Origin: Phoenicibacter congonensis
GTDB lineage: Bacteria > Actinomycetota > Coriobacteriia > Coriobacteriales > Eggerthellaceae
Length of the DNA stretch: 64,000 nucleotides
Direction: 5' to 3'
Assembly: GCF_900169485.1 (NCBI RefSeq)
Contig: NZ_LT821227.1
Coordinates: 1,364,001 to 1,428,000 of the forward strand
Part shown: positions 1 through 64,000 of the stretch, piece after piece
Layout: every line of letters starts with the position of its first letter
Numbering within the stretch: the first letter of the stretch is position 1
Translations under genes and position numbers: made by a program
The notes under the pieces: generated by a model
The model's database searches: none
Told to the model about the DNA's origin: nothing
What the model saw: the letters and a program-made list of their open reading frames with translations, nothing else

Positions 1-451
1 TTTCATTTTCACAAATGTAGACATAATCAGCGTCTTTATCAAACTTCAACCCCTTAATGTCTGGAATAGCAGTGTAGTTGTTGTCCTCCGAAGATGCAAC
101 AACATTTACGTCACCATACATCTTTGCCTCAGTCAAAGCTTTCTTAGACCAATTTCCAGTCTGCAGATAATCAGCCTTTCCGTTTTTCATGAGATTCATT
201 GGAATTGCTGCAAATTGTGCAGTTGCGCCACCCTGCATGAAAATCACGCGATAATTGTCAGGCATATGGAGCAATTCGCGAAGATCGGCTTCTGTTGTTT
301 CAATGATTGATGCAAAATCTTTTGAGCGGTGCGACATCTCCATCACGCTCATTCCGCAACCTTTATAATCAACTAAATCTTTTTGAGCTTCTTCCAAAAC
401 ACTTAATGGGAGATTTGCTGGACCTGCTGAAAAATTGAAGACACGTGTCAT
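1..451 (-). CDS. serC: Phosphoserine aminotransferase, N-terminal part (cut by window edge)
   Basis: PLP enzyme that converts 3-phosphohydroxypyruvate to 3-phosphoserine in serine synthesis (cytoplasm). Only the first 150 codons are present; the rest lies left of base 1. Translation starts MTRVFNFSAGPANLP, the family's characteristic N-terminus, followed by MSVMEMSHRS and FMQGGATAQF, the segment that cups the PLP phosphate. The ATG (449-451 complement) is preceded by AGGAG at good spacing, so the start is firm. It lies 62 bp downstream of prmC on the same strand and may share its transcript. The Na+/serine symporter sstT is in the same window, so serine can apparently be both made and imported. 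Confidence 0.93.
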   Translation of the reverse strand, partial: MTRVFNFSAGPANLPLSVLEEAQKDLVDYKGCGMSVMEMSHRSKDFASIIETTEADLRELLHMPDNYRVIFMQGGATAQFAAIPMNLMKNGKADYLQTGNWSKKALTEAKMYGDVNVVASSEDNNYTAIPDIKGLKFDKDADYVYICENE

Positions 452-513
452 CTTTGAGCTCCTAACTCGAAAAGTATTAACTTCTATCAGTGTATAACAA
501 TGAAATTGAGGTG

Positions 514-1392
514 CTAGCCAATACTGGCTAAGAACCTGTTTTTACCCGCTAAATCTTTCATAATCGTAACTTTTCGCAAACCCTGCGACTCAGCAAATTG
601 TTTAGCTTCCTCAAGGCAAGTCTCATGAAGTTCGAAAAGTAACAAACCACCCTCCTCAAGAAGCAACTTTGAGCCCAAAACAATTTCTCGGAAGACATCA
701 AGCCCATCTTCACCGCCATCAAGAGCAATTTCAGGTTCAAAATCGCGAATTCTGTTCGGAAGTTTTTTAACAATCTCACTTGGAATATAGGGTGGATTGC
801 TAACAATTGCGGAAAAATGATTGCGTGAGTGCTGAAAGTATTCAAAATTGTCAAGACAAGAACAGTGTTCGAAATAAATCTTGTCACTCACTTCATATTT
901 CTGCGCATTTTCACGTGCTACATTTAGAGCAGCTGATGAAACATCGGTTGCATAAACTGTGCAATCCTTGATTTCTGTTGCAAAAGAAACAGCAAGGGCG
1001 CCACTGCCAGTTCCAACGTCAGCGATTAGCGGCTGCGTTATGCCATTTTTCTTTAGATAAAACGCCACTATGTCAACCATCATTTCAGTTTCTGGACGCG
1101 GAATTAACACATTAGGATTAACAGTTAGGTCCAGAAAGCGAAACGGCGCGTGCCTAACCACATATTGAATAGGCTCACCAGCTGCTACACGGTCACAAAT
1201 CTCGTCAATAGCGTCGCATTCTTGCAAAGTGAGCATTGGTTTTTTAACAACCGACTTTGCATAGGACATGCCTGTAACTTCGCTAATAGCCAGACGAGCT
1301 AAATTTGCGGCATTCTCAACATGGTAGAAGTTAAAAAAATCAGTAATGTATTCTTCAACTAACTTTATAGATGTCGGTTGATCGTTTTTCAA
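514..1392 (-). CDS. prmC: Peptide chain release factor N5-glutamine methyltransferase
   Basis: SAM-dependent methylase that modifies the Gln of the GGQ motif of release factors RF1/RF2. The 292-aa length is normal. A Rossmann SAM-binding motif (VGTGSGALAVSF, about residues 126-137) is followed by the catalytic NPPYIP tetrad motif near residue 200, which defines PrmC/HemK. It lies 137 bp downstream of its substrate gene prfA on the same strand, the usual arrangement. The start codon is TTG (1390-1392 complement) with only a weak ribosome site, so the exact start is less certain than the identity. Confidence 0.95.
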   Translation of the reverse strand: MKNDQPTSIKLVEEYITDFFNFYHVENAANLARLAISEVTGMSYAKSVVKKPMLTLQECDAIDEICDRVAAGEPIQYVVRHAPFRFLDLTVNPNVLIPRPETEMMVDIVAFYLKKNGITQPLIADVGTGSGALAVSFATEIKDCTVYATDVSSAALNVARENAQKYEVSDKIYFEHCSCLDNFEYFQHSRNHFSAIVSNPPYIPSEIVKKLPNRIRDFEPEIALDGGEDGLDVFREIVLGSKLLLEEGGLLLFELHETCLEEAKQFAESQGLRKVTIMKDLAGKNRFLASIG

Positions 1393-1529
1393 AATTAAAA
1401 TCGCTCACTTCTCTTCAAAAATATAAAGAAACAGGCAAAAAACAGTGCATTAAAAAAACATAAATAAACATGAATGATGTGCAGATGCTAGCAAGCCACA
1501 AAAAATTTTTTTCCAAAAATGTTTTTGCT

Positions 1530-2603
1530 TTACACAGCTTCTTCGAGTTTTTGTGCTCTATCGGCAGCTTGAAGAGCGTTTATCATGTCAATCAATTTGT
1601 CGCCAAGCAAAACACCATTGTAGGTCATGGAAACGCCAATTCGATGGTCGGTCACGCGATCTTGAGGTCCATTATATGTGCGAATCTTTTCCGCTCGGTC
1701 GCCGCTCCCAATTTGTGCAAGACGTTTTGCCCCCTCTTCAGCCTGTTGGTCTGCAAGCATTTTTTCATATAACCTAGCACGCAAAACTGACATAGCTGCA
1801 ATTTTGTTCTGAAGCTGAGACTTCTGGTCTTGAGACTGAACAACAAGACCGGTTGGAAGGTGAGTTATGCGAACGGCTGAGTCAGTCGTGTTAACACACT
1901 GACCACCAGGGCCGCCAGCACGGAAAACATCAATTCTTAAATCACCTTCGTTTATTTCGACTTCAACTTCGTCGGCTTCAGGCAAAACCGCAACAGTGGC
2001 AGTTGATGTGTGGATTCTTCCTTGGCTTTCAGTTTTTGGAACTCGCTGTACGCGGTGAACACCACTCTCAAACTTCATGAGCGAGTAAACATAATTGCCC
2101 TTGACTTTAAACTGAATCTCTTTGTAGCCTCCAACCTCAGAAGCAGAAACATCCATAAGCTCAATCTTCCAACCTTGAGAGCCAGCAAATCGCTCATACA
2201 TTTTGAACAAATCACCAGCAAAAATAGCCGCTTCATCGCCGCCTGCCGCAGCACGAATCTCGACAATAATGTCTTTTTCGTCAGCAGGGTCTTCTGGTAT
2301 GAGCAAAATTTTGATTTTGTCTTCCAACTCTGGCAATTGAGGCTCAATCCTAGTAATTTCTTCCATTGCGAAAGACTTCATTTCGGAATCAGAGAGCATC
2401 TCCTTTGCTTCGTCCAAATCACTAACAAGAGAAATATACTTCTTTGCTAAATCAGCAAGTTCGCTCTGATGAGAGTACTCTTTTGCAAGCCTGTTGTATT
2501 CCTTTTGATCAGAGATAATCTCTGGGTCTGCCATTTTTTGCTCTAGCTCATGGTAGGCCTTAAGAAAATCTCCCATTTTATTTTTAAGTTCTTCGTCTGC
2601 CAT
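1530..2603 (-). CDS. prfA: Peptide chain release factor 1
   Basis: Class I release factor that reads UAA/UAG in the ribosomal A site and triggers peptide release. At 357 aa it is standard size. The codon-recognition PxT motif is visible as PKT (residues 189-191) and the catalytic GGQ at residues 233-235, where Gln is the target of PrmC. The PxT tripeptide rather than SPF makes this RF1, not RF2. Its ATG is 9 bp after the thrS stop, and the AAAGG ribosome site overlaps the end of thrS, so the two are probably translated from one mRNA. Confidence 0.97.
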   Translation of the reverse strand: MADEELKNKMGDFLKAYHELEQKMADPEIISDQKEYNRLAKEYSHQSELADLAKKYISLVSDLDEAKEMLSDSEMKSFAMEEITRIEPQLPELEDKIKILLIPEDPADEKDIIVEIRAAAGGDEAAIFAGDLFKMYERFAGSQGWKIELMDVSASEVGGYKEIQFKVKGNYVYSLMKFESGVHRVQRVPKTESQGRIHTSTATVAVLPEADEVEVEINEGDLRIDVFRAGGPGGQCVNTTDSAVRITHLPTGLVVQSQDQKSQLQNKIAAMSVLRARLYEKMLADQQAEEGAKRLAQIGSGDRAEKIRTYNGPQDRVTDHRIGVSMTYNGVLLGDKLIDMINALQAADRAQKLEEAV

Positions 2604-2612
2604 AAATAGCCT

Positions 2613-4538
2613 TTAAATCTGAGCTTCTTTAATAATGTCAATTAGTTTTTGTTGGTCCCAAGTGCCAAGATCGCCCTCAAAACGATCTCGAACAGAAATT
2701 GTTCCATTCTCAACTTCCTTGTCGCCAATAACTACCATATATGGAATTTTTTCTGCTTGAGCCTTAGCAATTTTTACCTTCATTGGCTCATTTTCAAGAA
2801 GCAGCTCAACTCTCCCACCAACAGCCTTTAACTTCTTCTCAAATTCTTTGGCAGCATCGATGTGACGATCGGTGATAGGAAGAATTGCAACCTGCGTTGG
2901 TGCAAGCCACAGAGGGAAAGCTCCGGCATAATGTTCAATCAAAATACCTAAGAAACGTTCAATCGAACCAAAGATTGCACGGTGCAGCATCCATGGACGC
3001 TGCTCAGTGTTGTCAGCATCGCGATAGGTGAGATTAAAACGCTCTGGCATGTTGAAGTCAACCTGCACAGTGGAGCATTGCCACGTTCTTCCCAATGCGT
3101 CTTTTACCTTAATATCAATCTTTGGACCATAGAAAGCGCCATCACCTTCGTTAATGTCATATTCCAAATTGTGACGAGAGCAAGCTTCTTTCAAAGCATT
3201 AGTTGCATGTTCCCACATTTCGTCGGTGCCAATTGACTTACTTGGTCGAGTTGAAATTTCAGCCTCGTATTCAAAACCAAACGTTTTCATAATGTGATCA
3301 ACCAGATCAAGAATAGCAACTACCTCGTCGACTACCTGATCTTTTGTGCAGAAAACGTGTGCATCATCTTGCGTAAAACCACGTGCGCGAAGAAGTCCAT
3401 GAACAACGCCGCTCATTTCATGGCGATAAACCGTTCCGAACTCAAAATAGCGCAGAGGCAAATCACGATATGAATGGAGATTTGCACGATAAAGCATAAC
3501 GTGACCAGGGCAGTTCATTGGCTTAACAGCATACTCAACAAGGTTTGGCTGCTCATCAGTTCCTTCATTAATGTTGAAGAAATACATGTTTTCCTTGTAG
3601 AAACCATAGTGCCCAGATGTCTTCCAAACATCGGCATTAAACACATGCGGCGTGATAACTTCTTCATAACCTCTGTCATAGAGATCGCGGCGAAGCCACT
3701 CTTGCATGATGCGAATCACACGTGCGCCCTTAGGCAAATAAAGAGGAAGTCCCGCTCCAGCAAGTGAATCCATTGTATAAATTCCCAGCTCTTTTCCAAG
3801 CTTTCTGTGGTCGCGTTTTTCTGCCTCTTCAATCATGCGCAGATAGTCTTGCAAGTCTTTTTTCTTAAAGAAAGCAGTGCCATAAATGCGTGTGAGCATC
3901 TCGCGGTCAGAATCACCCTTCCAATATGCGCCAGCAATTTTGGTGAGTTTAAACGCATTTGAATCAATCATTCCTGCACGCAAAACGTGAGGTCCGCCGC
4001 AAAGATCAACAAAATCTCCGTGACGCCTAATTGTAATTTGGACGTCATCATCAAAATCATCAATGTGCTCTAGCTTTAAGCGCTGGTCTTTAAAAATCTC
4101 TTTCGCCTGATCACGCGTAACAATTTCCTTGATAAAAGGCTTGTCCTCAGCAATAATTTCGCGCATCTTTTCCTCAATTTTTTCGAAATCATTGACCGAT
4201 ACTGGCTCAGGCAGGGCAAAATCATAGAAAAAGCCGTCATCAGTTTGAGGACCAAAACCGATTTGTGTACCAGGCCAAAGAAGTTGCACAGCCTCTGCCA
4301 AAACATGCGCACAGGAATGTCTCATTATTGGAAGAGCATCCGGCGACTTTGATGTAATGATTTCAACAGCATCGCCATTTTTTACAACATCGGTAAGATC
4401 AGCGAATGCACCGTTAATTCTTCCTGCGAGAGCGGCTCTCGCAAGACCCTCGCCTATTGATGCCGCAACATCATAAAGAGTAGCGCCTTCTGCGACCTTT
4501 TTTGCCGAACCATCTGGAAGTTTAATTTCGATTGACAT
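2613..4538 (-). CDS. thrS: Threonyl-tRNA synthetase
   Basis: Class II synthetase that charges tRNA-Thr. Order of domains: N-terminal TGS domain (IEIKLPDGSAKK onward), the editing/second additional domain with zinc-type HSCAHVLAEAV, a class II catalytic core (motif 2 FGTVYRHEMSG, motif 3 near FGSIERFLGILIEHY) and a C-terminal anticodon-binding domain (LAPTQVAILPI). The open frame extends 29 codons further upstream (to 4625), but family alignment favours MSIEIKL at 4538, preceded by a modest AAAGGG. A stronger AGGAGG lies about 40 nt further upstream, before an in-frame TTG, so a slightly longer form cannot be excluded. First gene of a thrS-prfA pair. Confidence 0.95.
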   Translation of the reverse strand: MSIEIKLPDGSAKKVAEGATLYDVAASIGEGLARAALAGRINGAFADLTDVVKNGDAVEIITSKSPDALPIMRHSCAHVLAEAVQLLWPGTQIGFGPQTDDGFFYDFALPEPVSVNDFEKIEEKMREIIAEDKPFIKEIVTRDQAKEIFKDQRLKLEHIDDFDDDVQITIRRHGDFVDLCGGPHVLRAGMIDSNAFKLTKIAGAYWKGDSDREMLTRIYGTAFFKKKDLQDYLRMIEEAEKRDHRKLGKELGIYTMDSLAGAGLPLYLPKGARVIRIMQEWLRRDLYDRGYEEVITPHVFNADVWKTSGHYGFYKENMYFFNINEGTDEQPNLVEYAVKPMNCPGHVMLYRANLHSYRDLPLRYFEFGTVYRHEMSGVVHGLLRARGFTQDDAHVFCTKDQVVDEVVAILDLVDHIMKTFGFEYEAEISTRPSKSIGTDEMWEHATNALKEACSRHNLEYDINEGDGAFYGPKIDIKVKDALGRTWQCSTVQVDFNMPERFNLTYRDADNTEQRPWMLHRAIFGSIERFLGILIEHYAGAFPLWLAPTQVAILPITDRHIDAAKEFEKKLKAVGGRVELLLENEPMKVKIAKAQAEKIPYMVVIGDKEVENGTISVRDRFEGDLGTWDQQKLIDIIKEAQI

Positions 4539-4634
4539 ATCTTTGCCCTTTCTCGTGCCGGGCGCACACAAAGCGCCTGCCTCCTTACACGCTTCGGTTT
4601 TGATTGCCAAAGCGCACTTTCCCAAAATGAATAT

Positions 4635-5177
4635 TTAATTGTTGCCTGTGGTCCCAGGTTGAACTGAAGTTTTTGCCGCCGCAGTTGAAGCTTGTTGTGC
4701 GTGGGTTCTTCTTCTGGTGCGCTGTGTCTGCGGATGCGCCGCTGCACGGCCTGTGATAGGTGTTGCACAATATGGACAAACTGGCCAAGCTGGCTCAAGA
4801 GGTTTTCCGCAATGTGCACACATGTTCCTTAACTGTGTTTGACAATTTGGGCAAATGACATATGTGTCCTTGACAGGATATCCACAATGAGCGCATTCGC
4901 CATATTTCATGAGCTGTCGCTGTTTTAGCGCAACTTCGAGTTCTTGCTCATCGCGATCCATCGCCAACATCGGAGGGCGAAGCAACAGATAGGCAATAAT
5001 TCCAGCTCCCGGAACAAGCCCGACAATCATCCATTTAACTGGAGATGTGCCACGCAATTTTGCGTCTCTTGAAATCCAAACAATGGTTAGAGCATAAAGG
5101 CAAACAATCATTAGGACGACAATCGTAAACGTGACTTGCATTTGTGGCGTCCAAATCTGTTTCAAGATTTCACTCAT
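4635..5177 (-). CDS. Membrane-anchored double zinc-ribbon protein, function unknown
   Basis: 180 aa. Two hydrophobic segments near the N-terminus (about residues 15-35 and 47-66) are followed by a cytosolic part with two zinc ribbons: CAHC with CPNC at about 94-112, then CAHC with CPYC at about 119-137. This is the 'double zinc ribbon' pattern. The last 40 residues are a low-complexity Ala/Thr/Gln tail. Such proteins are common but mostly uncharacterised; the ribbons suggest protein or nucleic-acid contact at the membrane. It lies 97 bp upstream of thrS on the same strand. No enzymatic residues are recognisable, so no activity is proposed. Confidence 0.8.
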   Translation of the reverse strand: MSEILKQIWTPQMQVTFTIVVLMIVCLYALTIVWISRDAKLRGTSPVKWMIVGLVPGAGIIAYLLLRPPMLAMDRDEQELEVALKQRQLMKYGECAHCGYPVKDTYVICPNCQTQLRNMCAHCGKPLEPAWPVCPYCATPITGRAAAHPQTQRTRRRTHAQQASTAAAKTSVQPGTTGNN

Positions 5178-5257
5178 TTAAAAACCTTTTAAAACCTTTT
5201 CGAATTAACAATAAATAAATTCCTTAAGAATTCTAACACACGGGAAAATCAAGGACT

Positions 5258-5694
5258 TGTTGCCCCAGTGCAAATGGGGTCAGACATCAATGGGGTCAGA
5301 CATGATTGAAAATGTGTGTAAACTGCTAGTGAATACCTGTTTTTACAATGGGGTCAGACTTAATTGCTTGTTGCCAGTTGCTGCACTCTTCAACGCTCCT
5401 TTTCCGTAGGGTCAGACATGATTGTCGAATATCAATGAGAGACATGTTGCAATGGGGTCAGACTTGATTGTTTGTTGCCAGTTGCTGCACTCTTCAACGC
5501 TCCTTTTCCGTAGGGTCAGACATAAATGTCAAATATCGACAAGTTGCAATGGGGTCAGACATGATTGAAAATGTGTGTAAATTGCTGGTGAATGCCTGTT
5601 TTCACAACGGGGTCAGACATGATTGTCAAATATCAATGAGAAACATGTTGCAATGGGGTCAGACTTGATGAGACATGATGTGGTGTGGCGCAAT
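5258..5694 (-). repeat. Array of GGGGTCAGAC motifs between valS and the zinc-ribbon gene
   Basis: The 615-bp spacer contains no credible gene. It is filled with head-to-tail copies of GGGGTCAGAC on the + strand (read GTCTGACCCC on the minus strand), for example at 5276, 5288, 5349, 5454, 5551 and 5656. Larger units are duplicated as well. A block of about 50 bp that starts TTGTTGCCAGTTGCTGC and ends in the motif occurs near 5369 and again near 5472. A block with ATTGAAAATGTGTGTAAA occurs near 5304 and 5562. The mosaic of nested duplications points to repeated local copying. Confidence 0.85.
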
Positions 5695-5730
5695 AAAAAA
5701 GGCCAGACCTCAATGAAACGAGGTCTGACC
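5695..5730 (-). terminator. valS terminator built from two inverted repeat motifs
   Basis: On the minus strand, just past the valS stop, GGTCAGACCTC (5730-5720) and GAGGTCTGGCC (5711-5701) form an 11-bp stem with one wobble pair and an 8-nt loop, followed by six T (5700-5695). This is a standard intrinsic terminator. Both arms are copies of the array motif facing each other, the only clear inverted pair seen in the window. Confidence 0.8.
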
Positions 5731-5792
5731 CCCTAGGATTAGAATTTAGGCAATTAATTTAGGCAATTAATTGATTAGCCGATTTTGTCTCG

Positions 5793-8438
5793 TTAATTCA
5801 ACGATTCAAGTTGAGCAGTTGATTTTTCCCAAACTTCCTTTAACTCTGAATAATGAGCCTTATCCTTATCGATTATTTCTTGAGCTGCCTTAGCTAGGAA
5901 GCCAGGGTTGTTTAGTTTCTTCTCAAGCCTTTCCATATCCTTCTTCGTATCAGCAATCTTTTTCTCGAGACGCTTTTTCTCAGCTTCCATGTCAACTAAT
6001 CCAGAGAGACTAACATAAATCTCCAGTGCATTTGTAACAACCACGGCTGAGCCTTGCGGTTTTTTAACATCAGGCGAGCAAACAAGCTCAGACACATTAG
6101 CAAGTTTCGAAATGAGCGCGCATTGATCGTTTACAAGTTCCGCATTTTCAATGTTTGCCTTTACAAAAATGTTGAGTGCCACTTTTGGAGAGACTCCATA
6201 GCGAGCACGAACAGAACGAGCAGTTCCAACTATTGAAGTAACAAGCTCGATTTTGTTTTCGCTCTCATCATCAACAAAACACTTGAACTCTGATGCTTTA
6301 GGCCAATCGGCAACAATTAGCATGTCATCCGGTGACTTGTTAGGCTTTATTTCTGCATAAATTTCTTCCGTAATAAAAGGCATCACAGGATGCAAAAGCT
6401 TACATGCAGTTTCAAGGATAAAAAGCAGGTTGCCTTGGCAAATAGCTTTGTCTTTGGGGTCCGCATCTTCACTCAATCGAGCTTTAGAAAATTCGATATA
6501 CCAGTCACAGAACTCATTCCAGAAGAATTGATAAAGGGCGTGTGTCATTGAACCAAAGTCATATTCACCATAGGCAGCATCAACTTCAGAGATCAATTTT
6601 GCAAGTTTTGAAAGAATCCATTTGTCGGGCAAAGTAGAAGCAATTGGCTTTGGCTCAACCGTCTCGTCAAGATGCATAGTCACATATCTTGCTGCATTTT
6701 TAACCTTGTTAGCGAAATTGCGAGCTCCTTCGATTTTTCTCTCATCGAAATTGACCGCCTGATTGCCAGTAACCTGCGTCAAAAGACCAAAACGCATGCC
6801 ATCAGCTGAATATTTCTCCATCAGGTCGAGAGGATTAACGCCGTTTCCTCGAGATTTACTCATCGGTTTTCCATCAGAGCCCATGACAGTTGGATGGATG
6901 ATGACATCTTTAAATGGAATTTGTCCAGTGCAATATTCTGAAGCCATGACCATGCGGGCAACCCAAAGCCCCATAATGTCACGTGCCGTTGAAAGAACCT
7001 GCGTTGGATAACGCTCCTCGAGCTCCTTTTCCCCGCCGTTTGCCCAACCTTGTGTCGCAAAAGGCCACAGCTGGGATGAGAACCAGGTGTCTAAAACATC
7101 TTCATCTTGATGAACATGAGCGCCACACTTTGGGCAAACATCAATCGCGTCGACACTAGCGCCTTCCCAGCCACACTCATCGCAATAAAACATTGGGATT
7201 CTGTGGCCCCACCACAATTGGCGAGAAATGCACCAGTCTTTTAAATTGTCAAGCCAATCGAGATAAACCTGCTTCCAACGCTGAGGATGGAACTGAATCT
7301 CTCCACTAGCAACCGCATCACGCGCAGGCCCCTTTATTTTTTCAACATCGACAAACCACTGCTCAGAAAGCCACGGTTCAAGTGTCGTGTGACAACGATA
7401 ACAATGCATAACTGAGTGGTTTAGGTCTTCAATGTGATCAAGAAGTCCAAGTTTCTCGAACTCTTTGACGACCTCTACGCGTGCTTCGTCGCGATCCATT
7501 CCGCTAAATCGGCCATAACCTTCAACTACATGAGCAGTTTCGTCAAAAATATTAACTACTTCAAGGTCGTGTCGCTGCCCCATTGCAAAGTCATTAGGGT
7601 CATGCGCCGGCGTCGTCTTCACACAACCAGTGCCGAATTCTGCATCTACATAGAAGTCTTCAAAAATTGGAATTTCTCGATTAACAATTGGAAGAACTAC
7701 TGTTTTTCCTACAAGTTTTTTGTACCGCTCATCTTTTGGAGAAACTGCAACACCAGTGTCGCCAAGCATTGTCTCGGGTCTAGTTGTGGCTACAACCAGA
7801 TATTCTATCCCGTCAACTGGCTCTTTAAGTGGATAACGCATGTACCAAAGATGGCTTGCCTCATCAACATATTCAGCTTCATCATCGGCAATTGCAGTGG
7901 TGCAATGAGGACACCAGTTTACGATACGCTTCCCGCGATAAATAATTCCGTCGTTATACCAATCAACAAACAGCTTTCTGACAGCACGGGAAAACTCTTC
8001 GCTCATGGTAAATTGCTCATTGTCATAATCGCAAGAGCAACCCATTCCAGCGATTTGTTTCACAATAGTCGTGCCATATTCACGGCGCCAATCCTGACAA
8101 GCTTCAATAAACTTTTCGCGTCCTATTTCACGACGGTTAATTCCCTGCTCTGCAAGATGTTTGTCAACTTTGGTCTGCGTCGCAATTCCTGCATGGTCAG
8201 TGCCTAACACCCAACGAGTTTGGTATCCTTGCATCCTTGCACGACGAATACAAGCATCTTGAATTGTGTCATTTAAGGCGTGACCCATGTGCAAAACGCC
8301 TGTAATGTTTGGAGGAGGGATTGTGATTGTGTAGGAATCACTTGCGTGCTTCCCTTTTCCATCACTTCTTGAAAAGAAGCCATTTGCCTTCCATGCGTCA
8401 AAAATTTCTGAATCGCGCATGCGTTCTTCGTTAGACAT
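5793..8438 (-). CDS. valS: Valyl-tRNA synthetase
   Basis: Class I synthetase that charges tRNA-Val and edits Thr-tRNA. 881 aa. The HIGH-type motif appears as NITGVLHMGHAL near residue 45, the KMSKS motif as GKPMSKSRG near residue 520, and a C-terminal coiled coil (about 810-881, rich in Lys/Glu, MEAEKKRLEKKI) is typical of ValRS. A Cys-rich insertion (CDECGW with CPKCG) suggests a bound zinc in the CP region. ATG is preceded by AAGGTGAG. It is the last gene of tig-clpP-clpX-valS, with 27 bp to clpX, and is closed by the motif-built terminator at 5695-5730. The 257-codon frame on the opposite strand is a shadow. Confidence 0.97.
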   Translation of the reverse strand: MSNEERMRDSEIFDAWKANGFFSRSDGKGKHASDSYTITIPPPNITGVLHMGHALNDTIQDACIRRARMQGYQTRWVLGTDHAGIATQTKVDKHLAEQGINRREIGREKFIEACQDWRREYGTTIVKQIAGMGCSCDYDNEQFTMSEEFSRAVRKLFVDWYNDGIIYRGKRIVNWCPHCTTAIADDEAEYVDEASHLWYMRYPLKEPVDGIEYLVVATTRPETMLGDTGVAVSPKDERYKKLVGKTVVLPIVNREIPIFEDFYVDAEFGTGCVKTTPAHDPNDFAMGQRHDLEVVNIFDETAHVVEGYGRFSGMDRDEARVEVVKEFEKLGLLDHIEDLNHSVMHCYRCHTTLEPWLSEQWFVDVEKIKGPARDAVASGEIQFHPQRWKQVYLDWLDNLKDWCISRQLWWGHRIPMFYCDECGWEGASVDAIDVCPKCGAHVHQDEDVLDTWFSSQLWPFATQGWANGGEKELEERYPTQVLSTARDIMGLWVARMVMASEYCTGQIPFKDVIIHPTVMGSDGKPMSKSRGNGVNPLDLMEKYSADGMRFGLLTQVTGNQAVNFDERKIEGARNFANKVKNAARYVTMHLDETVEPKPIASTLPDKWILSKLAKLISEVDAAYGEYDFGSMTHALYQFFWNEFCDWYIEFSKARLSEDADPKDKAICQGNLLFILETACKLLHPVMPFITEEIYAEIKPNKSPDDMLIVADWPKASEFKCFVDDESENKIELVTSIVGTARSVRARYGVSPKVALNIFVKANIENAELVNDQCALISKLANVSELVCSPDVKKPQGSAVVVTNALEIYVSLSGLVDMEAEKKRLEKKIADTKKDMERLEKKLNNPGFLAKAAQEIIDKDKAHYSELKEVWEKSTAQLESLN

Positions 8439-8465
8439 AATTTCTCACCTTATTTAGTTATTCGT

Positions 8466-9929
8466 TTAACTGTTGTCAGTTACAGACAATGTTTCAGTAG
8501 TGTTCTCGCGCTCATTCTCGGCCATTTTGTTTGAATCCTCGACTATCTCAGGTTTTGTTTCACCTTCAACGTCAGATTTTCTAATTCGAACAAAAGTTGG
8601 ACATCCAAAATCTGGTACTTCAAACATTGCATCACTCAAGACTCGCTCGACAATTGCGCGAAGCCCACGAGCCCCTGTTCCGCGATCTTTCGCCTCTTCA
8701 GCAATCGCAGTCAATGCATCATCATCAAATTCGAGTTCCGACTTTTCAATTTCGAAAAGTCGCTTATATTGCTTGACCAAGGCATTTTTTGGCTCCGTCA
8801 AAATGCGAACCAGTGCTTCAACATCTAGTTCATCTAAAGAAGTCACAACAGGCACTCTTCCAATAAACTCAGGAATCAACCCGAATTTTTTAAGATCCTC
8901 AGGAGTGCATTCCTGCAACAAATCGGCTTCTTTTTGCTTGTTTATTTCAGAAACATCGCTTGTAAAACCAAGCCCCTTTTTCCCAAGCCGCTTTGAAATG
9001 ATGTCAGAAAGACCAACAAAAGCTCCGCCAAAAATGAAAAGAATATTCTTCGTGTCGATGTCAATTACATCTTGTTGAGGGTGTTTTCTTCCTCCTTGAG
9101 GTGGAACCGAAACTTCGCAACCTTCAATAATTTTCAACAAAGCTTGCTGAACTCCTTCGCCCGAAACATCTCGAACGAGCGAAACGTTATCTCCCTTCTT
9201 TGCAATTTTGTCTATTTCATCAACATAGACAATTCCAATTTCTGCTTCTTCAACATTCCAATCTGCAGAAATGAGAAGTTTGCGCAAAATGTTTTCAACA
9301 TCATCGCCGACATAACCAGCTTCTGTCAAAGTTGTAGCATCTGCAATTGCAAAAGGAACTTGTATAATTTTCGCCAACGACTGCGCCAGCAAAGTTTTGC
9401 CAGAACCAGTTGGTCCTAATAACATCACATTAGGAATTTGAATTTCAACATCGCTGTTAGAACCATCATCTAAAAAGATGCGCTTATAGTGGTTGTAAAC
9501 TGCAATCGATAGTTTTCGTTTTGCATCTTCTTGGCCAACGACATAATCGCTTAATTCTTCATAAATCTCTTTTGGCTTTTTTAAGTGAGTTCTGTCAGCA
9601 ACCTCTTTATGCAATCTTGCAGGCTCATTTACAGCATCCGCGGGATTTGAATAATAATCAGAATCAGCGACTGAAGAATCTCCATGCATCTTCATGAACT
9701 GCTCCTGCAAGAATTGCTGAAACTCTTCTTGATTTTGAAAAAAATCTTCGTCAGCTGCAAGCGTGCCAGCTCCAGGCTTGTCAGACTGCATTTCGATAGA
9801 TTTAGCTATCTCAGAAACGCATTCGTCACAGATGTAAACTCCATTATGACCAGCTATAGTATTAACTTCGCTTTGTCTTTTCCCGCAAAAGGAACAGACA
9901 ATCTCGTTATTTTCTGACGACATTTTCAC
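8466..9929 (-). CDS. clpX: ATP-dependent Clp protease ATP-binding subunit ClpX
   Basis: AAA+ unfoldase that feeds substrates to ClpP. 487 aa, a little longer than usual because of acidic linkers and tail. The N-terminal C4 zinc domain (CSFCGK with CDECV) is at about residues 12-38. Walker A is GPTGSGKT, Walker B is VYVDEIDKI, and a sensor/arginine region [12 protein letters not shown] follows. Start: GTG at 9927-9929 with GGAG 10 nt upstream; an ATG two codons in (9923) is the alternative. It lies between clpP (27 bp away) and valS in one minus-strand operon. Confidence 0.97.
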
Positions 9930-9956
9930 GTTGTCTTTGCTCCTTTTTTGGAAACT

Positions 9957-10565
9957 CTATTCGCCGTGCTTGCTTAACACCTCATCGATAAGGCCATACT
10001 CTTTTGCTTCATCGGCAGTTAACCAATTATCACGCTCAGTGTCTTTTGAAATCGTCTCAATGTCTTGACCAGATGCCTGAGCCAAAATGTTGTTCAAACG
10101 CGCACGAGTCTTTTTCATTTGCTCGGCAATTATCGCCATGTCGGTCTCTTGTGTGCCGCTTTGCGCTCCACCCATTGGCTGATGAATTAAAACTTCAGAA
10201 TTAGGAAGAGCATATCTCTTGCCTTTTGCTCCTCCCGCGAGAAGAACAGATGCCATGGAGGCACAAAGTCCGATGCAAATCGTAGAAACGTCACACTTAA
10301 CGAAATTCATGGTGTCAAGAATTGCAAGCCCTGCAGTTACAGAACCACCAGGTGAATTTATATAAAGTGAAATGTCTTTGTCAGGATCTTCACTTTCAAG
10401 ATGCAAAAGCTGAGCAACAACTGTGTTCGCAACTGCGTCATCAATTTGTTCACCCAAAAAAACGATTCTGTCGTTTAAAAGACGAGAGTAGATGTCATAT
10501 GACCGCTCGCCTCTTGGAGACTGCTCGATAACGTATGGTATTAGTGCTGCATGTGTGTTGCTCAT
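9957..10565 (-). CDS. clpP: ATP-dependent Clp protease proteolytic subunit ClpP
   Basis: Serine peptidase that forms the tetradecameric chamber used with ClpX. 202 aa, normal length. The catalytic triad is visible: Ser103 in GLCASMAS, His128 in LIHQPMGG and Asp175 in SKDTERD. ATG is preceded by AGGAGC. It is 22 bp after tig and 27 bp before clpX, so chaperone, protease and unfoldase are co-transcribed. Confidence 0.98.
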
Positions 10566-10587
10566 ATTTTGCTCCTAACAAACAGGT

Positions 10588-11760
10588 TTATTCGTCTTTC
10601 TTCTCAGCAGTTTCTTCTGAAGGCTTCACATCTTCACTAGATTCAGCCTTATTAGCTTCATCATTTGTCTTTTGCTCGGCATCTTTGTTTTCTGCATCTT
10701 CATTTAAATAATCGAATTGATGCTCAGCTTTTTCGGCATCAAAAGTAAACTTAGCGTTTTCAACTGCGTTTTCCACAGCCTTAGAGCGCTCTATTGCTTC
10801 GCGAAGTCTCCAAAGGCGTCCACTTTCAGCCCACTGCTTCTTTGTTTTCTCCACATCTTTAATTCCTGCTTTTTCGAACTCTTCGGTGATGTCTTCATCT
10901 GTGGTTGCAAGGCCAAAATGACGAACCCAAGCATCAAGTGCCATGCGAGTCTTTGCCTCGTCAACAGCCTGCTTTTGTACATCATCATAGAACTCATCTG
11001 AACTCATCTTACGAGAAGCAAGATATTGGTCAAATGTCATGCCATACTGTTGAAGATTTTGGAACATTTCGTTAAGCAAAACATTATTAATGTAGTCAAC
11101 CATCTCATCAGTGGGTTCAACTTGAACACGCTCACGAAGTTTTAATGAAACTACATCCTCTTTAAGGCGAGGTAATGCACCTTTTTTCTCATTCTCAACA
11201 AGACCCTGGATTGCCTCACGGAGCTTCTCTTCAGATTCAAAACCCATCTTTTCCTTGATGATTTCTTCTGTGAGTTCCTCTCCTTCTTCAACGCCAGCAT
11301 AGCCCTTATAAAGATCTATTTGCGACTCGATGTCTTCTGCTGTGGCTTCGGTTGGTGGCAGATATGCCTCAACTGGTTCATAGCTGTCAAGCTCAACTAC
11401 TGGAGAAACCTCAAGCTCAAATTCGAACTTGAAAGGCTTCTTGTCCTCAACGAGCATCTCGTTTTCTTTTCCTTCAAAATTTGGCTCCCCAACAGGACGA
11501 AGTGATTCCTGCTCAATGAGCACATGATAGGCATCATTGAGAACTTCTTCGGTAGCGTCAAGATAAACTGTCTCTTTGCCAACCGCATTGTCAATTACTG
11601 GTCTTGGAGCATGACCTGCACGAAAACCTGGGAATTTATATTTATTTGCATACTTTTTGTATTGAACATTTAACTCTTTTGAAACAGTGTCAGCGTCAAC
11701 TTCTGCTGAAACCTTTACGCGCGTATCGCTTACTTTTGTTACTTCTGACTTCAATTCCAT
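10588..11760 (-). CDS. tig: Trigger factor without a PPIase domain
   Basis: Ribosome-associated chaperone for nascent chains. 390 aa. The N-terminal ribosome-binding domain is clear, with the signature FPGFRAGHAPRPV at about residues 43-55. After the first domain (about residue 145) the sequence passes through a short linker (EGEELTEEIIKEKMG) directly into the helical C-terminal chaperone domain. The FKBP-type peptidyl-prolyl isomerase domain of about 90 residues that normally sits here is absent. A 45-residue Glu/Lys/Asp-rich tail follows residue 345. ATG has AGGAG 11 nt upstream. First gene of the tig-clpP-clpX-valS operon, divergent from tRNA-Leu and sstT. Confidence 0.92.
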   Translation of the reverse strand: MELKSEVTKVSDTRVKVSAEVDADTVSKELNVQYKKYANKYKFPGFRAGHAPRPVIDNAVGKETVYLDATEEVLNDAYHVLIEQESLRPVGEPNFEGKENEMLVEDKKPFKFEFELEVSPVVELDSYEPVEAYLPPTEATAEDIESQIDLYKGYAGVEEGEELTEEIIKEKMGFESEEKLREAIQGLVENEKKGALPRLKEDVVSLKLRERVQVEPTDEMVDYINNVLLNEMFQNLQQYGMTFDQYLASRKMSSDEFYDDVQKQAVDEAKTRMALDAWVRHFGLATTDEDITEEFEKAGIKDVEKTKKQWAESGRLWRLREAIERSKAVENAVENAKFTFDAEKAEHQFDYLNEDAENKDAEQKTNDEANKAESSEDVKPSEETAEKKDE

Positions 11761-11869
11761 TGTCTAAAAGACTCCTATTATCACAAACTTACAAGTTCCG
11801 TTATGTTAACATATTTCCCGGTGTTCGCGTGAACTGTGAGAGGCATTGGCGCACGGAACAACGAGTTAT

Positions 11870-11954
11870 GCGGGCGTGGCGGAATTGGCAGACGCGCCAG
11901 ATTTAGGTTCTGGTACAGAGATGTGTGAAGGTTCAAGTCCTTTCGCCCGCACCA
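11870..11954 (+). tRNA. tRNA-Leu (anticodon UAG)
   Basis: 85 nt including encoded CCA. Acceptor arms GCGGGCG and CGCCCGC pair perfectly. The anticodon stem is CCAGA/TCTGG with loop TTTAGGT, giving TAG. A short variable arm and T-loop GGTTCAAGTCC are present; the long variable region marks a class II tRNA. It ends 38 bp before the sstT start and may be on the same transcript. Confidence 0.97.
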
Positions 11955-11992
11955 CTTCTTTATCAGTTTCATCAAAAAGAGAAAGGAATGCG

Positions 11993-13279
11993 ATGGCTGA
12001 AGAGGTTAGCCAAAATAAAAATCTTTGGCAAAAATGGATGGATATCCCTCTCGTCCTTAGGATTGTATGCGGAATTATAATTGGCATTATACTTGCGCTA
12101 ACAATTCCTCAAGCAGGCGATTCTCTTGCTGCTCTGAGCGATTTTATCGAACTTCTTGGTAAATTATTCACAACAGCTCTTAAGGCAGTCGCACCTATCC
12201 TTGTTTTCTTTCTCGTGGTTTCCTCAATCATGAATGCAAAAACCGCTGGAAATCTAAAAACTGTCATCATTCTTTATTTAGTAGCAACAACGCTTTCTGC
12301 AATAGTTGCCGTTATTGCATGTCAACTTTTCCCCCTCACTCTAGTTTGGCCTTCCACAGTTGACGTAGAACAAACAAGCCCAGGTAGTGTTGGAGAGGTT
12401 TTCACAAATGTAATCGTTGGGATGGTTTCAAACCCTGTCGATGCCCTTGCTAAAGGTAGTTTCCTAAGTATTCTTTTTTGGGCAGCCATAATTGGCGTTG
12501 CACTACGTCGCGCAAAAGAACCAACCAGAACTTTCATGGAAGACATGGCTCATGCAACCACCACTGCTGTTCGCTGGGTTATAAACGTAGCACCTTTCGG
12601 TATTCTTGGTCTTGTTTACACATCTGTCAGTGAAGCAGGAATGGAAATATTCACGTCATATGGAAAAGTTGTTTTATTGCTTGTAGGATGCATGCTTTTG
12701 ATGACACTGATAGTAAACCCAATAATTGTTGCAGTTTGCCTTCGCAAAAATCCTTATCCTCTCCTTTGGAGAACGCTCAAAGAATCATACATTACAGCAT
12801 TCTTTACTCGTTCGAGTGCTGCGAACATCCCTGTCAACCTCGAGCTTTGTAGCAAACTAGGTCTTGATGAAGAGTCATACTCAGTATCAATTCCTTTGGG
12901 TGCAACAATCAACATGGGTGGAGCTGCTATCACAATTTCAATCATGGCAATGTGCGCAGCAAACACTCTTGGCATCACCGTTGAGCCAGCTCAAGCAGTG
13001 CTTCTTTGTATCATCGGCGCGCTTGGAGCATGCGGGGCATCAGGTGTTGCCGGCGGTTCGCTATTGCTCATTCCACTTGCATGCTCACTGTTTGGAATCG
13101 GAAATGACGTAGCAATGAACGTAGTTGCAATTGGCTTTATCATCGGCGTAATCCAAGACTCGTTTGAGACAGCTCAAAACTCATCAACAGACGTTTTATT
13201 CACCGCTACTGCTGACTACATGAAACAGAAAAAGCAGGGCAAGGAGATTCATCCTGGCAAAGATGCTGTGGCTGCCTAA
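11993..13279 (+). CDS. sstT: Sodium:serine/threonine symporter
   Basis: Dicarboxylate/amino acid:cation symporter (DAACS) family permease in the inner membrane. 428 aa from the ATG at 11993, which has GAAAGGA upstream; the longer open frame runs back through the tRNA and is not real. Eight or so hydrophobic helices are visible. The re-entrant hairpin signatures SSAANIPVN and GATINMGGAAITI closely match SstT rather than the glutamate or C4-dicarboxylate branches. It imports Ser/Thr with Na+. A good terminator follows at 13312-13341. One repeat motif (13283-13292) lies between stop codon and terminator, inside the 3' UTR. Confidence 0.9.
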   Translation: MAEEVSQNKNLWQKWMDIPLVLRIVCGIIIGIILALTIPQAGDSLAALSDFIELLGKLFTTALKAVAPILVFFLVVSSIMNAKTAGNLKTVIILYLVATTLSAIVAVIACQLFPLTLVWPSTVDVEQTSPGSVGEVFTNVIVGMVSNPVDALAKGSFLSILFWAAIIGVALRRAKEPTRTFMEDMAHATTTAVRWVINVAPFGILGLVYTSVSEAGMEIFTSYGKVVLLLVGCMLLMTLIVNPIIVAVCLRKNPYPLLWRTLKESYITAFFTRSSAANIPVNLELCSKLGLDEESYSVSIPLGATINMGGAAITISIMAMCAANTLGITVEPAQAVLLCIIGALGACGASGVAGGSLLLIPLACSLFGIGNDVAMNVVAIGFIIGVIQDSFETAQNSSTDVLFTATADYMKQKKQGKEIHPGKDAVAA

Positions 13280-13311
13280 TCGTGGGGTCAGACATAAATT
13301 AATTAAAGCTT

Positions 13312-13341
13312 AAAAAAGCCGCTTAATTGGGCGGCTTTTTT
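13312..13341 (+). terminator. Intrinsic terminator of sstT
   Basis: AAAAAAGCCGC, an 8-nt loop, then GCGGCTTTTTT forms an 11-bp A/T-flanked stem with a T run on both strands. It probably works in both directions. Confidence 0.9.
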
Positions 13342-13370
13342 GTGTTTGAAACAAGACAAGACAACTGATG

Positions 13371-13850
13371 GGGTCACAACTAGATGGGGTCAGACTTCTT
13401 TGTGCAGAACAAGGGGTCAGACTTCTTCGAAGCTAGGTGGGGTCAAACTTAGATCCGACCTATATCCAATACATAACGCAACTAGGGGTCAAACTTCGTC
13501 AGCAGGGGTTTCACTTAAAGGATATAAACACAAGAACACATAAGGGGTCAGACATAGAATTACATAGGCTTACACAGGTACAATCGCGTGTGCACAACAA
13601 GGGGCCAGACTTCTTCGAGGTTAGACTCAGAGGTTAACAAGGGGCCAGACTTCTTCGCAGCTAAGTTGAGGTCAGATAGCAAGATGTGGGGTCAATTACA
13701 TAGGCTTACACAGGTACAATCGCGTGTGCACAACAAGGGGCCAGACTTCTTCGAGGTTAGACTCAGAGGTTAACAAGGGGGCAGACTTCTTCGCAGCTAA
13801 GTTGAGGTCAGATAGCAAGATGTGGGGTCAAAGATGGAGGTTCAGACTCC
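13371..13850 (-). repeat. GGGGTCAGAC array with a 136-bp tandem duplication
   Basis: Copies of GGGGTCAGAC or GGGGCCAGAC, often followed by TTCTTCG, run through this spacer on the + strand. Positions 13558-13693 and 13694-13829 are two adjacent 136-bp copies. By eye they differ at one base (GGGGCC against GGGGGC), so the duplication is recent. Open frames seen across it (60-70 codons) are repeat artefacts with no ribosome sites. Confidence 0.9.
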
Positions 13851-14526
13851 GACCCCGCAGGACGAAGGACAAGGATTACGAGGAATTACAAAAACTGGCT
13901 CAAGAGTTGAAACCAACAAATCAAAAAGTCTGACACTACTTCAATCATTTCAATCGTTCCCAACCATTCCTTAGAAATGTTCCAACCCTGTCCAATTAAA
14001 ACAAGATAGACAGCCAAGAGGTCTGACCCTATCAAATGAAGCCCATCAAGAAAGCCAAAGAGAGCAAACAACAGTGACGCTACGAAAAGGGCAAGACAAA
14101 AGCTTTCCAGTTCTAATTAAAACTTAAGTCTGACCCCTTTTAAAATTGGTTGCACTACTCGCGGAATTAAGGCTAATAACAAGGATGAAAAAGTCCCTTT
14201 CGAACCTATCACGAAGAACTTTTAGCAAAGAACCTCAACAGAAATGTGATGTTTTACGATGATTTAGAAAAACTTTGCCTTTAGCGAATTTCTTTCTGTC
14301 CTTAAATAAAAGGAGTATGGAGGCCAAGGAGTATGGAGGCCAACTGGTACAAACATTATTAACGATCAGGGATGGATACGACCATACTCATTCTTCGCTT
14401 GCAATAAGCGATTACTAGTTGAAATAAAACTCAAAGTCATATACAGAAAAGCTAAGAGAAACAGGTGATTGAAAATATGTGAGGACGATTTAAGTTTCTT
14501 GCGGCATGGTCTTTAATAAAAAGGAC
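13851..14526. other. Gene-poor spacer with motif copies and decayed sequence
   Basis: No gene can be supported. Motif copies now face the other way (GTCTGACCC on the + strand at 14020 and 14128), so orientation switches near 13.9 kb. A perfect 16-bp tandem pair lies at 14311-14326 and 14327-14342 (AGGAGTATGGAGGCCA twice). A 61-codon minus frame at 13886-14071 has a plausible composition but contains a motif copy and lacks a ribosome site. Confidence 0.5.
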
Positions 14527-15293
14527 TCATATTAATGACACAACCAAGCGCCTGTTCATGCCGGTAATTCGTGAAATTTGTGAAATGCTTGAACCCATTT
14601 TTAGCAGCTTTTTGACCAATCTTCGAAGAAGTTTCTTCGAAAGCGATGGGACTCTACCGAGGTTCTTTTTCTTGACCATCTTCTTCACAATATCAATAGC
14701 CTGCAAGTCCGATAACTTCTTCTTAGGAATTACCTCGCATACTTTCTTCACGCTCGAATCCATTGGCTCATGTGCAACTTTTTTAGTATATTTAATGATG
14801 TTGTCGATACCCAGATACTGAGCTAAAATTTGACAAGCCTCAGCATCAAACTCGCGAGACTCTAGCGCCTTTAACGAAGACCAACGATATCTTTCAGGTT
14901 CTTTAACCATTCCTGCCTTAACAGGATTGTTGAAAATGTATGCAACCGTTTGCAGCATTTGCTGTTCGTCCATAATTGGCTTTGAATAGTAGCGGGAATT
15001 CCAAAGGGTACCAGATCTTGCGTATTTTTGATTAAACCATTTCACATAAGAAGCTCCTACAGATTGAAAAATGTTCGCGCATTTCGCAATCTCTCCATAA
15101 AAAATAGCGTGAATATGGTTAGTCATCAGCGCGTAGACAAGCAAACCATGTCGTTCTCCTTGCAGGCTTTTCTTAGGCATTGCAAGTAATACGAATAGTC
15201 TTCAGGTTCATAAAAAATCACCTGGCCGTTGTGACCTTTTTGCCCAATATTCAAAACGCGAATGGGCGAATCACATCGAGGTTTTCTTGGCAT
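14527..15293 (-). pseudogene. REP-associated tyrosine transposase (RAYT 1), frameshifted
   Basis: Y1/HUH single-strand transposase of the IS200-like, REP-associated family. The first frame runs MPRKPRCDSPIRVLNIGQKG to about codon 50 and hits a stop after CLSTR. A second frame carries on with YALMTNHIHAIFYGE, the HUH metal-binding motif, and AYIFNNPVKAG with the nucleophilic Tyr. Both intact paralogues (34998 and 58365) are continuous here. The shift maps to the T run of GGTTTGC (complement of 15141-15147): one extra T restores MVLLVYALMTN. Either a one-base deletion has killed the gene, or there is slippage on the T run or an assembly error. A conserved upstream block lies at 15346-15420. Confidence 0.85.
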
Positions 15294-16119
15294 GGGGACC
15301 CCCTTTAACTTCAAAAAGAATCAATAAGAGAAGAATAAGAATAAAAGTGAAGAAAAATAAGAAAGAACTGCCCATCAAAAGTGAACACTATGATGTTGAA
15401 CTAGTGAAGGACAAAATGAAATAAATGTAAAAACAATACTCTATCTGGTAACTTTACTTAAATGATAGACAGAGAAGCACATTCTATGAGAAGTAAGCAA
15501 TAACGGGATCAATAAAAAAAGTCTGACCCCTAATACCTGCCCCTAATACATAAAACTGCTACGAATAGAGAGAAACACTAAAAATGCATCTTACACTCGC
15601 TTTTCTTATCTCTGCAGAGGATGTCTGACCCCATTTATTGACCTGTTACTGAAGCAATGGAAAATCAATGCACTCAAACGATTTAAAGCGTGTGGCAAAT
15701 TCTAGAAATGAAGAAAAGAGAATAACAGGCCTGAACTGGCCAACTTTAACTCCTTTGTAATTGGTAATTTAACTATCTTTCATTTAAGAAGATTAAGCCG
15801 CCAGGCAGACGGCTTAATCCAATGCTAAAGACGACAGCTCTATTTATATAGCATTTTTCTGAATTCTGAACCAAACAGACATAAAAAATTAATTCTCGTG
15901 TCGAAAACAATTCGGACACACATTTTCAGTGGACATTTTACAAGCAATAGCAAAGAGATCTTGTTCAAGGATTGCTATTTTGACGTGAAGAAGAGCTAAA
16001 CTTTGGGAGAAATTGGAGACCATGTAAATGAAGTCTGACACCATTTGCATGGGACGCCAGTTTCAAAGGAACTCTGACCCCATTTATGGGCAGACCATTA
16101 TTAATGCAAGCAAAATAAA
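15294..16119. other. Spacer with RAYT upstream block, motif copies and a perfect stem-loop
   Basis: No gene is supported. Contents: the block shared with the other RAYT genes (15346-15420), motif copies on the + strand at about 15521, 15624 and 16073, and a perfect 10-bp inverted repeat GATTAAGCCG (15791-15800) / CGGCTTAATC (15810-15819) with a 9-nt loop. The stem-loop has no T run on either side, so it may be an RNA end or processing site rather than a clean terminator. Confidence 0.55.
15346..15420 (-). promoter_or_regulatory. Conserved upstream block of RAYT 1
   Basis: Begins 53 bp upstream of the RAYT 1 start. On the + strand it reads AGTGAAGAAAAATAAGAAAG, then CCATCAAAAGTGA, then TGTTGAACTAGTGAA. 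The same ordered elements occur upstream of RAYT 2 (35821), RAYT 3 (59192) and comEA (55130). In this copy the AGCCTA box next to the gene is degraded, in keeping with a decaying gene. Confidence 0.65.
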
Positions 16120-17052
16120 TCACTGGTTGCCATCAGTATAAAACCAAGAAACATTGTCCCCATTTTCCAAAACATAACCACTGCAGGCTATATTCGGGGT
16201 AACACCGTTAACTGCATAAAGCCACCCGCTTTTATCGCCATACTGTTTTTCAGCAACTCCTCCAATTGCGGCTACATAGATACCATAAACTGTGTTTTTA
16301 GCGTTAACAGAAAGCCCGCAAGCCATTAGTGCATCATAGGCAGTCGCACCTGGTTCAAATGTGAATGTTCCTCCTCCCGAGACACCATGTCCGTATACAC
16401 TCACGTTTACGGTGACCGCCTGGCCGTTCGAATTGTTTTCATCTACAGAGCCACCGTTCGAAAGAGTCCCGACCTCAGAGGACCCTGTAGCCGCACCGTC
16501 CACTTTAACATCTGCCTCAGGGTTACTAGAGTCAGAATTCTCGGAGTCAGTATCTTCTTCTGGGTCCTCTGACTCAGAGGGGTCAGACTTCGTTTCATTA
16601 ATGCCTTTTTCACCAGCACTTTGTACTTGGTTTGAATCATTGACACTTTCTTCCCCAGAGAAAACGTAGTTAATCGCAAAAACTGCCGCACATGCAAACC
16701 CTGCGCAAAAAATAGCAACTACTACCCTTAAAAGGATCTTTTTTTGCAAAGAAATTTTCTTTGAAGAGTTAGCGACAGAATCTTCTTCCAAGCTGCTAGA
16801 TAGTGCAACTGTTGTTGCACTTCTAGCAGCCTTATCGCACCCAACATCTTTATTGGCACTTTCAGCGAGCGATTCCGCAAAGGGGTCAGACCTACCATTC
16901 TCATCATCTTCTATCGAGTTGTCTAAAACTTCTCCCTCAATTGGTTCAGACACTCTGGTTTCTTCATAGATTCCAGACATCGAAGCGGAGCCCCCCTCTG
17001 CTAGAGGCCTCCTTGCAGAGGGGTCAGACTTCGTGTTAACGCTATCCGTCAC
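16120..17052 (-). CDS. Membrane-anchored DUF4430 (transcobalamin-like) protein
   Basis: 310 aa, GTG start. Residues 1-105 are Ser/Glu/Asp-rich and probably cytoplasmic. One transmembrane helix lies at about 110-132 (ILLRVVVAIFCAGFACAAVF). An acidic Ser-rich linker follows, then a C-terminal domain (about 215-310) with FEPGATAYDALMACG, KSGWLYAVNG and GDNVSWFYTDG, the DUF4430 pattern. DUF4430 is related to the C-terminal domain of transcobalamin/intrinsic factor, so corrinoid or other ligand binding at the surface is plausible but not shown. Three repeat motifs lie in frame (16579, 16882, 17020), all read as Ser-Asp-Pro. It starts 29 bp after the big surface gene and probably shares its cobalamin-riboswitch control. 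Confidence 0.8.
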   Translation of the reverse strand: MTDSVNTKSDPSARRPLAEGGSASMSGIYEETRVSEPIEGEVLDNSIEDDENGRSDPFAESLAESANKDVGCDKAARSATTVALSSSLEEDSVANSSKKISLQKKILLRVVVAIFCAGFACAAVFAINYVFSGEESVNDSNQVQSAGEKGINETKSDPSESEDPEEDTDSENSDSSNPEADVKVDGAATGSSEVGTLSNGGSVDENNSNGQAVTVNVSVYGHGVSGGGTFTFEPGATAYDALMACGLSVNAKNTVYGIYVAAIGGVAEKQYGDKSGWLYAVNGVTPNIACSGYVLENGDNVSWFYTDGNQ

Positions 17053-17081
17053 AATAATCCAATCGCACTACATTAAAACGA

Positions 17082-20000
17082 TTACAAGTTTTTCTTCTTC
17101 AGCAACCTGAGAGCTGCAAGAAGCAAGATTAGGAAGAGCACGCTGCCTGCAACAACTGAAGCTACGAAAACGTCATTAGAGGTACTAGCAGGGGTTTCTT
17201 TCTTCTGAGAGCTATCACCAGAAAGGTCTGACCCCTTTTTAGAGGTTCCTTTTTTATCAGCAACACTTTCATCAGCTGCTTTCTTCTCCCCAGAAGCAGC
17301 CTTGCTTGACTGAATTAAACTTGCGCCGATTACTGCACGTTGCGCATAGCCATAATATGGAAACACTGAGGGGTCAGACTTCGTGGAACCACTAGTGTCA
17401 TCGCCGCTGTTGTTTGTGTTGTCATCATCTTTAACAGCCTTGCCAACGCAGAAAAGGTTACCTGAGTCGTTGATATAGTAGAGCGTTCCGTCTGTATCGC
17501 AAATTATTGGCGAATCACAATACTGGTTATTTCCAACGGGGTCAAACATGAGTGTGGCTTCTACATCTCCGACCCTATAACGATAAATTCCGCCACCCTT
17601 CTCATAATTGCCAGTCTTTTTGTTATAGCCATCAGCGCCGTTGACGGTGAAGTAAACAAATGTTCCTTCACTCTGAGTCGACACTAATGGTGCACCCTTA
17701 ACTCCTCCGCTCAGTAAAGACTGTCCGTCAGCCGATGTTACGAGCGTAACATGAGGATTGTCGGTCATAAAATCAACAACTGCTAGTGCAGATCCTCCGC
17801 GAATCTCACCTCCAACATAAACGCAATTGCCAACAATAACAGGAGTTGAGGCACTGCCACTAAAGCCAAGATCGAATGCGTTTTCAACACTAAGAGCCGC
17901 GTTATTAAGAGAAAGCACATTTAACTTGCCGTCACGGGACATCACAATAATGTTCCCACCAGGTCCTGCAACACAATCAGAGTTGACCAACTGCCCAAGA
18001 GAAACAGAGCTCAAAAGAGTACCGTCTTTATCGTTAAAAGCTTTTACCGTACCAGCACTCGTTGCAACAACCACACATCCATCTTTCACTAAAGCTCCGT
18101 TCCAGTAATAGCCCTCATTCTCGTCAACATCACTCCACGCCACAGCACCATTTTTCAAGCTTACTTTTACAAAATGACCATTGTTAAAAATTTTGTTTGT
18201 GTAGTCGACATCCACGGTTCCAAAATAGACATAGTCTCCTGAAACAGTTAAAGTTGAGTTTGACTGTGCCGCGCTGCTAAGCTCATCAGTAACCCAAACT
18301 GTCGTGAGATTGTCGGCCGTCAAAGCCTGAAGACGTCCTGTGTCAAGAGGCACTACAACAACGCCCTGCGAATAAACTGGTCGTGACGTGAACCCAACAC
18401 TGCCAGCAAGATCTGCGCTTCCAACCACATCACCGCTAGCCTTGTTTATTTTTACTAGTTTTCCATCAACGGCGAGGTAAATGTAGTCATTAACAATTAG
18501 TGGCTCACTTGCATTTGGATGTTTACTATCCGAGTAATCTTTATAGCTAAATTTCCAGATCTCCTTAGCATTTTCTACTGGGGTTGATGCATTAGAAGAA
18601 GCATTTCCACCGTTGTTATAACCTGGCCAACTGCTTTGCCAATCAGGACGAGGAGCAGAGGGGTCAGACTTGATGTTGTCGGTGTTATCCTTTTTCGTTC
18701 CGTCACCTTTGTGGTAGCGGAATTCTACAAAATCACCATCATTTACGTAATAGCCTGCTGCCCCGACGGAACTCTGAGATACACCATTAAGGTAGAATTC
18801 CCACCAGCTCCAGCTTCCGTTCACCTCTTCCATAGCAAGAGTGCGCCCATCAGGAAGTTTAGCCGAAGTGAGTCCAAGGCTGTTAGAAACCAAATCGGAG
18901 CATCCAGCTTTGATCATTATCTTTTCAAGGATAGTCTCGGCTGTAACGCTGTCATCATAATCTACAGTAATTTCGCTAAATGGCGCAACAACGATGTCTG
19001 TATAGGTGCCATCGGCATTCATGTCTGACACCCCTGTAACCTTCGCGGTTACTTTTAGATCTTTGCCAGCATTGGGATCGTCTGACCCCGTTGAGCCTTT
19101 TACAACAACCGTGGCGGTGACTTCCTGGTTAGCAAGTTTTGCATAAGTTGGATTGTCGGGGTATTTTTCTGCATAACGAGCAAATTTTTCACTTGAAAGA
19201 ACAGAAGTGATCTTTACCCTAGTGTTATAGACAGGCTGTTTGACAACTAGATTTTCATGTTGAACTACATTAGGCTTGCTCGATTTAAACAAGCGATAGC
19301 CTGCTGTCTCGCTTGCACCCTTGATTTCAACAGGGACAATGCCTGAGCCAGCAGAATCAGAAGTTTGTTTACTGTAGCTCCATGCAATAGTGCCATCATC
19401 TTTCAAATAGGCCTTTTGGAACGCATGTAGGTTCTCCGTAACTTCACTAGCAACCTGCCCGTCCAAGAGAGCTTCTGTATAACCAGCTTTTGCCTGCTCC
19501 ATAAGCGCAAGTTCAGCTTCAAGCTCCGCCTGATCTTGTGGCTCAATGAAATAATCTAGAGTCTTTGTTGCAGATATCTCGCTATTAGATTTATCAGTTA
19601 CAGTAACTGAGATTTTAGTAGCTGCGGCAGAGGTGCCAGACATTGGCTGATAGACTGCGCCTCTATAGCCATTGAATACAACGTCTTCAGTGCTTGCACT
19701 GAATTCAACCTTGTAATATTTGCCATCAACTCCAAGGTCAGAAGGACGAGGCATCTGCAAATCGTCTGTCAGCCCCTCATGATTTGCAACCAAGTCTGAC
19801 CCCGCGTACTTCACCTTATCGTAGGTAAAGCCAGTATCGACTTTTTGCTGTAAAGCCTCCTTTTCAGCAGCAACTTTTTCGGGATCCCCCTTGACAACCA
19901 AATTAAAACCACAATAGCCCGACACGCCTTCTGGCCCATCTTTAATCAATTTCAGTGTGGCAGTGAGCGTTACTTCACGGTCTGTCGCCGTTCGCGTGAC

Positions 20001-23000
20001 TTTCCCTGTGTAATCAGACCAGCCATAACCTGAAACCCAGACAGCTTCCTTATCAGAAGTCGACCATGAGACCTCAAACTTATTATTCGAACCAGCACGA
20101 TATGGCAAAGTCATGTTAGCAGTGACTGATTCTGCTGAATCTCCTTCTGCAAATCCAATCGCAATTTGCTCAGCTGCGCTATCCAACAGACTTTGAAGCG
20201 CACTTTCATCCCAAGCAACGCTCACCGTTCTGTCTGGTTGATAATAATCAACTTCATCTCCGCGGGTTAATTTAAAGACAACATCTGCATATCTCAACTG
20301 ATCAATCGAAAAACCACTGTAGTTATTAGGGTCAATCTTCAAGAAAGTTACAGTGCCGTTGGAGTCATCATGCGCATCTGATATTCCAACAGTGGCAGAA
20401 GGGTCAGTTTGCTTAAAGGCGACACCGCCTTCCATAACCTTAACGTCAACGTCCGCGTAACCGAGGTTTAAGAGCACTGCTTTGAGGGTATCGTTGACAT
20501 TTCCGCCTTCTGGGCTGTATTCAACACTGAGCTGAACATTTGCGTCATTGAGCTTCTGAATTGCCGCTGCAAGCGAATTCTTGCCCAGCACTGCTTTTTT
20601 AAATTGAGCTTCGACGCTTGAATTTCCGCTATTAACAACTACTTTTATGTATTTATTTGAAACTGAATCTGGCAAAGTAACACTTGAACCTGCCAAGCCT
20701 TCGATTTTTGTGAATTCCCCATCAGAAGAATCAGATGCAAACCACTCTACATCTACATTTTTAGTGACATCGATGCCATTTGTAGTAGAGCCATCGGCAC
20801 GTTTGGCCTGGACTGTTGCAGAAATGCTGTCGCCAGTGACAAGTTGCGTTGAATCATCGTTAGCTGCTGGATTTGTTATTACACGAAGTAAATCATATTC
20901 GCCCTGTGAACCAACAACACTTGAAGAAACCCACTCAACTGTGTTATCTAGGGCGGAGGCCGTGACCTTTAAACGCTTTCCGACAAGGGGGTCAGACATC
21001 GTGAGACTTCCATCGCTTGTATCAATGCCATCAGTGATTTCAGTCCAAGTTGCACCGTTATCAGAACTCTCATACCAAGCCATTGTGAGTTCCGCATCGG
21101 CAGGAACATCCTTTGTTGATCCAGCATAGGAACCAGGAACAAGCACACGAGGCGTCAGCTTTGACCCCACTTGAAGCAGAACATTTTTGTCAGCCAACTC
21201 AATTGCAGCTAATTTGTATTGACCCTTGAGGGTTACTGGTCCCAACGGATCTTTTGCGCTATATCCACTACCGTAAGAACTTTTCTTTTGTGTACTGTAG
21301 AGAGTATTCTCGCTTGTGACTTTTACACGAAGATATTTCCCAACATACGCTTCCTCAACGGTGTAGCTAGATGAAGTAGCATCAGGGATGTCTTTAAAAG
21401 AAGAATCGTAACTAGTATTAGTGTCAGAATACTGCCATTGATAAGTTACTTTATCAGTGTTATTGAGATATGAATAGCTTGATCCGTCTTTCTTGCGAAC
21501 CTTAGATTTAATAGTGTTACCAACACGAACACCATTCGTCTCATAGCTTCCTTCAAACTGAACATCATACAGCTCAACTTGCCCGGCCACAGAAACTGGT
21601 CCAGCCGCATAATATGGTTTTTTCTCTCCATATCCGCCGTCAGCCGTGGCAACAACATAAAAACCCTTGAGCGATTCGTCTACCGTAATTGAGCTGCTCG
21701 TTCGCCCTTCAATCAAAGTATTGCACGAACTTGCAGTTTTGGAAGTTCCTTTATACCATCTCCATTTGACATGGCTGTCATTGGTAACATCCCCAGAAGC
21801 AGCCTTTGCAGTCGCAGTGATAGTTGCACCGACTTCAACTTTTCCAGAAGAAGGGCTCATTTCGACAGAAGTCACGTTAATGGATCCCGCTGAAGCGATG
21901 AGCGCCCCAGTTGAATTAGTCAAAGATGAAGTGCCAATTTTCGAAGATACCAAGCACTTTAAATATTTCCCGCCTAAATCGTCAGAGAGCACAAGAGTCT
22001 CATTGGTCGCGCCATCGATGTCGGCGTAGGTTCCTCCTTTAGTGTCACAGCTTTGCCACTGGAAGCAGAGCTTTGAAGGGTCAACGAACGCACCGTAGGC
22101 ACCACCCTTTTCTTTGGCGCGTGCTTTCGCAGTGTCACCAACAGTAAACACGCTTGTGTTGTCTTTTATGTTGATGATAGAAATGGCCGATAATTCAACT
22201 TCGCCTGCAAGCTTAACCTTGCTTGTGGTCGTTTTAGAAACAGTGTTAACTCCCGCGGAAGCCTCCACCTTAATATACTTGCCAGAAAGATCATCGGTAA
22301 CAGAAATTGACGAGCCTGTCTGTCCTTCAATGATTGCGAATCCTGATTTTTGAGAGCTTGAAGAATACCAGGTGTATGTAATATTTGCATCGGCTGGCGC
22401 CTGACTTGAGTATGAAATATATGAAGTGGCTGTGAGCGTGTCTCCAACACTTGGAGCATCGCTGCTTAACTTTACATTTGCTAGCTCATATTGACCTGCT
22501 CCTAAAACTGATCCAGGAATGTAGTTGGCATTAAAAGACCCATCATATGTTGACGCGGGTGCAAAATAATCTTTTCCGCCTGCGTTAACTTTGCAGATTA
22601 TATATTTTCCTGCCATGTCAGACGTAACAGTAAGCGACTGATCATGACCCAGCTCTTGGGTGTAAACACTCGTCTCATCGCCCTTAGTATCTGAGGCAAT
22701 CCATGTGTATGTCCACCCGCCGGGGTTGACAACAGATTTAGTCTCAGTTGTTGGGTCACCCCAGTAGTCCTCGGTCTCCACCTTGTCGAACATGTTTGCC
22801 CACAGCACGTCGCCATTTTTAAGCGTGCCGTACTTTTGTGGGTAAGTTGTTGAGTAGTCCTTTGTCGACTGAATCAACACAAAAGCTTGGGAACTCAACT
22901 CAGATCCAGATGTCAAAGTTGCTGTATCAGCGGCACTTTCAGGCTCCCCTGCATCATTTCCAATAGCGCTTGTGTTGACATCCTGTTCGGATGTGTCATT

Positions 23001-23318
23001 AAGGATTGCAACCTCGGAATCTGAAGAGACTCCCTCGGCATTCGCTGTTCCTCCTCCTTCAACCTGGGCTTCTGCGGAAGATGATTCAGAAACAGGGGAA
23101 CTAACCGAGGTAGCACCACCTGCATCTATGTCTGACCCCTCTGTCGAAGAGTTCTGTGAAAGAGCAGCCTGCGAGCTACTAGATGAGTTTTGATCAGAAT
23201 CATTAGCAAAAACTAGATGTGGACTCAGAGAAATTACAAGAGAAAGAGCTAGAAAAGCTCTCAAAATTCTATGCCATAACGGCACAACATTCGATTTTGA
23301 GATATTACTCTCAGACAT
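17082..23318 (-). CDS. Giant surface protein: Ig-like repeats, DUF4430, PQQ-type propeller, C-terminal anchor
   Basis: About 2078 aa from the ATG at 23318; the open frame continues 67 codons upstream into the riboswitch and is not used. Order: signal peptide (hydrophobic ALSLVISLSPHLVFA at about 30-45), a Ser-rich linker, about eight Ig-like or BIg-type repeats with the recurring pattern VGDTLTA... YTWY... SGKYIKV, bacterial Ig-like segments, a DUF4430 domain (SWSWWEFYLNG, VNDGDFVEFRYHKGDG), then a beta-propeller with PQQ-like blades (GKLVKINKASGDVVGS, GRLQALTADNLTTVW). A transmembrane helix and the KKKNL tail close it. It is thus exported and membrane-held. About eight repeat motifs lie inside, all in frames that read Ser-Asp. 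Controlled by the cobalamin riboswitch just upstream; ligand capture at the surface is an inference. Confidence 0.85.
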   Translation of the reverse strand: MSESNISKSNVVPLWHRILRAFLALSLVISLSPHLVFANDSDQNSSSSSQAALSQNSSTEGSDIDAGGATSVSSPVSESSSAEAQVEGGGTANAEGVSSDSEVAILNDTSEQDVNTSAIGNDAGEPESAADTATLTSGSELSSQAFVLIQSTKDYSTTYPQKYGTLKNGDVLWANMFDKVETEDYWGDPTTETKSVVNPGGWTYTWIASDTKGDETSVYTQELGHDQSLTVTSDMAGKYIICKVNAGGKDYFAPASTYDGSFNANYIPGSVLGAGQYELANVKLSSDAPSVGDTLTATSYISYSSQAPADANITYTWYSSSSQKSGFAIIEGQTGSSISVTDDLSGKYIKVEASAGVNTVSKTTTSKVKLAGEVELSAISIINIKDNTSVFTVGDTAKARAKEKGGAYGAFVDPSKLCFQWQSCDTKGGTYADIDGATNETLVLSDDLGGKYLKCLVSSKIGTSSLTNSTGALIASAGSINVTSVEMSPSSGKVEVGATITATAKAASGDVTNDSHVKWRWYKGTSKTASSCNTLIEGRTSSSITVDESLKGFYVVATADGGYGEKKPYYAAGPVSVAGQVELYDVQFEGSYETNGVRVGNTIKSKVRKKDGSSYSYLNNTDKVTYQWQYSDTNTSYDSSFKDIPDATSSSYTVEEAYVGKYLRVKVTSENTLYSTQKKSSYGSGYSAKDPLGPVTLKGQYKLAAIELADKNVLLQVGSKLTPRVLVPGSYAGSTKDVPADAELTMAWYESSDNGATWTEITDGIDTSDGSLTMSDPLVGKRLKVTASALDNTVEWVSSSVVGSQGEYDLLRVITNPAANDDSTQLVTGDSISATVQAKRADGSTTNGIDVTKNVDVEWFASDSSDGEFTKIEGLAGSSVTLPDSVSNKYIKVVVNSGNSSVEAQFKKAVLGKNSLAAAIQKLNDANVQLSVEYSPEGGNVNDTLKAVLLNLGYADVDVKVMEGGVAFKQTDPSATVGISDAHDDSNGTVTFLKIDPNNYSGFSIDQLRYADVVFKLTRGDEVDYYQPDRTVSVAWDESALQSLLDSAAEQIAIGFAEGDSAESVTANMTLPYRAGSNNKFEVSWSTSDKEAVWVSGYGWSDYTGKVTRTATDREVTLTATLKLIKDGPEGVSGYCGFNLVVKGDPEKVAAEKEALQQKVDTGFTYDKVKYAGSDLVANHEGLTDDLQMPRPSDLGVDGKYYKVEFSASTEDVVFNGYRGAVYQPMSGTSAAATKISVTVTDKSNSEISATKTLDYFIEPQDQAELEAELALMEQAKAGYTEALLDGQVASEVTENLHAFQKAYLKDDGTIAWSYSKQTSDSAGSGIVPVEIKGASETAGYRLFKSSKPNVVQHENLVVKQPVYNTRVKITSVLSSEKFARYAEKYPDNPTYAKLANQEVTATVVVKGSTGSDDPNAGKDLKVTAKVTGVSDMNADGTYTDIVVAPFSEITVDYDDSVTAETILEKIMIKAGCSDLVSNSLGLTSAKLPDGRTLAMEEVNGSWSWWEFYLNGVSQSSVGAAGYYVNDGDFVEFRYHKGDGTKKDNTDNIKSDPSAPRPDWQSSWPGYNNGGNASSNASTPVENAKEIWKFSYKDYSDSKHPNASEPLIVNDYIYLAVDGKLVKINKASGDVVGSADLAGSVGFTSRPVYSQGVVVVPLDTGRLQALTADNLTTVWVTDELSSAAQSNSTLTVSGDYVYFGTVDVDYTNKIFNNGHFVKVSLKNGAVAWSDVDENEGYYWNGALVKDGCVVVATSAGTVKAFNDKDGTLLSSVSLGQLVNSDCVAGPGGNIIVMSRDGKLNVLSLNNAALSVENAFDLGFSGSASTPVIVGNCVYVGGEIRGGSALAVVDFMTDNPHVTLVTSADGQSLLSGGVKGAPLVSTQSEGTFVYFTVNGADGYNKKTGNYEKGGGIYRYRVGDVEATLMFDPVGNNQYCDSPIICDTDGTLYYINDSGNLFCVGKAVKDDDNTNNSGDDTSGSTKSDPSVFPYYGYAQRAVIGASLIQSSKAASGEKKAADESVADKKGTSKKGSDLSGDSSQKKETPASTSNDVFVASVVAGSVLFLILLLAALRLLKKKNL

Positions 23319-23339
23319 AAAAAAACCTTTCTTCCAGGG

Positions 23340-23580
23340 CAAATAGCGACAGATGAGCATTCCGACTTTGCCTGTGTGACCCAATCTGCATGCCTGCAGG
23401 AATCTACGAAGAAATTCACTGTCTCTTCGCATAGACAGTGAGAGCTTCGACCATGGGGAACAGCTTTTACGGTTACTGGTATAGCGTAGGATTTTCACCC
23501 ACATTCCCTCAAGCGACAATAATCGCTCGCGCCTTTCGCATGGCGCCTATCTGTACAGTGCCAAATGGTTAACCGATGCA
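23340..23580 (-). promoter_or_regulatory. Cobalamin riboswitch upstream of the surface-protein operon
   Basis: On the minus strand the leader contains GGGAATGTGGGTGAAAATCC (complement of 23489-23508), the hallmark core of cobalamin riboswitches. It is followed by ACCAGTAACCGTAAAAGC, a strong hairpin CACTGTCT/AGACAGTG, and AGTCGGAATGCTCATCTGTC (complement 23348-23367), which resembles the B12 box. It ends about 20 nt before the ATG at 23318, so translational control by hiding the ribosome site is likely. Boundaries are approximate. Confidence 0.85.
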
Positions 23581-24256
23581 GATGCAAAAAACAAGTCCAT
23601 GCAGAAAGAACCTGTTCAAAATTTTACTGGGATATTTGAATTATAGAACACTTTCTGCATTTACCATCATGTCTGACCCCATTGTCGGCTTGTAAAATTT
23701 TTATGTCTGACACCGCTGTCAATCAGCTAACAAATATAAAGTCTGACCCCTTATGTCCCCGTGGTGACCGCTGCATAAAGTCTGACCCCTTTTAAAGGAG
23801 ATCTACACGAACTGAAAAACCAGCATTCTTTTAGAAAAGAGAAATCAGAAACCTGTGTACTTCATGAAAGAATATGTCTGACACCAACGTAAAAGAAAAC
23901 TCCCCCAGTAATTGATTTGAAAAAAGCTTAATAATAAAAAATGATGTCTGGCACCATTACAAAAGAGACAGGTTTGCAAGAAAAGTAATAAGGCACTAAA
24001 CGCCAATAGAACCTTAAGAACAAAGCAAAACAGCAAATTCAATGAAACCATATTATCGATGTGAGTATAAACGCCTAGAAGCACGAACCATTAGTGACAA
24101 GTTGCGCACATCCAACTCATATAGAAACAATTCTTGCAAAAACGACAAGCAAACAGCAATTACCCTAATGCAAAAATTGATACATTTTTACACTAGAGAA
24201 AGGATCAAAAAAATCTTTTATGGTCTTAGCTTAGGACGCGTAATTTAGGATTGGGC

Positions 24257-24287
24257 GGCGGGAGGAACCTTTTCAGTGCCTCCCGCC
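24257..24287. other. Strong GC-rich stem-loop, role unknown
   Basis: GGCGGGAGG (24257-24265) and CCTCCCGCC (24279-24287) form a perfect 9-bp stem around a 13-nt loop in otherwise AT-rich DNA. No T run follows on either strand. Downstream on the + strand, AGGAG precedes GTGATGTGG and a 31-codon hydrophobic frame (to TAA near 24402). This could be a tiny peptide gene, but nothing else supports it. Confidence 0.45.
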
Positions 24288-24787
24288 AATAGGAGTAAAG
24301 GTAAAGTGATGTGGTGTTTAAACCAGTTGTTATTATACTTTAAAAAGATAATGGCTATCAATATTTTTTTCCTTTATTCAAATCTTGGCTTCCTCAGCTA
24401 AAAATAGCATTTGACCTTAGAACTTTTTGAATATTTCGATATTTCTAAAAATTGTCTGGCACCGCCTAATTATGTCTGATCCCACTGAAAATGTTTGGCA
24501 CCAATGCAAGGAAATTAATGACTGACCCCTCTGCAAAAGGTCTGGCACCAACGAAGTCTGGCACCAATGCAAGGAAATTAATGTCTGACCCCTCTGCAAA
24601 AGGTCTGGCACCAATGCAAGGAAATTAATATCTGACCCCTCTGCAAAAGGTCTGGCACCAACGAAGTCTGGCACCAATGCAGATAGTCTGACCCCAATGC
24701 AAGGAAATAAATGTCTGACCCCTCTGAAAAAGTCTGGTACCAATGAAGTCTGGCACCAATGCAGAAAGTCTGGCACCAATGAAGTGA

Positions 24788-24976
24788 AATGAAATTAAAT
24801 TTAAAGAAGGTAGTTTCATTCAATTAGCCGTTACAAGAGAAAATCTAGAAAAATATATGAGTTATGAAGAAGAGGCTTTAAAGTCTTTTAATCTAGAAGA
24901 AGATGAAAATAATGTAACAGAAAAACCACCAATGAAGTCTGGCACCAATACAGATAGTCTGACCCCACTGAAATGA
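24788..24976 (+). pseudogene. Gene fragment embedded in the repeat array
   Basis: An open stretch of 62 codons without its own start or ribosome site. It has normal protein-like composition: IKFKEGSFIQLAVTREN, then KYMSYEEEALKSFNLEEDE. It then runs straight into motif DNA (PPMKSGTNTDSLTPLK) and stops. It looks like a piece of a real gene cut on both sides by repeat insertion. The family is not recognised. Confidence 0.45.
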
Positions 24977-25108
24977 CACCAACGAAGTCTGGCACCAATA
25001 CAGAAAGTCTGACCCCACTGAAAATGTCTGGCACCAATGCAAGGAAATTAATGACTGACCTCACTGAAAAGGTCTGTCACCAACGAAGTCTGGCACCAAT
25101 GTAGATAG

Positions 25109-25299
25109 TCTGACCCAAAAGACATAAGTGAGGATTATGAGATTATGCGAACCTGTGGCGCGTTAATTTCAGTGATTAGTGATTACCGATATAATGTGTT
25201 ACGCAATACATTAATTAACGCAAAGCACGATCAATTTTCGTATTTGATTAAAGAAGTTAAAGTTAATAGCTCATACAAAATTTTTCTTGATAGAGCAGA

Positions 25300-25318
<19 letters not shown>
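25109..25318 (+). pseudogene. Second gene fragment, running into the tRNA-Val gene
   Basis: Open from a motif copy (read SDPK) through EDYEIMRTCGALISVISDY and NAKHDQFSYLIKEVKVN, ending inside the 3' part of tRNA-Val on the opposite strand (DGGRYKI then stop). It is protein-like in composition but has no start. It may belong to the same lost gene as the fragment at 24788. A gene end that overlaps a tRNA 3' end is what remains of some integrated elements, but no integrase is seen. Confidence 0.4.
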
Positions 25319-25374
<56 letters not shown>

Positions 25375-25417
25375 GAATAAATATTCGCTTTGCGCGAGAT
25401 GAAAATGCTTGAAAAGA

Positions 25418-25507
25418 TGGTGTCGGAGGCGGGATTTGAACCCGCACACCCGAATATGTGGGCACTAGCACCTCAAGCTAGCGTGTCTGCCGTTCCACCA
25501 CTCCGAC
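25418..25507 (-). tRNA. tRNA-Leu (anticodon GAG)
   Basis: 90 nt with CCA and a long class II variable arm (TGCCCACATATTCGGGTGT). Anticodon loop TTGAGGT gives GAG. Acceptor GTCGGAG pairs with CTCCGAC. It lies 43 bp upstream of tRNA-Val on the same strand, so the two are probably one transcript. Confidence 0.97.
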
Positions 25508-25574
25508 AAATTCAAACATATGTAAAAGTGCGAAAACTATTCTACCAAAGATTGAAGAAAAAAACGCTAAAAAT

Positions 25575-25835
25575 CTAATTGCCTGATTGAATCATTCCTG
25601 TTGGGAAGAAAACCATCATCAGAATCAATGTGACGATAAATACAACGGCGCAAATGATAGTGATGCGATCAAGGTTCTTCTCAATAATGCTAGTGCCACT
25701 CTGCGAAGAGTACATAGATGAAGCAATAGCGTCAGAAATACCAGTCCCTTTGCCACTGTGCATCAAAATAAAAATAACTAGACCAGTCCCAGAAAGGAAC
25801 AACAAAACTAGCAAAATTATTGCAATAGGTGACAT
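25575..25835 (-). CDS. secG: Protein translocase subunit SecG
   Basis: 86-aa inner-membrane protein that assists SecYE-driven export. Two transmembrane helices (about 4-24 and 57-77) flank a loop with the Gly/Ser-rich HSGKGTGISDAI and a short SSQSGTSIIEKNLDRIT segment, as in SecG. ATG is preceded by AAGGATG. It follows gpmI by about 100 bp; secG next to glycolytic genes tpiA and gpmI is a common arrangement. Confidence 0.92.
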   Translation of the reverse strand: MSPIAIILLVLLFLSGTGLVIFILMHSGKGTGISDAIASSMYSSQSGTSIIEKNLDRITIICAVVFIVTLILMMVFFPTGMIQSGN

Positions 25836-25937
25836 TTCACATCCTTAGTAAATCGCAACTAATGTGCATGAGTCATTACGACTCACGAGTTAGTTATTAT
25901 AGCAAAACAATCAAGTTAGTGTTCAAAAGTTTTCTGT

Positions 25938-27506
25938 TTAGGCAGAAAGGTTGCTACCAGTCATCTCCGGCGGTACAGAAAGACCAGCTAGCGTTAGCAT
26001 TGTTGGCGCAATGTCACAAAGAGCTCCAACATGACTCTCGTCAGTAAACTCCCTATTCTTCCCCGTGTAATCACACAAAATTAGTGGGACGAGCCGGGTT
26101 GTGTGTGCAGTGTGTGGTTGACCATCTTCTGCAATCATCTGATCTGCATTGCCATGATCAGCTGTGACAAGCGCGAAGCCACCTTTCTTCTCGATGGCAT
26201 CAGTGACTTTTCCAACTCCGTCATCAACAGCTTCAACTGCCTTAATAGCAGCATCTAAAACGCCTGTGTGCCCAACCATGTCGCAATTTGCGAAATTTAC
26301 AATGTAAAAATCAGCAGAATCATTCTCAATCGCTTGAACAAGAGATTCAGTGACCTCTGGTTCGCTCATTTCAGGCTTTAAGTCATATGTTGACACTTTA
26401 GGACTGGGAATGAGGATTCTATCTTCCCCAGGTTTTACTTCTTCAACTCCTCCATTGAAAAAGAATGTAACGTGAGCATACTTCTCAGTCTCTGCAATAT
26501 GAATCTGTTTTAGCCCCGCATCGCTCACAACGTCGGAAAGGACATTCTCAGGAAATGATTTCGGAAAAGCGACAGGCAGAGGAAAAGTCTCGTCATATTG
26601 GGTTAAACAAACGAAGAACAAGTCTTGAACCTTTTCGCGATTAAAATCGCAAAATTCATCTAAAGCGATCGCTCTAGTGATTTCACGCGCACGGTCAGGT
26701 CTAAAATTGAAAAAAACACATGAATCACCTTTACGAATTCCTTTAGAGCAAAACGCCGCAGGCTCCACAAATTCGTCAGTTATTCCCTCTTTATACGAAT
26801 GTACAACATATTCTAATGGATTCAACTCTCGTGACAAATTCTCGCCCAAAACAACCGACCTGTAGGCAGAATTGACGCGCTCCCATCGATTGTCTCTATC
26901 CATTGCGTAAAAGCGGCCACAAATTGAACCAAATTTAATGTTCACATTATCGTGTTCGAGTCTAACCTGCTCAAACTTTTCTAGAGTTTCAGTGACATAT
27001 TTGGTACCCGAAGTTGGCGCAACATCGCGCCCGTCAAGAAAAGCATGAACACGAATAGTCTCTACTCCATGTGAGACTGCAGCATCTATGAGTGCAAACA
27101 AATGGTCGATTGAAGAATGAACGCCACCATCGCTCAATAATCCAAGTAGGTGAAGGCGACTATTCTTCTTAATGCAGTTATCAAAAGCCTGCACAAGAAC
27201 TTCATTTTTTGCAATTGAACCATCTCTACAAGCGTGGTTTATGCGAGTGAGCTCCTGCGGAACAAGACGACCTGCACCAATGTTTAGATGTCCAACCTCG
27301 CTATTTCCAATTTGCCCATCGGGCAAACCAACAGGTTCACCACTCGCAGCTAGTTGAGTGTGAGGACATGATAAAAACAGACGATCCAAGTTGGGGGTGT
27401 TCGCTAGTGCAATCGCATTGCCCTCCTTTTCATCACGAAGACCGAAGCCATCCATGATGATTAAACACGCTGGCAAATTGAGTTTAGACTTATCTACTTT
27501 TGACAT
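25938..27506 (-). CDS. gpmI: 2,3-bisphosphoglycerate-independent phosphoglycerate mutase
   Basis: Manganese-dependent enzyme that interconverts 3- and 2-phosphoglycerate in glycolysis. 522 aa, standard. Metal-site motifs are visible: IMDGFGLR near residue 18, the phosphoserine site GNSEVGHLN near 67, and VTADHGNADQM near 450. The start overlaps the end of tpiA by 13 bp, so translation is coupled. It lacks the histidine-phosphatase fold of the cofactor-dependent enzyme. Confidence 0.97.
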   Translation of the reverse strand: MSKVDKSKLNLPACLIIMDGFGLRDEKEGNAIALANTPNLDRLFLSCPHTQLAASGEPVGLPDGQIGNSEVGHLNIGAGRLVPQELTRINHACRDGSIAKNEVLVQAFDNCIKKNSRLHLLGLLSDGGVHSSIDHLFALIDAAVSHGVETIRVHAFLDGRDVAPTSGTKYVTETLEKFEQVRLEHDNVNIKFGSICGRFYAMDRDNRWERVNSAYRSVVLGENLSRELNPLEYVVHSYKEGITDEFVEPAAFCSKGIRKGDSCVFFNFRPDRAREITRAIALDEFCDFNREKVQDLFFVCLTQYDETFPLPVAFPKSFPENVLSDVVSDAGLKQIHIAETEKYAHVTFFFNGGVEEVKPGEDRILIPSPKVSTYDLKPEMSEPEVTESLVQAIENDSADFYIVNFANCDMVGHTGVLDAAIKAVEAVDDGVGKVTDAIEKKGGFALVTADHGNADQMIAEDGQPHTAHTTRLVPLILCDYTGKNREFTDESHVGALCDIAPTMLTLAGLSVPPEMTGSNLSA

Positions 27507-28282
27507 TCAACAGCAGCTTTCACTAAATTGACAAATGATGATGCTTTCAAAGAAGCACCGCCGATGAGACCGCCATCAATGTCAGGCTGCTCAAGCAAAG
27601 AATCAACGTTTCCTTCGTTCATCGAACCGCCATAAAGCACTCTGATCTTTTCTGCCATTGCACCACCAAGGATGTTTGCAAGGCAACTTCTAATTGCGGC
27701 ACACACTTCTTGAGCCTGTTCAGGAGTGGCTGTGCGACCAGTTCCAATTGCCCAAATTGGCTCATATGCAATCACCAGTTGGTCAGCATCAAAAATATCG
27801 ATTCCAGCCAAAGCCGCCTCTGCCTGTTTAGTTACATAATCAATGTAGTCACCAGATTCACGAACCGCCAATGATTCACCCACACACAAAATCGGTGTCA
27901 TTTTCTTGCCTTGATACTCCACCAAAGCACGAACTTTATCGTTAATCATCGCATTAGTTTCACCGAAAATTTCGCGACGCTCGCTGTGTCCTACAATGCA
28001 GAAATCGCATCCAGCATCAGAAATCATCTTTACAGAAATTTCGCCGGTGTAGGCGCCAGATGGTTCAAAATAGCAATTCTGTGCGCCAACATAGATGTCT
28101 CGCTTATCAAATTCCAAGACACCTTTGACTGCTTTCAAATCAACCGCCGGGGGACAAATAATCACATCGACAAATTCTGTGTAATCACGATAGAAATTGT
28201 TTGAAATCTCTTGAGCTAATACGACACCTTCGGCAACCGTGTTATTCATTTTCCAGTTGCCGGCAATAATTGGCTTTCTCAT
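27494..28282 (-). CDS. tpiA: Triosephosphate isomerase
   Basis: Interconverts dihydroxyacetone phosphate and glyceraldehyde-3-phosphate. 262 aa. The catalytic Lys is in GNWKMN (residues 8-13), His in VGHSERR near 98, Glu in AYEPIWAIGTG near 170, and the phosphate loop is LYGGSMNEGN. ATG is preceded by a strong AGGAGG. First of the tpiA-gpmI pair. Confidence 0.98.
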   Translation of the reverse strand: MRKPIIAGNWKMNNTVAEGVVLAQEISNNFYRDYTEFVDVIICPPAVDLKAVKGVLEFDKRDIYVGAQNCYFEPSGAYTGEISVKMISDAGCDFCIVGHSERREIFGETNAMINDKVRALVEYQGKKMTPILCVGESLAVRESGDYIDYVTKQAEAALAGIDIFDADQLVIAYEPIWAIGTGRTATPEQAQEVCAAIRSCLANILGGAMAEKIRVLYGGSMNEGNVDSLLEQPDIDGGLIGGASLKASSFVNLVKAAVECQK

Positions 28283-28304
28283 TATTTCCTCCTGTTGAGA
28301 AGTA

Positions 28305-28766
28305 CTAGACGGTCGTTTTTCTTAAAGAAATTACCTTTTTAGTCAAAGCGTTGTAAAGAATCAAAATAACGATTACAGTGACCTGAACAATCAAGCGAGA
28401 ATGCATGAAGTCCGTCGTTCCCATAAACAATGCATAGCAAGTAGCGGCAATTTGAAGGCACATAGCAAGTGTACATAAAGAAACTATTGCGGTTGCAAGA
28501 CGGCTTCTTTTTCCTCCATTTGAAACAATAATTCCCTTTAAACCGACAAACACCAATAACAAAAAAACTAAAATTGCAACACCCACAGTAGAGTTTACTG
28601 TCGTTGAAGCAAGTGAAGGTGCCATGCCAGTGATGTTTACAAGTGTTTCATAGGAATAGGCACCATTTGGAAGAGCGACTGATGCGATAGCGCCGATTAA
28701 GTCAAAAATTGCCAATACGATGATAATTACAGACGTGCTCTTAAGGTCACGTTTCGCTTTGTCCAT
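28305..28766 (-). CDS. Four-helix membrane protein, unknown function
   Basis: 153 aa with four predicted transmembrane segments (about 12-32, 63-83, 90-112 and 122-142) and Lys-rich ends inside the cell. It is not recognised as a named family. It lies 22 bp upstream of tpiA on the same strand and may be co-transcribed. A weak AAAGG precedes the ATG. Confidence 0.7.
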   Translation of the reverse strand: MDKAKRDLKSTSVIIIVLAIFDLIGAIASVALPNGAYSYETLVNITGMAPSLASTTVNSTVGVAILVFLLLVFVGLKGIIVSNGGKRSRLATAIVSLCTLAMCLQIAATCYALFMGTTDFMHSRLIVQVTVIVILILYNALTKKVISLRKTTV

Positions 28767-28857
28767 AAATAAACCTTTTCTTTATTTATAAAGTGAGTTC
28801 ATAATAGCACATGGACAATTGGCATGTTATCTTTATAGAAGCGATTTAGGAGGACTA

Positions 28858-29772
28858 ATGGAGCTTGCAAGATATTCAAATTTTCTTCCGCAAAACAACC
28901 CTCACGTGCACAAATATTCTCGTGGTAGAGTTGCTGTAATTGGAGGGAGCGGAAAATATCCAGGAGCTGTGATGCTTGCAAGCAAAGCTGTTGCGCGTGC
29001 TGGCGCAGGCTATGTCACTGCCTTTGTGCCAATTTGCATAAGAACCATTTTTCAAAGTTCTCTTCCTGAAATTGTTTCAGTGCCAATCCCAAACAACACA
29101 GAATCATTCATCGGAAAAAATGCATTTGAATTCATTTCGCTGGAAAAACAACACTGTGTTTTATATGGCCCTGGTGTTGGCTCTGGCAAAACACAAACAA
29201 AACTTTTAAAGAAGTTGGTCAACGCAGACACACCTCTGGTCGTGGATGCCGACATGATTGAAGCACTTGCGTCGCTCGAAGACATTAATGGGGCCAAATC
29301 GGTCTACGGCCGAACAACTCCACTCATAATCACTCCGCACCATGGAGAGCTTAAAAAATGGTTGCGCGATAATCGCGAAGACGACTACAACAAATTAGAT
29401 CCCTCACTAATTGCTTTTCGAGTACAAGGAAAACTCAAGGCAGCCGAAGCTAACAATGTTGTCGTTGTCGCCAAAGGTGAAAAAACGCAGGTTATCACTT
29501 CAACCAGCGTTTTGAATCCAGCTGGAGGAACAGACACTCTTGCAACAGCTGGCACAGGTGACGTTTTAGCGGGAACAATAGCAGGTCTCATTGCTCAATC
29601 ACGCCCAACAAGCGTCAGTGAAACCGCTAACGTTTGCGCTGCAGCTGTTGAAGCACACGCGCTTGCAGGAGAAATTGCGAGCAAACAATTTGGTCGACGC
29701 GGTGCTATGGCAAACAATGTTTGCGACTGCATTGGTCTTGCAATCGACCAGTTGCACGGAAAAGAAGAGTAA
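28858..29772 (+). CDS. nnrD: ADP-dependent NAD(P)H-hydrate dehydratase
   Basis: Repairs damaged (hydrated) NADH/NADPH; ribokinase-fold YjeF C-terminal domain. 304 aa from the ATG at 28858, which has AGGAGG four bases upstream; the frame is open 13 codons further but without a ribosome site. Motifs: AVIGGSGKYPGAVML near the N-terminus, DADMIEAL, and the nucleotide/catalytic AGTGDVLAGTIAGL near residue 230. The epimerase (YjeF-N/NnrE) half is not fused here. It stands alone on the + strand, divergent from the tpiA group. Confidence 0.88.
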   Translation: MELARYSNFLPQNNPHVHKYSRGRVAVIGGSGKYPGAVMLASKAVARAGAGYVTAFVPICIRTIFQSSLPEIVSVPIPNNTESFIGKNAFEFISLEKQHCVLYGPGVGSGKTQTKLLKKLVNADTPLVVDADMIEALASLEDINGAKSVYGRTTPLIITPHHGELKKWLRDNREDDYNKLDPSLIAFRVQGKLKAAEANNVVVVAKGEKTQVITSTSVLNPAGGTDTLATAGTGDVLAGTIAGLIAQSRPTSVSETANVCAAAVEAHALAGEIASKQFGRRGAMANNVCDCIGLAIDQLHGKEE

Positions 29773-29962
29773 ATAGGATGCACCTAAAACGCGTACCTAG
29801 ACTATTAGTCTATGCAAAATTAGAAGAAAAGCTAAAAAAACATCCTCAGTTTGCGGAATGCATAAAATTCTTACTTCAAATCTGCGTGTAACACGTAACC
29901 AAAGCAAACTTTCTTTGACGAGGCAAAACTTTTTATCTAACCAAACTTTTAATTCCTAAGAG

Positions 29963-30090
29963 TCAAATCAACTGACGCACAAAACACAAAATGTAAGCAA
30001 AAATTCCCATTCCTGCAAGACAAAAGATGTCCACCTTCATGGTTTTTGCGCTCAGTGCAAATAAAGCAAATGTGTTTGTCTGTTAATAGA
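29963..30090 (-). pseudogene. Remnant of a second azlD-like gene (C-terminal part)
   Basis: In the 350-bp spacer after nnrD, the minus strand reads LFALSAKTMKVDIFCLAGMG then IFAYILCFVRQLI and a stop. It aligns with the last third of the intact AzlD next door (YKTKSMIICCLAGIGIYAVL). DNA similarity is also visible, for example ATTCCTGCAAGACA in both. No start or N-terminal half is present. It is a decayed tandem duplicate; the rest of the spacer shows nothing. Confidence 0.6.
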
Positions 30091-30122
30091 AAAATGGAGC
30101 TTAACTTTTATGCACTCGTCGT

Positions 30123-30467
30123 TTAAAAGGCAAATCCACCTGTTGCAGCTGCATAAAGAACAGCATAAATTCCTATTCCTGCAAGACAGCATATAATCAT
30201 CGACTTGGTTTTATATGCAACAAGAAACACGACAACTGCAGCTAAAACTGGCAAGCACCCTGGCCAAATGCCTGCGTCAAACATCCCAGCCGTGAAAATG
30301 TCATTCGCAACAAGAGCCCCAAAGGCGGCAGGTGCTATCAAATTTAAACACAATTGCATTCGCTCTGAAATCTGCTTGCCTTTCAAAATAAAAGCAGGCA
30401 TGACCCTGCATGCAGCAATGGTCACAGTGACAGAAAGAAAAAGAACTCCAAACGTTGTCCAAGACAT
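30123..30467 (-). CDS. azlD: Branched-chain amino acid exporter small subunit AzlD
   Basis: 114-aa membrane protein with three or four helices. It works with AzlC as a two-part exporter of branched-chain amino acids. Family features: an N-terminal hydrophobic stretch, RVMPAFILKGKQISERMQ, then hydrophobic segments ending in TGGFAF. The start overlaps the azlC stop by one base. Confidence 0.85.
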   Translation of the reverse strand: MSWTTFGVLFLSVTVTIAACRVMPAFILKGKQISERMQLCLNLIAPAAFGALVANDIFTAGMFDAGIWPGCLPVLAAVVVFLVAYKTKSMIICCLAGIGIYAVLYAAATGGFAF

Positions 30468-31201
30468 TAACTCTCACCTGCTTCAGAATTATCGACTTTA
30501 GCACGCCGGTTTTGCAGCTGTGCAAATGCATAGGCAACAACAACGCCAAAAATAGCGCCAAGAAAAATAGCTGGTCCAGTTAGCCCGACCGATTTAAAGA
30601 CGATAACACCAACAACACCGGCAACAGCAGCAACAAAAGTTGGCTTAGTTTTTATCGAGCCCACAACTAGACAAATAAAAAGAGAAGTCATCGCAAAAGA
30701 AGCAATTGGCAGCGGAATGTTGATAACTGGCCCCAAGAGGCAACCAATTACACAAGAAATTGTCCAGGAAGCATGAGAAAACTCATTGAGAAAAATTGCT
30801 CGTTCTACACTCCAATTTCCCTGTTTAAACTTGCTAATGGCGATCCCAAACGTCTCATCGGTCACAGTAACCATGTACCAAAACATGCGACGTTTGCGAG
30901 ATCTTTCGCAGAAAGGCGCAAGTGCAGCAGAATATAGTGTCTGGCGAGTGTTGACAAAAGAAACACTTGCAAAAATCGAAAGTAAATCAGCCCCGGCGAG
31001 AAACATATTAGGAATCATAAATTGACCTGCGCCAGAATAAAAGAAAATGCTAAAAAGCAGGACTTGCAACCAGTTAAGACCCATCGATGCCGAAAGAATC
31101 CCACATGGTATCCCAATGGCAACATAGCCTAACATCACAGGGATAGCCGCGACTAGCGAGTCATGCAAAACCTCAATAGTTATTTTGTCATTGCTCTGCA
31201 T
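30467..31201 (-). CDS. azlC: Branched-chain amino acid exporter large subunit AzlC
   Basis: About 244-aa permease with six or more helices. Start chosen at ATG 31201 (MQSNDK) because GGAG lies eight bases upstream; the frame is open six codons further. Family hallmarks: AIPVMLGYVAIGIPCGIL, FYSGAGQFM and the VTDETFGI motif. Product pairs with AzlD. The 286 bp between this gene and lepA contain only a weak 95-codon frame that is probably not a gene. Confidence 0.88.
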   Translation of the reverse strand: MQSNDKITIEVLHDSLVAAIPVMLGYVAIGIPCGILSASMGLNWLQVLLFSIFFYSGAGQFMIPNMFLAGADLLSIFASVSFVNTRQTLYSAALAPFCERSRKRRMFWYMVTVTDETFGIAISKFKQGNWSVERAIFLNEFSHASWTISCVIGCLLGPVINIPLPIASFAMTSLFICLVVGSIKTKPTFVAAVAGVVGVIVFKSVGLTGPAIFLGAIFGVVVAYAFAQLQNRRAKVDNSEAGES

Positions 31202-31505
31202 TAGGCGTTCTCCACGCAACTTAACTCAGCAACATTGAGCAACGAACGCACAATGGGACTACCTAGTCTCTGACTCGAAAAATAATTAAAACTGTTTCTT
31301 CTGTAGAAGTTATGCTCCATTGTCATCTTTGAAGCAGTTTGCGAGAAAAATGGTCGAACGAAGACCCGAAACGAACTCCGATTCGTAACTGATTTTGAGC
31401 TAGCTTGTTCAAAATTAGTCCCACCATAAATCAAGCATACTTTGGTGCTTGAAATGAGATAGTGATATTTGCAGGACAAAATAGCCAAAACGAATGCGAA
31501 TCAGC

Positions 31506-33332
31506 CTAATTAACCTTAAGAATAGCCATAAATGCTTCCTGCGGCACCTCTACGTTGCCGATAGCCTTCATGCGTTTTTTACCTTGTTTCTGTTTTTCAA
31601 GCAACTTGCGTTTACGCGAAATATCACCGCCATAGCACTTTGCCAAGACATCCTTTCGCCGTGCTTTCACCGTTTGACGCGCAAGCACACGTCCACCAAT
31701 AGCGGCCTGGATCGGAACTTCAAAAAGTTGTCGAGGAATAATCTCTTTTAGTTTTTCGCAGAGGACTTTTCCACGGTCATATGCTTTATCCTTATGTACG
31801 ATAAACGAAAGCGCATCTATCGGTTCTCCGGCAAGAAGAATGTCAAGTTTCACCATGTCTGATTTGCGATAACCATCGTAATCATAATCAAGTGAAGCAT
31901 AACCTTTTGTATAACTTTTCAACTTGTCAAAAAAGTCCATTATGAGTTCTGAAAGTGGGATGTCCCACAGAAGCTCTACTGTTGTTGAAGACAAGTAATT
32001 CATGGTTTTGAAAGTTCCACGTCGGTCAACTGCCAAATCCATCACAGCACCGACATAATCTGGCGGAATGAGGATTTTCGCGTTGAGATAGGGTTCTTCA
32101 ACTCTCTCGATTTCGCCTGCGTCTGGCATATCTTGTGGGCTAGTAATCACTAACGGTTCGCCCTCACTGCCAGGACCTTCTGTAACTCCGCGCCTGTAGA
32201 CGTGATATTCCACACTAGGCGCAGTAGCAAGCAAATCGAGAGAAAACTCACGTTCAAGACGCTCTTTTATAACTTCCATGTGAAGAAGTCCCAAAAAACC
32301 AACGCGGAAACCAAAACCGAGTGCGCGTGAAGTTTCCGGCTCCCAAACAAGAGCGGGATCGTTTAGGGCAACTTTCTCGAGTGCCTCCTTAAGCGGCTCA
32401 TATTGATCACTGTCTATTGGAAAAAGACCAGTAAAGACCATCGGTTTAGCTTCGCGATAACCTGGAAGTGGTTCTACATCATTGTTTTGAATTAGAGTGA
32501 TTGTGTCACCAACTTTTACTTGATTAACATCCTTTAGGCCAGTGACGACATAACCAACTTCACCAGTGTTAATTGAAGGTAGTGGTTCTTCCGCAGGGTG
32601 GCGAGCTCCAACTTCTTCAACAATTGCAGTCGTTTTTGTCGCTAGCATTTTAATTTTGTCACCCTTAGAGAGCTTTCCGTCTTCTACTTTCACAAGCGCA
32701 ACGACGCCTCTATATGGGTCAAAAAAGCTGTCAAAAATAAGTCCTCGCAGCGAAGCATTGGGATTCCCAGTCGGCGATGGAACGTTATAGACAACCGATT
32801 CTAAAAGATCGGTAATCCCCTGCCCCGTTTTCCCGGAAGCAAGAACTGCATCATCAGCAGGAATTGCAAGAGAATCCTCAATTTCTGCGCGGACACGATC
32901 AGGCTCAGCAGAAGGCAAGTCAATCTTATTGATAACAGGGACGACTTCCAAGTTGGCATTCATTGCAAGCATTGCATTTGCAACGGTCTGCGCCTCTACG
33001 CCTTGTGTCGCATCAACAACAAGAACCGCACCCTCGCAAGCTGCAAGTGAGCGAGAAACTTCATAGGTAAAGTCAACATGACCTGGTGTGTCGATGAGAT
33101 TTAGTTGGTATTCTTCCCCATCTTCGGCAGTGTAATTAACGCGCACGGCTTGGCTTTTGATAGTAATGCCGCGTTCGCGCTCGATGTCCATCTGGTCGAG
33201 AAGCTGTGCCTCCATTTCGCGCGCAGCAACAGTTCCCGTCTGTTCTAAAATGCGGTCAGACAGGGTCGATTTACCGTGGTCAATGTGAGCAATTATTGAA
33301 AAATTGCGGATATGTGATTGATCTATTGTCAT
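31506..33332 (-). CDS. lepA: Elongation factor 4 (back-translocating GTPase LepA)
   Basis: Ribosome-associated GTPase. 608 aa, normal. G1 is [11 protein letters not shown]3 is DTPGHVDF, G4 is NKIDLPSA; a domain II-V order similar to EF-G follows and the LepA-specific C-terminal domain ends [17 protein letters not shown]. No clear ribosome site precedes the ATG (the 5' region is AAATAGATTTTTTCAAAA), so it may be leaderless. It is divergent from rpsT, as in many genomes. Confidence 0.97.
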
Positions 33333-33396
33333 TTTTGAAAAAATCTATTTGGGCATTCGATTATGATACAATAGTTTTCCCAGTGAGGAGCGATTC

Positions 33397-33531
33397 GTGC
33401 GAAAAGCACACACCGCAGACGGGCTGCAAAAGGTAATCGACACTGGCGACTTTCAGCAAAAATCCTGTGCTGATAATTTAAGAATTAGTCATTCTTGTGT
33501 CGCCGCGCGTCTATTCCACCATTCAACCTAA
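33397..33531 (+). CDS. Possible 44-aa HTH-like small protein upstream of rpsT
   Basis: GTG start with AGGAG six bases upstream. Translation runs RKAHTADGLQKVIDTGDF then KSCADNLRISHSCVAARL and ends at TAA 33531, 65 bp before rpsT. The second part has the spacing of a helix-turn-helix (SCADNLRISHSCVAARL). It may be a leader peptide or small regulator for rpsT, or chance. It has no recognised family. Confidence 0.4.
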   Translation: MRKAHTADGLQKVIDTGDFQQKSCADNLRISHSCVAARLFHHST

Positions 33532-33596
33532 TCACTGAGTAATTTATAGATAAAGCACTTTTGCTTTTGATTTGATTAGAAAGGACACGGCTTCAA

Positions 33597-34112
33597 ATGG
33601 CAAACATTAAGTCACAGAAGAAAAGAATCATCACGAACGAGAAGTCTCGCATGCGCAATCGCGCAATCAAGAGCGAACTCAAAACTGCAACTCGCAAGGT
33701 TAAAGACGCTGTTGCTGAGGGCAACGGCAAAGAGGCTTTTGCAGCAGCATGTGCAGCATGCCGTCTGATGGACAAGGCAGTAACTAAAGGTGTAATTAAA
33801 AAGAACCAAGCTGCTAACCGCAAGAGCGGCATCATGAAACTCGCTAACACCGTTGTGACAGAGGAAGATCGCAAGGCCTACGAGCCAAAGAAAGGCGCAG
33901 CTCCAGAGGCAACAGGGAACAAAAAAGCTGCTGCAAAACAGGCTCGCAAAGATGAAATGAAAAAAGCTCAGAAGGAGAAGGACAAGCGCCGTTCTGCTCA
34001 GAAAAAACAAGAAGAAGCCGCTGCAAAGCGCAAGGCTAAAGAAGAAGCAGAAGCAGCAAAAGCTGCTGCTGAGGCAGAGGCTGCAGAGGCAAGCGAAGAA
34101 GCTGCAGAATAA
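33597..34112 (+). CDS. rpsT: 30S ribosomal protein S20 with long Ala/Lys/Glu C-terminal tail
   Basis: The first 88 or so residues are canonical S20 (MANIKSQKKRIITNEKSR... LANTVVTEED), which binds 16S rRNA near the 5' domain. Usual length is 85-90 aa; this protein is 171. The extra 80 residues are almost only Ala, Lys, Glu, Arg and Gln (KKAAAKQARKDEMKKAQKEK, then EAEAAKAAAEAEAAE). They should form one long helix with a basic first half and an acidic end. There is no frameshift sign and codon use stays even, so the tail is translated. Confidence 0.93.
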   Translation: MANIKSQKKRIITNEKSRMRNRAIKSELKTATRKVKDAVAEGNGKEAFAAACAACRLMDKAVTKGVIKKNQAANRKSGIMKLANTVVTEEDRKAYEPKKGAAPEATGNKKAAAKQARKDEMKKAQKEKDKRRSAQKKQEEAAAKRKAKEEAEAAKAAAEAEAAEASEEAAE

Positions 34113-34128
34113 AGCAGCAACTTTCAGC

Positions 34129-34163
34129 TCGATGAGGTCAATGTTAAACAGTGGCCTCATCGA
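34129..34163 (+). terminator. Stem-loop after rpsT, probable transcript end
   Basis: TCGATGAGG (34129-34137) and CCTCATCGA (34155-34163) form a perfect 9-bp stem with a 17-nt loop just past the rpsT stop. No T run follows, so termination may be inefficient or factor-dependent. Confidence 0.5.
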
Positions 34164-34315
34164 CAAGCCTTCAATGAGTGTCTTTCTGCCTTAATGTCAA
34201 GGTTTGGCGGAGTGCCCGTTCGGAGTGCTCGTTGTCGGTTCTGTGATGAGTGCCTCCTTGCTGCTCGGAATTTATGTCGGTATTTATGTCTTCGGAATTT
34301 ATGTCTTCTTCGGAA

Positions 34316-34656
34316 TTTATGTCTGGCACCAGTGCAAGAAGTCTGACGCTAAAGTCTGATCCCTGTTTTTGGAATTTATGTCTGGCACCAATGCAAGAAG
34401 CCTGACCCTAATTCGCAGCGCAAAAGGTCTGACCCTGATTCGAGAAATCTGACCCCTGCTTTAAATCTAACACCACAATCTTATGTCTGACCCCAATACA
34501 AAAACTCTGGCACCAAGACGACCCCCAAAGCACATACCATCTTCCTGCCAGAATAACTTGCCTGCTTTCACGGCGAAATACAGTGACGAAATATAGCGAC
34601 TTACGTCTGACCCTGATGCAAAAAGTCTGACACTCGAAAAAAGTCTGGCACTAGAG
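34316..34656 (+). repeat. GTCTGGCACC / GTCTGACCC repeat cluster
   Basis: About ten motif copies in the 885-bp spacer between rpsT and RAYT 2, mixing GTCTGGCACCA, GTCTGACCCC, GTCTGACCCTGA and degenerate forms such as GTCTGATCCC. The rest of the spacer (34660-34997) is AT-rich and holds nothing recognisable. Confidence 0.8.
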
Positions 34657-34997
34657 AGACGCTTGGGAGACACTTGCAAAAAAAGCAACAAATAATCACA
34701 TAATTCCGAATTTCCCTATAAAACAAATCCCAAATTAACAGTAAAACAGCACAAAAATGACTAAAAATGACTAATTGACGAATTGATGAAAGTTTAATTT
34801 CTAATTTAAAGGAGGCAGGAAGAGAAAGAAGAATAAACAATTAAGGATATAAGCAAATGTAAGCACAGTGGCTGCTTAATCCTTTCACATGTAAAAAATG
34901 AAACATCTATTCGAATGTCAAATAGAGTGCAAAGCACGAAGTCAGATATCTGAAACGTCTCTCTTAGCTTTCCAAGTGGCTGAATTAACGTTTAAAC

Positions 34998-35768
34998 CTA
35001 CGCAGCGAGGACGCTAACTTGATGACGTGTTAAAGTTGTGATTCGAGAAATTTGACTAATGTTAGACCCAAACTTCAGGAGTTCCTTAACTAGTTTCCGA
35101 AGAAAAGACCTGGACAGCGTTGGGATTTTACCAAGATTCTTACTTTTAACAAGTCTTTTGACTGCATCAATAACCTCAAGATCAGAGGGTGTAGTGTTCG
35201 GAATAGCTTCGCACTGTTTCTGAACATCTGAATCGAGCGTAACCTCGGCGGCCTCGTGCGTATACTGCTTGAGATAGGCAATCGAAAGTGTCGAATCAAG
35301 TATCTCTCTTGCCTTTTCGTCGAAATTTTTTGTATCCATATCCCTAAACGAGGACCATCTATAGTTCTCTGCTCGCTTCACGATGCCCGCTTTTACTGGG
35401 TTGTTAAAGATGTATGCCGCAGTTTGCAAGAATTGCTGTTCGTCCTGGACAGGCTTTGAGTAAAAGCGGGAATTCCAAAGCGTCCCCGTCCTGCCATATT
35501 TTCGGTTAAACCAGCGCACATAAGTTGAGCCAATAGATTGAAAAACACTCGCACATTTTTCAATATCCCCGTAAAACAACGCGTGGATATGGTTTGACAT
35601 CAACACATAACCAAGCAGCACTACCCCAAATTTTTTGCAGGCATTTTGCAGGCACTCAAGGTAATACTCTCGATCTTCGTCATAATAAAAAATGACCTGC
35701 CCATTGTGCCCTTTTTGCCCAATATTAAGAACACGCAGAGGCGAATCGCACCTCAAAGGTCGAGGCAT
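34998..35768 (-). CDS. REP-associated tyrosine transposase (RAYT 2), intact
   Basis: 256 aa. The metal-binding HUH motif is H60-I-H62 in MSNHIHALFYG and the presumed nucleophile is Tyr119 in AAYIFNNPVKAG. These, plus GTLWNSRFYSKP, are RAYT/Y1-transposase signatures. Residues 160-256 are an extra basic domain that ends in an HTH-like ISQISRITTLTRHQV. ATG has AAAGGAGGGC upstream. Such enzymes act on single-stranded DNA and are thought to copy or move short REP sequences. No flanking IS ends are visible, so it is a domesticated-type single gene. It lies amid GTCTGGCACC arrays and is close in sequence to RAYT 3. Confidence 0.9.
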   Translation of the reverse strand: MPRPLRCDSPLRVLNIGQKGHNGQVIFYYDEDREYYLECLQNACKKFGVVLLGYVLMSNHIHALFYGDIEKCASVFQSIGSTYVRWFNRKYGRTGTLWNSRFYSKPVQDEQQFLQTAAYIFNNPVKAGIVKRAENYRWSSFRDMDTKNFDEKAREILDSTLSIAYLKQYTHEAAEVTLDSDVQKQCEAIPNTTPSDLEVIDAVKRLVKSKNLGKIPTLSRSFLRKLVKELLKFGSNISQISRITTLTRHQVSVLAA

Positions 35769-35806
35769 AATGCCCTCCTTTCCCTGTAAGCTTTCGTTTC
35801 AACATT

Positions 35807-35900
35807 AGCCTACTCTGAATAGTGAAGAAAAATAAGAATAAACAGGTTATTCAAAACCGATAGAACAGATGTTGAACTAGTGTACGAGGAAATGAAGAAA
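35807..35900 (-). promoter_or_regulatory. Conserved upstream block of RAYT 2
   Basis: AGCCTA (35807-35812; TAGGCT on the gene strand) lies 39 bp before the start. It is followed 20 bp further by TAAGAATAAA, then GGTTATTCAAAACCGAT and ATGTTGAACTAGTG. Order and spacing match RAYT 3 and comEA. TAGGCT could be the -10 box and the distal part an operator. Confidence 0.65.
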
Positions 35901-35966
35901 AGCGAAATTGGGCTTTCAACGAGGGTGTTTTAAGTGTTTAGTTGGTTGAAATTGGTAAAAAAAGCT

Positions 35967-36660
35967 ATGTCTGACCCATGTGTTGAAATACCCAAATCTA
36001 TGACTGGCACCATTGCAAATATGAGGTACTTACTCGAGACTTTTTAAATTTAAAAATTAATAAATTAATACTTGGCTATTTTTTAGAGAAATGAATAATC
36101 ATCAAAATCAAGGATACTCAGGTAAAACAACAAGGGAACTCAATAGTTACGGCGGCAGAAACTTAGAAGCAAATAGACAAAAAAGAAGAAGTCAACCTAA
36201 AAAAACAAGTGAACATTAAGCAAGAATGACCATTTTCAATTCATGTTTGACTCCATGGGATGGCCGTGTCTCAATCATAAATAGGGCTCAATGAACTTCC
36301 TTTACATACTGTGTGAGTTATATGTCTGGCACCGATGATTTATGTCCGGCACCAATGCTCCTTTTTTATGTCTGACCCCCGTGCTAGAAGTCTGGCACCC
36401 TAGCAAGAGAGCTGTTAATCGCTATTCCCACAACTGTTTTATTCTTCGAGTTCAAGTCTGGCACTGGTGATTCATGTCTGGCACCAGTGCCGGAAGTCTG
36501 GCACCAGTGCAAGAAGACTAGAATCGCTGTGTCTCCATCAAAAGTTGGCCTCATTGTAACTCCTTGACTTCCTGTGTGAGCTTTATGTTTGACACCAATG
36601 TTTTCAATGTTTTATGTCTGGCACTTTTATTTCGAGTCTGACACCAGTGTCGCATGTCTA
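35967..36660 (+). repeat. GTCTGGCACC repeat cluster
   Basis: About a dozen copies of GTCTGGCACC and its GTCTGACACC / GTCCGGCACC variants between RAYT 2 and the MBL lipoprotein gene, densest at 36320-36510. The copy-free island at 36060-36240 holds a 42-codon frame (ATG 36091 to TAA 36219; MNNHQNQGYSGKTTRELNSY) of protein-like composition but without a ribosome site, so it is probably debris. Confidence 0.8.
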
Positions 36661-36706
36661 ATGTGAGAATATCTATGCTTCAGAACAAATAAAAAAGGTC
36701 ACAAAC

Positions 36707-37888
36707 ATGAAATCCACAACTCGCAGAAGCGTTAAAACAAGCCGAAACGACTTCTCACCAAGTCCAAACATTAACAAAGAAGCGAGCTTCAGATGTTTAA
36801 AGGATCGCGTTAATAATCAATGCGTTTATGACCACTCGGGCTTTAGATCATCGAAATCTTATAACAAATGCGCTGCAATAACAGACAATTTTTCCTGCGG
36901 ATGCACCTCTAAGCTTTTCTCATTGTTTGCTGCTGTTGTCATTTTTGTAAGTATTCTTTTCCTCGGTGGTTGCGCAAGTTCCGCCGAAAATATCTTCAGC
37001 GATGCATCGCAAAGCGAAGGAAACGCAGCCACACAGCAAAGTGGAGACTCGACTATTAAGCAAAATAAAGAAGGGGAAGTTAACGAATCAACAGGATCAT
37101 CGCCCGACTTCGAAAGCAAAGGCGAACTGAAGGTTCGGTTTATCGATGTAGGGCAAGGCGATTGTGCGTTGGTTTCATTCGGAGAACACCACATGCTCAT
37201 TGACGGAGGCAAACCAAAGGCCTCAAGCACAGTCTACACAATTCTAGAACGATTAGGAATATCCGAAATTGAAAGAATTGTTGCCAGCCATCCTGATGCA
37301 GACCACTGCGGAGGCCTGGCCGGAGCTCTTGAAATTGCCAAGTGCGACAATTTTTACTGTTCAACCACAGAATCCAACACCAGAACCTTCGACAACATTA
37401 AAAAGCAGGTCTCCAGGCAAGGAATTGGAATTACCGTGCCAAAAGTTGGCGACAATTTCAAACTTGGAGAAGCAACTGTAACTTTCATTGGCCCGACTAG
37501 CAAATTCGAAAGCGACAATAACAATTCCCTAATATTGCGCATTGATTATGGAAATAAATCGTTCCTATTTACGGGCGATATGGAACATGAATCAGAGGCC
37601 TCAATTATCCAATCAGGAGAAAACACAAAGGCAGATGTTCTTAAAGTTTCACATCACGGATCGCGCACAGCTTCGGGCTCGCGCTTTTTGAGCAAGGTAA
37701 GACCAGAATATGCGGTTATCTCATGCGGGAAAAACAACGACTACGGGCATCCCCACAAACAGACTTTGAATCATTTACAAAAAGTTGGAGCAAAGGTGCT
37801 TCGAACCGACGAGCTTGGTGACATCGTGTTTACAACTGACGGAAACACACTAACAGTTAGAACAACAAAAGAAGGTATCGAGGATTAA
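36707..37888 (+). CDS. ComEC-like metallo-beta-lactamase domain lipoprotein
   Basis: 393 aa. A hydrophobic segment (about 69-85) ends in the lipobox LGGC (Cys at about 88), so the mature part should be a lipoprotein outside the membrane. An acidic linker follows, then an MBL fold very like the C-terminal domain of ComEC: FIDVGQGDCALV, the metal motif HPDADHCGG, FTGDMEHE, VSHHGSRTASGS, and GHPHKQTL. Likely a metal-dependent nuclease or phosphodiesterase. The 70-residue N-terminal tail before the signal is unusual, but no internal start with a ribosome site is seen; AAGG lies eight bases before the ATG. Confidence 0.82.
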   Translation: MKSTTRRSVKTSRNDFSPSPNINKEASFRCLKDRVNNQCVYDHSGFRSSKSYNKCAAITDNFSCGCTSKLFSLFAAVVIFVSILFLGGCASSAENIFSDASQSEGNAATQQSGDSTIKQNKEGEVNESTGSSPDFESKGELKVRFIDVGQGDCALVSFGEHHMLIDGGKPKASSTVYTILERLGISEIERIVASHPDADHCGGLAGALEIAKCDNFYCSTTESNTRTFDNIKKQVSRQGIGITVPKVGDNFKLGEATVTFIGPTSKFESDNNNSLILRIDYGNKSFLFTGDMEHESEASIIQSGENTKADVLKVSHHGSRTASGSRFLSKVRPEYAVISCGKNNDYGHPHKQTLNHLQKVGAKVLRTDELGDIVFTTDGNTLTVRTTKEGIED

Positions 37889-37935
37889 AAGTCCTCATTA
37901 TCATCAGTTTTTGAATTAAGAATCCTCAATTCAAT

Positions 37936-38524
37936 TTATGTCTGGCACTAATGCTTAATGTCTGACACCTGTGCAGCAAGTCTGACACCCTTGCAACGTG
38001 AAGGGGAAATAGTAACAAAGCAATTGGTTTTAGCAACGGTTTTTGGCGATAAAGAACAGTAGTAATTTAAGGCTGAAACAAGAAGAGAATTTATGTCTGG
38101 CACCAATGATTGAACAATTATTTCTGACTTCATTAATCTATGTCTGACACCTGTGCAGCAAGTCTGACACCCTTGTAACGTGAAGGGAAAAAGCAACAAA
38201 GCAACAGGTTTTAGTACAGGTTTTTGGTGATAAAGAATAGTAGTAATTTAAGGCTGAAACAAGAAGAGAATTTATGTCTGGCACTAATGCTTAATGTCTG
38301 ACACCTGTACAACAAGTCTGACACCCTTGTAACGTGAAGGGAAAAAGCAACAAAGCAACAGATTTTAGCAATGGTTTTTGGCGATAAAGAACAGTAGTAA
38401 TTTAAGGCTGAAACAAGAAGAGAATTTATGTCTGGCACCAATGATTTTGACACCAGTGATTGAACAATTCTTCTGACTTCAGTAATCTATGTCTGGCACC
38501 AATGATTTATGTCTGACACCTTTT
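37936..38524 (+). repeat. Three imperfect long repeats carrying GTCTGGCAC / GTCTGACACC motifs
   Basis: A unit with ATTTATGTCTGGCACTAATG, GTCTGACACCTGTGCAGCAA, GTCTGACACCCTTG, AACGTGAAGG and GTAATTTAAGGCTGAAACAA occurs three times (the last element at 38062, 38243 and 38397, periods 181 and 154 bp). It runs to within a few bases of the holA stop codon. The minus-strand 80-codon frames are artefacts. Confidence 0.88.
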
Positions 38525-38536
38525 AAAAGTAGGTGG

Positions 38537-39520
38537 CTAGCCAAGCGTTTTTGCCAACCACAACGTGAGCACAGCCACAGGGTCGCCTCCGCGCTTCATC
38601 TCGATTTCAGCTTCAACCGAAGTCTTTATCGCACGCTTAAGTTCTTCTGTCGAAAACTGTCTGCTCCAAGCCGCATGCTGTTTAACCCGCCAACTCAAAG
38701 AAGAAGGAAGTCCTAATTCTTTTGCAATTCGTTCATTAATGTTAGACGTTCCACTTTTCAAGCATTCTTTAGCGCAAATGAGTTCGCGCGCTCTAGCCAC
38801 GCAATAGTACAAAACACCACTCGGAGTTGTTCCCATCACGCGCGGAAGAAGTTCAATAACCTTAGTCAAGTTACGCGCAGCAAAAGCATCAGCCAAAACC
38901 CAAACTTTTACTTCGGCACTCGCGGCCACAAGAGACTCAACTTCCACTTGATCAATCGGGCGTGAGCTCGAATGAGAAGCAATTATTTTTGAAAGCTCAT
39001 TTGTAATTTTTGTCGTATCTTGGCCTACAAGCTCGACAAGTTTCTTTGCACCAGAATCTAAAAGACGAACGCCCTTTGTTTTTGCAACATCAATTGCATA
39101 TTTCTCAAATTCCCTAGGCTTTGGGGAATCGCAAGGAATAACTGCATTTTCAGAAATTGCTATTACTCTTTTATATAGTCTTGTGTTTTTTGCCAATTTC
39201 GTAGCAAGAAGCAGAAGAATTGAAGTGTCGCTCGGTTCAGTCGCATAATCCGCCAAAACATTAAGCTCTGCCGCATTATATTTATCAACATCCTTAATGA
39301 TTACCAAACGTTTGTCGCTTGCAAATGGCAGAGTTAAACAAGCACTCACTGCACGCTCTGGTTGATGGGTTTCACCATCAAAAACATCGGTGTTGATTTC
39401 CATTTCCCCAAATTCTTTGCATCGGTCTTTCATGCGAGCAAGCAGGGCTGATTTTTTCTGCTCATCATCGCCGATAAGCAGATATATTGGGTCTAACTTC
39501 TTTTGTTTCGACTTTGTCAC
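38537..39520 (-). CDS. holA: DNA polymerase III delta subunit
   Basis: Clamp-loader subunit that opens the beta sliding clamp. 327 aa. N-terminal LDPIYLLIGDDEQKKSALL and mid-region AFAARNLTKVIELLPRV fit HolA; C-terminal collar domain ends VAVLTLWLAKTLG. GTG start at 39518-39520. No ribosome site; instead TGCTAGAAT ends six bases upstream, so the mRNA is probably leaderless. holA normally follows comEC and precedes rpsT; here both neighbours are separated from it by several kb. Confidence 0.9.
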   Translation of the reverse strand: MTKSKQKKLDPIYLLIGDDEQKKSALLARMKDRCKEFGEMEINTDVFDGETHQPERAVSACLTLPFASDKRLVIIKDVDKYNAAELNVLADYATEPSDTSILLLLATKLAKNTRLYKRVIAISENAVIPCDSPKPREFEKYAIDVAKTKGVRLLDSGAKKLVELVGQDTTKITNELSKIIASHSSSRPIDQVEVESLVAASAEVKVWVLADAFAARNLTKVIELLPRVMGTTPSGVLYYCVARARELICAKECLKSGTSNINERIAKELGLPSSLSWRVKQHAAWSRQFSTEELKRAIKTSVEAEIEMKRGGDPVAVLTLWLAKTLG

Positions 39521-39526
39521 AATTTA

Positions 39527-39553
39527 ATTCTAGCATCGACAAGCGTGTATAAT
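39527..39553. promoter_or_regulatory. Divergent promoters of holA and the CoA-ligase gene
   Basis: Minus strand: extended -10 TGCTAGAAT (39535-39527), six bases from the holA GTG. Plus strand: TGTATAAT (39546-39553), 40 bp before the ligase ATG. No good -35 boxes are visible for either. Confidence 0.55.
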
Positions 39554-39592
39554 TTTTTGCAGTTTGTCCCCGAGAAAAGAAAGGCGAATTCG

Positions 39593-40939
39593 ATGGCAAA
39601 AAAACAAATACCAAATGACCAAAAGTACTACGACCCCGAAATAGAATGCATGCCACGCGAGGATATCGAGAAGATGCAACTCGAGCGCCTTCAAGAAATG
39701 GTTAAATTCGCCTATGAAAACGCCCCATATTACAAAAGATCGTTCGACGAAGCCGGTGTCAAACCTGAAGACATCAAAACTTTGAAAGACATTGCCAAAT
39801 TCCCTTTCATCGACAAGAAGACCGAGCGCGAAACGCAAGGTATCGGGTCTTTCTTCGGTGAGCTTTGCGCTGTTGATGAAGAAGACGTTATCTTTATGGC
39901 AACATCTTCTGGATCGACGGGAGTTCCTACTGTGAGCCCTTTTACACAGGAAGACTTCGACTTGTGGCAAGACACAGAAGCACGTCTCTTTTGGCAAGCA
40001 GGAATGCGTCCAAAAGATAAATATGTCCACGCTCTAAACTTCGCGCTTTATGTTGGCGGACCAGACGTAATCGGTGCACAGAATTTGGGTGCAACAGCAA
40101 TTTGGGTTGGAGCCGTTCCTTCCGACCGCCTGCTGTTTGTTCTCAAGCAATATCAACCTACTGTAATTTGGACTAGCCCATCTTATGCATGGCAGCTAGG
40201 CAACAAAGCAATCGCAAAAGGTTTTGACCCAAAGAAAGACTTCTCAATTCACACAATCATAGTTGCTGGGGAACCAGGCGGATCAATTAAATCTACTCGC
40301 GAAGCAATTGAGAATTTGTGGGGTGCAAAAGTCGTCGACTTCTTTGGTCTTTCTGACATCTATGGCGCATGCGCCGCTATGTGCGAAGCAAAAGACGGCC
40401 TCCACATCGTGGAAGATCAGATACTTGTAGAAACAGTTGACCCTGCAACAGGCGAGGTTCTTGAACCTGACGAGCGTGGCGAACTTGTCTACACAACTCT
40501 CATGAAGAAGGCTCGCCCGATGATTCGTTTCCGCACGGGAGACATTGGATACGTTTCGACAGACAAATGTAGCTGCGGAAGAACGCTAGCGAGAATTCAC
40601 ATTCAGGGTCGCAAGGACGAAATGTTTATCGTAGGTGCCGTTAATGTGTTCCCAACCGACATCGAATATGTTGTCCGCAAAGAAGAAGGTCTCACAGGCG
40701 AGTATTCAATTAGAGTTTATAATGAGAACTATTCAACACGTTACGAGGTGTCGGTCGAGCGCGCACAAGGAAGCAGCGAAAGCTTCGATGCAGTCTCTAA
40801 ACGAGTTGAGAACGCTCTCAAAACTCACACTGGAGTTCGCCCTGCTAAAGTCCTTGTCTACGATGCAGGAGCACTAGGCACTGAATCGGAACACAAAGCT
40901 TCAAGATTTATAGATGAACGCGGAAAAGGAGACAAATAA
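39593..40939 (+). CDS. paaK: Phenylacetate-CoA ligase family protein (AMP-forming)
   Basis: Adenylate-forming enzyme of 448 aa. Motifs: LQEMVKFAYENAPYYKR (typical PaaK N-terminus), phosphate loop SSGSTGVPT near residue 110, FFGLSDIYGA near 250, GDIGYVSTDKCSCGRT near 330 and the C-terminal GRKDEMFIVGAVNVFPTDIE. It likely activates aryl acetates (phenylacetate, indoleacetate) or runs in reverse to make ATP from arylacetyl-CoA. ATG at 39593 with GAAAGG. It is followed after one base by the LysR-type sensor gene and then by the oxidoreductase operon, which makes an aromatic amino acid fermentation route plausible. Exact substrate unknown. Confidence 0.85.
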   Translation: MAKKQIPNDQKYYDPEIECMPREDIEKMQLERLQEMVKFAYENAPYYKRSFDEAGVKPEDIKTLKDIAKFPFIDKKTERETQGIGSFFGELCAVDEEDVIFMATSSGSTGVPTVSPFTQEDFDLWQDTEARLFWQAGMRPKDKYVHALNFALYVGGPDVIGAQNLGATAIWVGAVPSDRLLFVLKQYQPTVIWTSPSYAWQLGNKAIAKGFDPKKDFSIHTIIVAGEPGGSIKSTREAIENLWGAKVVDFFGLSDIYGACAAMCEAKDGLHIVEDQILVETVDPATGEVLEPDERGELVYTTLMKKARPMIRFRTGDIGYVSTDKCSCGRTLARIHIQGRKDEMFIVGAVNVFPTDIEYVVRKEEGLTGEYSIRVYNENYSTRYEVSVERAQGSSESFDAVSKRVENALKTHTGVRPAKVLVYDAGALGTESEHKASRFIDERGKGDK

Positions 40940-40940
40940 A

Positions 40941-41591
40941 ATGGCTAAGAATTTTGCAGTTTCCGGACAGCACTACCTGTTCAACGTCCAAGCATTTGCA
41001 CACACCATTCTCACAATGGGCGGCGATGTTTACGATTATGCCTATCGCGACCGTTCAACTGCAGGCATTATCGATGACGTCAAAAACGGAACATCTGAAC
41101 TGGGCGTTATTATGCAAACAGAACGCTCTAAAAACGAAATAAACGCGGCACTCGCGGAAGCCGGGCTCAAGTTTGTGCCAATCAAAGAAAGCAAACCAAT
41201 GGTTGCACTTTCTGCCTCTCACCCACTTTCAAATGCAAAATCGCTTCGTTTAGAAGAACTCGAAGCCTGGCCATATCTCTACTTTGAGCAAAGACCTGAC
41301 TCACCAGTCTCTTTCTGCGAAGAAGCGCTTGCTCAAATTCCGCGCAATAAAACGATTGCTTGCAATGATCGCGCTTCTCTTTCGGAGTTAGCAGTTGCTG
41401 TTAATGGCTACACCATAACAAGTGGAATTCTTGTTGGAATTACCGATGGCGGCTCACTTGCAACCGTTCCCCTGGAGACTGATGAAACGTTGAGCCTGGG
41501 TTATATAGTGAAGGAGAACTCCTCATTCTCACCTGCTGCTGAGCGCTTCATTGAAGAACTTACAAAAGAACTCAACCTTTACGCAAAGTAG
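40941..41591 (+). CDS. LysR-type substrate-binding domain protein without DNA-binding part
   Basis: 216 aa starting one base after the ligase stop (GGAG nine bases upstream). The sequence matches the effector domain of LysR-type regulators (GDVYDYAYRDRSTAGIIDDVKNG... ELGVIMQTERS... LSASHPLSNAKSLRLEELEAWPYL... AVNGYTITSGI), but the N-terminal winged helix-turn-helix is absent. It may be a stand-alone ligand sensor or a modulator of another LysR protein. A terminator follows, so it ends the paaK transcript. Confidence 0.75.
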   Translation: MAKNFAVSGQHYLFNVQAFAHTILTMGGDVYDYAYRDRSTAGIIDDVKNGTSELGVIMQTERSKNEINAALAEAGLKFVPIKESKPMVALSASHPLSNAKSLRLEELEAWPYLYFEQRPDSPVSFCEEALAQIPRNKTIACNDRASLSELAVAVNGYTITSGILVGITDGGSLATVPLETDETLSLGYIVKENSSFSPAAERFIEELTKELNLYAK

Positions 41592-41603
41592 AAGAGAAAA
41601 CTG

Positions 41604-41635
41604 AGCGGTCGAGGTAAAACCTTGGCCGCTTTTTT
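41604..41635 (+). terminator. Intrinsic terminator after the LysR-like gene
   Basis: AGCGGTCGAGG (41604-41614) pairs over 11 bp, with two wobbles, with CCTTGGCCGCT (41620-41630), loop TAAAA, then six T. Confidence 0.9.
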
Positions 41636-41657
41636 CAATATATGGTAATCCAAAAAC

Positions 41658-41678
41658 GTGCGGGAACGCACTTTTTTT
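41658..41678 (+). terminator. Second terminator in tandem
   Basis: GTGCG, loop GGAA, CGCAC, then seven T (41672-41678). The T run merges into TATAAT (41678-41683), a possible -10 box for the oxidoreductase operon that starts at 41721. Confidence 0.8.
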
Positions 41679-41720
41679 ATAATTAGACAACACAGTAATT
41701 TTTAATAAAACGGGGAAAAA

Positions 41721-42743
41721 TTGATTGAAATAATTTGGCATGGTCGAGGCGGACAGGGCGCGTTCACCGCCGCAAGACTGCTTGGAGCTGCTGCTTCAAT
41801 TTCAGGAGAGAACTCGTCTCTCGCCTTCCCAACATTTGGGCCTGAGCGCAGAGGTGCACCCATGCGTGCTTTCACAAAAATTGATAGGCGTCCAATTGGC
41901 AACAGAAGCGAAGTCAAACAGGCTGATTATGTTGTCTATCTCGATGAAACGCTTTTAGCGGAAGGCTGGGACAAGGAACTAAAAGACACAGTAAAAAATC
42001 TAAATGCGGACATGATTACTTCCCCGGTTGTTCTTGTAAACAGCAAGAAACATTTTAATGACCCGCGCATTAAAAGCATTGATGCCAGTGGTATTGCGAC
42101 TGACATATTAGGGCGAAATATTCCAAACACCGTCTTCTTGGGACTGATTTGTGCAATGTGCGACGCCCTCTCAATTGAAGACGCGCGTGAGGCAATTAGG
42201 CACTATATGCCAGAAAAACTTCACGAGAAAAACTTGGCAATTATCGACAAAGTTGCAAACGCTAAAGAAGCGCTAAACAAAAAAGGCGGGGATAATGAGA
42301 CGATTGTCGCCAGCAATCATGGCTCAAATTCATCCGAATCTAGAATCGCCATTAATAGGCAGAATTCGCCTGAAGGACAGACAACAAAAATTGCTTTTAA
42401 AAAAAGCGAGATAGTTAATGGTTTATCAAGACCAAATTGCGTAATTCCTAAGCTACATTCCGAGGCCGTTTCTCCAAAAGAGTTTGCGCACAACACATGC
42501 TGGCAAGCTGGGTGGCTAACTACAAAAAATGCGGGATGGAGGACATTCCGCCCTAAGATCGATCAAGAAAAATGCACAGGCTGTTTAAAGTGCTACATGG
42601 ATTGCCCTGATGGATGTATTTTTAAAATGCAAGAATCTAGAACAGTTGGAATCGATTTAGATTTCTGCAAAGGATGTGCAATGTGTGCTGAGGCATGCAA
42701 ATTCGATGCGATAGAAATGATTGCAGAAAGGAGCGCTGAGTAA
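41721..42743 (+). CDS. 2-oxoacid:ferredoxin oxidoreductase, fused gamma and delta subunits
   Basis: 340 aa. Residues 1-185 are the gamma subunit (IIWHGRGGQGAFTAARLLG, PTFGPERRGAP). After a linker of about 70 polar residues, the C-terminal part is the delta subunit, an 8Fe-type ferredoxin with CTGCLKCYMDCP and CKGCAMCAEACK. The enzyme oxidatively decarboxylates a 2-oxo acid to an acyl-CoA and reduced ferredoxin. Start is TTG at 41721 with GGGG five bases before; the next gene starts within its stop codon (TAATG). Substrate could be pyruvate, branched-chain or aryl oxo acid; the neighbouring PaaK-type ligase favours an aryl one. Confidence 0.85.
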   Translation: MIEIIWHGRGGQGAFTAARLLGAAASISGENSSLAFPTFGPERRGAPMRAFTKIDRRPIGNRSEVKQADYVVYLDETLLAEGWDKELKDTVKNLNADMITSPVVLVNSKKHFNDPRIKSIDASGIATDILGRNIPNTVFLGLICAMCDALSIEDAREAIRHYMPEKLHEKNLAIIDKVANAKEALNKKGGDNETIVASNHGSNSSESRIAINRQNSPEGQTTKIAFKKSEIVNGLSRPNCVIPKLHSEAVSPKEFAHNTCWQAGWLTTKNAGWRTFRPKIDQEKCTGCLKCYMDCPDGCIFKMQESRTVGIDLDFCKGCAMCAEACKFDAIEMIAERSAE

Positions 42744-43924
42744 TGAGGCATTTTCTTTCTGGCGATGAAGCTCTGGCAGAAGGCGTGCGCCTTTGCCGAC
42801 CGAAGGTGATTTCGGCCTATCCAATCACACCTCAGACTGTTGTAGTGGAGAGACTCTCAGAAATGGTGGAGGCAAAAACGCTTGATGCAAAATATATGCA
42901 TGTAGAGTCGGAGCACTCAGCCCTTTCTGCTGCAATGGGCGCAAGCGCCACAGGCGTGCGCACATTTACTGCCACTTCAAGTCAAGGGCTTTTGTATATG
43001 GCTGAGGTTCTGACATATGCTGCAGGCGGGCGTTTTCCGATTGTAATGATGAATGCAAATCGCTCAACTGCGCTTCCATGGAACATATATGGCGACCAGC
43101 GCGACTCACTCGCACTTCTTGACCACGGATGGATTCAAGCATATGCCGAAAACAACCAAGAAGCTCTCGATTTAACACTGATGGCATATAGGATTGCAGA
43201 AGATAAAGACGTGAGCACACCATTTATGATAAACCTCGATGGGTTTGCTCTCACTCACACATATGAAACCGTTGACATCCCTACTCAAGAGGAAGCTGAT
43301 TCCTACCTGCCGCAATACTCGACAGCGAACCGCTTCGATTTTAAAAACCCAGTCAACATGGCATATTCTGCAGGCCCTGCAACGAACAAACTTTTTAAAT
43401 TCGCAGAACATGATGACATGGTCAAATCTCTCGATGTTATTTCTAACGCAGAGAAAGAATTTGAGAAAATTTTTGGCCGTCATTACTCAGGACCAGTTGA
43501 GACATATCGCTGCGAAGATGCAGAATTTGTGTTGGTAACGCTGGGTTCAATAGCAGGGCTTGCACGCACTGTTGTTGACGACCTTCGAGAAAAAGGAACA
43601 AAAGCTGGTTTACTAAAAATTCGCTATATGCGCCCATTCCCTGAAAAGCAAATTGCCAATGCTCTTAAATTCGCTAAATGCTTTGCAGTTCTTGAGAAAG
43701 ACATCTCGTTCGGCTTCGAAGGGACAGTATTTACAAATGTTAAGTCGGCAATGCATAACAACCGCGCAGATGTGCCTGGCATAAACTTTATTGGAGGGCT
43801 AGGTGGCGATGACATTGCAGAAAATGACATTGAAGCAATTTTTAAAGAATGCGAAAAGTGCGCGAGAGCAGGTGTCTCACAAACTGTTTACTGGTTAAGC
43901 ATCGATGAAGGCCAGGTGAAATAA
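42743..43924 (+). CDS. porA: 2-oxoacid:ferredoxin oxidoreductase, alpha subunit
   Basis: 393 aa. N-terminal ISAYPITPQTVVVERLSE is the pyrimidine-binding domain signature of PorA/VorA; YMHVESEHSALSAAMGAS and ATSSQGLLYM follow; the C-terminal transketolase-like domain includes VLVTLGSIAGLARTV and ISFGFEGTVF. It overlaps the gamma-delta gene by one base. It ends in EGQVK, and those last codons are copied again 137 bp downstream (see 43906-44087). Confidence 0.88.
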   Translation: MRHFLSGDEALAEGVRLCRPKVISAYPITPQTVVVERLSEMVEAKTLDAKYMHVESEHSALSAAMGASATGVRTFTATSSQGLLYMAEVLTYAAGGRFPIVMMNANRSTALPWNIYGDQRDSLALLDHGWIQAYAENNQEALDLTLMAYRIAEDKDVSTPFMINLDGFALTHTYETVDIPTQEEADSYLPQYSTANRFDFKNPVNMAYSAGPATNKLFKFAEHDDMVKSLDVISNAEKEFEKIFGRHYSGPVETYRCEDAEFVLVTLGSIAGLARTVVDDLREKGTKAGLLKIRYMRPFPEKQIANALKFAKCFAVLEKDISFGFEGTVFTNVKSAMHNNRADVPGINFIGGLGGDDIAENDIEAIFKECEKCARAGVSQTVYWLSIDEGQVK

Positions 43925-44087
43925 TGGCAGTCAACGCAAGAAGCATAGTTAGTAGCCTGCATCAATTCCGGTTAAACGATATGGGAAATCTAAAAACAAG
44001 GCTAACAACCCACTCACAGGGATATTTTTTTGGAAAAACTATTGAAGGCCAGGTGAAATAATGGCTGTCAACGCAAGAAACATAAGC
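43906..44087 (+). repeat. 45-bp duplication of the porA/porB junction around a 92-bp insert
   Basis: The stretch from the porA end through the porB start (GAAGGCCAGGTGAAATAATG then GCNGTCAACGCAAGAANCAT) occurs at 43906-43950 and again at 44043-44087 with two mismatches. Between them lies a 46-codon frame (43924-44061, ATG to TAA) that begins like PorB (MAVNARSIV) and ends like PorA (EGQVK), each end overlapping its neighbour by one base (TAATG). The insert (SSLHQFRLNDMGNLKTRL) is not recognised. Reading continuity is kept, so the mini-gene is probably translated. Confidence 0.8.
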
Positions 44088-44978
44088 GATAACGAGCTAT
44101 TCTTCGGACATAAAGCTTGCGCAGGATGCGGCGGTGCACTTGCACTTCGACATGCTCTAAAGGTGCTTGGTCCAGACACGACAATAGCGCTGCCTGCAGG
44201 TTGCATGAGCGCTGTTGGTTTCAACTTTCCACAGTTGTGTTTCGCTAACAATGCCATGATTACACCTTTTGCAGCAACTGCGGCAGTAGCCTCAGGAATA
44301 GCTGCTGGTCTTGAAATGCAAGGAATAGACACTGCCACTCATCCAGTTATCGGTTTTGCGGGCGACGGTGGTACGGCCGACATTGGAATACAAGCACTGT
44401 CTGGCGCAATCGACCGAAACGAAGACATTATTTATTTTTGTTATGACAATGAAGCCTACATGAACACCGGCATTCAAAAAAGCGGCCTCACGCCTCTCTG
44501 CGCATCGACAACCACAACTCCTGCTGGAAAAAATGCCCATGGCGCTCTTACGCAAAAGAAAAACATTTTTGAAATCGTGGCTGCCCATGGGATTTCATAT
44601 GCGGCCACTTCAAGCGTGGGCTACCTTAGCGATTACATAAAAAAAGTAGAGAAAGCGCAATCGATTAGGGGCACGAAGTTTATTCACGTCATTGCGCCTT
44701 GTCCTACTGGATGGGGCCACGCAGAGTCAGCTACAGCGAAATTCGCGAAAGACGTTGTAGACTGCGGTCTTTGGTATTTAGCAGAATACGAGGGTGAACA
44801 AGTTTGCGGCGTGCCTGGCGGCAAGTTCAAAATCAACAAAGCTCCAAAAGAATTTAGCTCAATCGAGCACTACTTGCGCGCTCAAAAGCGGTTCTCGCGC
44901 ATTGATGATGATGATATTCGCACAATAACTGCTTCTCGTGATTCCAAATGGAAGCAAATTAAAAGGGATTGGGAATAG
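44061..44978 (+). CDS. porB: 2-oxoacid:ferredoxin oxidoreductase, beta subunit
   Basis: 305 aa, TPP-binding subunit. HKACAGCGGALALRHAL and CPTGWGH carry conserved Cys that hold a cluster; the TPP/Mg motif is GDGGTADIGIQALSGAIDRN with YDNEAYMNTGIQ. It completes a gamma-delta / alpha / beta heterotrimer-type enzyme. It starts in the stop codon of the 45-residue mini-frame. Confidence 0.88.
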   Translation: MAVNARNISDNELFFGHKACAGCGGALALRHALKVLGPDTTIALPAGCMSAVGFNFPQLCFANNAMITPFAATAAVASGIAAGLEMQGIDTATHPVIGFAGDGGTADIGIQALSGAIDRNEDIIYFCYDNEAYMNTGIQKSGLTPLCASTTTTPAGKNAHGALTQKKNIFEIVAAHGISYAATSSVGYLSDYIKKVEKAQSIRGTKFIHVIAPCPTGWGHAESATAKFAKDVVDCGLWYLAEYEGEQVCGVPGGKFKINKAPKEFSSIEHYLRAQKRFSRIDDDDIRTITASRDSKWKQIKRDWE

Positions 44979-45381
44979 ATTGGGAATAAGTAGTCAGCCT
45001 ACAAAGGCACCAGAAGGTCACTCAGCAGAGAGCCGCCAGCAAAAAAGCAACAGAAGAACCGACATTAAGAGTTCGGTCAACACGCATTGTTCGATGGTTT
45101 AGATAGTTTGTAAACGTAAGTGAAACTTATCAGAAAAGCTCAATAATCGATATTTTGTAATTGGCAGATGCATCCTCCCTTGGAGTGAACTCAAAATAAT
45201 TAGCCTTAAACCCTGGTTTTATTAATTAGCGATATAGAAAACAACAAGGAGCGCGAGCACTATAACCCCCGTGAATCCTCTTGCCAATCGCATAAAAAAC
45301 AAAGAGCTTGCACCAATTTAATGAATGATTGCACGGTTTCATGAAATGACTTAGAAAATTAAATTTTTTGGAATTCTCATC
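44979..45381. other. Spacer with a possible fragment of a membrane protein
   Basis: No complete gene. On the minus strand, 45293-45222 reads MRLARGFTGVIVLALLVVFY then IAN and stop, which looks like the last helix of a transporter; nothing in frame precedes it beyond eight codons. No motif repeats are present in this spacer, in contrast to the next one. Confidence 0.4.
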
Positions 45382-45410
45382 TTAATTCTTATTATTTAGT
45401 GTGCTAGAAT
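45382..45410 (+). promoter_or_regulatory. Promoter of tRNA-Phe
   Basis: Extended -10 TGCTAGAAT ending at 45410, 11 bp before the tRNA 5' end; a weak -35 TTAATT lies 17 bp further up. Confidence 0.6.
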
Positions 45411-45421
45411 AGAAACTCCGT

Positions 45422-45497
45422 GGTCGGGTAGCTCAGTTGGTAGAGCAGCGGACTGAAAATCCGCGTGCCGAGGGTTCAAGTCCCCCTCCGACCACCA
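45422..45497 (+). tRNA. tRNA-Phe (anticodon GAA)
   Basis: 76 nt with CCA. Anticodon stem GCGGA/TCCGC with loop CTGAAAA gives GAA; D-arm and GGTTCAAGTCC T-arm normal. Confidence 0.98.
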
Positions 45498-45599
45498 TTT
45501 TCTCTCATGTGTATTTCTTCTTTTCCTAACTCACAGTTTTTTATTGTGCTTTGATTTTCAATTCCATGTTTTGATTAGCTAGTTTCTTCACACATTAGT

Positions 45600-46556
45600 C
45601 ATGTCTGGCACCAGTGTTTTATGTCTGGCACCAATGATCCATGTCTGACACCTTCGCAAATGCGCATTACCAGTGTTTTATATCTGACACCAATGATCCA
45701 TGTCTGGAAGCGATGGAAAAGGGGCCCGGAAAGTATTACTGTTCTTGTCGCAAATTATGTTTCGCCCTAGTGATTTACGTCTGACACCAGTGATCCATGT
45801 CTGACACCTTTGCGATTGAATTTGTGTCTGGCACCTTTGCAAATGCGCATTACCACACGGCGGCTTGGTTAATATCTGGCACTTATGCATCATGTCTGGC
45901 ACCAGTGTTTCTTGTCTGGCACTAATGATCCATTTCTAGCACCAATGGAAGCGGAGCCAGAAAGTATTGCTGTTCTTGTCGCAAATTATGTCTGGCACCA
46001 GTGTTTGCGATTGAATTTGTGTCTGACACCTTCGCAAATGCGCATTACCACTCGGCGGCTTGATTTATGTCTGGCACTTATGATTCATGACTGGCACCAG
46101 TGTTTTGGAACCAAAGGAAAAGGGGCCCGGAAAGTATTGCTGTTCTTTTCGCAAATTATGTCTGGCACCAGTGATTTATGTCTGACACCTTCGCAAATGC
46201 GCATTACCACTCGGCGGCTTGATTTATGTCTGGCACTTATGATTCATGACTGGCACCAGTGTTTTATGTCTGACACCAATGATCCATGTCTGGAACCAAT
46301 GGAAGCGGAGCCGGAAAATATTACTGTTCTTGTCGCAAATTATGTCTGGCACCAGTGTTTTATGTCTGACACCAATGATCCATGTCTGGAGCCAATGGAA
46401 AAGGGGCCTAGTGATTTATCTCTGGCACCAGTGTTTTATGTCTGGCACCAGTGATCCATGTCTGACACCTTTGCGATTCAATTTATGTCTGACACCTTTG
46501 CGATTGAATTTATGTCTGGCACCAGTGATTTATGTCTGGCACCAGTGTCAGGACAA
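45600..46556 (+). repeat. Densest motif array: about 30 copies of GTCTGGCACCAGTG / GTCTGACACC
   Basis: Copies follow each other head to tail, often exactly 20 bp apart (e.g. 46228, 46248, 46268, 46288). Longer units recur inside: GGAAAGTATTACTGTTCTTG with CGCAAATTATG (45730, 45962, 46131, 46313) and CGCAAATGCGCATTACCAC (45657, 45839, 46034, 46193). Because the unit lacks stops in one frame, a 189-codon open frame runs through (VWHQ and SGTND repeats). It has no ribosome site and only reflects the repeat. Confidence 0.92.
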
Positions 46557-46649
46557 GCAAACAGTTAGACCAAACGAAAGCTCAGGCCGACGTCTAGGAT
46601 TTCTGAGACACAAAGACAGAGGGAATCGAAGCCCTAATTTGCAGTTTAT

Positions 46650-47198
46650 TTACTTCTCGTTTGCTTTCTTTAGAGCGTGAAGAATTGGTAGGCCAAGCAC
46701 ATAGAGTGTCAAAGACTCACTTATGGTGATTGATACGAAACCGAAAAGCCACATCCAACCATAGTAGCCATCTAGGGCGACATCAGTGAAAGGAATTGTG
46801 TAAAAACCAGTCCATTCGCAAAGAATCGGCAGGTATGCAGGAACAATCACTGCATTTGTAATCACGAACATGAAAATTGCGAGCATTGGCTTCTCGCGGA
46901 GCTTCCAGCACAGAATCGCGCCTAGCAAAGTTGCCAGACTGCCAAAAACGACGTCAAGAAAACCAAGTGCACCTGTACCTGCAATAACAATGTTAAAAAG
47001 ATTGGCGATAGCGCAACCAATAGGAAGACCTGCGCGTGCAGAAGGATATAGAACTGCTACGACACAAAGTGCTTCACTCAGACGAATCTGCACAGGACCC
47101 CAAGAAATTGCAGGAAAAACAAGATTGCACACCAAAGTTGCCGCAGCATAAATAGCTGCAATTATTCCCGCCTGTGCTATGTTGTTGAGATTTTTCAC
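46650..47198 (-). CDS. queT: QueT-family queuosine precursor transporter
   Basis: 182-aa integral membrane protein, substrate-binding (S) component of an energy-coupling factor importer for queuosine precursors such as preQ1. Signature ISWGPVQIRLSEALCV near residue 30, and five or six helices. No queuosine riboswitch is visible upstream. Start GTG at 47196-47198; TATAAT lies eight bases before it and there is no ribosome site, so the mRNA is probably leaderless. The gene end abuts the 45.6-46.6 kb repeat array. No EcfA/T genes are present in the window. Confidence 0.87.
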   Translation of the reverse strand: MKNLNNIAQAGIIAAIYAAATLVCNLVFPAISWGPVQIRLSEALCVVAVLYPSARAGLPIGCAIANLFNIVIAGTGALGFLDVVFGSLATLLGAILCWKLREKPMLAIFMFVITNAVIVPAYLPILCEWTGFYTIPFTDVALDGYYGWMWLFGFVSITISESLTLYVLGLPILHALKKANEK

Positions 47199-47206
47199 GA
47201 TTGACT

Positions 47207-47212
47207 ATTATA
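47207..47212 (-). promoter_or_regulatory. -10 box of queT
   Basis: TATAAT on the minus strand, eight bases from the GTG start; a -35 is not obvious. Confidence 0.5.
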
Positions 47213-47399
47213 CAGAGCCGACAAGAACAAACCCCTGCGTTTCGAATTTATTTTTTCGAAATTATCAATGATGAACTAGATTTTATTAAGGCAATGGATG
47301 CAACAATCGGCACAATTGGTTAAATTTACCACTATTCCTAAAACTCAATGAGCGGCAATGACGCGTGTGCCGAAGAAAGACCATTCCTCGCAAATAGAA

Positions 47400-48506
47400 C
47401 TAGCTAAGCTTCATGTCTCCATCCTTTATCCAGCCGAGTTTACGGCATGCAACCCCAAATGCCCACGCAAGAAGAGCTGGGAGAACTACAGAAATGAGAA
47501 CTAGCCCAATCCAATCGAAAGTAGTGGGAACAATGGCCGCAGCCCCATCCATCAATGCTTCCGCAGAAGGATTAGTCCAACCGGTCCACACTCCGATGGG
47601 ACCAACAAGACCGCAGGTGCCCATGCCCGACGAAACGGCAGCTCCGTTCATTTCTAGTTTAAACACGCATGTAGAAAGTGGGCCAGTTATTGCGCTTGCA
47701 GCAATAGCGGGAATCCAAATTCTAGGATTGCGAACAATGTTTCCCATTTGAAGCATCGAGGTGCCAATGCCCTGCGACACAACTCCTCCCCAGCCGTTTT
47801 CCTTGAACGAAATAACAGCAAAACCAACCATGTTTGCACAACATCCAGCCAGTGCTGCGCCACCCGCAAGGCCTGTCAGACTCAACGCAGCACAAATTGC
47901 CGCCGATGAAATTGGTAATGTGAGTGCAATCCCCACTACAACCGAGACGATCACTCCCATTATCAGCGGTTCTTGTGTGGTCGCCCATTTAATCAAAGTT
48001 CCAACTACCATCGCGCCACCGCCAATTGGCGCAGCGATAAAGAATGCAACACCAACGCCGACAAGAATGGTGACGATTGGAGTAACAAGAATATCAACCT
48101 TAGTTTCCTTCGACACCAACTTACCAAATTCGGCAGCAACGATGGCAACCACATAAACTGCAAGCGGTCCGCCTGCTCCGCCCATCACATTGGTGGCATA
48201 TCCCACAGGAATTAGCGAAAATAAAACCATAGCAGGTGCATTTAACGCATACCCAATAGCAACTGCCATCGCTGGACCCACCATCGCGGACGCAAACTTG
48301 CCAATTGTATACCCTGTGCCCGCAATATCGATGAGCGACGTAGTCAAAAATGCGATTCCGAACTGCGTGCCAATGGTGTCCAGAATGGTTCCTACCAAAA
48401 GCGTACAAAAAAGCCCCTGCGCCATCGCGCTCAATGCATCCACGCCATACCTTTTGAGGCTCACTTCGACATCTTTTCGCTTGAAAAATGCTTTTACTTT
48501 ATCCAT
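47400..48506 (-). CDS. PTS EIIC_2-family membrane protein
   Basis: 368 aa with about nine helices, very Gly/Ala-rich. Features of the PTS_EIIC_2 family: DALSAMAQGLFCTLLVGTIL near the start, GYALNAPAMVLFSLIPVGYA, the central IGGGAMVVGTLI and C-terminal VGPIGVWTGW. The family is classed with phosphotransferase permeases, but substrate and EIIB/EIIA partners are usually unknown and none are encoded nearby. GGGAGG lies ten bases before the ATG. Divergent from the flavoprotein gene. Confidence 0.78.
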   Translation of the reverse strand: MDKVKAFFKRKDVEVSLKRYGVDALSAMAQGLFCTLLVGTILDTIGTQFGIAFLTTSLIDIAGTGYTIGKFASAMVGPAMAVAIGYALNAPAMVLFSLIPVGYATNVMGGAGGPLAVYVVAIVAAEFGKLVSKETKVDILVTPIVTILVGVGVAFFIAAPIGGGAMVVGTLIKWATTQEPLIMGVIVSVVVGIALTLPISSAAICAALSLTGLAGGAALAGCCANMVGFAVISFKENGWGGVVSQGIGTSMLQMGNIVRNPRIWIPAIAASAITGPLSTCVFKLEMNGAAVSSGMGTCGLVGPIGVWTGWTNPSAEALMDGAAAIVPTTFDWIGLVLISVVLPALLAWAFGVACRKLGWIKDGDMKLS

Positions 48507-48654
48507 TTTTAGAATCCTCCCTTAGAAATAATAAAGGTGAAGAACAAAATGAATAAGAGCAAACTGCATATTTATGCTCTTGCAAAATATAAATCGGCTA
48601 AATCTCGCCTTTTGAAAAGTTCTATAATCATGGCAATCTATCTAGGAGGCAAAA

Positions 48655-49185
48655 ATGAAAATTGTAGTTTTGAGCGCAAGCCCTCGCGAAGGCGGAAACA
48701 CATCAATCATGGTTGACGCTTTCAAAGAAGGTGCAGAAATCGCCGGAAACACCGTAGAGGTAATTGACGTTGCTTCGAAAAACATTGCACCATGCAGAGC
48801 CTGCCAGTACTGTTTTGAACACGAAGGCCAATGCGCGCAAGAAGACGACATGACAGCGATTCGCAAAACCCTAAAGGAAGCAGACATGCTTGTCTTAGCC
48901 AGCCCAATCTATTGGTTTGATGTTTCTGCGCAACTTAAGCTTGCTATCGATCGCCTTTATGCATTTGGCGGAACCGGCTTTAACTTTTCAAAAGTTGCCA
49001 TGCTCCTTGATTCAGGATCTGACGGAGTGTATGAAGCAGCAACGGCAGCCTTCAAAGGAATGTGTTCCTACCTCAAATGGGAAAACATGGGCATCATCAC
49101 AATTCCTGGAATGGTAAACAAAGGCGACATGGCAAACAATCCAAAACTTGATGATGTTCGCAAATTTGGAGCCTCGCTAAAATAA
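48655..49185 (+). CDS. Iron-sulfur flavoprotein / NADPH-dependent FMN reductase family
   Basis: 176 aa, flavodoxin-like fold. SASPREGGNTSIMVDAF is the FMN phosphate loop; CRACQYCFEHEGQC near residue 48 is the compact Cys motif of Isf-type proteins that bind a [4Fe-4S] cluster. ASPIYWFDVSAQLKLAIDR is typical of the family. Likely an electron carrier or quinone/flavin reductase in anaerobes. AGGAGG precedes the ATG and a TATAAT lies at 48623-48628. Confidence 0.85.
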   Translation: MKIVVLSASPREGGNTSIMVDAFKEGAEIAGNTVEVIDVASKNIAPCRACQYCFEHEGQCAQEDDMTAIRKTLKEADMLVLASPIYWFDVSAQLKLAIDRLYAFGGTGFNFSKVAMLLDSGSDGVYEAATAAFKGMCSYLKWENMGIITIPGMVNKGDMANNPKLDDVRKFGASLK

Positions 49186-49314
49186 ATGAGGAGAGAGTTG
49201 TAAGACACTTCAATTGTTGCATTTCTATTGGCAACTCTATTTGAAAAAGCAGCACTAAAAAAAGAACTTACAAACTCCGCGACGCTTGTTCTAAAAAATA
49301 ATCACAACAACCAT

Positions 49315-49341
49315 GCAGGGGATTTAGAGTTTATCCCCTGC
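49315..49341. terminator. Stem-loop between converging genes
   Basis: GCAGGGGAT (49315-49323) and ATCCCCTGC (49333-49341), perfect 9-bp stem, 9-nt loop. It lies between the flavoprotein (+) and ClC (-) gene ends, where a shared terminator is expected, but no long T run follows. Confidence 0.5.
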
Positions 49342-49445
49342 TTGCTTAATAATTCGAAATCTGGGAATGGCACTAGAGCTTAACAGCATCAATAATTTAT
49401 CGATGCGCATGAGTAAAAGATAATAATCTGTCCAAATCAGAAATC

Positions 49446-50783
49446 TTATTGCTTGGCCTGTTTGGCTAAAAGTTTTGTGGGAACTGGAAGATAGGCGCCG
49501 ATGAGACAAGCAATTCCAAACCACGGAAAACTCTCAACGGGAAAACACAAAAGAAGCGTGCCTATAGCCATCAAAGGTTTACGCTGAATGCCAGCTACAA
49601 GTGTTGCAGTTGTAATTGCTACGCAAAACATGTCGTTAAATCCACCAATAGAAGCAACGCCGTAGCCAAGCGCGATTCCTGCAAAAATGATGGGAAAAAA
49701 GTGTCCACCTTTCCAACCAAAATTGATGCAAAGAGGCGTCATGGCGCATTTTAAAAGACCTGTTGCAATCAGCAAACTACCCGGAACGACCGTCCACATT
49801 TCCATCAATTCAAAAGACTGAGACTCTCCAGAAAACAGTAAATATGGAAGCGGAATTGCGAGGATACCAAGCACAAGCCCAGCAATAACAGGCTTTAAAA
49901 CTTGACGCTCCCCCATTTTCTCACCCAGTTTCTTAAAAGCAAATGAAGACCCATGGAATATTAGAATTGCTGCATATGCAGAAATCACACAGGGTATCGC
50001 CCACCACAATTTATTTATGCCAGGAGTAACACCGCCAAAACGCGGTATTCCACTTTCAGTTCCAAAAATTGAAGTAAACAGAGCGATTCCTAAAGTTGCT
50101 CCAATTGCAGAAGCTGTGTACAACACAAGTTTCGCTCTGCGATGGAACTGAAAATTTGAAGGGTCGAAATCGTTCATACAATCTTCAGCTGTTGTAACAA
50201 CCCCTGCAAATGGAGAAGCAAAAATCGCAGAAAGTGCCGCTGAAAGCGTGGTGTCTGTAAGCAGCTTAACGCGTATTCCAGCTGCTTTTAGACTTGTGCC
50301 AATTCGCGTGCAGGCAGCCGCGATTATTCCCGTGAGGCCTGCTTCAGGACCAATCGAACCGCCACACACAATAGGTAGCAAAAATCCAACAACACTTGCG
50401 CCAGGTTTTTTTAAACTATAGCCACCAGTAGTTTTAACCTTCTCCATCACTGTCTCAAGCAATTCTGGCTCACCACCGACGCGCGATGTCCACATCCCAA
50501 TAATCAAACCTCCACTCACACAAAAAGCAAGTGGCAACCACCAAGTAGGAATGTTTGCGTTTATCAAAAGGCCAGAAATTAAGTTGTTGGAATCCACCCA
50601 AAGTAATTGAGTGAGAGCTGATGAGGCCCAGAAAACTGCCCACACAAAGAGGCCAATAACGAACCCAATAAAAACAGCGAGAAGAACCATCCCAAAGCCA
50701 ATTTCAGCTTTCTCTGAAGCGCTTTCAAGGGGCTTGCCTACCTCACCAACAAACTCTTTGTCTTTATTTTTACCATTTTTCAT
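49446..50783 (-). CDS. ClC-family chloride channel / antiporter
   Basis: 445 aa, about ten helices. The filter-type motif is present as GGSIGPEAGLTG near residue 145 and AIFASPFAGVVT near 195. The usual GREGP with its gating Glu is replaced by GSIGPEAG, where Glu follows Pro, as in divergent ClC branches. Anion transport is likely; exchanger or channel mode cannot be told. ATG has no ribosome site, and TATAAT ends seven bases upstream (50791-50796 complement), so the transcript is probably leaderless. Confidence 0.83.
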   Translation of the reverse strand: MKNGKNKDKEFVGEVGKPLESASEKAEIGFGMVLLAVFIGFVIGLFVWAVFWASSALTQLLWVDSNNLISGLLINANIPTWWLPLAFCVSGGLIIGMWTSRVGGEPELLETVMEKVKTTGGYSLKKPGASVVGFLLPIVCGGSIGPEAGLTGIIAAACTRIGTSLKAAGIRVKLLTDTTLSAALSAIFASPFAGVVTTAEDCMNDFDPSNFQFHRRAKLVLYTASAIGATLGIALFTSIFGTESGIPRFGGVTPGINKLWWAIPCVISAYAAILIFHGSSFAFKKLGEKMGERQVLKPVIAGLVLGILAIPLPYLLFSGESQSFELMEMWTVVPGSLLIATGLLKCAMTPLCINFGWKGGHFFPIIFAGIALGYGVASIGGFNDMFCVAITTATLVAGIQRKPLMAIGTLLLCFPVESFPWFGIACLIGAYLPVPTKLLAKQAKQ

Positions 50784-50860
50784 GCGTTGGATTATACGCC
50801 GTGGATGTCGAAAGGCGGGGCAGAGCGTGAAAGTTAACGAATCAACAGCACCCTCTTAAC

Positions 50861-50985
50861 AATGGTGCCAGACATGTTTCAATGGTGCCAGACATGAATT
50901 GCGATGGATCTTTAATCAGCGGTTTACATTGGTGTCAGACATAAAGTCGAAGGTACTTTTAAAAATGGTGCCAGACATGAATTGC
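50861..50985 (-). repeat. Small GTCTGGCACC cluster in reverse orientation
   Basis: Four copies, written GGTGCCAGAC or GGTGTCAGAC on the + strand (50864, 50884, 50931 and 50966). This is the only cluster right of 24 kb whose motifs all point to the minus strand. The rest of the spacer up to tRNA-Ala shows nothing. Confidence 0.85.
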
Positions 50986-51089
50986 GGCAGCAATAATGCC
51001 GACCTCGTTTGAACTTTAATAAGCGGATTTATATTGAATTTTTGATTCCTGAATTAATTACAAGAGATTACTACGAAACCTCAAAAGAA

Positions 51090-51165
51090 TGGTGGAGCTT
51101 AGGGGGCTCGAACCCCTGACCCCCTGCTTGCAAAGCAGGTGCTCTCCCAACTGAGCTAAAGCCCC
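51090..51165 (-). tRNA. tRNA-Ala (anticodon UGC)
   Basis: 76 nt with CCA. Loop TTTGCAA gives TGC. The acceptor contains the G3-U70 wobble that defines alanine tRNAs (GGGGCTT against AAGCTCC). Confidence 0.98.
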
Positions 51166-51191
51166 ACGCTTATAGGTCTCGCACTCTTCAA

Positions 51192-51268
<77 letters not shown>

Positions 51269-51470
51269 TCGAAAAGTGCGTTTCTTATCTTACTACACTT
51301 TCTGAATAGTTTCCAATTCTTTTTCTAAATTCTTAAAAATTTTTGAAACTTGTCTTTCCTCCATCAAGTGTTTGCAGATAAAACAACAATAAATGCTCCC
51401 TCGACTAGAAGAATAGTGCAGGCGTCATGGGGATTATTACAGAAAGACATGTGTTCAGCATCAAAATCCT

Positions 51471-54002
51471 TTAGCCATGCGTGCTAACAGAAAAACCTGT
51501 CGGAAACTTCGGGGTTACTATAATCGTGCCAAGCTCATCCGTGCAAAAAACCCTCACATCATGCTTTTGAAGGAGCCCTAACGCCTCGGATGATGGATGC
51601 CCATACCTGTTCCCCTTCCCGACAGAAATCAATGCGACTGATGGTTCTAGCTCATCCAGCAATGCATCGTCAACCGAAATTTTAGAGCCATGATGGCCGA
51701 TTTTAAAAATGTCAATTGTCCCAAGGTTTTCTTGCTGAAGCAACTGCCGAAGCGGTTCTTTTTCTGCATCTCCAGTAAGCAGAGCGCAAAATTCTGCCTC
51801 AGAATCGCTATTTGCATTACAAGAAACTTTAAGGCAAACACTATCTTCGTTCCCTCCTTCATTCGAGAATTCCATCGGCCACACAACCTTGCATGAAAAA
51901 TTCCCAGCTCGAACGCAATCACCAACTGTCAAACCGCACAACTCTTTCCCAGTGGCTTCTGTAGCGGCGGATCGAAGTCGATTGCATCCCTCACAAGCGC
52001 AAGTTTTCGCATCTGCGGCAGAATTAACAGCGCCTATGCTTTCGTAACTCCTAAGAACCTCCAAACAACCCATGTGGTCGTCATCGTGATGGGTTATTAG
52101 AACCCCATCTAGCGAAAATACGCCCAACTTAGCCAATCCTGTTCTTAATTTTGTTTCATTGTTCCCAGTATCAACGAGAAAATTGCAACCGTTGCTTTGA
52201 ATTAATATAGCGTCTCCCTGTCCCACATCTATAAAAGCAATTCGGTTTTGTGGAACGATGAAGGAGACAAAAACAAAAGCAAACGGCAGCATTATGCAAA
52301 CAGAAAGAGATGCGCAAGCCAGCCTTCTGCTTAATTTTGGCCAAACAACAATAAGACTTAGAGCGAGAAGAGCAGAGAATAAAATCGATAGAACCACGTC
52401 AAAATCCAACGGTATGCAAGCAAAAGGAATTCTGCCCAGAATTTCGACGCACTCGTAAAGCGGAAATGCAACAACAGATGCGCCAAAACAACAAAAACTC
52501 GCAATGGCGGGAAAAAAGATAGAAATCAGGGCTGTCAAAAGTCCAAACACGCACGCAGCAGAGAAAAGAGGAGTAGCAATCATATTAGCAATCACGGAAA
52601 TTGTCGATATTTGCGAAAAGATAGCAGCTGAAAAAGGTAGCGTCATCAAATTAGCTGCCATGGTGAGAGCAATCGGCTGAATGATGATGCCATTTGCGAC
52701 TTTATTTCTGCAATCAGCCCATGAACTAAACAATCGCGCAAACACAATTATCCCGAATGTCGAAGCAGAAGAGAGATATAGAGAAACCGATGTGCACGTT
52801 GAAGCATCGGCAACAATAAAAAGAATTATGCAAAGAGAAAGCGCGTTTAAAGAATCCGCGCGTCTTTCCTGGACACCAGCAATCAGACACAAAACCACCA
52901 TTATCGCTGATCTAACTGCCGAGATGGGAATACCAGAAAATAGAAGATAACAAAGAACAATTGCAACAGACGAAAACGAAGATGCGCGATGACTGACCTT
53001 GAATTTTTTTAGCAATAACAGAAAAAAGCTAACAACAATTGCAAGATGTGCGCCAGAAACGGCAACCGTGTGAGCCAACCCACAGACCTTAAACTCTTCG
53101 TATGTTCCATCATCTTCAATGGTGTTTTTATAGCCGCAAACTAAAGCCTGCAACAGCCCACCGCACTGCCCTCCGAAAGTCTCGAAATTGCGGATTGAAT
53201 CTCTGCGCATGTTCACAACTGCAGATAGGACAGGGTTTATCGAAACAGTTTCAGCTTTCGAAACCTTAAGGATTGAACAAACGGAGCGATTAAAGTTAAA
53301 GTCTTTAGACTCAGGCTTTAGACTCTTAAAAGTCCCTTTCACTTTCAGCTTTTCTCCCACCAAAACACATGTGTTCTTGTCAAGATAGGCGAGCACTCGC
53401 AAATCTCTGAAATCTTTCGAATTAAGCGAAAGAATTGTTTGATTACCAAACTCTCCCGTCGTGGAGTCTTCTAACACTTGCGCATCAATTTCTGCGACTG
53501 ACGAATTTAGTGCAATTATCGCGTTGGATTCTAGAGAAACGTTTTTGTAAACACCAAGCGTAGCACCTAGCATCAAAAAGCTAAGCAGAAGAAAAAGCCA
53601 TCGACGCTGCTTGTGGACACACGCAAACAAAGAGATTAAAAGACCGAACGCAAACACAGACAAAAGCGTGTTCTTCATGGAATCATCGAAACTTCGCGTA
53701 CCTAAAAAAGAGAGAAGACACGATCCCCAAAGAATGAGCGAACAAGGCAAAAGAAAAGGCATTGAAGGTTTGCGCGGCGTTTTATCGTCGATGACAACAT
53801 CGAAATTCGCACCTTGTTCGCCAGTCGAAATAGCAAAATCATGCCCAGCGCCATGAATGCTTCCAAACTTTTTCTTTCTGATTTTCAAAGTCGAAAAAGC
53901 TGAAACCAACTTTTGCAAAGAGAAGGGTAACCGCACCAAGAAGCTCAAGGCACAGAGCTTTTTCAGAAAGAATGAACGTAACTTTTTCAGTCGCCTAATC
54001 AC
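51471..54002 (-). CDS. comEC: DNA uptake channel protein ComEC/Rec2
   Basis: 843-aa inner-membrane channel for single-stranded DNA during transformation. A basic N-terminal region is followed by two helices and an OB-fold-like soluble part (EIDAQVLEDSTTGEF... LKVKGTF), then the Competence domain with about eight helices (VCGLAHTVAVSGAHLAIVVS), and the C-terminal MBL domain FIDVGQGDAILIQ, ITHHDDDHMGCLE, GHHGSKISVDD. All three parts are intact. GTG start at 54000-54002. It is the third gene of comEA-hypothetical-comEC. Confidence 0.93.
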   Translation of the reverse strand: MIRRLKKLRSFFLKKLCALSFLVRLPFSLQKLVSAFSTLKIRKKKFGSIHGAGHDFAISTGEQGANFDVVIDDKTPRKPSMPFLLPCSLILWGSCLLSFLGTRSFDDSMKNTLLSVFAFGLLISLFACVHKQRRWLFLLLSFLMLGATLGVYKNVSLESNAIIALNSSVAEIDAQVLEDSTTGEFGNQTILSLNSKDFRDLRVLAYLDKNTCVLVGEKLKVKGTFKSLKPESKDFNFNRSVCSILKVSKAETVSINPVLSAVVNMRRDSIRNFETFGGQCGGLLQALVCGYKNTIEDDGTYEEFKVCGLAHTVAVSGAHLAIVVSFFLLLLKKFKVSHRASSFSSVAIVLCYLLFSGIPISAVRSAIMVVLCLIAGVQERRADSLNALSLCIILFIVADASTCTSVSLYLSSASTFGIIVFARLFSSWADCRNKVANGIIIQPIALTMAANLMTLPFSAAIFSQISTISVIANMIATPLFSAACVFGLLTALISIFFPAIASFCCFGASVVAFPLYECVEILGRIPFACIPLDFDVVLSILFSALLALSLIVVWPKLSRRLACASLSVCIMLPFAFVFVSFIVPQNRIAFIDVGQGDAILIQSNGCNFLVDTGNNETKLRTGLAKLGVFSLDGVLITHHDDDHMGCLEVLRSYESIGAVNSAADAKTCACEGCNRLRSAATEATGKELCGLTVGDCVRAGNFSCKVVWPMEFSNEGGNEDSVCLKVSCNANSDSEAEFCALLTGDAEKEPLRQLLQQENLGTIDIFKIGHHGSKISVDDALLDELEPSVALISVGKGNRYGHPSSEALGLLQKHDVRVFCTDELGTIIVTPKFPTGFSVSTHG

Positions 54003-54010
54003 AGGAGTCT

Positions 54011-54400
54011 CTAGCTATCAAACGACGAAATAATATTTGAACAGGGCATTGAAAATAAAGCCAGAGCATGACCATCTAAAAGCGGACGAGTACGCAGGAT
54101 GCAACGAATCTGATGTTTAACAATGATTATCAAAAGGCGCTGCTTTTTAGTGCTAATTTTTGATTCTTTGCATGGTCCGAACCGGTCCACAATTGCACAA
54201 GACCTACATGCAGAAAAACAGTACCTAAATAAAAACCGTCCCAATTCAACAGCAATTAAAAACGACATCGGAATTTCTGAAACATTTACCACAGGAATAC
54301 AAATCAATGCAAATCTATTGCTTGATTTTTGTCGTACGCACTTCACGATAACTTGTGGAGTAAAAAACAATGCAAGCTGGATTTTTAAATTCAAACGCAT
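54011..54400 (-). CDS. Hypothetical protein between comEA and comEC
   Basis: 129 aa, with hydrophobic RFALICIPVVNVSEIPMSFL and several Cys. It is not recognised. Evidence for a real gene: the ATG has AGGAG six bases upstream, it overlaps the end of comEA by ten bases, and it stops eight bases before comEC, so it tiles the gap exactly. Against it: its composition is odd and a competing 96-codon frame exists on the other strand. Confidence 0.45.
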   Translation of the reverse strand: MRLNLKIQLALFFTPQVIVKCVRQKSSNRFALICIPVVNVSEIPMSFLIAVELGRFLFRYCFSACRSCAIVDRFGPCKESKISTKKQRLLIIIVKHQIRCILRTRPLLDGHALALFSMPCSNIISSFDS

Positions 54401-55074
54401 ATCTGACTCCTAATGGACTCAAGAGTCTTTACACCAATTCCACTAACATTCGTTAAATCGTCGACGGACTTAAAGGAGCCGTTTTGCTTTCGGTACTCAA
54501 TGATTTTTTGCGCCTTAGAAGGACCAATGCCTGAAATTGTTTGTAGAAGTGAGGCATCTGCGGTGTTTATGTTTACCTTCCCCGCTCCCGACGCACCACC
54601 GCTTCCTTGCAAAGTAGATGCTCCCGAACTTCTCTTTGCAGCCGAACCCGAAAGTGTTTCGTCCGCAGCACCATCAGCATCGACCTCAGGCTCGACTTTA
54701 GCTGGGATGATAATCTGTTCGCCATCCTCGCATTTCTTTGCTAAATTCACAGAATTTAGATCGGCATTCTCTGTCGCTCCGCCGGCCAGCTCAATAGCCT
54801 GAGACACACGCGCATCGGCATCTAGCTCTTGCAGCCCTGGATTATTAACTTCCCCTGCGACATGAACAAATATTTTTTTAGAATCAACAACATCATCTTT
54901 AGAATTCACGCTTTCGACCTCAAATCCCGAATTTTCACCAGTGGTAAAAACATTAAAAGCAAAGTAAGCAATCGCAACTATAAGAAGCAAGGCGATTCCT
55001 ACCATATAGACTGGCTTTTGGTTCTTCTCTTTTTCATCCTCCTTGAAATTAGAGGCAAATTCTTGGAATGGCAC
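54391..55074 (-). CDS. comEA: Competence DNA receptor ComEA
   Basis: Membrane-anchored receptor that binds double-stranded DNA and passes it to ComEC. About 227 aa. One transmembrane helix (about 20-40), an SLBB domain (FVHVAGEVNNPGLQEL... CEDGEQIIIPAK), a Ser/Gly linker, and two helix-hairpin-helix motifs (VNINTADASLLQTISGIGPS and VDDLTNVSGIGVKTLESIR). The frame starts at ATG 55089, but AAGGAGG sits directly before a GTG five codons in (55074), so that is the probable start. Upstream lies the block shared with RAYT genes. Confidence 0.9.
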   Translation of the reverse strand: MPFQEFASNFKEDEKEKNQKPVYMVGIALLLIVAIAYFAFNVFTTGENSGFEVESVNSKDDVVDSKKIFVHVAGEVNNPGLQELDADARVSQAIELAGGATENADLNSVNLAKKCEDGEQIIIPAKVEPEVDADGAADETLSGSAAKRSSGASTLQGSGGASGAGKVNINTADASLLQTISGIGPSKAQKIIEYRKQNGSFKSVDDLTNVSGIGVKTLESIRSQICV

Positions 55075-55107
55075 AAGCACCTCCTTCATTCAAATTGCTA
55101 ACTCAAA

Positions 55108-55200
55108 AGCCTAGCTTGAACAATCCAAAAAACTAAGAAAGAATTACCCACCAAAAGTGAATAAACAAGTGTTGAACGAGTGAATACAGAAATGAAAAAA
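55108..55200 (-). promoter_or_regulatory. RAYT-type conserved block upstream of comEA
   Basis: AGCCTA (55108-55113; TAGGCT on the gene strand, 34 bp before the comEA GTG). Exactly 20 bases further come TAAGAAAGAA, then CCACCAAAAGTGAATAA and GTGTTGAACGAGTGAA. The RAYT 3 upstream region has AGCCTA, 20 bases, TAAGAAAGAA, TATCCAAAACTGATGA, GTGTTGAATAAGTGAA. The match in both bases and spacing is too good for chance. Confidence 0.7.
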
Positions 55201-55265
55201 TGCACTGACACTGGGAAAATAATACAGAATCTAAATGAAATTGCCGCTTTTGCAGATGAGACACA

Positions 55266-55595
55266 TTCATGTCTGGCACCAGTGTAAATGGCCGACAATC
55301 ATGACTGGCACCAGTGTATAAATCGTGGTTACACAGGCATAATTGACTGGAGTCTAGGAAAATCGACGCCTTATTAAAGCGTTAATTCGACAGATAATAC
55401 AAAATTGAAGAAATGAAACATTTCTAATAATACATTTAAGTGCATGTCTGGCACCAGTGCTTCATGCCTGGCACCATTGTAAACTCACGACACAAATTCA
55501 TGTCTGACACTAATGCGTGATGACTGACCCCAGTGTTATTTCACGACACAAATTCATGTCTGGCACCAGTGCTTCATGACCGCCACCAGTGTAAA
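55266..55595 (+). repeat. GTCTGGCACCAGTG / GACTGGCACCAGTG cluster
   Basis: About ten copies between comEA and thiI, including pairs 20 bp apart (CATGTCTGGCACCAGTGCTT then CATGCCTGGCACCATTG). The GACTGGCACC variant first becomes common here. No gene is present. Confidence 0.82.
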
Positions 55596-55612
55596 TTGAA
55601 GCAAAAAGGGAT

Positions 55613-55632
55613 AAAAACTACCTAAAAGGTAG
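55613..55632 (-). terminator. Intrinsic terminator of thiI
   Basis: On the minus strand CTACCT, loop TTT, AGGTAG, then TTTTT (complement of 55632-55613), about 27 bp past the thiI stop. Confidence 0.7.
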
Positions 55633-55658
55633 CTAAGAGAAAAAATGATGAAAATAGA

Positions 55659-56840
55659 TTAGACTCTGTGGAGTTCTGCCGAAGCTACGATTTCGTCAAT
55701 CCACGAAGGATCAAAAAACTCTTCTTCCTTTTTGACCTCATCCAAATGCGCATGGGTTTCAGGCATTTTTGGCATAAACAAAGTACAACAATCCGAGGCG
55801 TCTTGCGATGATATTTCAAAAGTACCAAGCCTGATTGCCTCATCAATAATCTCGAGTTTGTCAAAGCCAATCAATGGACGAAGAACCATTTTTTCAGACG
55901 CATCAGAAGTGGCAATCATATTCTCTATTGTCTGAGAAGCAACCTGACCTAGACTTTCACCTGTAACAATCGCCTTGGCACCACATTGTTCAGCAAGTGC
56001 GTTAGCCACCTTAAACATGAGTCTGCGATAGAGAACAACACGAAGCTTCGGTGTGCAAGAAAGAGCAATTTTCCTCTGATAGTCGCCAATCGGGCAAACA
56101 AAATACTGGTGCATACAGCCACGTTTTGCAAGCACCCTGGCAATGTCGTCCACAAGGTATTCCGATTCGTCTCCAGTTTGAGGGCGACCCGAAAAATGCA
56201 CACCAATGCAAGTTGCCCCACGTTTCGCTATCTTCCAAGCTGCAACTGGAGAATCAATCCCCGAAGACAACAAGCATATAACCTTGCCTGAAGTGCCAAC
56301 TGGCAAGCCACCAACCCCAGCAATGGACCGCGCACAGACAAAGCACTGATTTTCAATCACCTCAACGTTAACGGTAACATCAGGTTCTTTCATCTTCACT
56401 TTCTTCTCAGGGAAAGCATTGCAAAGAACTTCGCCGATTTCCCGATTTAGAACCATGGAGTCAGGCTCAAAATTTGTGTGATTTCTCCTAGCCTGCACTT
56501 TAAAAGTCTGAAACTCACCTGCATCAGCCAACGCCTCAACCGCAAGCTCTTTCATGGTGTCATATTCAGCAAGACACTTAAAACCTGCCGAAACCCTCTG
56601 AATTCCGGGTATTGTGGCAATAAACTCCTGCGCACGCACCTGTTCATCGTGCGTTGTTCCTTCCTTTAAGAAGACAACTATTCGCCCGCTAATACGATGA
56701 CAAGCGGAAACAGGAAAATCGCAAGTAAGAGCTTTTATATTGTCTACAAGCTTCTGTTCAAACCTACCGCGATTGTGCCCTTTTAGACCAATTTCGTGGT
56801 AATGAACGAGAACGACACGCTGGAAAGTGTCAGCTGCCAT
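55659..56840 (-). CDS. thiI: tRNA 4-thiouridine synthetase ThiI
   Basis: 393 aa. N-terminal ferredoxin-like and THUMP domains (HEIGLKGHNRGRFEQKL... ISGRIVV), then a PP-loop ATP-pyrophosphatase with CLLSSGIDSPVAAWKIA near residue 187. It makes s4U8 in tRNA and can supply sulfur for thiamin. The C-terminal rhodanese domain of the E. coli protein is absent, as in Bacillus. No ribosome site: its ATG is three bases after the rpoZ stop, so translation is coupled. Confidence 0.95.
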   Translation of the reverse strand: MAADTFQRVVLVHYHEIGLKGHNRGRFEQKLVDNIKALTCDFPVSACHRISGRIVVFLKEGTTHDEQVRAQEFIATIPGIQRVSAGFKCLAEYDTMKELAVEALADAGEFQTFKVQARRNHTNFEPDSMVLNREIGEVLCNAFPEKKVKMKEPDVTVNVEVIENQCFVCARSIAGVGGLPVGTSGKVICLLSSGIDSPVAAWKIAKRGATCIGVHFSGRPQTGDESEYLVDDIARVLAKRGCMHQYFVCPIGDYQRKIALSCTPKLRVVLYRRLMFKVANALAEQCGAKAIVTGESLGQVASQTIENMIATSDASEKMVLRPLIGFDKLEIIDEAIRLGTFEISSQDASDCCTLFMPKMPETHAHLDEVKKEEEFFDPSWIDEIVASAELHRV

Positions 56841-56843
56841 GGT

Positions 56844-57104
56844 TTAGTGATGAATAGCGTCGATGGTTTGAGGATCGTAAGAAACTTCCCCGCGATAAAT
56901 CTCATTAAATGCCATAGAAAGTGGTTTTACAGTGCTGGCCTGCGCAATTTCCTTTGCAGTCTCCGTACTAACTGCGCGGTTGCGCTGGCCTCTCATCATG
57001 TCATTAATGTCATGAGCACGCTTCGATGCCATCGAGCAAAGTAAGAATCTGTCGTTTTCCGACCTGTTAAGAAGTTCGTGAATTTTTGGTTCTACAACGC
57101 TCAT
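56844..57104 (-). CDS. rpoZ: RNA polymerase omega subunit
   Basis: 86 aa. KIHELLNRSENDRFLLCSMA and KRAHDINDMM are the conserved omega helices that wrap the beta' C-terminus. AGGAG lies nine bases upstream of ATG. Middle gene of gmk-rpoZ-thiI; gmk-rpoZ is a widely conserved pair. Confidence 0.95.
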   Translation of the reverse strand: MSVVEPKIHELLNRSENDRFLLCSMASKRAHDINDMMRGQRNRAVSTETAKEIAQASTVKPLSMAFNEIYRGEVSYDPQTIDAIHH

Positions 57105-57128
57105 TATGAAAATCTCCTATTTATAGAG

Positions 57129-57695
57129 TTAATCTGCAACCCTATTAATATACTCTTTTAGCTCCTTGAATGCAACATCTAGGTCGTCATTTACAATTAT
57201 CTTCTCGTACTGCTCGGCGCACTCGAGCTCGAACTCAGCAGCCTGCATTCTCTTTCTAATTGATTCTTCGGAATCGGTGTTACGGCCTCGAAGCCTGCTC
57301 TCGAGAATTTCTAACGAAGGAGGCATAATAAAAACGCTGTGACACCCTGGGCACTTTTTCATTACATCTGAAGCACCCTGAACTTCGATTTCCAAAAGGA
57401 CAACATCCCCATTGTCTAAATGATCATGAATATATTTACGAGGAGTCCCATAAAGATTGCCACTGTATTCAGCCCATTCAAGAAACCCATTTTGTTCAAT
57501 TGATTCTTTGAATTCATCGCGAGACATAAAATAATAGGATTTGCCGTTCGTCTCTCCCTCGCGTGGCTGACGCGAGGTTGCTGAAACACTCAGCCAAACT
57601 CCGTCGACATCATCGAGCAACTTTTTAATAAGCGTTCCTTTACCGCCACCTGATGGCGATGAAATAATAACTAGTTTTTCGTATTCATTTTCCAT
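57129..57695 (-). CDS. gmk: Guanylate kinase
   Basis: 188 aa from ATG 57695; phosphorylates GMP to GDP. P-loop SSPSGGGKGTL near residue 12, GMP-binding SATSRQPREGE and SYYFMSRDEF, lid region RLRGRNTDSEESIRKR. The open frame reaches 23 codons further into motif DNA (57764), which is not coding. There is no ribosome site; TACACT ends seven bases before the ATG, suggesting a leaderless mRNA. Confidence 0.95.
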   Translation of the reverse strand: MENEYEKLVIISSPSGGGKGTLIKKLLDDVDGVWLSVSATSRQPREGETNGKSYYFMSRDEFKESIEQNGFLEWAEYSGNLYGTPRKYIHDHLDNGDVVLLEIEVQGASDVMKKCPGCHSVFIMPPSLEILESRLRGRNTDSEESIRKRMQAAEFELECAEQYEKIIVNDDLDVAFKELKEYINRVAD

Positions 57696-57734
57696 AGAAA
57701 GTAGTGTAGCGCAGTTGCGGAGGAAGTACAGGAG

Positions 57735-58035
57735 TTTATGTCTGGCACCAGTACTGAACGTCATTCACTAGCGTTGAAATTCATGACTGGCACTAATGCT
57801 TTGCGTCTGTCACCAGTGCTGCGAATTCATGACTGGCACTAATGATTTGCGTTTGTTACGATTGCTGCATGTCTTTTTCTAGCGTTAAAATTCATGACTG
57901 GCACTAATGAAACATCACTAATCAATCACGTCTGTCACCAGTGCTGGGAATCCATGACTGGTACTAATGAAGCATTAGCATTGATTCATCACTGGCGTTA
58001 GTGCACAATAACTGTTTCATGACTGGCACTTTTGC
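57735..58035 (+). repeat. GACTGGCACTAATG / GTCTGTCACCAGTG cluster
   Basis: About a dozen copies upstream of gmk, now mainly CATGACTGGCACTAATG alternating with CGTCTGTCACCAGTGCTG. The remaining spacer to 58364 is AT-rich with nothing recognisable. Confidence 0.85.
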
Positions 58036-58364
58036 GAGGGAGATAGCAAGTTACGAAAAGACTAAGCAGAAATCACGAGAATAACGCCGGAAAATGCAAA
58101 ATAAGCGAATTCTCAGGGATTGTTTAAAGGGCAAAAAATACCGCAAAACAAAACAAAACAAGCCATGAACTAGCCAAAAAGTTCAAGTGAAACTAATGAC
58201 AACGCTTCAATTAGAGTGAACTTTCGTCTAGTACAGAGTAAGGTCAACTGTAAGTATCAGATGTCGTGTTCTCACAACTCAGCAGCACAAAAACTTATAT
58301 GACAAAACGAAATACCTCGCCCAGAACTCTCAGTTTTAAAATTGCTAAAGTTATAAAGACATCT

Positions 58365-59135
58365 TTACGTCGCAAGAATGCCAACTTGATGCCTAGTCAG
58401 ACCCGTGACCCGAGAAATTTGATTTATATTAGATCCAAGTTTTAGAAGCGACTTCACAAGTTTTCTTAAAAGTGACCTGGACAGAGCAGATATTTTGCCA
58501 AGATTTTTCTCTTTCACAATTCGTTTCACCGCATCAATCACCAACATATCCGATGGCGTGCTGTTTGGAATCACTTCGAACTCTTTCTCGTCATCGGGAC
58601 TCATTTGACTCTCGGCAACATCATGTGTGTACTGCTTGAGATACGAAATCGAGAGCGTAGTATCCAGGATTTCCTTAGCTTTAGCATCGATTTTTTCAGA
58701 ATCTAGATCCTTGAATGAAGACCACTTGTAATTTTCTGCCCGCTTGGCCATTCCCGCCTTGACGGGGTTGTTGAAAATGTATGCGGCGGTTTGCAAAAAT
58801 TGCAGCTCATCCTGCACAGGTTTCGAATAAAAACGCGAATTCCACAAGGTGCCCGACCGGCCATATTTTCGATTAAACCACTTAACGTACCGCGACCCAA
58901 TGGATCTAAAAACCTTGTCGCACTTTTTAATGTCCCCATAAAACAGCGCATGAATGTGGTTCGACATCAGCACGTAGGCGAGCAACACTATCCCGAACTT
59001 ATCGCATGCATTTTGCAGGCATTCAATGTAATACCCACGGTCCTCATCAGAATAAAAAATTACCTGGTCGTTGTGCCCTTTTTGCCCGATATTTAGAACC
59101 CCAATCGGAGAGTTGCATCTTGGCGGTCTTGACAT
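58365..59135 (-). CDS. REP-associated tyrosine transposase (RAYT 3), intact
   Basis: 256 aa and colinear with RAYT 2 over its whole length. HUH is H60-I-H62 (LMSNHIHALFYG), Tyr119 is in AAYIFNNPVKAG, and the C-terminal HTH-like segment reads INQISRVTGLTRHQVG. ATG has GAGGAGACAAA upstream. N-terminal PRCNSPIGVLNIGQKGHN is shared with the other two copies. It sits among GTCTGTCACC and GACTGGCAC arrays, a different motif flavour from RAYT 1 and RAYT 2. No inverted ends or target duplications are visible. Confidence 0.9.
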   Translation of the reverse strand: MSRPPRCNSPIGVLNIGQKGHNDQVIFYSDEDRGYYIECLQNACDKFGIVLLAYVLMSNHIHALFYGDIKKCDKVFRSIGSRYVKWFNRKYGRSGTLWNSRFYSKPVQDELQFLQTAAYIFNNPVKAGMAKRAENYKWSSFKDLDSEKIDAKAKEILDTTLSISYLKQYTHDVAESQMSPDDEKEFEVIPNSTPSDMLVIDAVKRIVKEKNLGKISALSRSLLRKLVKSLLKLGSNINQISRVTGLTRHQVGILAT

Positions 59136-59177
59136 TTTGTCTCCTCTTTCTCGCGAAGTCTTAATTGTTGATAAATA

Positions 59178-59260
59178 AGCCTAGTCATAAAAGTGAAGAA
59201 AAATAAGAAAGAAATGGTTATCCAAAACTGATGATTTAAGTGTTGAATAAGTGAACATCA
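59178..59260 (-). promoter_or_regulatory. Conserved upstream block of RAYT 3
   Basis: AGCCTA (59178-59183) 43 bp before the start, TAAGAAAGAA 20 bases further, then TATCCAAAACTGATGA and GTGTTGAATAAGTGAA. Best match to the block upstream of comEA. Confidence 0.65.
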
Positions 59261-59324
59261 AGATGATGATTTTGTAAAAAATAAGTCTATGCTGGGTAAT
59301 CTCGAAGATAATTTCAGCAGAAAT

Positions 59325-60225
59325 TGATGTCTGTCACCATTGCTGGCTCAACCGACGATTTCTGCATTCATGTCTGTCACCAGTGAAATTTATAGGCAGA
59401 GCTGTGAAAATTGAGTCAAAAAAGTCAAGATAATTAGTAAAAACGAATTTTTGCTACAAATGAACAATTCATAAAAACACCTTTATACAGGTAATTTCCC
59501 GATAAATCCCACAGTAAATTACCGATACATCACAAAATAATTGAACGAACCAAGTCAACTGTAGTTACTAATCATTACATCTGCGAACAATGTGTTATGC
59601 CTACCACCAGTGCAAGATCAGTACGACATGACTGACACCAATGAGACATGTCTGAAACCAGAACTAAAGACTATCATCTAATCCCGAATTCATGTCTGTC
59701 ACCAGCGCTTGAAGACTGTCTTCAATGGCAGCACTTAAACATGCAATCTTGAATTCATGTCTGTCACCAATGTAACACGTTTGTCACTTTTGCGAATTAG
59801 TTCAGCCTGATTTCTTTGAACCAAATGTATGTCTGGCACCAGTGGCTAACGACTGTCACCTTGCGAATTGAATAAATTTGCTATTAAACAGAACATTCAG
59901 CTGGAGCTGGTAACCCATGATGCAATGCGTCATGTCTGACACCAATGCAAGAAGTCTGACACCAACGCTATAAACTAGCCACAAGGCTTTTCGCAACAAC
60001 TTAAAAGGCGCTGGCCAATAACGTCAACGCCATGAAATAAGTAAATTAAACAATTTAAAAACATGTCTGGCACAAATGTGGTTGGACTGACTCTTTTGCT
60101 AATTGCAGTCGATTTTTCTTTGACACCAAATTCATGTTTGGCACTAGTGCGTTATGACTGTCACCTTTGACTGACCTGCAACTGCAAAACATGACTGGCA
60201 CCAGTGACTGATGACTCACCAGTGC
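59325..60225 (+). repeat. GTCTGTCACC / GTCTGACACC / GACTGGCACC cluster
   Basis: Loose array of about 18 copies in the 1.1-kb spacer between RAYT 3 and dmsB (e.g. 59328, 59372, 59758, 59830, 59933, 60063, 60190). GTCTGTCACC is the commonest form. A 73-codon minus frame at 60055-60276 starts with a hydrophobic stretch but contains motif DNA; no membrane-anchor subunit gene is recognisable. Confidence 0.82.
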
Positions 60226-60283
60226 CGGCGAAAAGATCGCCAGCACCAGCACCAACCGCGCAATCACTGCCACCAAAAAACTT

Positions 60284-60802
60284 CTACTTAAAAAGAACCA
60301 GCGTGTTCGGACGAGTGTCCCCTTCTACTCCCTTCGCATCAGGATGCGCCCTTTGTAACTCGTCGAGGTCGCCAAACTCGAGCGCACGTGAGTTGCAAAC
60401 ATCCATGCAAGCTGGATTCTGCCCGTCTTTTGTAAGGTCAAAGCAGAAGTCACACTTCATACTCTTCTTCTTATCAGAATCGATTGTTGGCGCGCCAAAA
60501 GGACAAGCTTTCGCACATTTTCCGCAACCAATGCAAACGTCTAGGTCGACCTTTACAACTCCAAGCTCGTTGTCGCGACTCATTGCGCCAGATGGACAAT
60601 TTTCCACGCATGCAGGGTTCTTGCAATTATTGCAGCTTCTTGAGTGATAGCTCATTCTCACATGAGGAAACGAACCCCACACCTGGCTGTTCACAAAACG
60701 AAGATTAAAACCAGCATCAAGATTACGCTTGTCTTTGCATGTGACAACACAAGCCTTGCAACCTGTACACTTAGTTTCATCGATAAAAAATCCTCTAGCC
60801 AT
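60284..60802 (-). CDS. DmsB-type four-cluster ferredoxin subunit
   Basis: 172 aa. Four Cys groups for [4Fe-4S] clusters: CTGCKACVVTC, CNNCKNPACVENCP, CIGCGKCAKACP and CDFCFDLTKDGQNPACMDVC. It passes electrons from a quinol or other donor to the molybdopterin subunit. It begins eight bases inside the end of the catalytic gene. The electron source is unclear because no DmsC/NrfD-like anchor follows. Confidence 0.93.
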   Translation of the reverse strand: MARGFFIDETKCTGCKACVVTCKDKRNLDAGFNLRFVNSQVWGSFPHVRMSYHSRSCNNCKNPACVENCPSGAMSRDNELGVVKVDLDVCIGCGKCAKACPFGAPTIDSDKKKSMKCDFCFDLTKDGQNPACMDVCNSRALEFGDLDELQRAHPDAKGVEGDTRPNTLVLFK

Positions 60803-63374
60803 CTAACTTCACCGCCAAATCAACTTTCCAATCTTCTTCAAGAGATACGCTCGACTTCCTCATATCTGCAATACAAGCATTCCACGACTCTACGTCTGGC
60901 CCCGATGGAAAATCGCCCGTCAAAACATTAGGAGAGCCGGCGATGCATCTTCCGTCTTTCATGTCTACCCAAACACCCTCATGAATGACAATGACGCCAG
61001 GCATAACGCGCTCAGTGATGTGAAGTTTACGCAGAATTTTTCCACGAGAATTAAAGATTTCAATCACTTCGCCCTCTTTGAAGCCCTTTTCTTTTGCGTC
61101 AATAGGATTGACCTCAAGCTCATACGGAAAAGCCTCACGCAAATAATTCACCTGATTAAACACGGTGTGTGTTCCACGCAAATCATGAATACCAAGCACT
61201 TGATAGGGATACTCACCTTTAACGCCATTCTCAAAATCTTTGAAAGTCGCTTCATATCCTTCAGTTGGCGGAACATATTTAGCATAGGCATATCCCTTGT
61301 TCCAACCAGCTTTATCAACAGCTTTCTTCAAAGCCTTGCAATAAAGCTCAATCTTTCCACTCTCGGTTTTAATCGGATTGGCCTCAGGATTTTGACGAAG
61401 CTTCTTATTAGCAATGTAGCCATAGTTGTCACCAAGATGACGTTCCACTTGATAAATTCCGGCCTTCTTCAGTTCAAGAATAGGAACACGACCATACTGA
61501 GGTTTACCTTTCACTCCTAGTTCTTTGAGATCATCTTCAGTAACGCTCACGAGCTTTTCATAATCCTTGCCGTTTTCCTTAACAACTGTTGTGCCAGCAA
61601 TGATGTTATAGCAGCGCTGTTTGTTATTCACAGGGTTTGCCTGATAGGCATCAACTCCAAGGCGCTTTGCAATTTCTTCAGCAATCCATGCATCGTCTTT
61701 TGACTCAAAATATGGCTCAATTACTTTTTCTGTCCATATAATCGCTTCACGATTTCCTTGTAAAACCTCACCTTCTTTTTCCCATGGAGTAGTCACAGGA
61801 AGGACAACGTCAGAATATTGACATTCTGGCGTAAATGTATAGTGGTTCGTCACAACAAAATCGACTTTGTGGTGCGCTTCGATGCCTTTGTTCACGTTGT
61901 TGGTCTGATTTAATGTCGCGCTGTGGCTGTGATAAATCACATGAATATCAAGCGGTTTTAATCCATTTTTGCCATCGCGCCATGTGCCAGAGACAATGTC
62001 TTGCCAGTGATGGTTTGTGCAAAGTTTAGGCTTAGACAGAGGATTTTTGATTTCCTCGATTCTGTCTTTGCCTTTCTTGATGAGGTTAGGACCACCGTTA
62101 GTCGACGACTCTTGAGAACTACAAGAGAAGGCTCCACCTTTAATTCCCATGTTGCCCGTCAAACTACCAAGTGCCATTTGTGCTAGGCAAACATGCTGAG
62201 CCTTCTCAACACGAGCAGAATTCCAGCTGAAGAGACAAGTTGTAGGCTTGTTTTTGATAATCATCTCGGCGATTTTGTTGATGTCCTCAACAGGGGTTCC
62301 GCAGATTTTCGATGCCCATTCAGGTGTCTTTGGTTCATTATCATATGTTCCAAGGACATAATCCATGTAGTTTTCTTCCACATTAGCACCCTCTGGCATA
62401 TGATCAGCGTCAAAACCGATAGTGCAACGATTAAGGAAGTCCCAATCTATGATGCTGCCTCCAGCTTCTTTGTCCTTCTGAATAATTACATAGGACAAAG
62501 CGAGAAGTAAAGTAGTGTCTGTTGCGGGTCGAATAGGGTAATATTCATCGGCAAGTACAGCCGCCGTTCTCGTAAACATTGGATCAATGCAAATGATTTT
62601 CGCGCCAGCCTCTTTTGCTCTTCTCAAGTTCAAAAGTGGCATGCCCATTGAAGATTGTGCAGGATTGCATCCCCACAAAATAATCAGTTTTGCATTCATC
62701 AAATCCATGCGGTCATTCAAGCAGTGGCTCTTTGCAGTAACACCACAAATTGGCTCCATTGCCTTGTTCCAGCATCCCTTAGAACGGCTGCCAGACTTTG
62801 CAACATATCCACCATAAAGCGCGAGTGTGCGCTTCATTTCACCACCATCAAGAAGGTAAATGGATTTATTGCCATAATTCTGCTTGGCTTTTTTGAGTTG
62901 TGAAGCTACGATGTCGAGTGCCTCATCCCAAGATATGCGCTCCCACGTGTCTCTTCCGCGCATGTCTTTACCTTTTTTGCCTTCTGGGTCAAAATGCTTG
63001 CGCTTCATTGGGTATTTTAAACGCTCTTTTCCAACGATTTGAAGTCTCTCCGAAAGACCTCTGACACATGCCCTTTGTTGAGGGTAGTCATAGGAATCGG
63101 GGTGGGAATCGTCGGTTTTTAGTCTCACAATTGTGTCGCCTTTGACCTGCGCTTTTAAGCAACAAGTGCCACCACAATTGTGCCAGCAAGGTGCGTTTTT
63201 CCAAACTGCCTCACCTGTAGCCTCTTCAGCCTTTTTGAATGCGTCTTCCTCGACAACATTTGATAGTTTATTAGTGCAGCCATCAAGCATCGTGGCTGCA
63301 CTAAGCACAGCAAGTCCCTTGAGGAAGGTTCTTCGGCTGAAATCCCTCCCCTTCAAGGTTTCTTCAAGATTCAT
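60795..63374 (-). CDS. Molybdopterin oxidoreductase, DMSO reductase family, Tat lipoprotein
   Basis: 859 aa. Twin-arginine motif SRRTFLKG (residues 13-20) followed by a lipobox LDGC with Cys33, so exported folded and probably lipid-anchored. N-terminal [4Fe-4S] site CWHNCGGTCCL with a fourth Cys in QRACVRG. MGD-binding regions IILWGCNPAQSSMG and C-terminal GDNYGY... HDLRGTHTVFNQVNYLREAF. The Ser-Ser in NPAQSSMG lies where the Mo ligand is expected. It reduces an S- or N-oxide or related acceptor; the substrate cannot be told. A TorD-like chaperone gene lies just upstream. Confidence 0.92.
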   Translation of the reverse strand: MNLEETLKGRDFSRRTFLKGLAVLSAATMLDGCTNKLSNVVEEDAFKKAEEATGEAVWKNAPCWHNCGGTCCLKAQVKGDTIVRLKTDDSHPDSYDYPQQRACVRGLSERLQIVGKERLKYPMKRKHFDPEGKKGKDMRGRDTWERISWDEALDIVASQLKKAKQNYGNKSIYLLDGGEMKRTLALYGGYVAKSGSRSKGCWNKAMEPICGVTAKSHCLNDRMDLMNAKLIILWGCNPAQSSMGMPLLNLRRAKEAGAKIICIDPMFTRTAAVLADEYYPIRPATDTTLLLALSYVIIQKDKEAGGSIIDWDFLNRCTIGFDADHMPEGANVEENYMDYVLGTYDNEPKTPEWASKICGTPVEDINKIAEMIIKNKPTTCLFSWNSARVEKAQHVCLAQMALGSLTGNMGIKGGAFSCSSQESSTNGGPNLIKKGKDRIEEIKNPLSKPKLCTNHHWQDIVSGTWRDGKNGLKPLDIHVIYHSHSATLNQTNNVNKGIEAHHKVDFVVTNHYTFTPECQYSDVVLPVTTPWEKEGEVLQGNREAIIWTEKVIEPYFESKDDAWIAEEIAKRLGVDAYQANPVNNKQRCYNIIAGTTVVKENGKDYEKLVSVTEDDLKELGVKGKPQYGRVPILELKKAGIYQVERHLGDNYGYIANKKLRQNPEANPIKTESGKIELYCKALKKAVDKAGWNKGYAYAKYVPPTEGYEATFKDFENGVKGEYPYQVLGIHDLRGTHTVFNQVNYLREAFPYELEVNPIDAKEKGFKEGEVIEIFNSRGKILRKLHITERVMPGVIVIHEGVWVDMKDGRCIAGSPNVLTGDFPSGPDVESWNACIADMRKSSVSLEEDWKVDLAVKLDG

Positions 63375-63802
63375 TAGTCCTTTACTCCTAAATTTTGAAT
63401 ATTTATTACTATTTAGTTTTTAAAATCAGGAAAGCTCAGTACTCTCCCGAGAATTTAACAGAATTTCACAACTCGTTTCTTGAACAAGAAGCAGAGTTCT
63501 GTGTATTTATTACTAAACCTACCCATCTCTAACGCTTTGCCAATAGAAACAGATTGTTGTCAAATGCAAATTAATTGAGTTCGGTCACTCAAATGCAGCT
63601 TAAACTACTCTATTTTTAATCTCTAGACAAAACTTCAAATTACCTAAAGAATTCAAGAATCCTCCTCCTTATTAACAAAAAGAGAACAGATTCAAACTTC
63701 AAGGTCCAGAGCGAGAAGAGCTTTTGGCAGAAAATTGGTTTTGCAGAAAACAAGCGCGAGGAATTGACTGTCCCTCTACAAAATGAGCAAACTACTCATC
63801 AC
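63375..63802. other. Spacer upstream of dmsA with a palindrome
   Basis: No gene and no repeat motif. It holds AGGAG and AAAGGA before dmsA and, at 63575-63592, a perfect palindrome TTGAGT-TCGGTC-ACTCAA. The palindrome is 200 bp upstream of the start and could be an operator, for example of an anaerobic regulator. It is not the FNR consensus. Confidence 0.45.
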
Positions 63803-64000
63803 TTATAAATTAGGCATAAAAGCCTTATCTTCCTCACAAACGATTTTTACCATCGAGGCGAATAGCAAATAGTAAACGCTGGCATTATCTTTTAATGAAT
63901 CAATAAATTCATCAATCCATGAGAGGATGTGTTTGCAAATAAAATTTTGGATGTCACTCAGAAGTTGTTTGTTGCCTCCTTGAATGACAGAGTCAATGTT
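63803..64000 (-). CDS. TorD/DmsD-like chaperone, C-terminal part (cut by window edge)
   Basis: 65 codons, stop at 63803-63805, no start in view. The residues IQNFICKHILSWIDEFIDSL, then NASVYYLLFASMVKIVCEED, resemble the helical C-terminus of TorD-family proteins, which load cofactor and guard the Tat signal of enzymes like the dmsA neighbour. The match is short, so position next to dmsA carries much of the weight. Confidence 0.6.
   Translation of the reverse strand, partial: NIDSVIQGGNKQLLSDIQNFICKHILSWIDEFIDSLKDNASVYYLLFASMVKIVCEEDKAFMPNL

What the first reader, a model, noticed from the sequence alone, without database searches (positions are those of the whole stretch)
16579..23139. Repeat motifs inside surface-protein genes, always in the Ser-Asp frame
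About eleven motif copies lie inside the two DUF4430 surface genes: 16579, 16882, 17020, 17226, 17370, 18660, 19023, 19080, 19794, 20987 and 23130. In one orientation they read Ser-Asp-Pro (often Lys-Ser-Asp-Pro-Ser), in the other Gly-Ser-Asp; the other frames, one of which gives a stop (GTC TGA), are not seen. They sit in linkers or loops. No such copies were noticed in the housekeeping genes. Repeat insertion thus adds small hydrophilic segments to exported proteins.
Basis: seen in the sequence. Interest (0 to 1): 0.75.

Follow-up and report, generated by a model that had tools for sequence, protein, structure and literature searches.

The report
Transposase-linked motif overwrites surface-gene codons
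A short DNA motif that surrounds transposase genes in a small gut bacterium also sits a dozen times inside two neighbouring surface-protein genes, always reading Ser-Asp, and comparison with a sister species suggests that in the larger gene it replaced existing codons rather than being inserted.

Summary
All 11 listed copies exist, plus a twelfth at 19632; forward copies are 7/7 in the Ser-Asp frame, reverse copies 5/5 in the Gly-Ser-Asp frame. Codon shuffles give 0.04 on average, at most 2. The motif (A[AT]GTCTG[AG]C[AC]CCNNTG) belongs to RAYT-like (IS200-like) transposases. It fills spacers of one ~100-kb region and is almost absent from other genes.

The insertion claim fails where it can be tested. 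Against the same-genus genome G001, which has this motif form only at background level, 8 of 9 copies in the large gene align. Net length changes are 0, 0, 0, 0, 0, +3, +6, -6 nt (the last two alignments are loose). Four motif-bearing spacers, by contrast, are 0.55-2.7 kb longer than in G001. So in this gene the motif arose in place, as uptake sequences do; in spacers it came with inserted DNA.

G001's own RAYT carries a dialect (ATCTCTGACACC), with six copies in an adjacent adhesin-like gene, five in the Ser-Asp frame; insertion or duplication remains possible there. The agent of in-place writing is inferred, not shown.

The parts
17082..23306 (-). large surface-protein gene with nine motif copies
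   Evidence: ORF; aBig_2 domain; copies
16120..17052 (-). small DUF4430 gene with three motif copies
   Evidence: DUF4430 54.3 bits; copies
16579..16588 (-). motif, KSDPS, in an unalignable linker
16882..16891 (-). motif, RSDPF, in a stretch without counterpart in relatives
17020..17029 (-). motif, KSDPS, in a stretch without counterpart in relatives
17226..17235 (+). motif, GSD on the gene strand; net -6 nt against G001, loose alignment
17370..17379 (-). motif, KSDPS; net +6 nt, loose alignment
18660..18669 (-). motif, KSDPS over a family stretch V-D/N-P-D/N-A-P-R-P; net +3 nt
19023..19032 (+). motif (GACACC type), VSD on the gene strand; no gap
19080..19089 (+). motif, GSD; no gap (GSTGSDDPNAGK against GSTGQDDPNAGK)
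19794..19803 (+). motif, GSD; no gap
23130..23139 (+). motif, GSD in an N-terminal linker, not alignable
14527..15180 (-). RAYT-like transposase next to the surface genes (217 aa)
   Evidence: Y1_Tnp 26.7 bits; REP_Tyr_transpos 58.3 bits
34998..35768 (-). RAYT-like transposase inside a unit found twice at 94.7% identity
58365..59135 (-). RAYT-like transposase inside a unit with a 91%-identical copy
23265..25574 (+). motif array upstream of the surface gene (24 copies by the pattern)
13280..16119 (.). spacer with RAYT-like gene and motifs; about 200 nt between matches in G001
5112..5792 (-). motif-bearing spacer, about 0.55 kb longer than in G001
34113..36706 (+). motif arrays with RAYT-like gene, about 2.7 kb longer than in G001
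37889..38536 (+). motif array spacer, about 0.65 kb longer than in G001

Best explanation
The motif is the short repeat that travels with a RAYT-like (IS200-like, HUH) transposase family in the genus Phoenicibacter. In this species the transposase genes and motif arrays occupy spacers of one ~100-kb region as net extra DNA (shown for four spacers against G001). Inside the large surface gene next to one transposase, the same ~16-nt sequence arose in place: existing codons were changed to the motif without change of length (shown for the alignable copies). Protein-level selection then kept only copies whose frame yields Ser-Asp, which is conservative for a fast-evolving exported protein (inferred; at several sites the G001 protein already has D, E or N). 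The most likely writer is short-tract copying from the adjacent arrays (gene conversion or template switching, perhaps started by transposase nicks at partial matches); this last step is inferred.
For: Clustering: 45 of 46 exact GTCTGACCCC copies lie at 1.350-1.432 Mb; 220 copies of GTCTGRCMCC against 4 reversed-control hits, while G001 has 4 against 4. Transposase link: arrays flank RAYT-like genes; two such units match at 91-95% over 2.0-2.5 kb, and in the pair aligned base by base the similarity stops at motif copies. G001's RAYT (51% identical) has the one-base dialect ATCTCTGACACC, 47 copies of ATCTCTGRCMCC in that genome against 0 control. In place: net length change 0,0,0,0,0,+3,+6,-6 nt at 8 of 9 copies, against about +0.55, +2.7, +2.7 and +0.65 kb for four motif spacers. 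Local source: CCC-type copies are 10 of 12 in the genes, 26 of 42 in nearby spacers, 13 of 118 further away (gene against far p=2e-7, gene against near p=0.3). ACGAAGTCTG occurs 7 times in 104 kb: three in these genes, four in the array at 24.5-25.1 kb.
Against: Only one same-genus genome is available (84% complete, 420 contigs; the orthologue is about 50% identical), so timing and direction of each change are uncertain. In-gene copies match the spacer consensus only from -2 to +13, and the two positions before the final TG vary, which fits a recognised site better than arbitrary copied tracts. Local type sharing could reflect local transposase specificity or a protein preference for Ser after Pro. 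Five other fast-diverging genes in the region (56-74% identity to G001, about 5.5 kb together) hold no copy at 0-1 mismatch, so relaxed constraint alone does not explain the choice of gene.
Confidence: 0.5

Rival explanations
1. Drive or selection for a DNA site: point mutations that create the motif are favoured, because the motif is an uptake sequence or a binding site of the transposase or a host protein. Copies accumulate where the protein tolerates Ser-Asp.
For: No gaps at the alignable copies; sharing confined to a 16-nt site with two free positions; precedent in uptake signal sequences (PMC1626085 section 7); a ComEC-like competence gene lies in the window.
Against: 45 of 46 CCC-type copies lie within 82 kb; most copies are in spacer arrays that are net extra DNA; the motif differs between sister species; in-gene type follows local type.
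Confidence: 0.3
2. Plain insertion of motif units into the genes, with length restored or hidden by later deletions or poor alignment.
For: G001's adhesin-like gene has five linker copies, some at the 33-nt array period; the DUF4430 linker copy lies where G000 has 8 more residues than G001; spacer arrays are net extra DNA.
Against: 0 of 8 alignable copies in the large gene show a net gain of 12 nt or more, and five have no gap within 10 codons; several sites keep conserved neighbours on both sides.
Confidence: 0.12
3. Protein-level convergence on Ser-Asp-Pro or Gly-Ser-Asp, without a DNA cause.
For: Frame constancy; D, E or N already at several G001 sites.
Against: Same codons 6 of 6 and 4 of 4 times with rare CCC; the same 16-nt sequence in both orientations and in spacers; codon-shuffle null.
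Confidence: 0.03

Closest known systems
Uptake signal sequences (USS/DUS) of Pasteurellaceae and Neisseriaceae
   Same: Short motif abundant in coding sequence that arose by substitution without gaps (PMC1626085 section 7, read; PMC1939737 abstract).
   Different: Here the motif is confined to about 100 kb plus small clusters, is linked to transposase genes, lies mostly in spacer arrays that are net extra DNA, and differs between sister species.
REP/REPIN sequences with RAYT transposases
   Same: Short repeats arranged in clusters around IS200-like tyrosine transposase genes; transposase and repeat apparently coevolve (PMC2817692 abstract and passages).
   Different: No GTAG-type head, no conserved palindrome, arrays in direct rather than inverted orientation around two of the transposase genes, and copies inside genes.
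Rickettsia palindromic elements (RPE)
   Same: Repeat found in protein-coding genes in open frames (PMC10969869 passages).
   Different: RPEs are about 150-bp insertions; these are about 16-nt sequences without net insertion in the alignable cases.
HIP1 of cyanobacteria
   Same: Short oligonucleotide at high frequency (PMC4390886, search listing and start of abstract only); presence in genes without insertion is recalled.
   Different: HIP1 is linked to methyltransferases, not to a transposase; its genome-wide spread is recalled.

Membership tests
RAYT transposase (REP_Tyr_transpos, NF047646) | score above the curated cut-off | tested here: not met
   70, 68.8 and 58.3 bits against a cut-off of 80; Pfam Y1_Tnp is above its cut-off. 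RAYT-like, not a strict member of this model.
RAYT transposase (REP_Tyr_transpos, NF047646) | HxH metal site and catalytic Tyr (features recalled) | tested here: met
   NHIHALF and AAYIFNNPVKAG in the proteins; NHIHAIF and VAYIFNNPVKAG in the shorter one. Read by eye.
REP/REPIN repeat | GTAG-type head and palindrome | tested here: not met
   consensus A[AT]GTCTG[AG]C[AC]CCNNTG; no consistent hairpin in six stretches
REP/REPIN repeat | RAYT gene flanked by two repeats in inverted orientation | tested here: not met
   copies in the spacers on both sides of the genes at 34998 and 58365 are all on the + strand
REP/REPIN repeat | repeat associated with, and changing together with, a RAYT | tested here: met
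   G001 RAYT with dialect ATCTCTGACACC; other species' RAYTs often have other flank motifs
Uptake signal sequence | arises by substitution in coding sequence | tested here: met
   large gene only
Uptake signal sequence | spread over the genome (recalled) | tested here: not met
   45 of 46 CCC-type copies within 82 kb
Uptake signal sequence | promotes DNA uptake | not testable with these tools
   needs transformation assays
Rickettsia palindromic element | in-frame insertion of a ~150-bp element | tested here: not met
   no net gain of 12 nt or more at 8 of 8 alignable copies

The most novel reading that the evidence does not exclude
A RAYT-like transposase system writes its recognition motif into nearby coding DNA by conversion rather than insertion, so a mobile element can diversify neighbouring surface proteins without changing their length or frame; the sister species has a parallel case with its own one-base dialect.
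Probability: 0.2. Interest if true: 0.85.

Novelty: new variant of a known kind. Interest (0 to 1): 0.6.

Why it matters
Repeats inside genes are usually read as insertions. Here spacers of one region show insertion, while the large gene next to them shows the same motif without it, and a sister species has a motif dialect with its own transposase. This makes it testable whether a transposase-linked motif can spread by rewriting sequence, and whether it helps to diversify surface proteins.

Tried and rejected
Pre-existing similarity: G001 sites match the motif better than random in-frame positions (sum 50 against 31.4, P=1e-4). I do not use this as evidence for microhomology, because orthologous sites resemble each other anyway; 50 of 98 informative positions match.

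Nearest-neighbour test: in-gene copies resemble the adjacent upstream array more often than distant copies do (0.39 against 0.03, 0 of 10,000 resamples). This is confounded by regional motif type and is treated as suggestive only.

GTCTGACCCC in G055 (63 hits for GTCTGRCMCC) is, in nearly all of the contexts fetched, the centre of a ~33-nt palindrome, not the same element.

Generality outside the genus: in 13 RAYT neighbourhoods of other species I found 3 hits inside called genes: one is in the last residues of a gene, one overlaps a start, one is internal. So I found no support for in-gene copies there. Gene calls in those short stretches are rough, and 4 of the 17 stretches fetched were left out, as I saw no clear motif.

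G001's second RAYT (C114) has another motif (CTCCGTCCCC); its copies inside stop-to-stop ORFs lie in mixed frames, and I take those stretches to be spacer. In G001 contig C333 a stop-to-stop ORF holds copies in several frames; I did not count it as a gene.

AlphaFold of 821 residues (2-row alignment) failed: mean pLDDT 43. Single-strand folding gave no shared hairpin. The literature search for the motif letters found 31 papers; I saw 15 titles, all on unrelated subjects.

Full report
What is there. The window is part of a 1.448-Mb single-contig genome, G000, in the same genus as G001. The G001 contig with the surface-gene orthologue corresponds to a public record labelled Phoenicibacter congonensis, family Eggerthellaceae. 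Two adjacent minus-strand genes encode a large surface protein (17082-23306) and a small DUF4430 protein (16120-17052). Twelve copies of GTCTG[AG]C[AC]CC lie inside them.

More than chance. Shuffling the codons of both genes 2000 times gave 0.04 copies on average and at most 2, against 12. In 104 kb around the window the 16-nt consensus A[AT]GTCTG[AG]C[AC]CCNNTG at 0-1 mismatch occurs 196 times in 25.7 kb of spacer, 10 times in these two genes and 3 times in 71 kb of other genes; the reversed control occurs 0 times. Among the other genes are homologues of lepA, clpX, prmC and holA (domains; gene names are mine). Positions outside the 10-base search pattern, A at -2 and TG at +12/+13, are kept in 11, 10 and 10 of 12 in-gene copies, as in spacers.

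Frame. Same-strand copies are 7 of 7 in the TCT GAC CCC frame and opposite-strand copies 5 of 5 in the GGG TCA GAC frame. SDP is encoded by the motif codons 6 of 6 times and GSD 4 of 4 times, while CCC is 7.5% of Pro codons in the other genes. So the cause lies at the DNA level and the frame is filtered, presumably by the protein.

The motif belongs to a transposase family. It is concentrated at 1.345-1.448 Mb, 978-995 kb and 0-2 kb. Matches to the IS200-like transposase lie at 1.351, 1.379, 1.399, 1.423 and 1.447 Mb, at 989 kb and 1.013 Mb, and, with a stop inside, at 595 kb. The three in the window resemble RAYTs (NCBIfam REP_Tyr_transpos 58-70 bits, below the cut-off of 80). Two pairs of units, transposase plus arrays, match at 91-95% over 2.0-2.5 kb; in the pair that I aligned base by base the similarity stops at motif copies. 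In the sister genome G001, which has the G000 motif only at background level (4 against 4 control), the nearest RAYT (51% identical) is flanked by ATCTCTGACACCANTG, a one-base dialect with 47 copies against 0 control. RAYTs of other species of the order often have other short flank motifs.

Extra DNA in spacers, substitution in the gene. G001 is syntenic here; most of the orthologous genes compared are 74-94% identical, several 56-65%, and its 23.5 kb of syntenic DNA hold 0 copies of GTCTG[AG]C[AC]CC. From the ends of the BLAST matches, the gaps are about 630 nt in G000 against 84 in G001, 2935 against 199 (with a RAYT-like gene), 3002 against 345 (with a RAYT-like gene) and 919 against 266. 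Of three motif-free spacers looked at, one is essentially equal and two are about 100-140 nt longer in G000 (same call). In the large surface gene, by contrast, 8 of 9 copies align with the G001 orthologue and the net length change within 10 codons is 0, 0, 0, 0, 0, +3, +6 and -6 nt. Examples: GSTGSDDPNAGK against GSTGQDDPNAGK; LTMSDPLVGK against LTLTDALVGR; KSDPSAPRPDW over a stretch that reads V-D/N-P-D/N-A-P-R-P in several relatives. The two loosest alignments (17370, 17226) carry little weight; the ninth copy (23130) lies in a linker outside this alignment, and the BLAST alignment there has gaps on both sides. This is the test used to show that uptake signal sequences are not insertions (PMC1626085, section 7 read).

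The small gene. Two of its copies lie in an N-terminal stretch without counterpart in relatives, possibly spacer if translation starts further downstream; the third lies in a linker that cannot be aligned reliably, where G000 has 8 more residues than G001. These three say nothing firm about insertion.

A second case in the sister species. Next to its dialect-bearing RAYT, G001 has a gene for a giant adhesin-like protein (open frame 3744 aa; Cna_B domains) with six dialect copies: five read V/L-I-S-D-T-S, some of them 33 nt apart, and one reads S-S-L-T-P. So the Ser-Asp frame recurs (5 of 6), with one exception. The 33-nt spacing equals a common spacing of the spacer arrays there, so insertion or duplication is plausible; the search found no G000 match to this protein with which to test it.

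How it may work. In-gene copies match the local motif type (10 of 12 CCC-type, against 26 of 42 nearby and 13 of 118 far), and within 104 kb the 10-mer ACGAAGTCTG occurs only in three in-gene copies and four times in the array upstream of the gene. I read this as weak support for short-tract copying from adjacent arrays, followed by selection on the protein. Against it, the shared sequence is largely confined to the 16-nt site, as expected for a recognised site under drive. Relaxed constraint alone is not enough: five other genes at 56-74% identity to G001 (about 5.5 kb) hold no copy at 0-1 mismatch, where about 7.7 would be expected at the surface-gene density (hand calculation).

Verdict. 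What remains unusual is one motif family that behaves as inserted arrays between genes and as an in-place substitution inside a gene.

Noticed in passing
window 51471-54002 (-): ComEC-like competence gene (Pfam Competence 151 bits, plus metallo-beta-lactamase domain), relevant to the uptake-sequence rival.
   Followed up: no
L074-L089 (G055): A ~33-nt palindrome (TTGCCTAAAAGGGGTCTGACCCCTTTTAGGCAA) dispersed in a genome of another family of the order; it shares the 10-mer at its centre.
   Followed up: partly
L045-L073, L103-L119: RAYT genes of other species of the order often carry their own short flank motifs, e.g. GAACCGTCCC, CTGCTGTCACC, CCGTGTCACC, ATTTGTCTCA.
   Followed up: partly
L153 (G001:C114): Second RAYT of G001 with a different array motif, ACCTCCGTCCCCAATT, often at 33-34-nt spacing.
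   Followed up: partly
window 45396-45501: 106-nt stretch in a spacer, 96% identical to G001, with a 73-nt part matching further G001 places; possibly a tRNA or other RNA.
   Followed up: no
L040 19327-19956 / L007: The contig ends inside a RAYT-like gene (open frame of 209 aa at 1447333-1447956 of the genome), so the assembly junction lies in a repeat.
   Followed up: no

Follow-up and report, generated by a model that had tools for sequence, protein, structure and literature searches.

Why should comEA share its upstream DNA with transposase genes of the RAYT family? The question arises in a 64,000-bp stretch of the Phoenicibacter genome (positions 1364001-1428000 of a single contig of 1,447,956 bp; "the window", numbered from its own first base), where the initial annotation had noticed one block of sequence upstream of comEA and of three RAYT genes. 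Two explanations had been offered: either the RAYTs belong to the competence regulon, or comEA came by its promoter from a fourth RAYT that has since been lost. RAYT (TnpAREP) genes are usually single-copy and vertically inherited. Their use to the host, and the reason for their retention, are unsettled, and a promoter link to DNA uptake would provide a testable setting in the form of competent cells, which are rich in single-stranded DNA. The ComK, ComX/SigX and TfoX/Sxy-CRP regulons are cases in which one cis-element co-ordinates the genes for the DNA-uptake pilus, ComEA/ComEC, DprA, RecA and SSB. Our literature search, carried out mostly without subscription journals, found no description of a competence operator or of competence regulation for Coriobacteriia, and no published report of the RAYT-competence link that had been suspected to be new.

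The comEA promoter block and its copies at three RAYT genes

All four claimed copies of the block were recovered in place on the minus strand, upstream of comEA (55105..55203), RAYT3 (59175..59274), RAYT2 (35804..35903) and RAYT1 (15329..15428). They align over ~100 bp with a mean column identity of 77% (MAFFT), and a profile built from them returned E values of 2.6e-22, 2.3e-22, 1.9e-22 and 7e-21, respectively. From the gene outwards, the comEA block comprises the -10-like TAGGCT (55108-55113), the word TTCTTTCTTA (55134-55143) and the repeat units TTCACTTTTG (55152-55161), TTCAACAC (55169-55176), TTCACT (55179-55184) and TTCATTT (55190-55196), all on the minus strand; its words follow the order TAGGCT, TTCTTTCTTA, TTTTGG, TTCAACAC. 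TAGGCT had been described as part of the block, which applies to comEA, RAYT3 (59178-59183) and RAYT2 (35808-35813) and fails for RAYT1, where TATTCT (15332-15337) stands instead. Its distance to the start codon in the three former cases, 33-42 bp given a comEA start at GTG 55074, bears out the spacing reported before. The same goes for the match of comEA and RAYT3 in both sequence and spacing: a gapped three-word pattern matched these two only within the window and gave 0 matches in 100 shuffles. Searched one at a time, the single words were no commoner in the window than expected by chance. The block is longer than first described and modular, being composed of direct repeats of ~11 bp and a -10-like TAnnnT.

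The gene behind the block, comEA (54391..55074, minus strand), encodes SLBB and helix-hairpin-helix domains; the closest match of its product, in a MAG labelled Phoenicibacter congonensis, reached 58% best-segment identity. Its longest open reading frame starts at ATG 55089, and GTG 55074 is the likelier start because AGGAGG precedes it, while ATG 55089 begins ahead of the gene's own Shine-Dalgarno sequence. Downstream on the same strand lies comEC (51471..54002; Competence and Lactamase_B domains). An open reading frame of 129 aa without Pfam match is located between the two genes (54011-54400). RAYT3 (58365..59135) and RAYT2 (34998..35768), both on the minus strand, encode Y1_Tnp transposases of 256 aa, and RAYT1 (14542..15293, minus strand) is broken by stops and a frameshift.

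The block precedes DNA-uptake operons across the genome

Hits of a four-copy profile upstream of further competence genes had been named as the outcome that would support a regulon. We scanned this profile over the whole genome and located the competence genes only after the matches had been listed. Apart from profile searches, selected stretches of the genome were read. Nine matches were obtained at E<1e-13, namely six RAYTs, comEA and the sites 1161885 and 517526; strong copies thus exist outside the window in addition to its own four, which score E ~1e-21 to 1e-22. Site 1161885 (E 1.4e-17) is situated directly before yraN-comM-dprA, which holds the single DprA gene of the genome. Site 85737 (E 1.8e-4) lies directly before the Tad-pilus operon (cpaB, cpaE, cpaF, tadB, tadC) with the only T2SSE ATPase above cut-off, and site 1023788 (E 0.004) precedes recA. 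A weak match, site 342878, was found ~300 bp ahead of rpsF-ssb-rpsR (E 3.5; 0.93 with the three-unit model described below). Competence operons thus stand behind three of the four non-RAYT matches at E<0.01 outside the training set, and it was the regulon alternative that the scan supported: one cis-element lies upstream of several DNA-uptake operons, i.e. comEA, yraN-comM-dprA, tad, recA and, weakly, ssb.

The observed specificity is genome-wide, and the copies are positioned at a fixed distance before start codons and in gene orientation. Five weak sites (763009, 679637, 1108477, 543403 and 781325), representing three further matches of the three-unit model at E<1 and two weaker ones, all proved intragenic on inspection. 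Site 517526 (E 8.7e-14) precedes the gene of a 1049-aa SpaA-domain surface protein. This protein (517526-520799 of the contig) ends in an MPDTG sortase-like signal, and its gene is the only clear block carrier outside the competence genes and the RAYTs.

Tandem repeats, -10 geometry and candidate regulators

The core of the block is an array of direct repeats, TTCACTNNTTC, in steps of 11 or 12 bp; the comEA array reads TTCATTTCTGTA/TTCACTCGTTC/AACACTTGTTTA/TTCACTTTTGG. A unit matrix was built from the core competence promoters only, with units delineated by hand, an EM motif search having collapsed into T-rich sequence. Applied to 224 kb of own-genome DNA, it gave the highest ranks to these competence promoters and to RAYT promoters, among them the promoter of the diverged RAYT at 349.8k. 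Lag periodicity by itself was not significant at comEA and comM of this genome because the spacing there mixes 11 and 12 bp. In 10 of the 21 promoters tested in two species, the distance from the start of a TTCACT unit to TAnnnT is exactly 14 bp, these ten being promoters of RAYTs, yraN and the sister-species ssb; the window as a whole contains six instances of the TTCACT-14 bp-TAnnnT composite when both strands are counted. Promoters of the comEA type (comEA, the RAYTs at 1012k and 595k, SpaA and ssb) carry a TTGGAATGTTCAA-type arrangement before TAnnnT and not the 14-bp geometry.

Direct repeats of 11 bp are typical of binding sites for OmpR/PhoB-family regulators. The genome encodes four OmpR-type regulators (positions 1039429, 1315040, 1096720 and 1000483), which are candidates for binding the block, no binding data being available. 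One of them, an orphan, GlnR-like response regulator (position 1096720), follows a glutamine-synthetase-like gene. The PHO box of Streptomyces coelicolor consists of 11-bp repeats around GTTCACC (PMC9019756), which resembles TTCACT. However, the targets here are competence genes and the unit differs by genus. As no clear TTCACT array was seen in the region between pstS and phoB, PhoB itself is not singled out and remains unsupported as the regulator.

Conservation of the array in the sister species

The genus is represented by two species only, and one of the genomes is an 84%-complete MAG. RAYTs of the sister species (G001) are 47-52% identical to RAYT3. There, TTCACTGTTCT arrays precede comEA, yraN-comM-dprA and recA and also both RAYTs (L159, L144). 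A three-unit model, built on both Phoenicibacter species with the G001 tad and ssb promoters kept outside the training set, was scanned over both genomes. It detected the comEA block of the window with E 1.4e-6 and returned at E<1 in G001 comEA, recA, comM-dprA, tad, rpsF-ssb, both RAYTs and one unresolved contig-end site. Hence, conservation was observed at all five competence loci (comEA, comM-dprA, tad, recA and ssb), together with the sharing of the array by the RAYTs of a second species. A further array, of TTCACAGTTCATTCACTTTTGG, follows a P-II (glnB-like) gene at a contig end of G001 (C390:4561-4585), where the contig stops short of the target gene.

A predicted competence regulon that includes RAYT genes

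We consider it about 80% probable that the block represents the promoter/operator of a competence (DNA-uptake) regulon of which the RAYTs are members, an estimate made without expression or binding data. What these loci share is promoter DNA; shared expression, and with it co-transcription, is inferred from sequence. As in the competence regulons of Firmicutes and Proteobacteria, one element would serve the uptake pilus, comEA/comEC, dprA, recA and ssb, whereas here the element is a tandem 11-bp array, the pilus is of the Tad type, RAYTs are included and the regulator is unidentified. For this class of gut Actinobacteria, the prediction provides an operator sequence and narrows the candidate regulators to four.

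We propose that a regulator binding head-to-tail, most simply a response regulator of the OmpR/PhoB family, would occupy the tandem ~11-bp TTCACTNNTTC repeats; its type is an inference. In one promoter class the last repeat starts 14 bp upstream of TAnnnT, in the place expected of a -35 element, and a class-II activator mode is therefore proposed; that the regulator activates and does not repress is likewise inferred. Its targets, all switched on at the same time, would be comEA-comEC, yraN-comM-dprA, the Tad pilus operon, recA, rpsF-ssb and the RAYTs. The latter might then be made when single-stranded DNA is plentiful, with REPs on strands that enter the cell or recombine as possible substrates. 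Y1 transposases act on single-stranded DNA (PMC6006769, PMC8266576) and competence supplies it; RAYT action on it during competence is inferred. M. luteus is likewise an actinobacterium with ComEA/ComEC and a Tad pilus, and its Tad genes are needed for transformation (PMC4322843). In contrast to our case, the parts of that report available to us describe no 11-bp array for regulation and mention no RAYT link.

RAYT copies and their promoters within and outside the genus

The RAYT family criterion of a PF01797 Y1 transposase domain together with an HUH motif (HIH in SNHIHALFYG) is met, as is that of flanking REP-like repeats, which surround RAYT2 and RAYT3. In Y1 transposase fold (Pfam), HUH motif and adjoining REP-like repeats the genes resemble known RAYTs, but they depart from these in their many copies per genome, some of them recent duplicates, and in their competence-type promoter. 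About nine RAYT loci are present, pairs of which are 91-95% identical over 2-2.5 kb, and several are broken. Duplication took place in units of ~2-2.5 kb, the promoter and REP-like repeats being copied along with the gene. The genes thus depart from the usual single copy, and their number would suit a subgroup of the RAYTs or a relative of greater mobility. One RAYT, with 96% identity to RAYT3, is truncated at the contig end (1447330-1447956), and the contig start (1-420) has RAYT3-like upstream DNA without the block; a minor gap in the assembly, at a repeat, probably separates the two.

In the RAYT tree, the full-length Phoenicibacter genes tested group in a single clade (100/100), and two promoter subtypes track its split. 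Subtype A is closest to comEA (85.6% over 90 bp between the RAYT at 1012k and the comEA block) and subtype B to yraN-dprA (80% over 120 bp). We infer from these likenesses that competence operons were the source of the RAYT promoters, possibly on two occasions in this genus and independently in other genera. Regarding the latter, RAYT upstream regions were compared with those of comEA, comM and recA of the same genome, cross-genome pairs serving as null. Similarity at z>4 was seen in 11/63 own-genome pairs versus 14/2169 cross pairs and, without Phoenicibacter, in 6/57 versus 14/1989 (Fisher p 1e-5). The clearest cases are G014, with three of three RAYTs matching comEA, and G029, with one RAYT (L163) matching comEA and recA; one RAYT each in G025 (L168) and G024 (L155) resembles recA more weakly. 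Exact matches to the 15-mer TGTATAGAAAAATAA number three in the whole G014 genome, one before comEA and one before each of two RAYTs, whereas at the remaining RAYT it has one mismatch; none of the other one-mismatch sites genome-wide is a competence-gene promoter. Thus, RAYTs and their own comEA or recA have promoter elements in common in at least two further genera, with sequences unrelated to those of Phoenicibacter. For most other RAYTs outside the genus no competence-like promoter was seen.

What the RAYTs contribute is a separate matter. We hold it possible, as a tentative view, that they are working parts of Coriobacteriia competence which process single-stranded DNA at uptake, e.g. by cut-and-paste reactions at REPs, that the spread of REPs would thereby be coupled to transformation, and that this arrangement arose more than once on unrelated competence promoters. 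A serious contender, if short of even odds, is that selfish RAYTs copied a competence promoter, are co-expressed and serve only their own spread, the single-stranded DNA of competent cells being merely a good substrate and the host gaining nothing. Their duplication together with the promoter, the several broken copies and promoter stretches that look copied (80-86% over 90-120 bp) are in line with such hijacking. However, diverged RAYTs of both species have retained the promoter, and it recurs in other genera, which fits selection without proving host benefit. Whether the host benefits or the RAYTs merely ride along cannot be told from these data.

Competence genes carry 11-bp arrays in many genera of the Coriobacteriia

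The regulon might also respond to DNA damage or single-stranded DNA stress and not to competence, as recA, ssb and comM-dprA are recombination genes and RAYTs would fit such a response, too. We regard this as improbable: the Tad pilus operon and comEA-comEC, for which we know of no repair role, carry the array in both species, and the array is unlike the usual LexA palindrome. A competence regulon remains the preferred reading, and its array was followed beyond the genus by autocorrelation of upstream sequence, each genus being represented by a single genome (28 other genomes for each gene, Phoenicibacter excluded). Mean z values at lags 11 and 22 amounted to 2.06 and 1.70 for recA, 2.00 and 1.40 for comM and 1.25 and 0.90 for comEA, while 3' flanks and gene bodies, used as controls, gave lag-11/22 signals near or below zero; z exceeded 3 in 25/84 upstream regions versus 3/165 flanks. 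Both the lag peaks and the unit arrays across genera indicate tandem direct repeats of 11 bp, the mixture of 11 and 12 at the Phoenicibacter comEA notwithstanding. The units at recA, comEA and comM-dprA recur within one genome (leave-one-out z 4-11 in G001, G004, G008, G011, G016, G023 and others). The unit sequence is genus-specific (e.g. TTCACT, GCTGGATT, TGCAAGATT) and the 11-bp period is kept, and the operator could therefore serve for predicting competence genes in many genomes of uncultured organisms.

These data bear on the second explanation of the initial annotation, that the promoter of comEA came from a lost fourth RAYT and that the other copies are RAYT property. In its favour, comEA adjoins many REP-like repeats and its block is close to that of the RAYT at 1012k. 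However, the sister species has the array before comEA, dprA, recA, tad and ssb, arrays with other units stand before comEA, dprA and recA in many genera, including those in which no RAYT was found, and no RAYT scar was seen at comEA. Since the arrays recur at competence genes across genera, capture from a RAYT is disfavoured and in our judgement very improbable; as far as upstream regions can tell, the array is ancestral to the competence genes and the RAYTs are recruits. Equally hard to maintain is the notion that the block is a dispersed repeat without regulatory role, lying before these genes by chance: RAYTs are thought to spread short repeats and the genome is rich in REP-like ones, but copies were confined to one position, a set distance ahead of the start codons of a functionally coherent group of genes, and to the orientation of these genes, the weak intragenic matches being noise, differently sequenced arrays precede the same genes across the order, and no intact blocks were seen away from promoters.

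Orientation of the REP-like repeats

A cluster of the REP-like 15-mer TGTCTGGCACCAGTG (55262..55591, plus strand) is located upstream of the comEA block. With up to 3 mismatches allowed, this 15-mer is oriented by replichore; copies in the window lie e.g. at 45602-46547 and 55262-55591. Segments of negative GC skew (the window, L001, L002 and L233) contain 208 copies on the plus and 7 on the minus strand, and the positive-skew segment L107 contains 0 and 52, respectively. Such a bias is in keeping with insertions that enter a single strand at the replication fork. The copies are often arranged as direct repeats 20 bp apart, not as inverted pairs.
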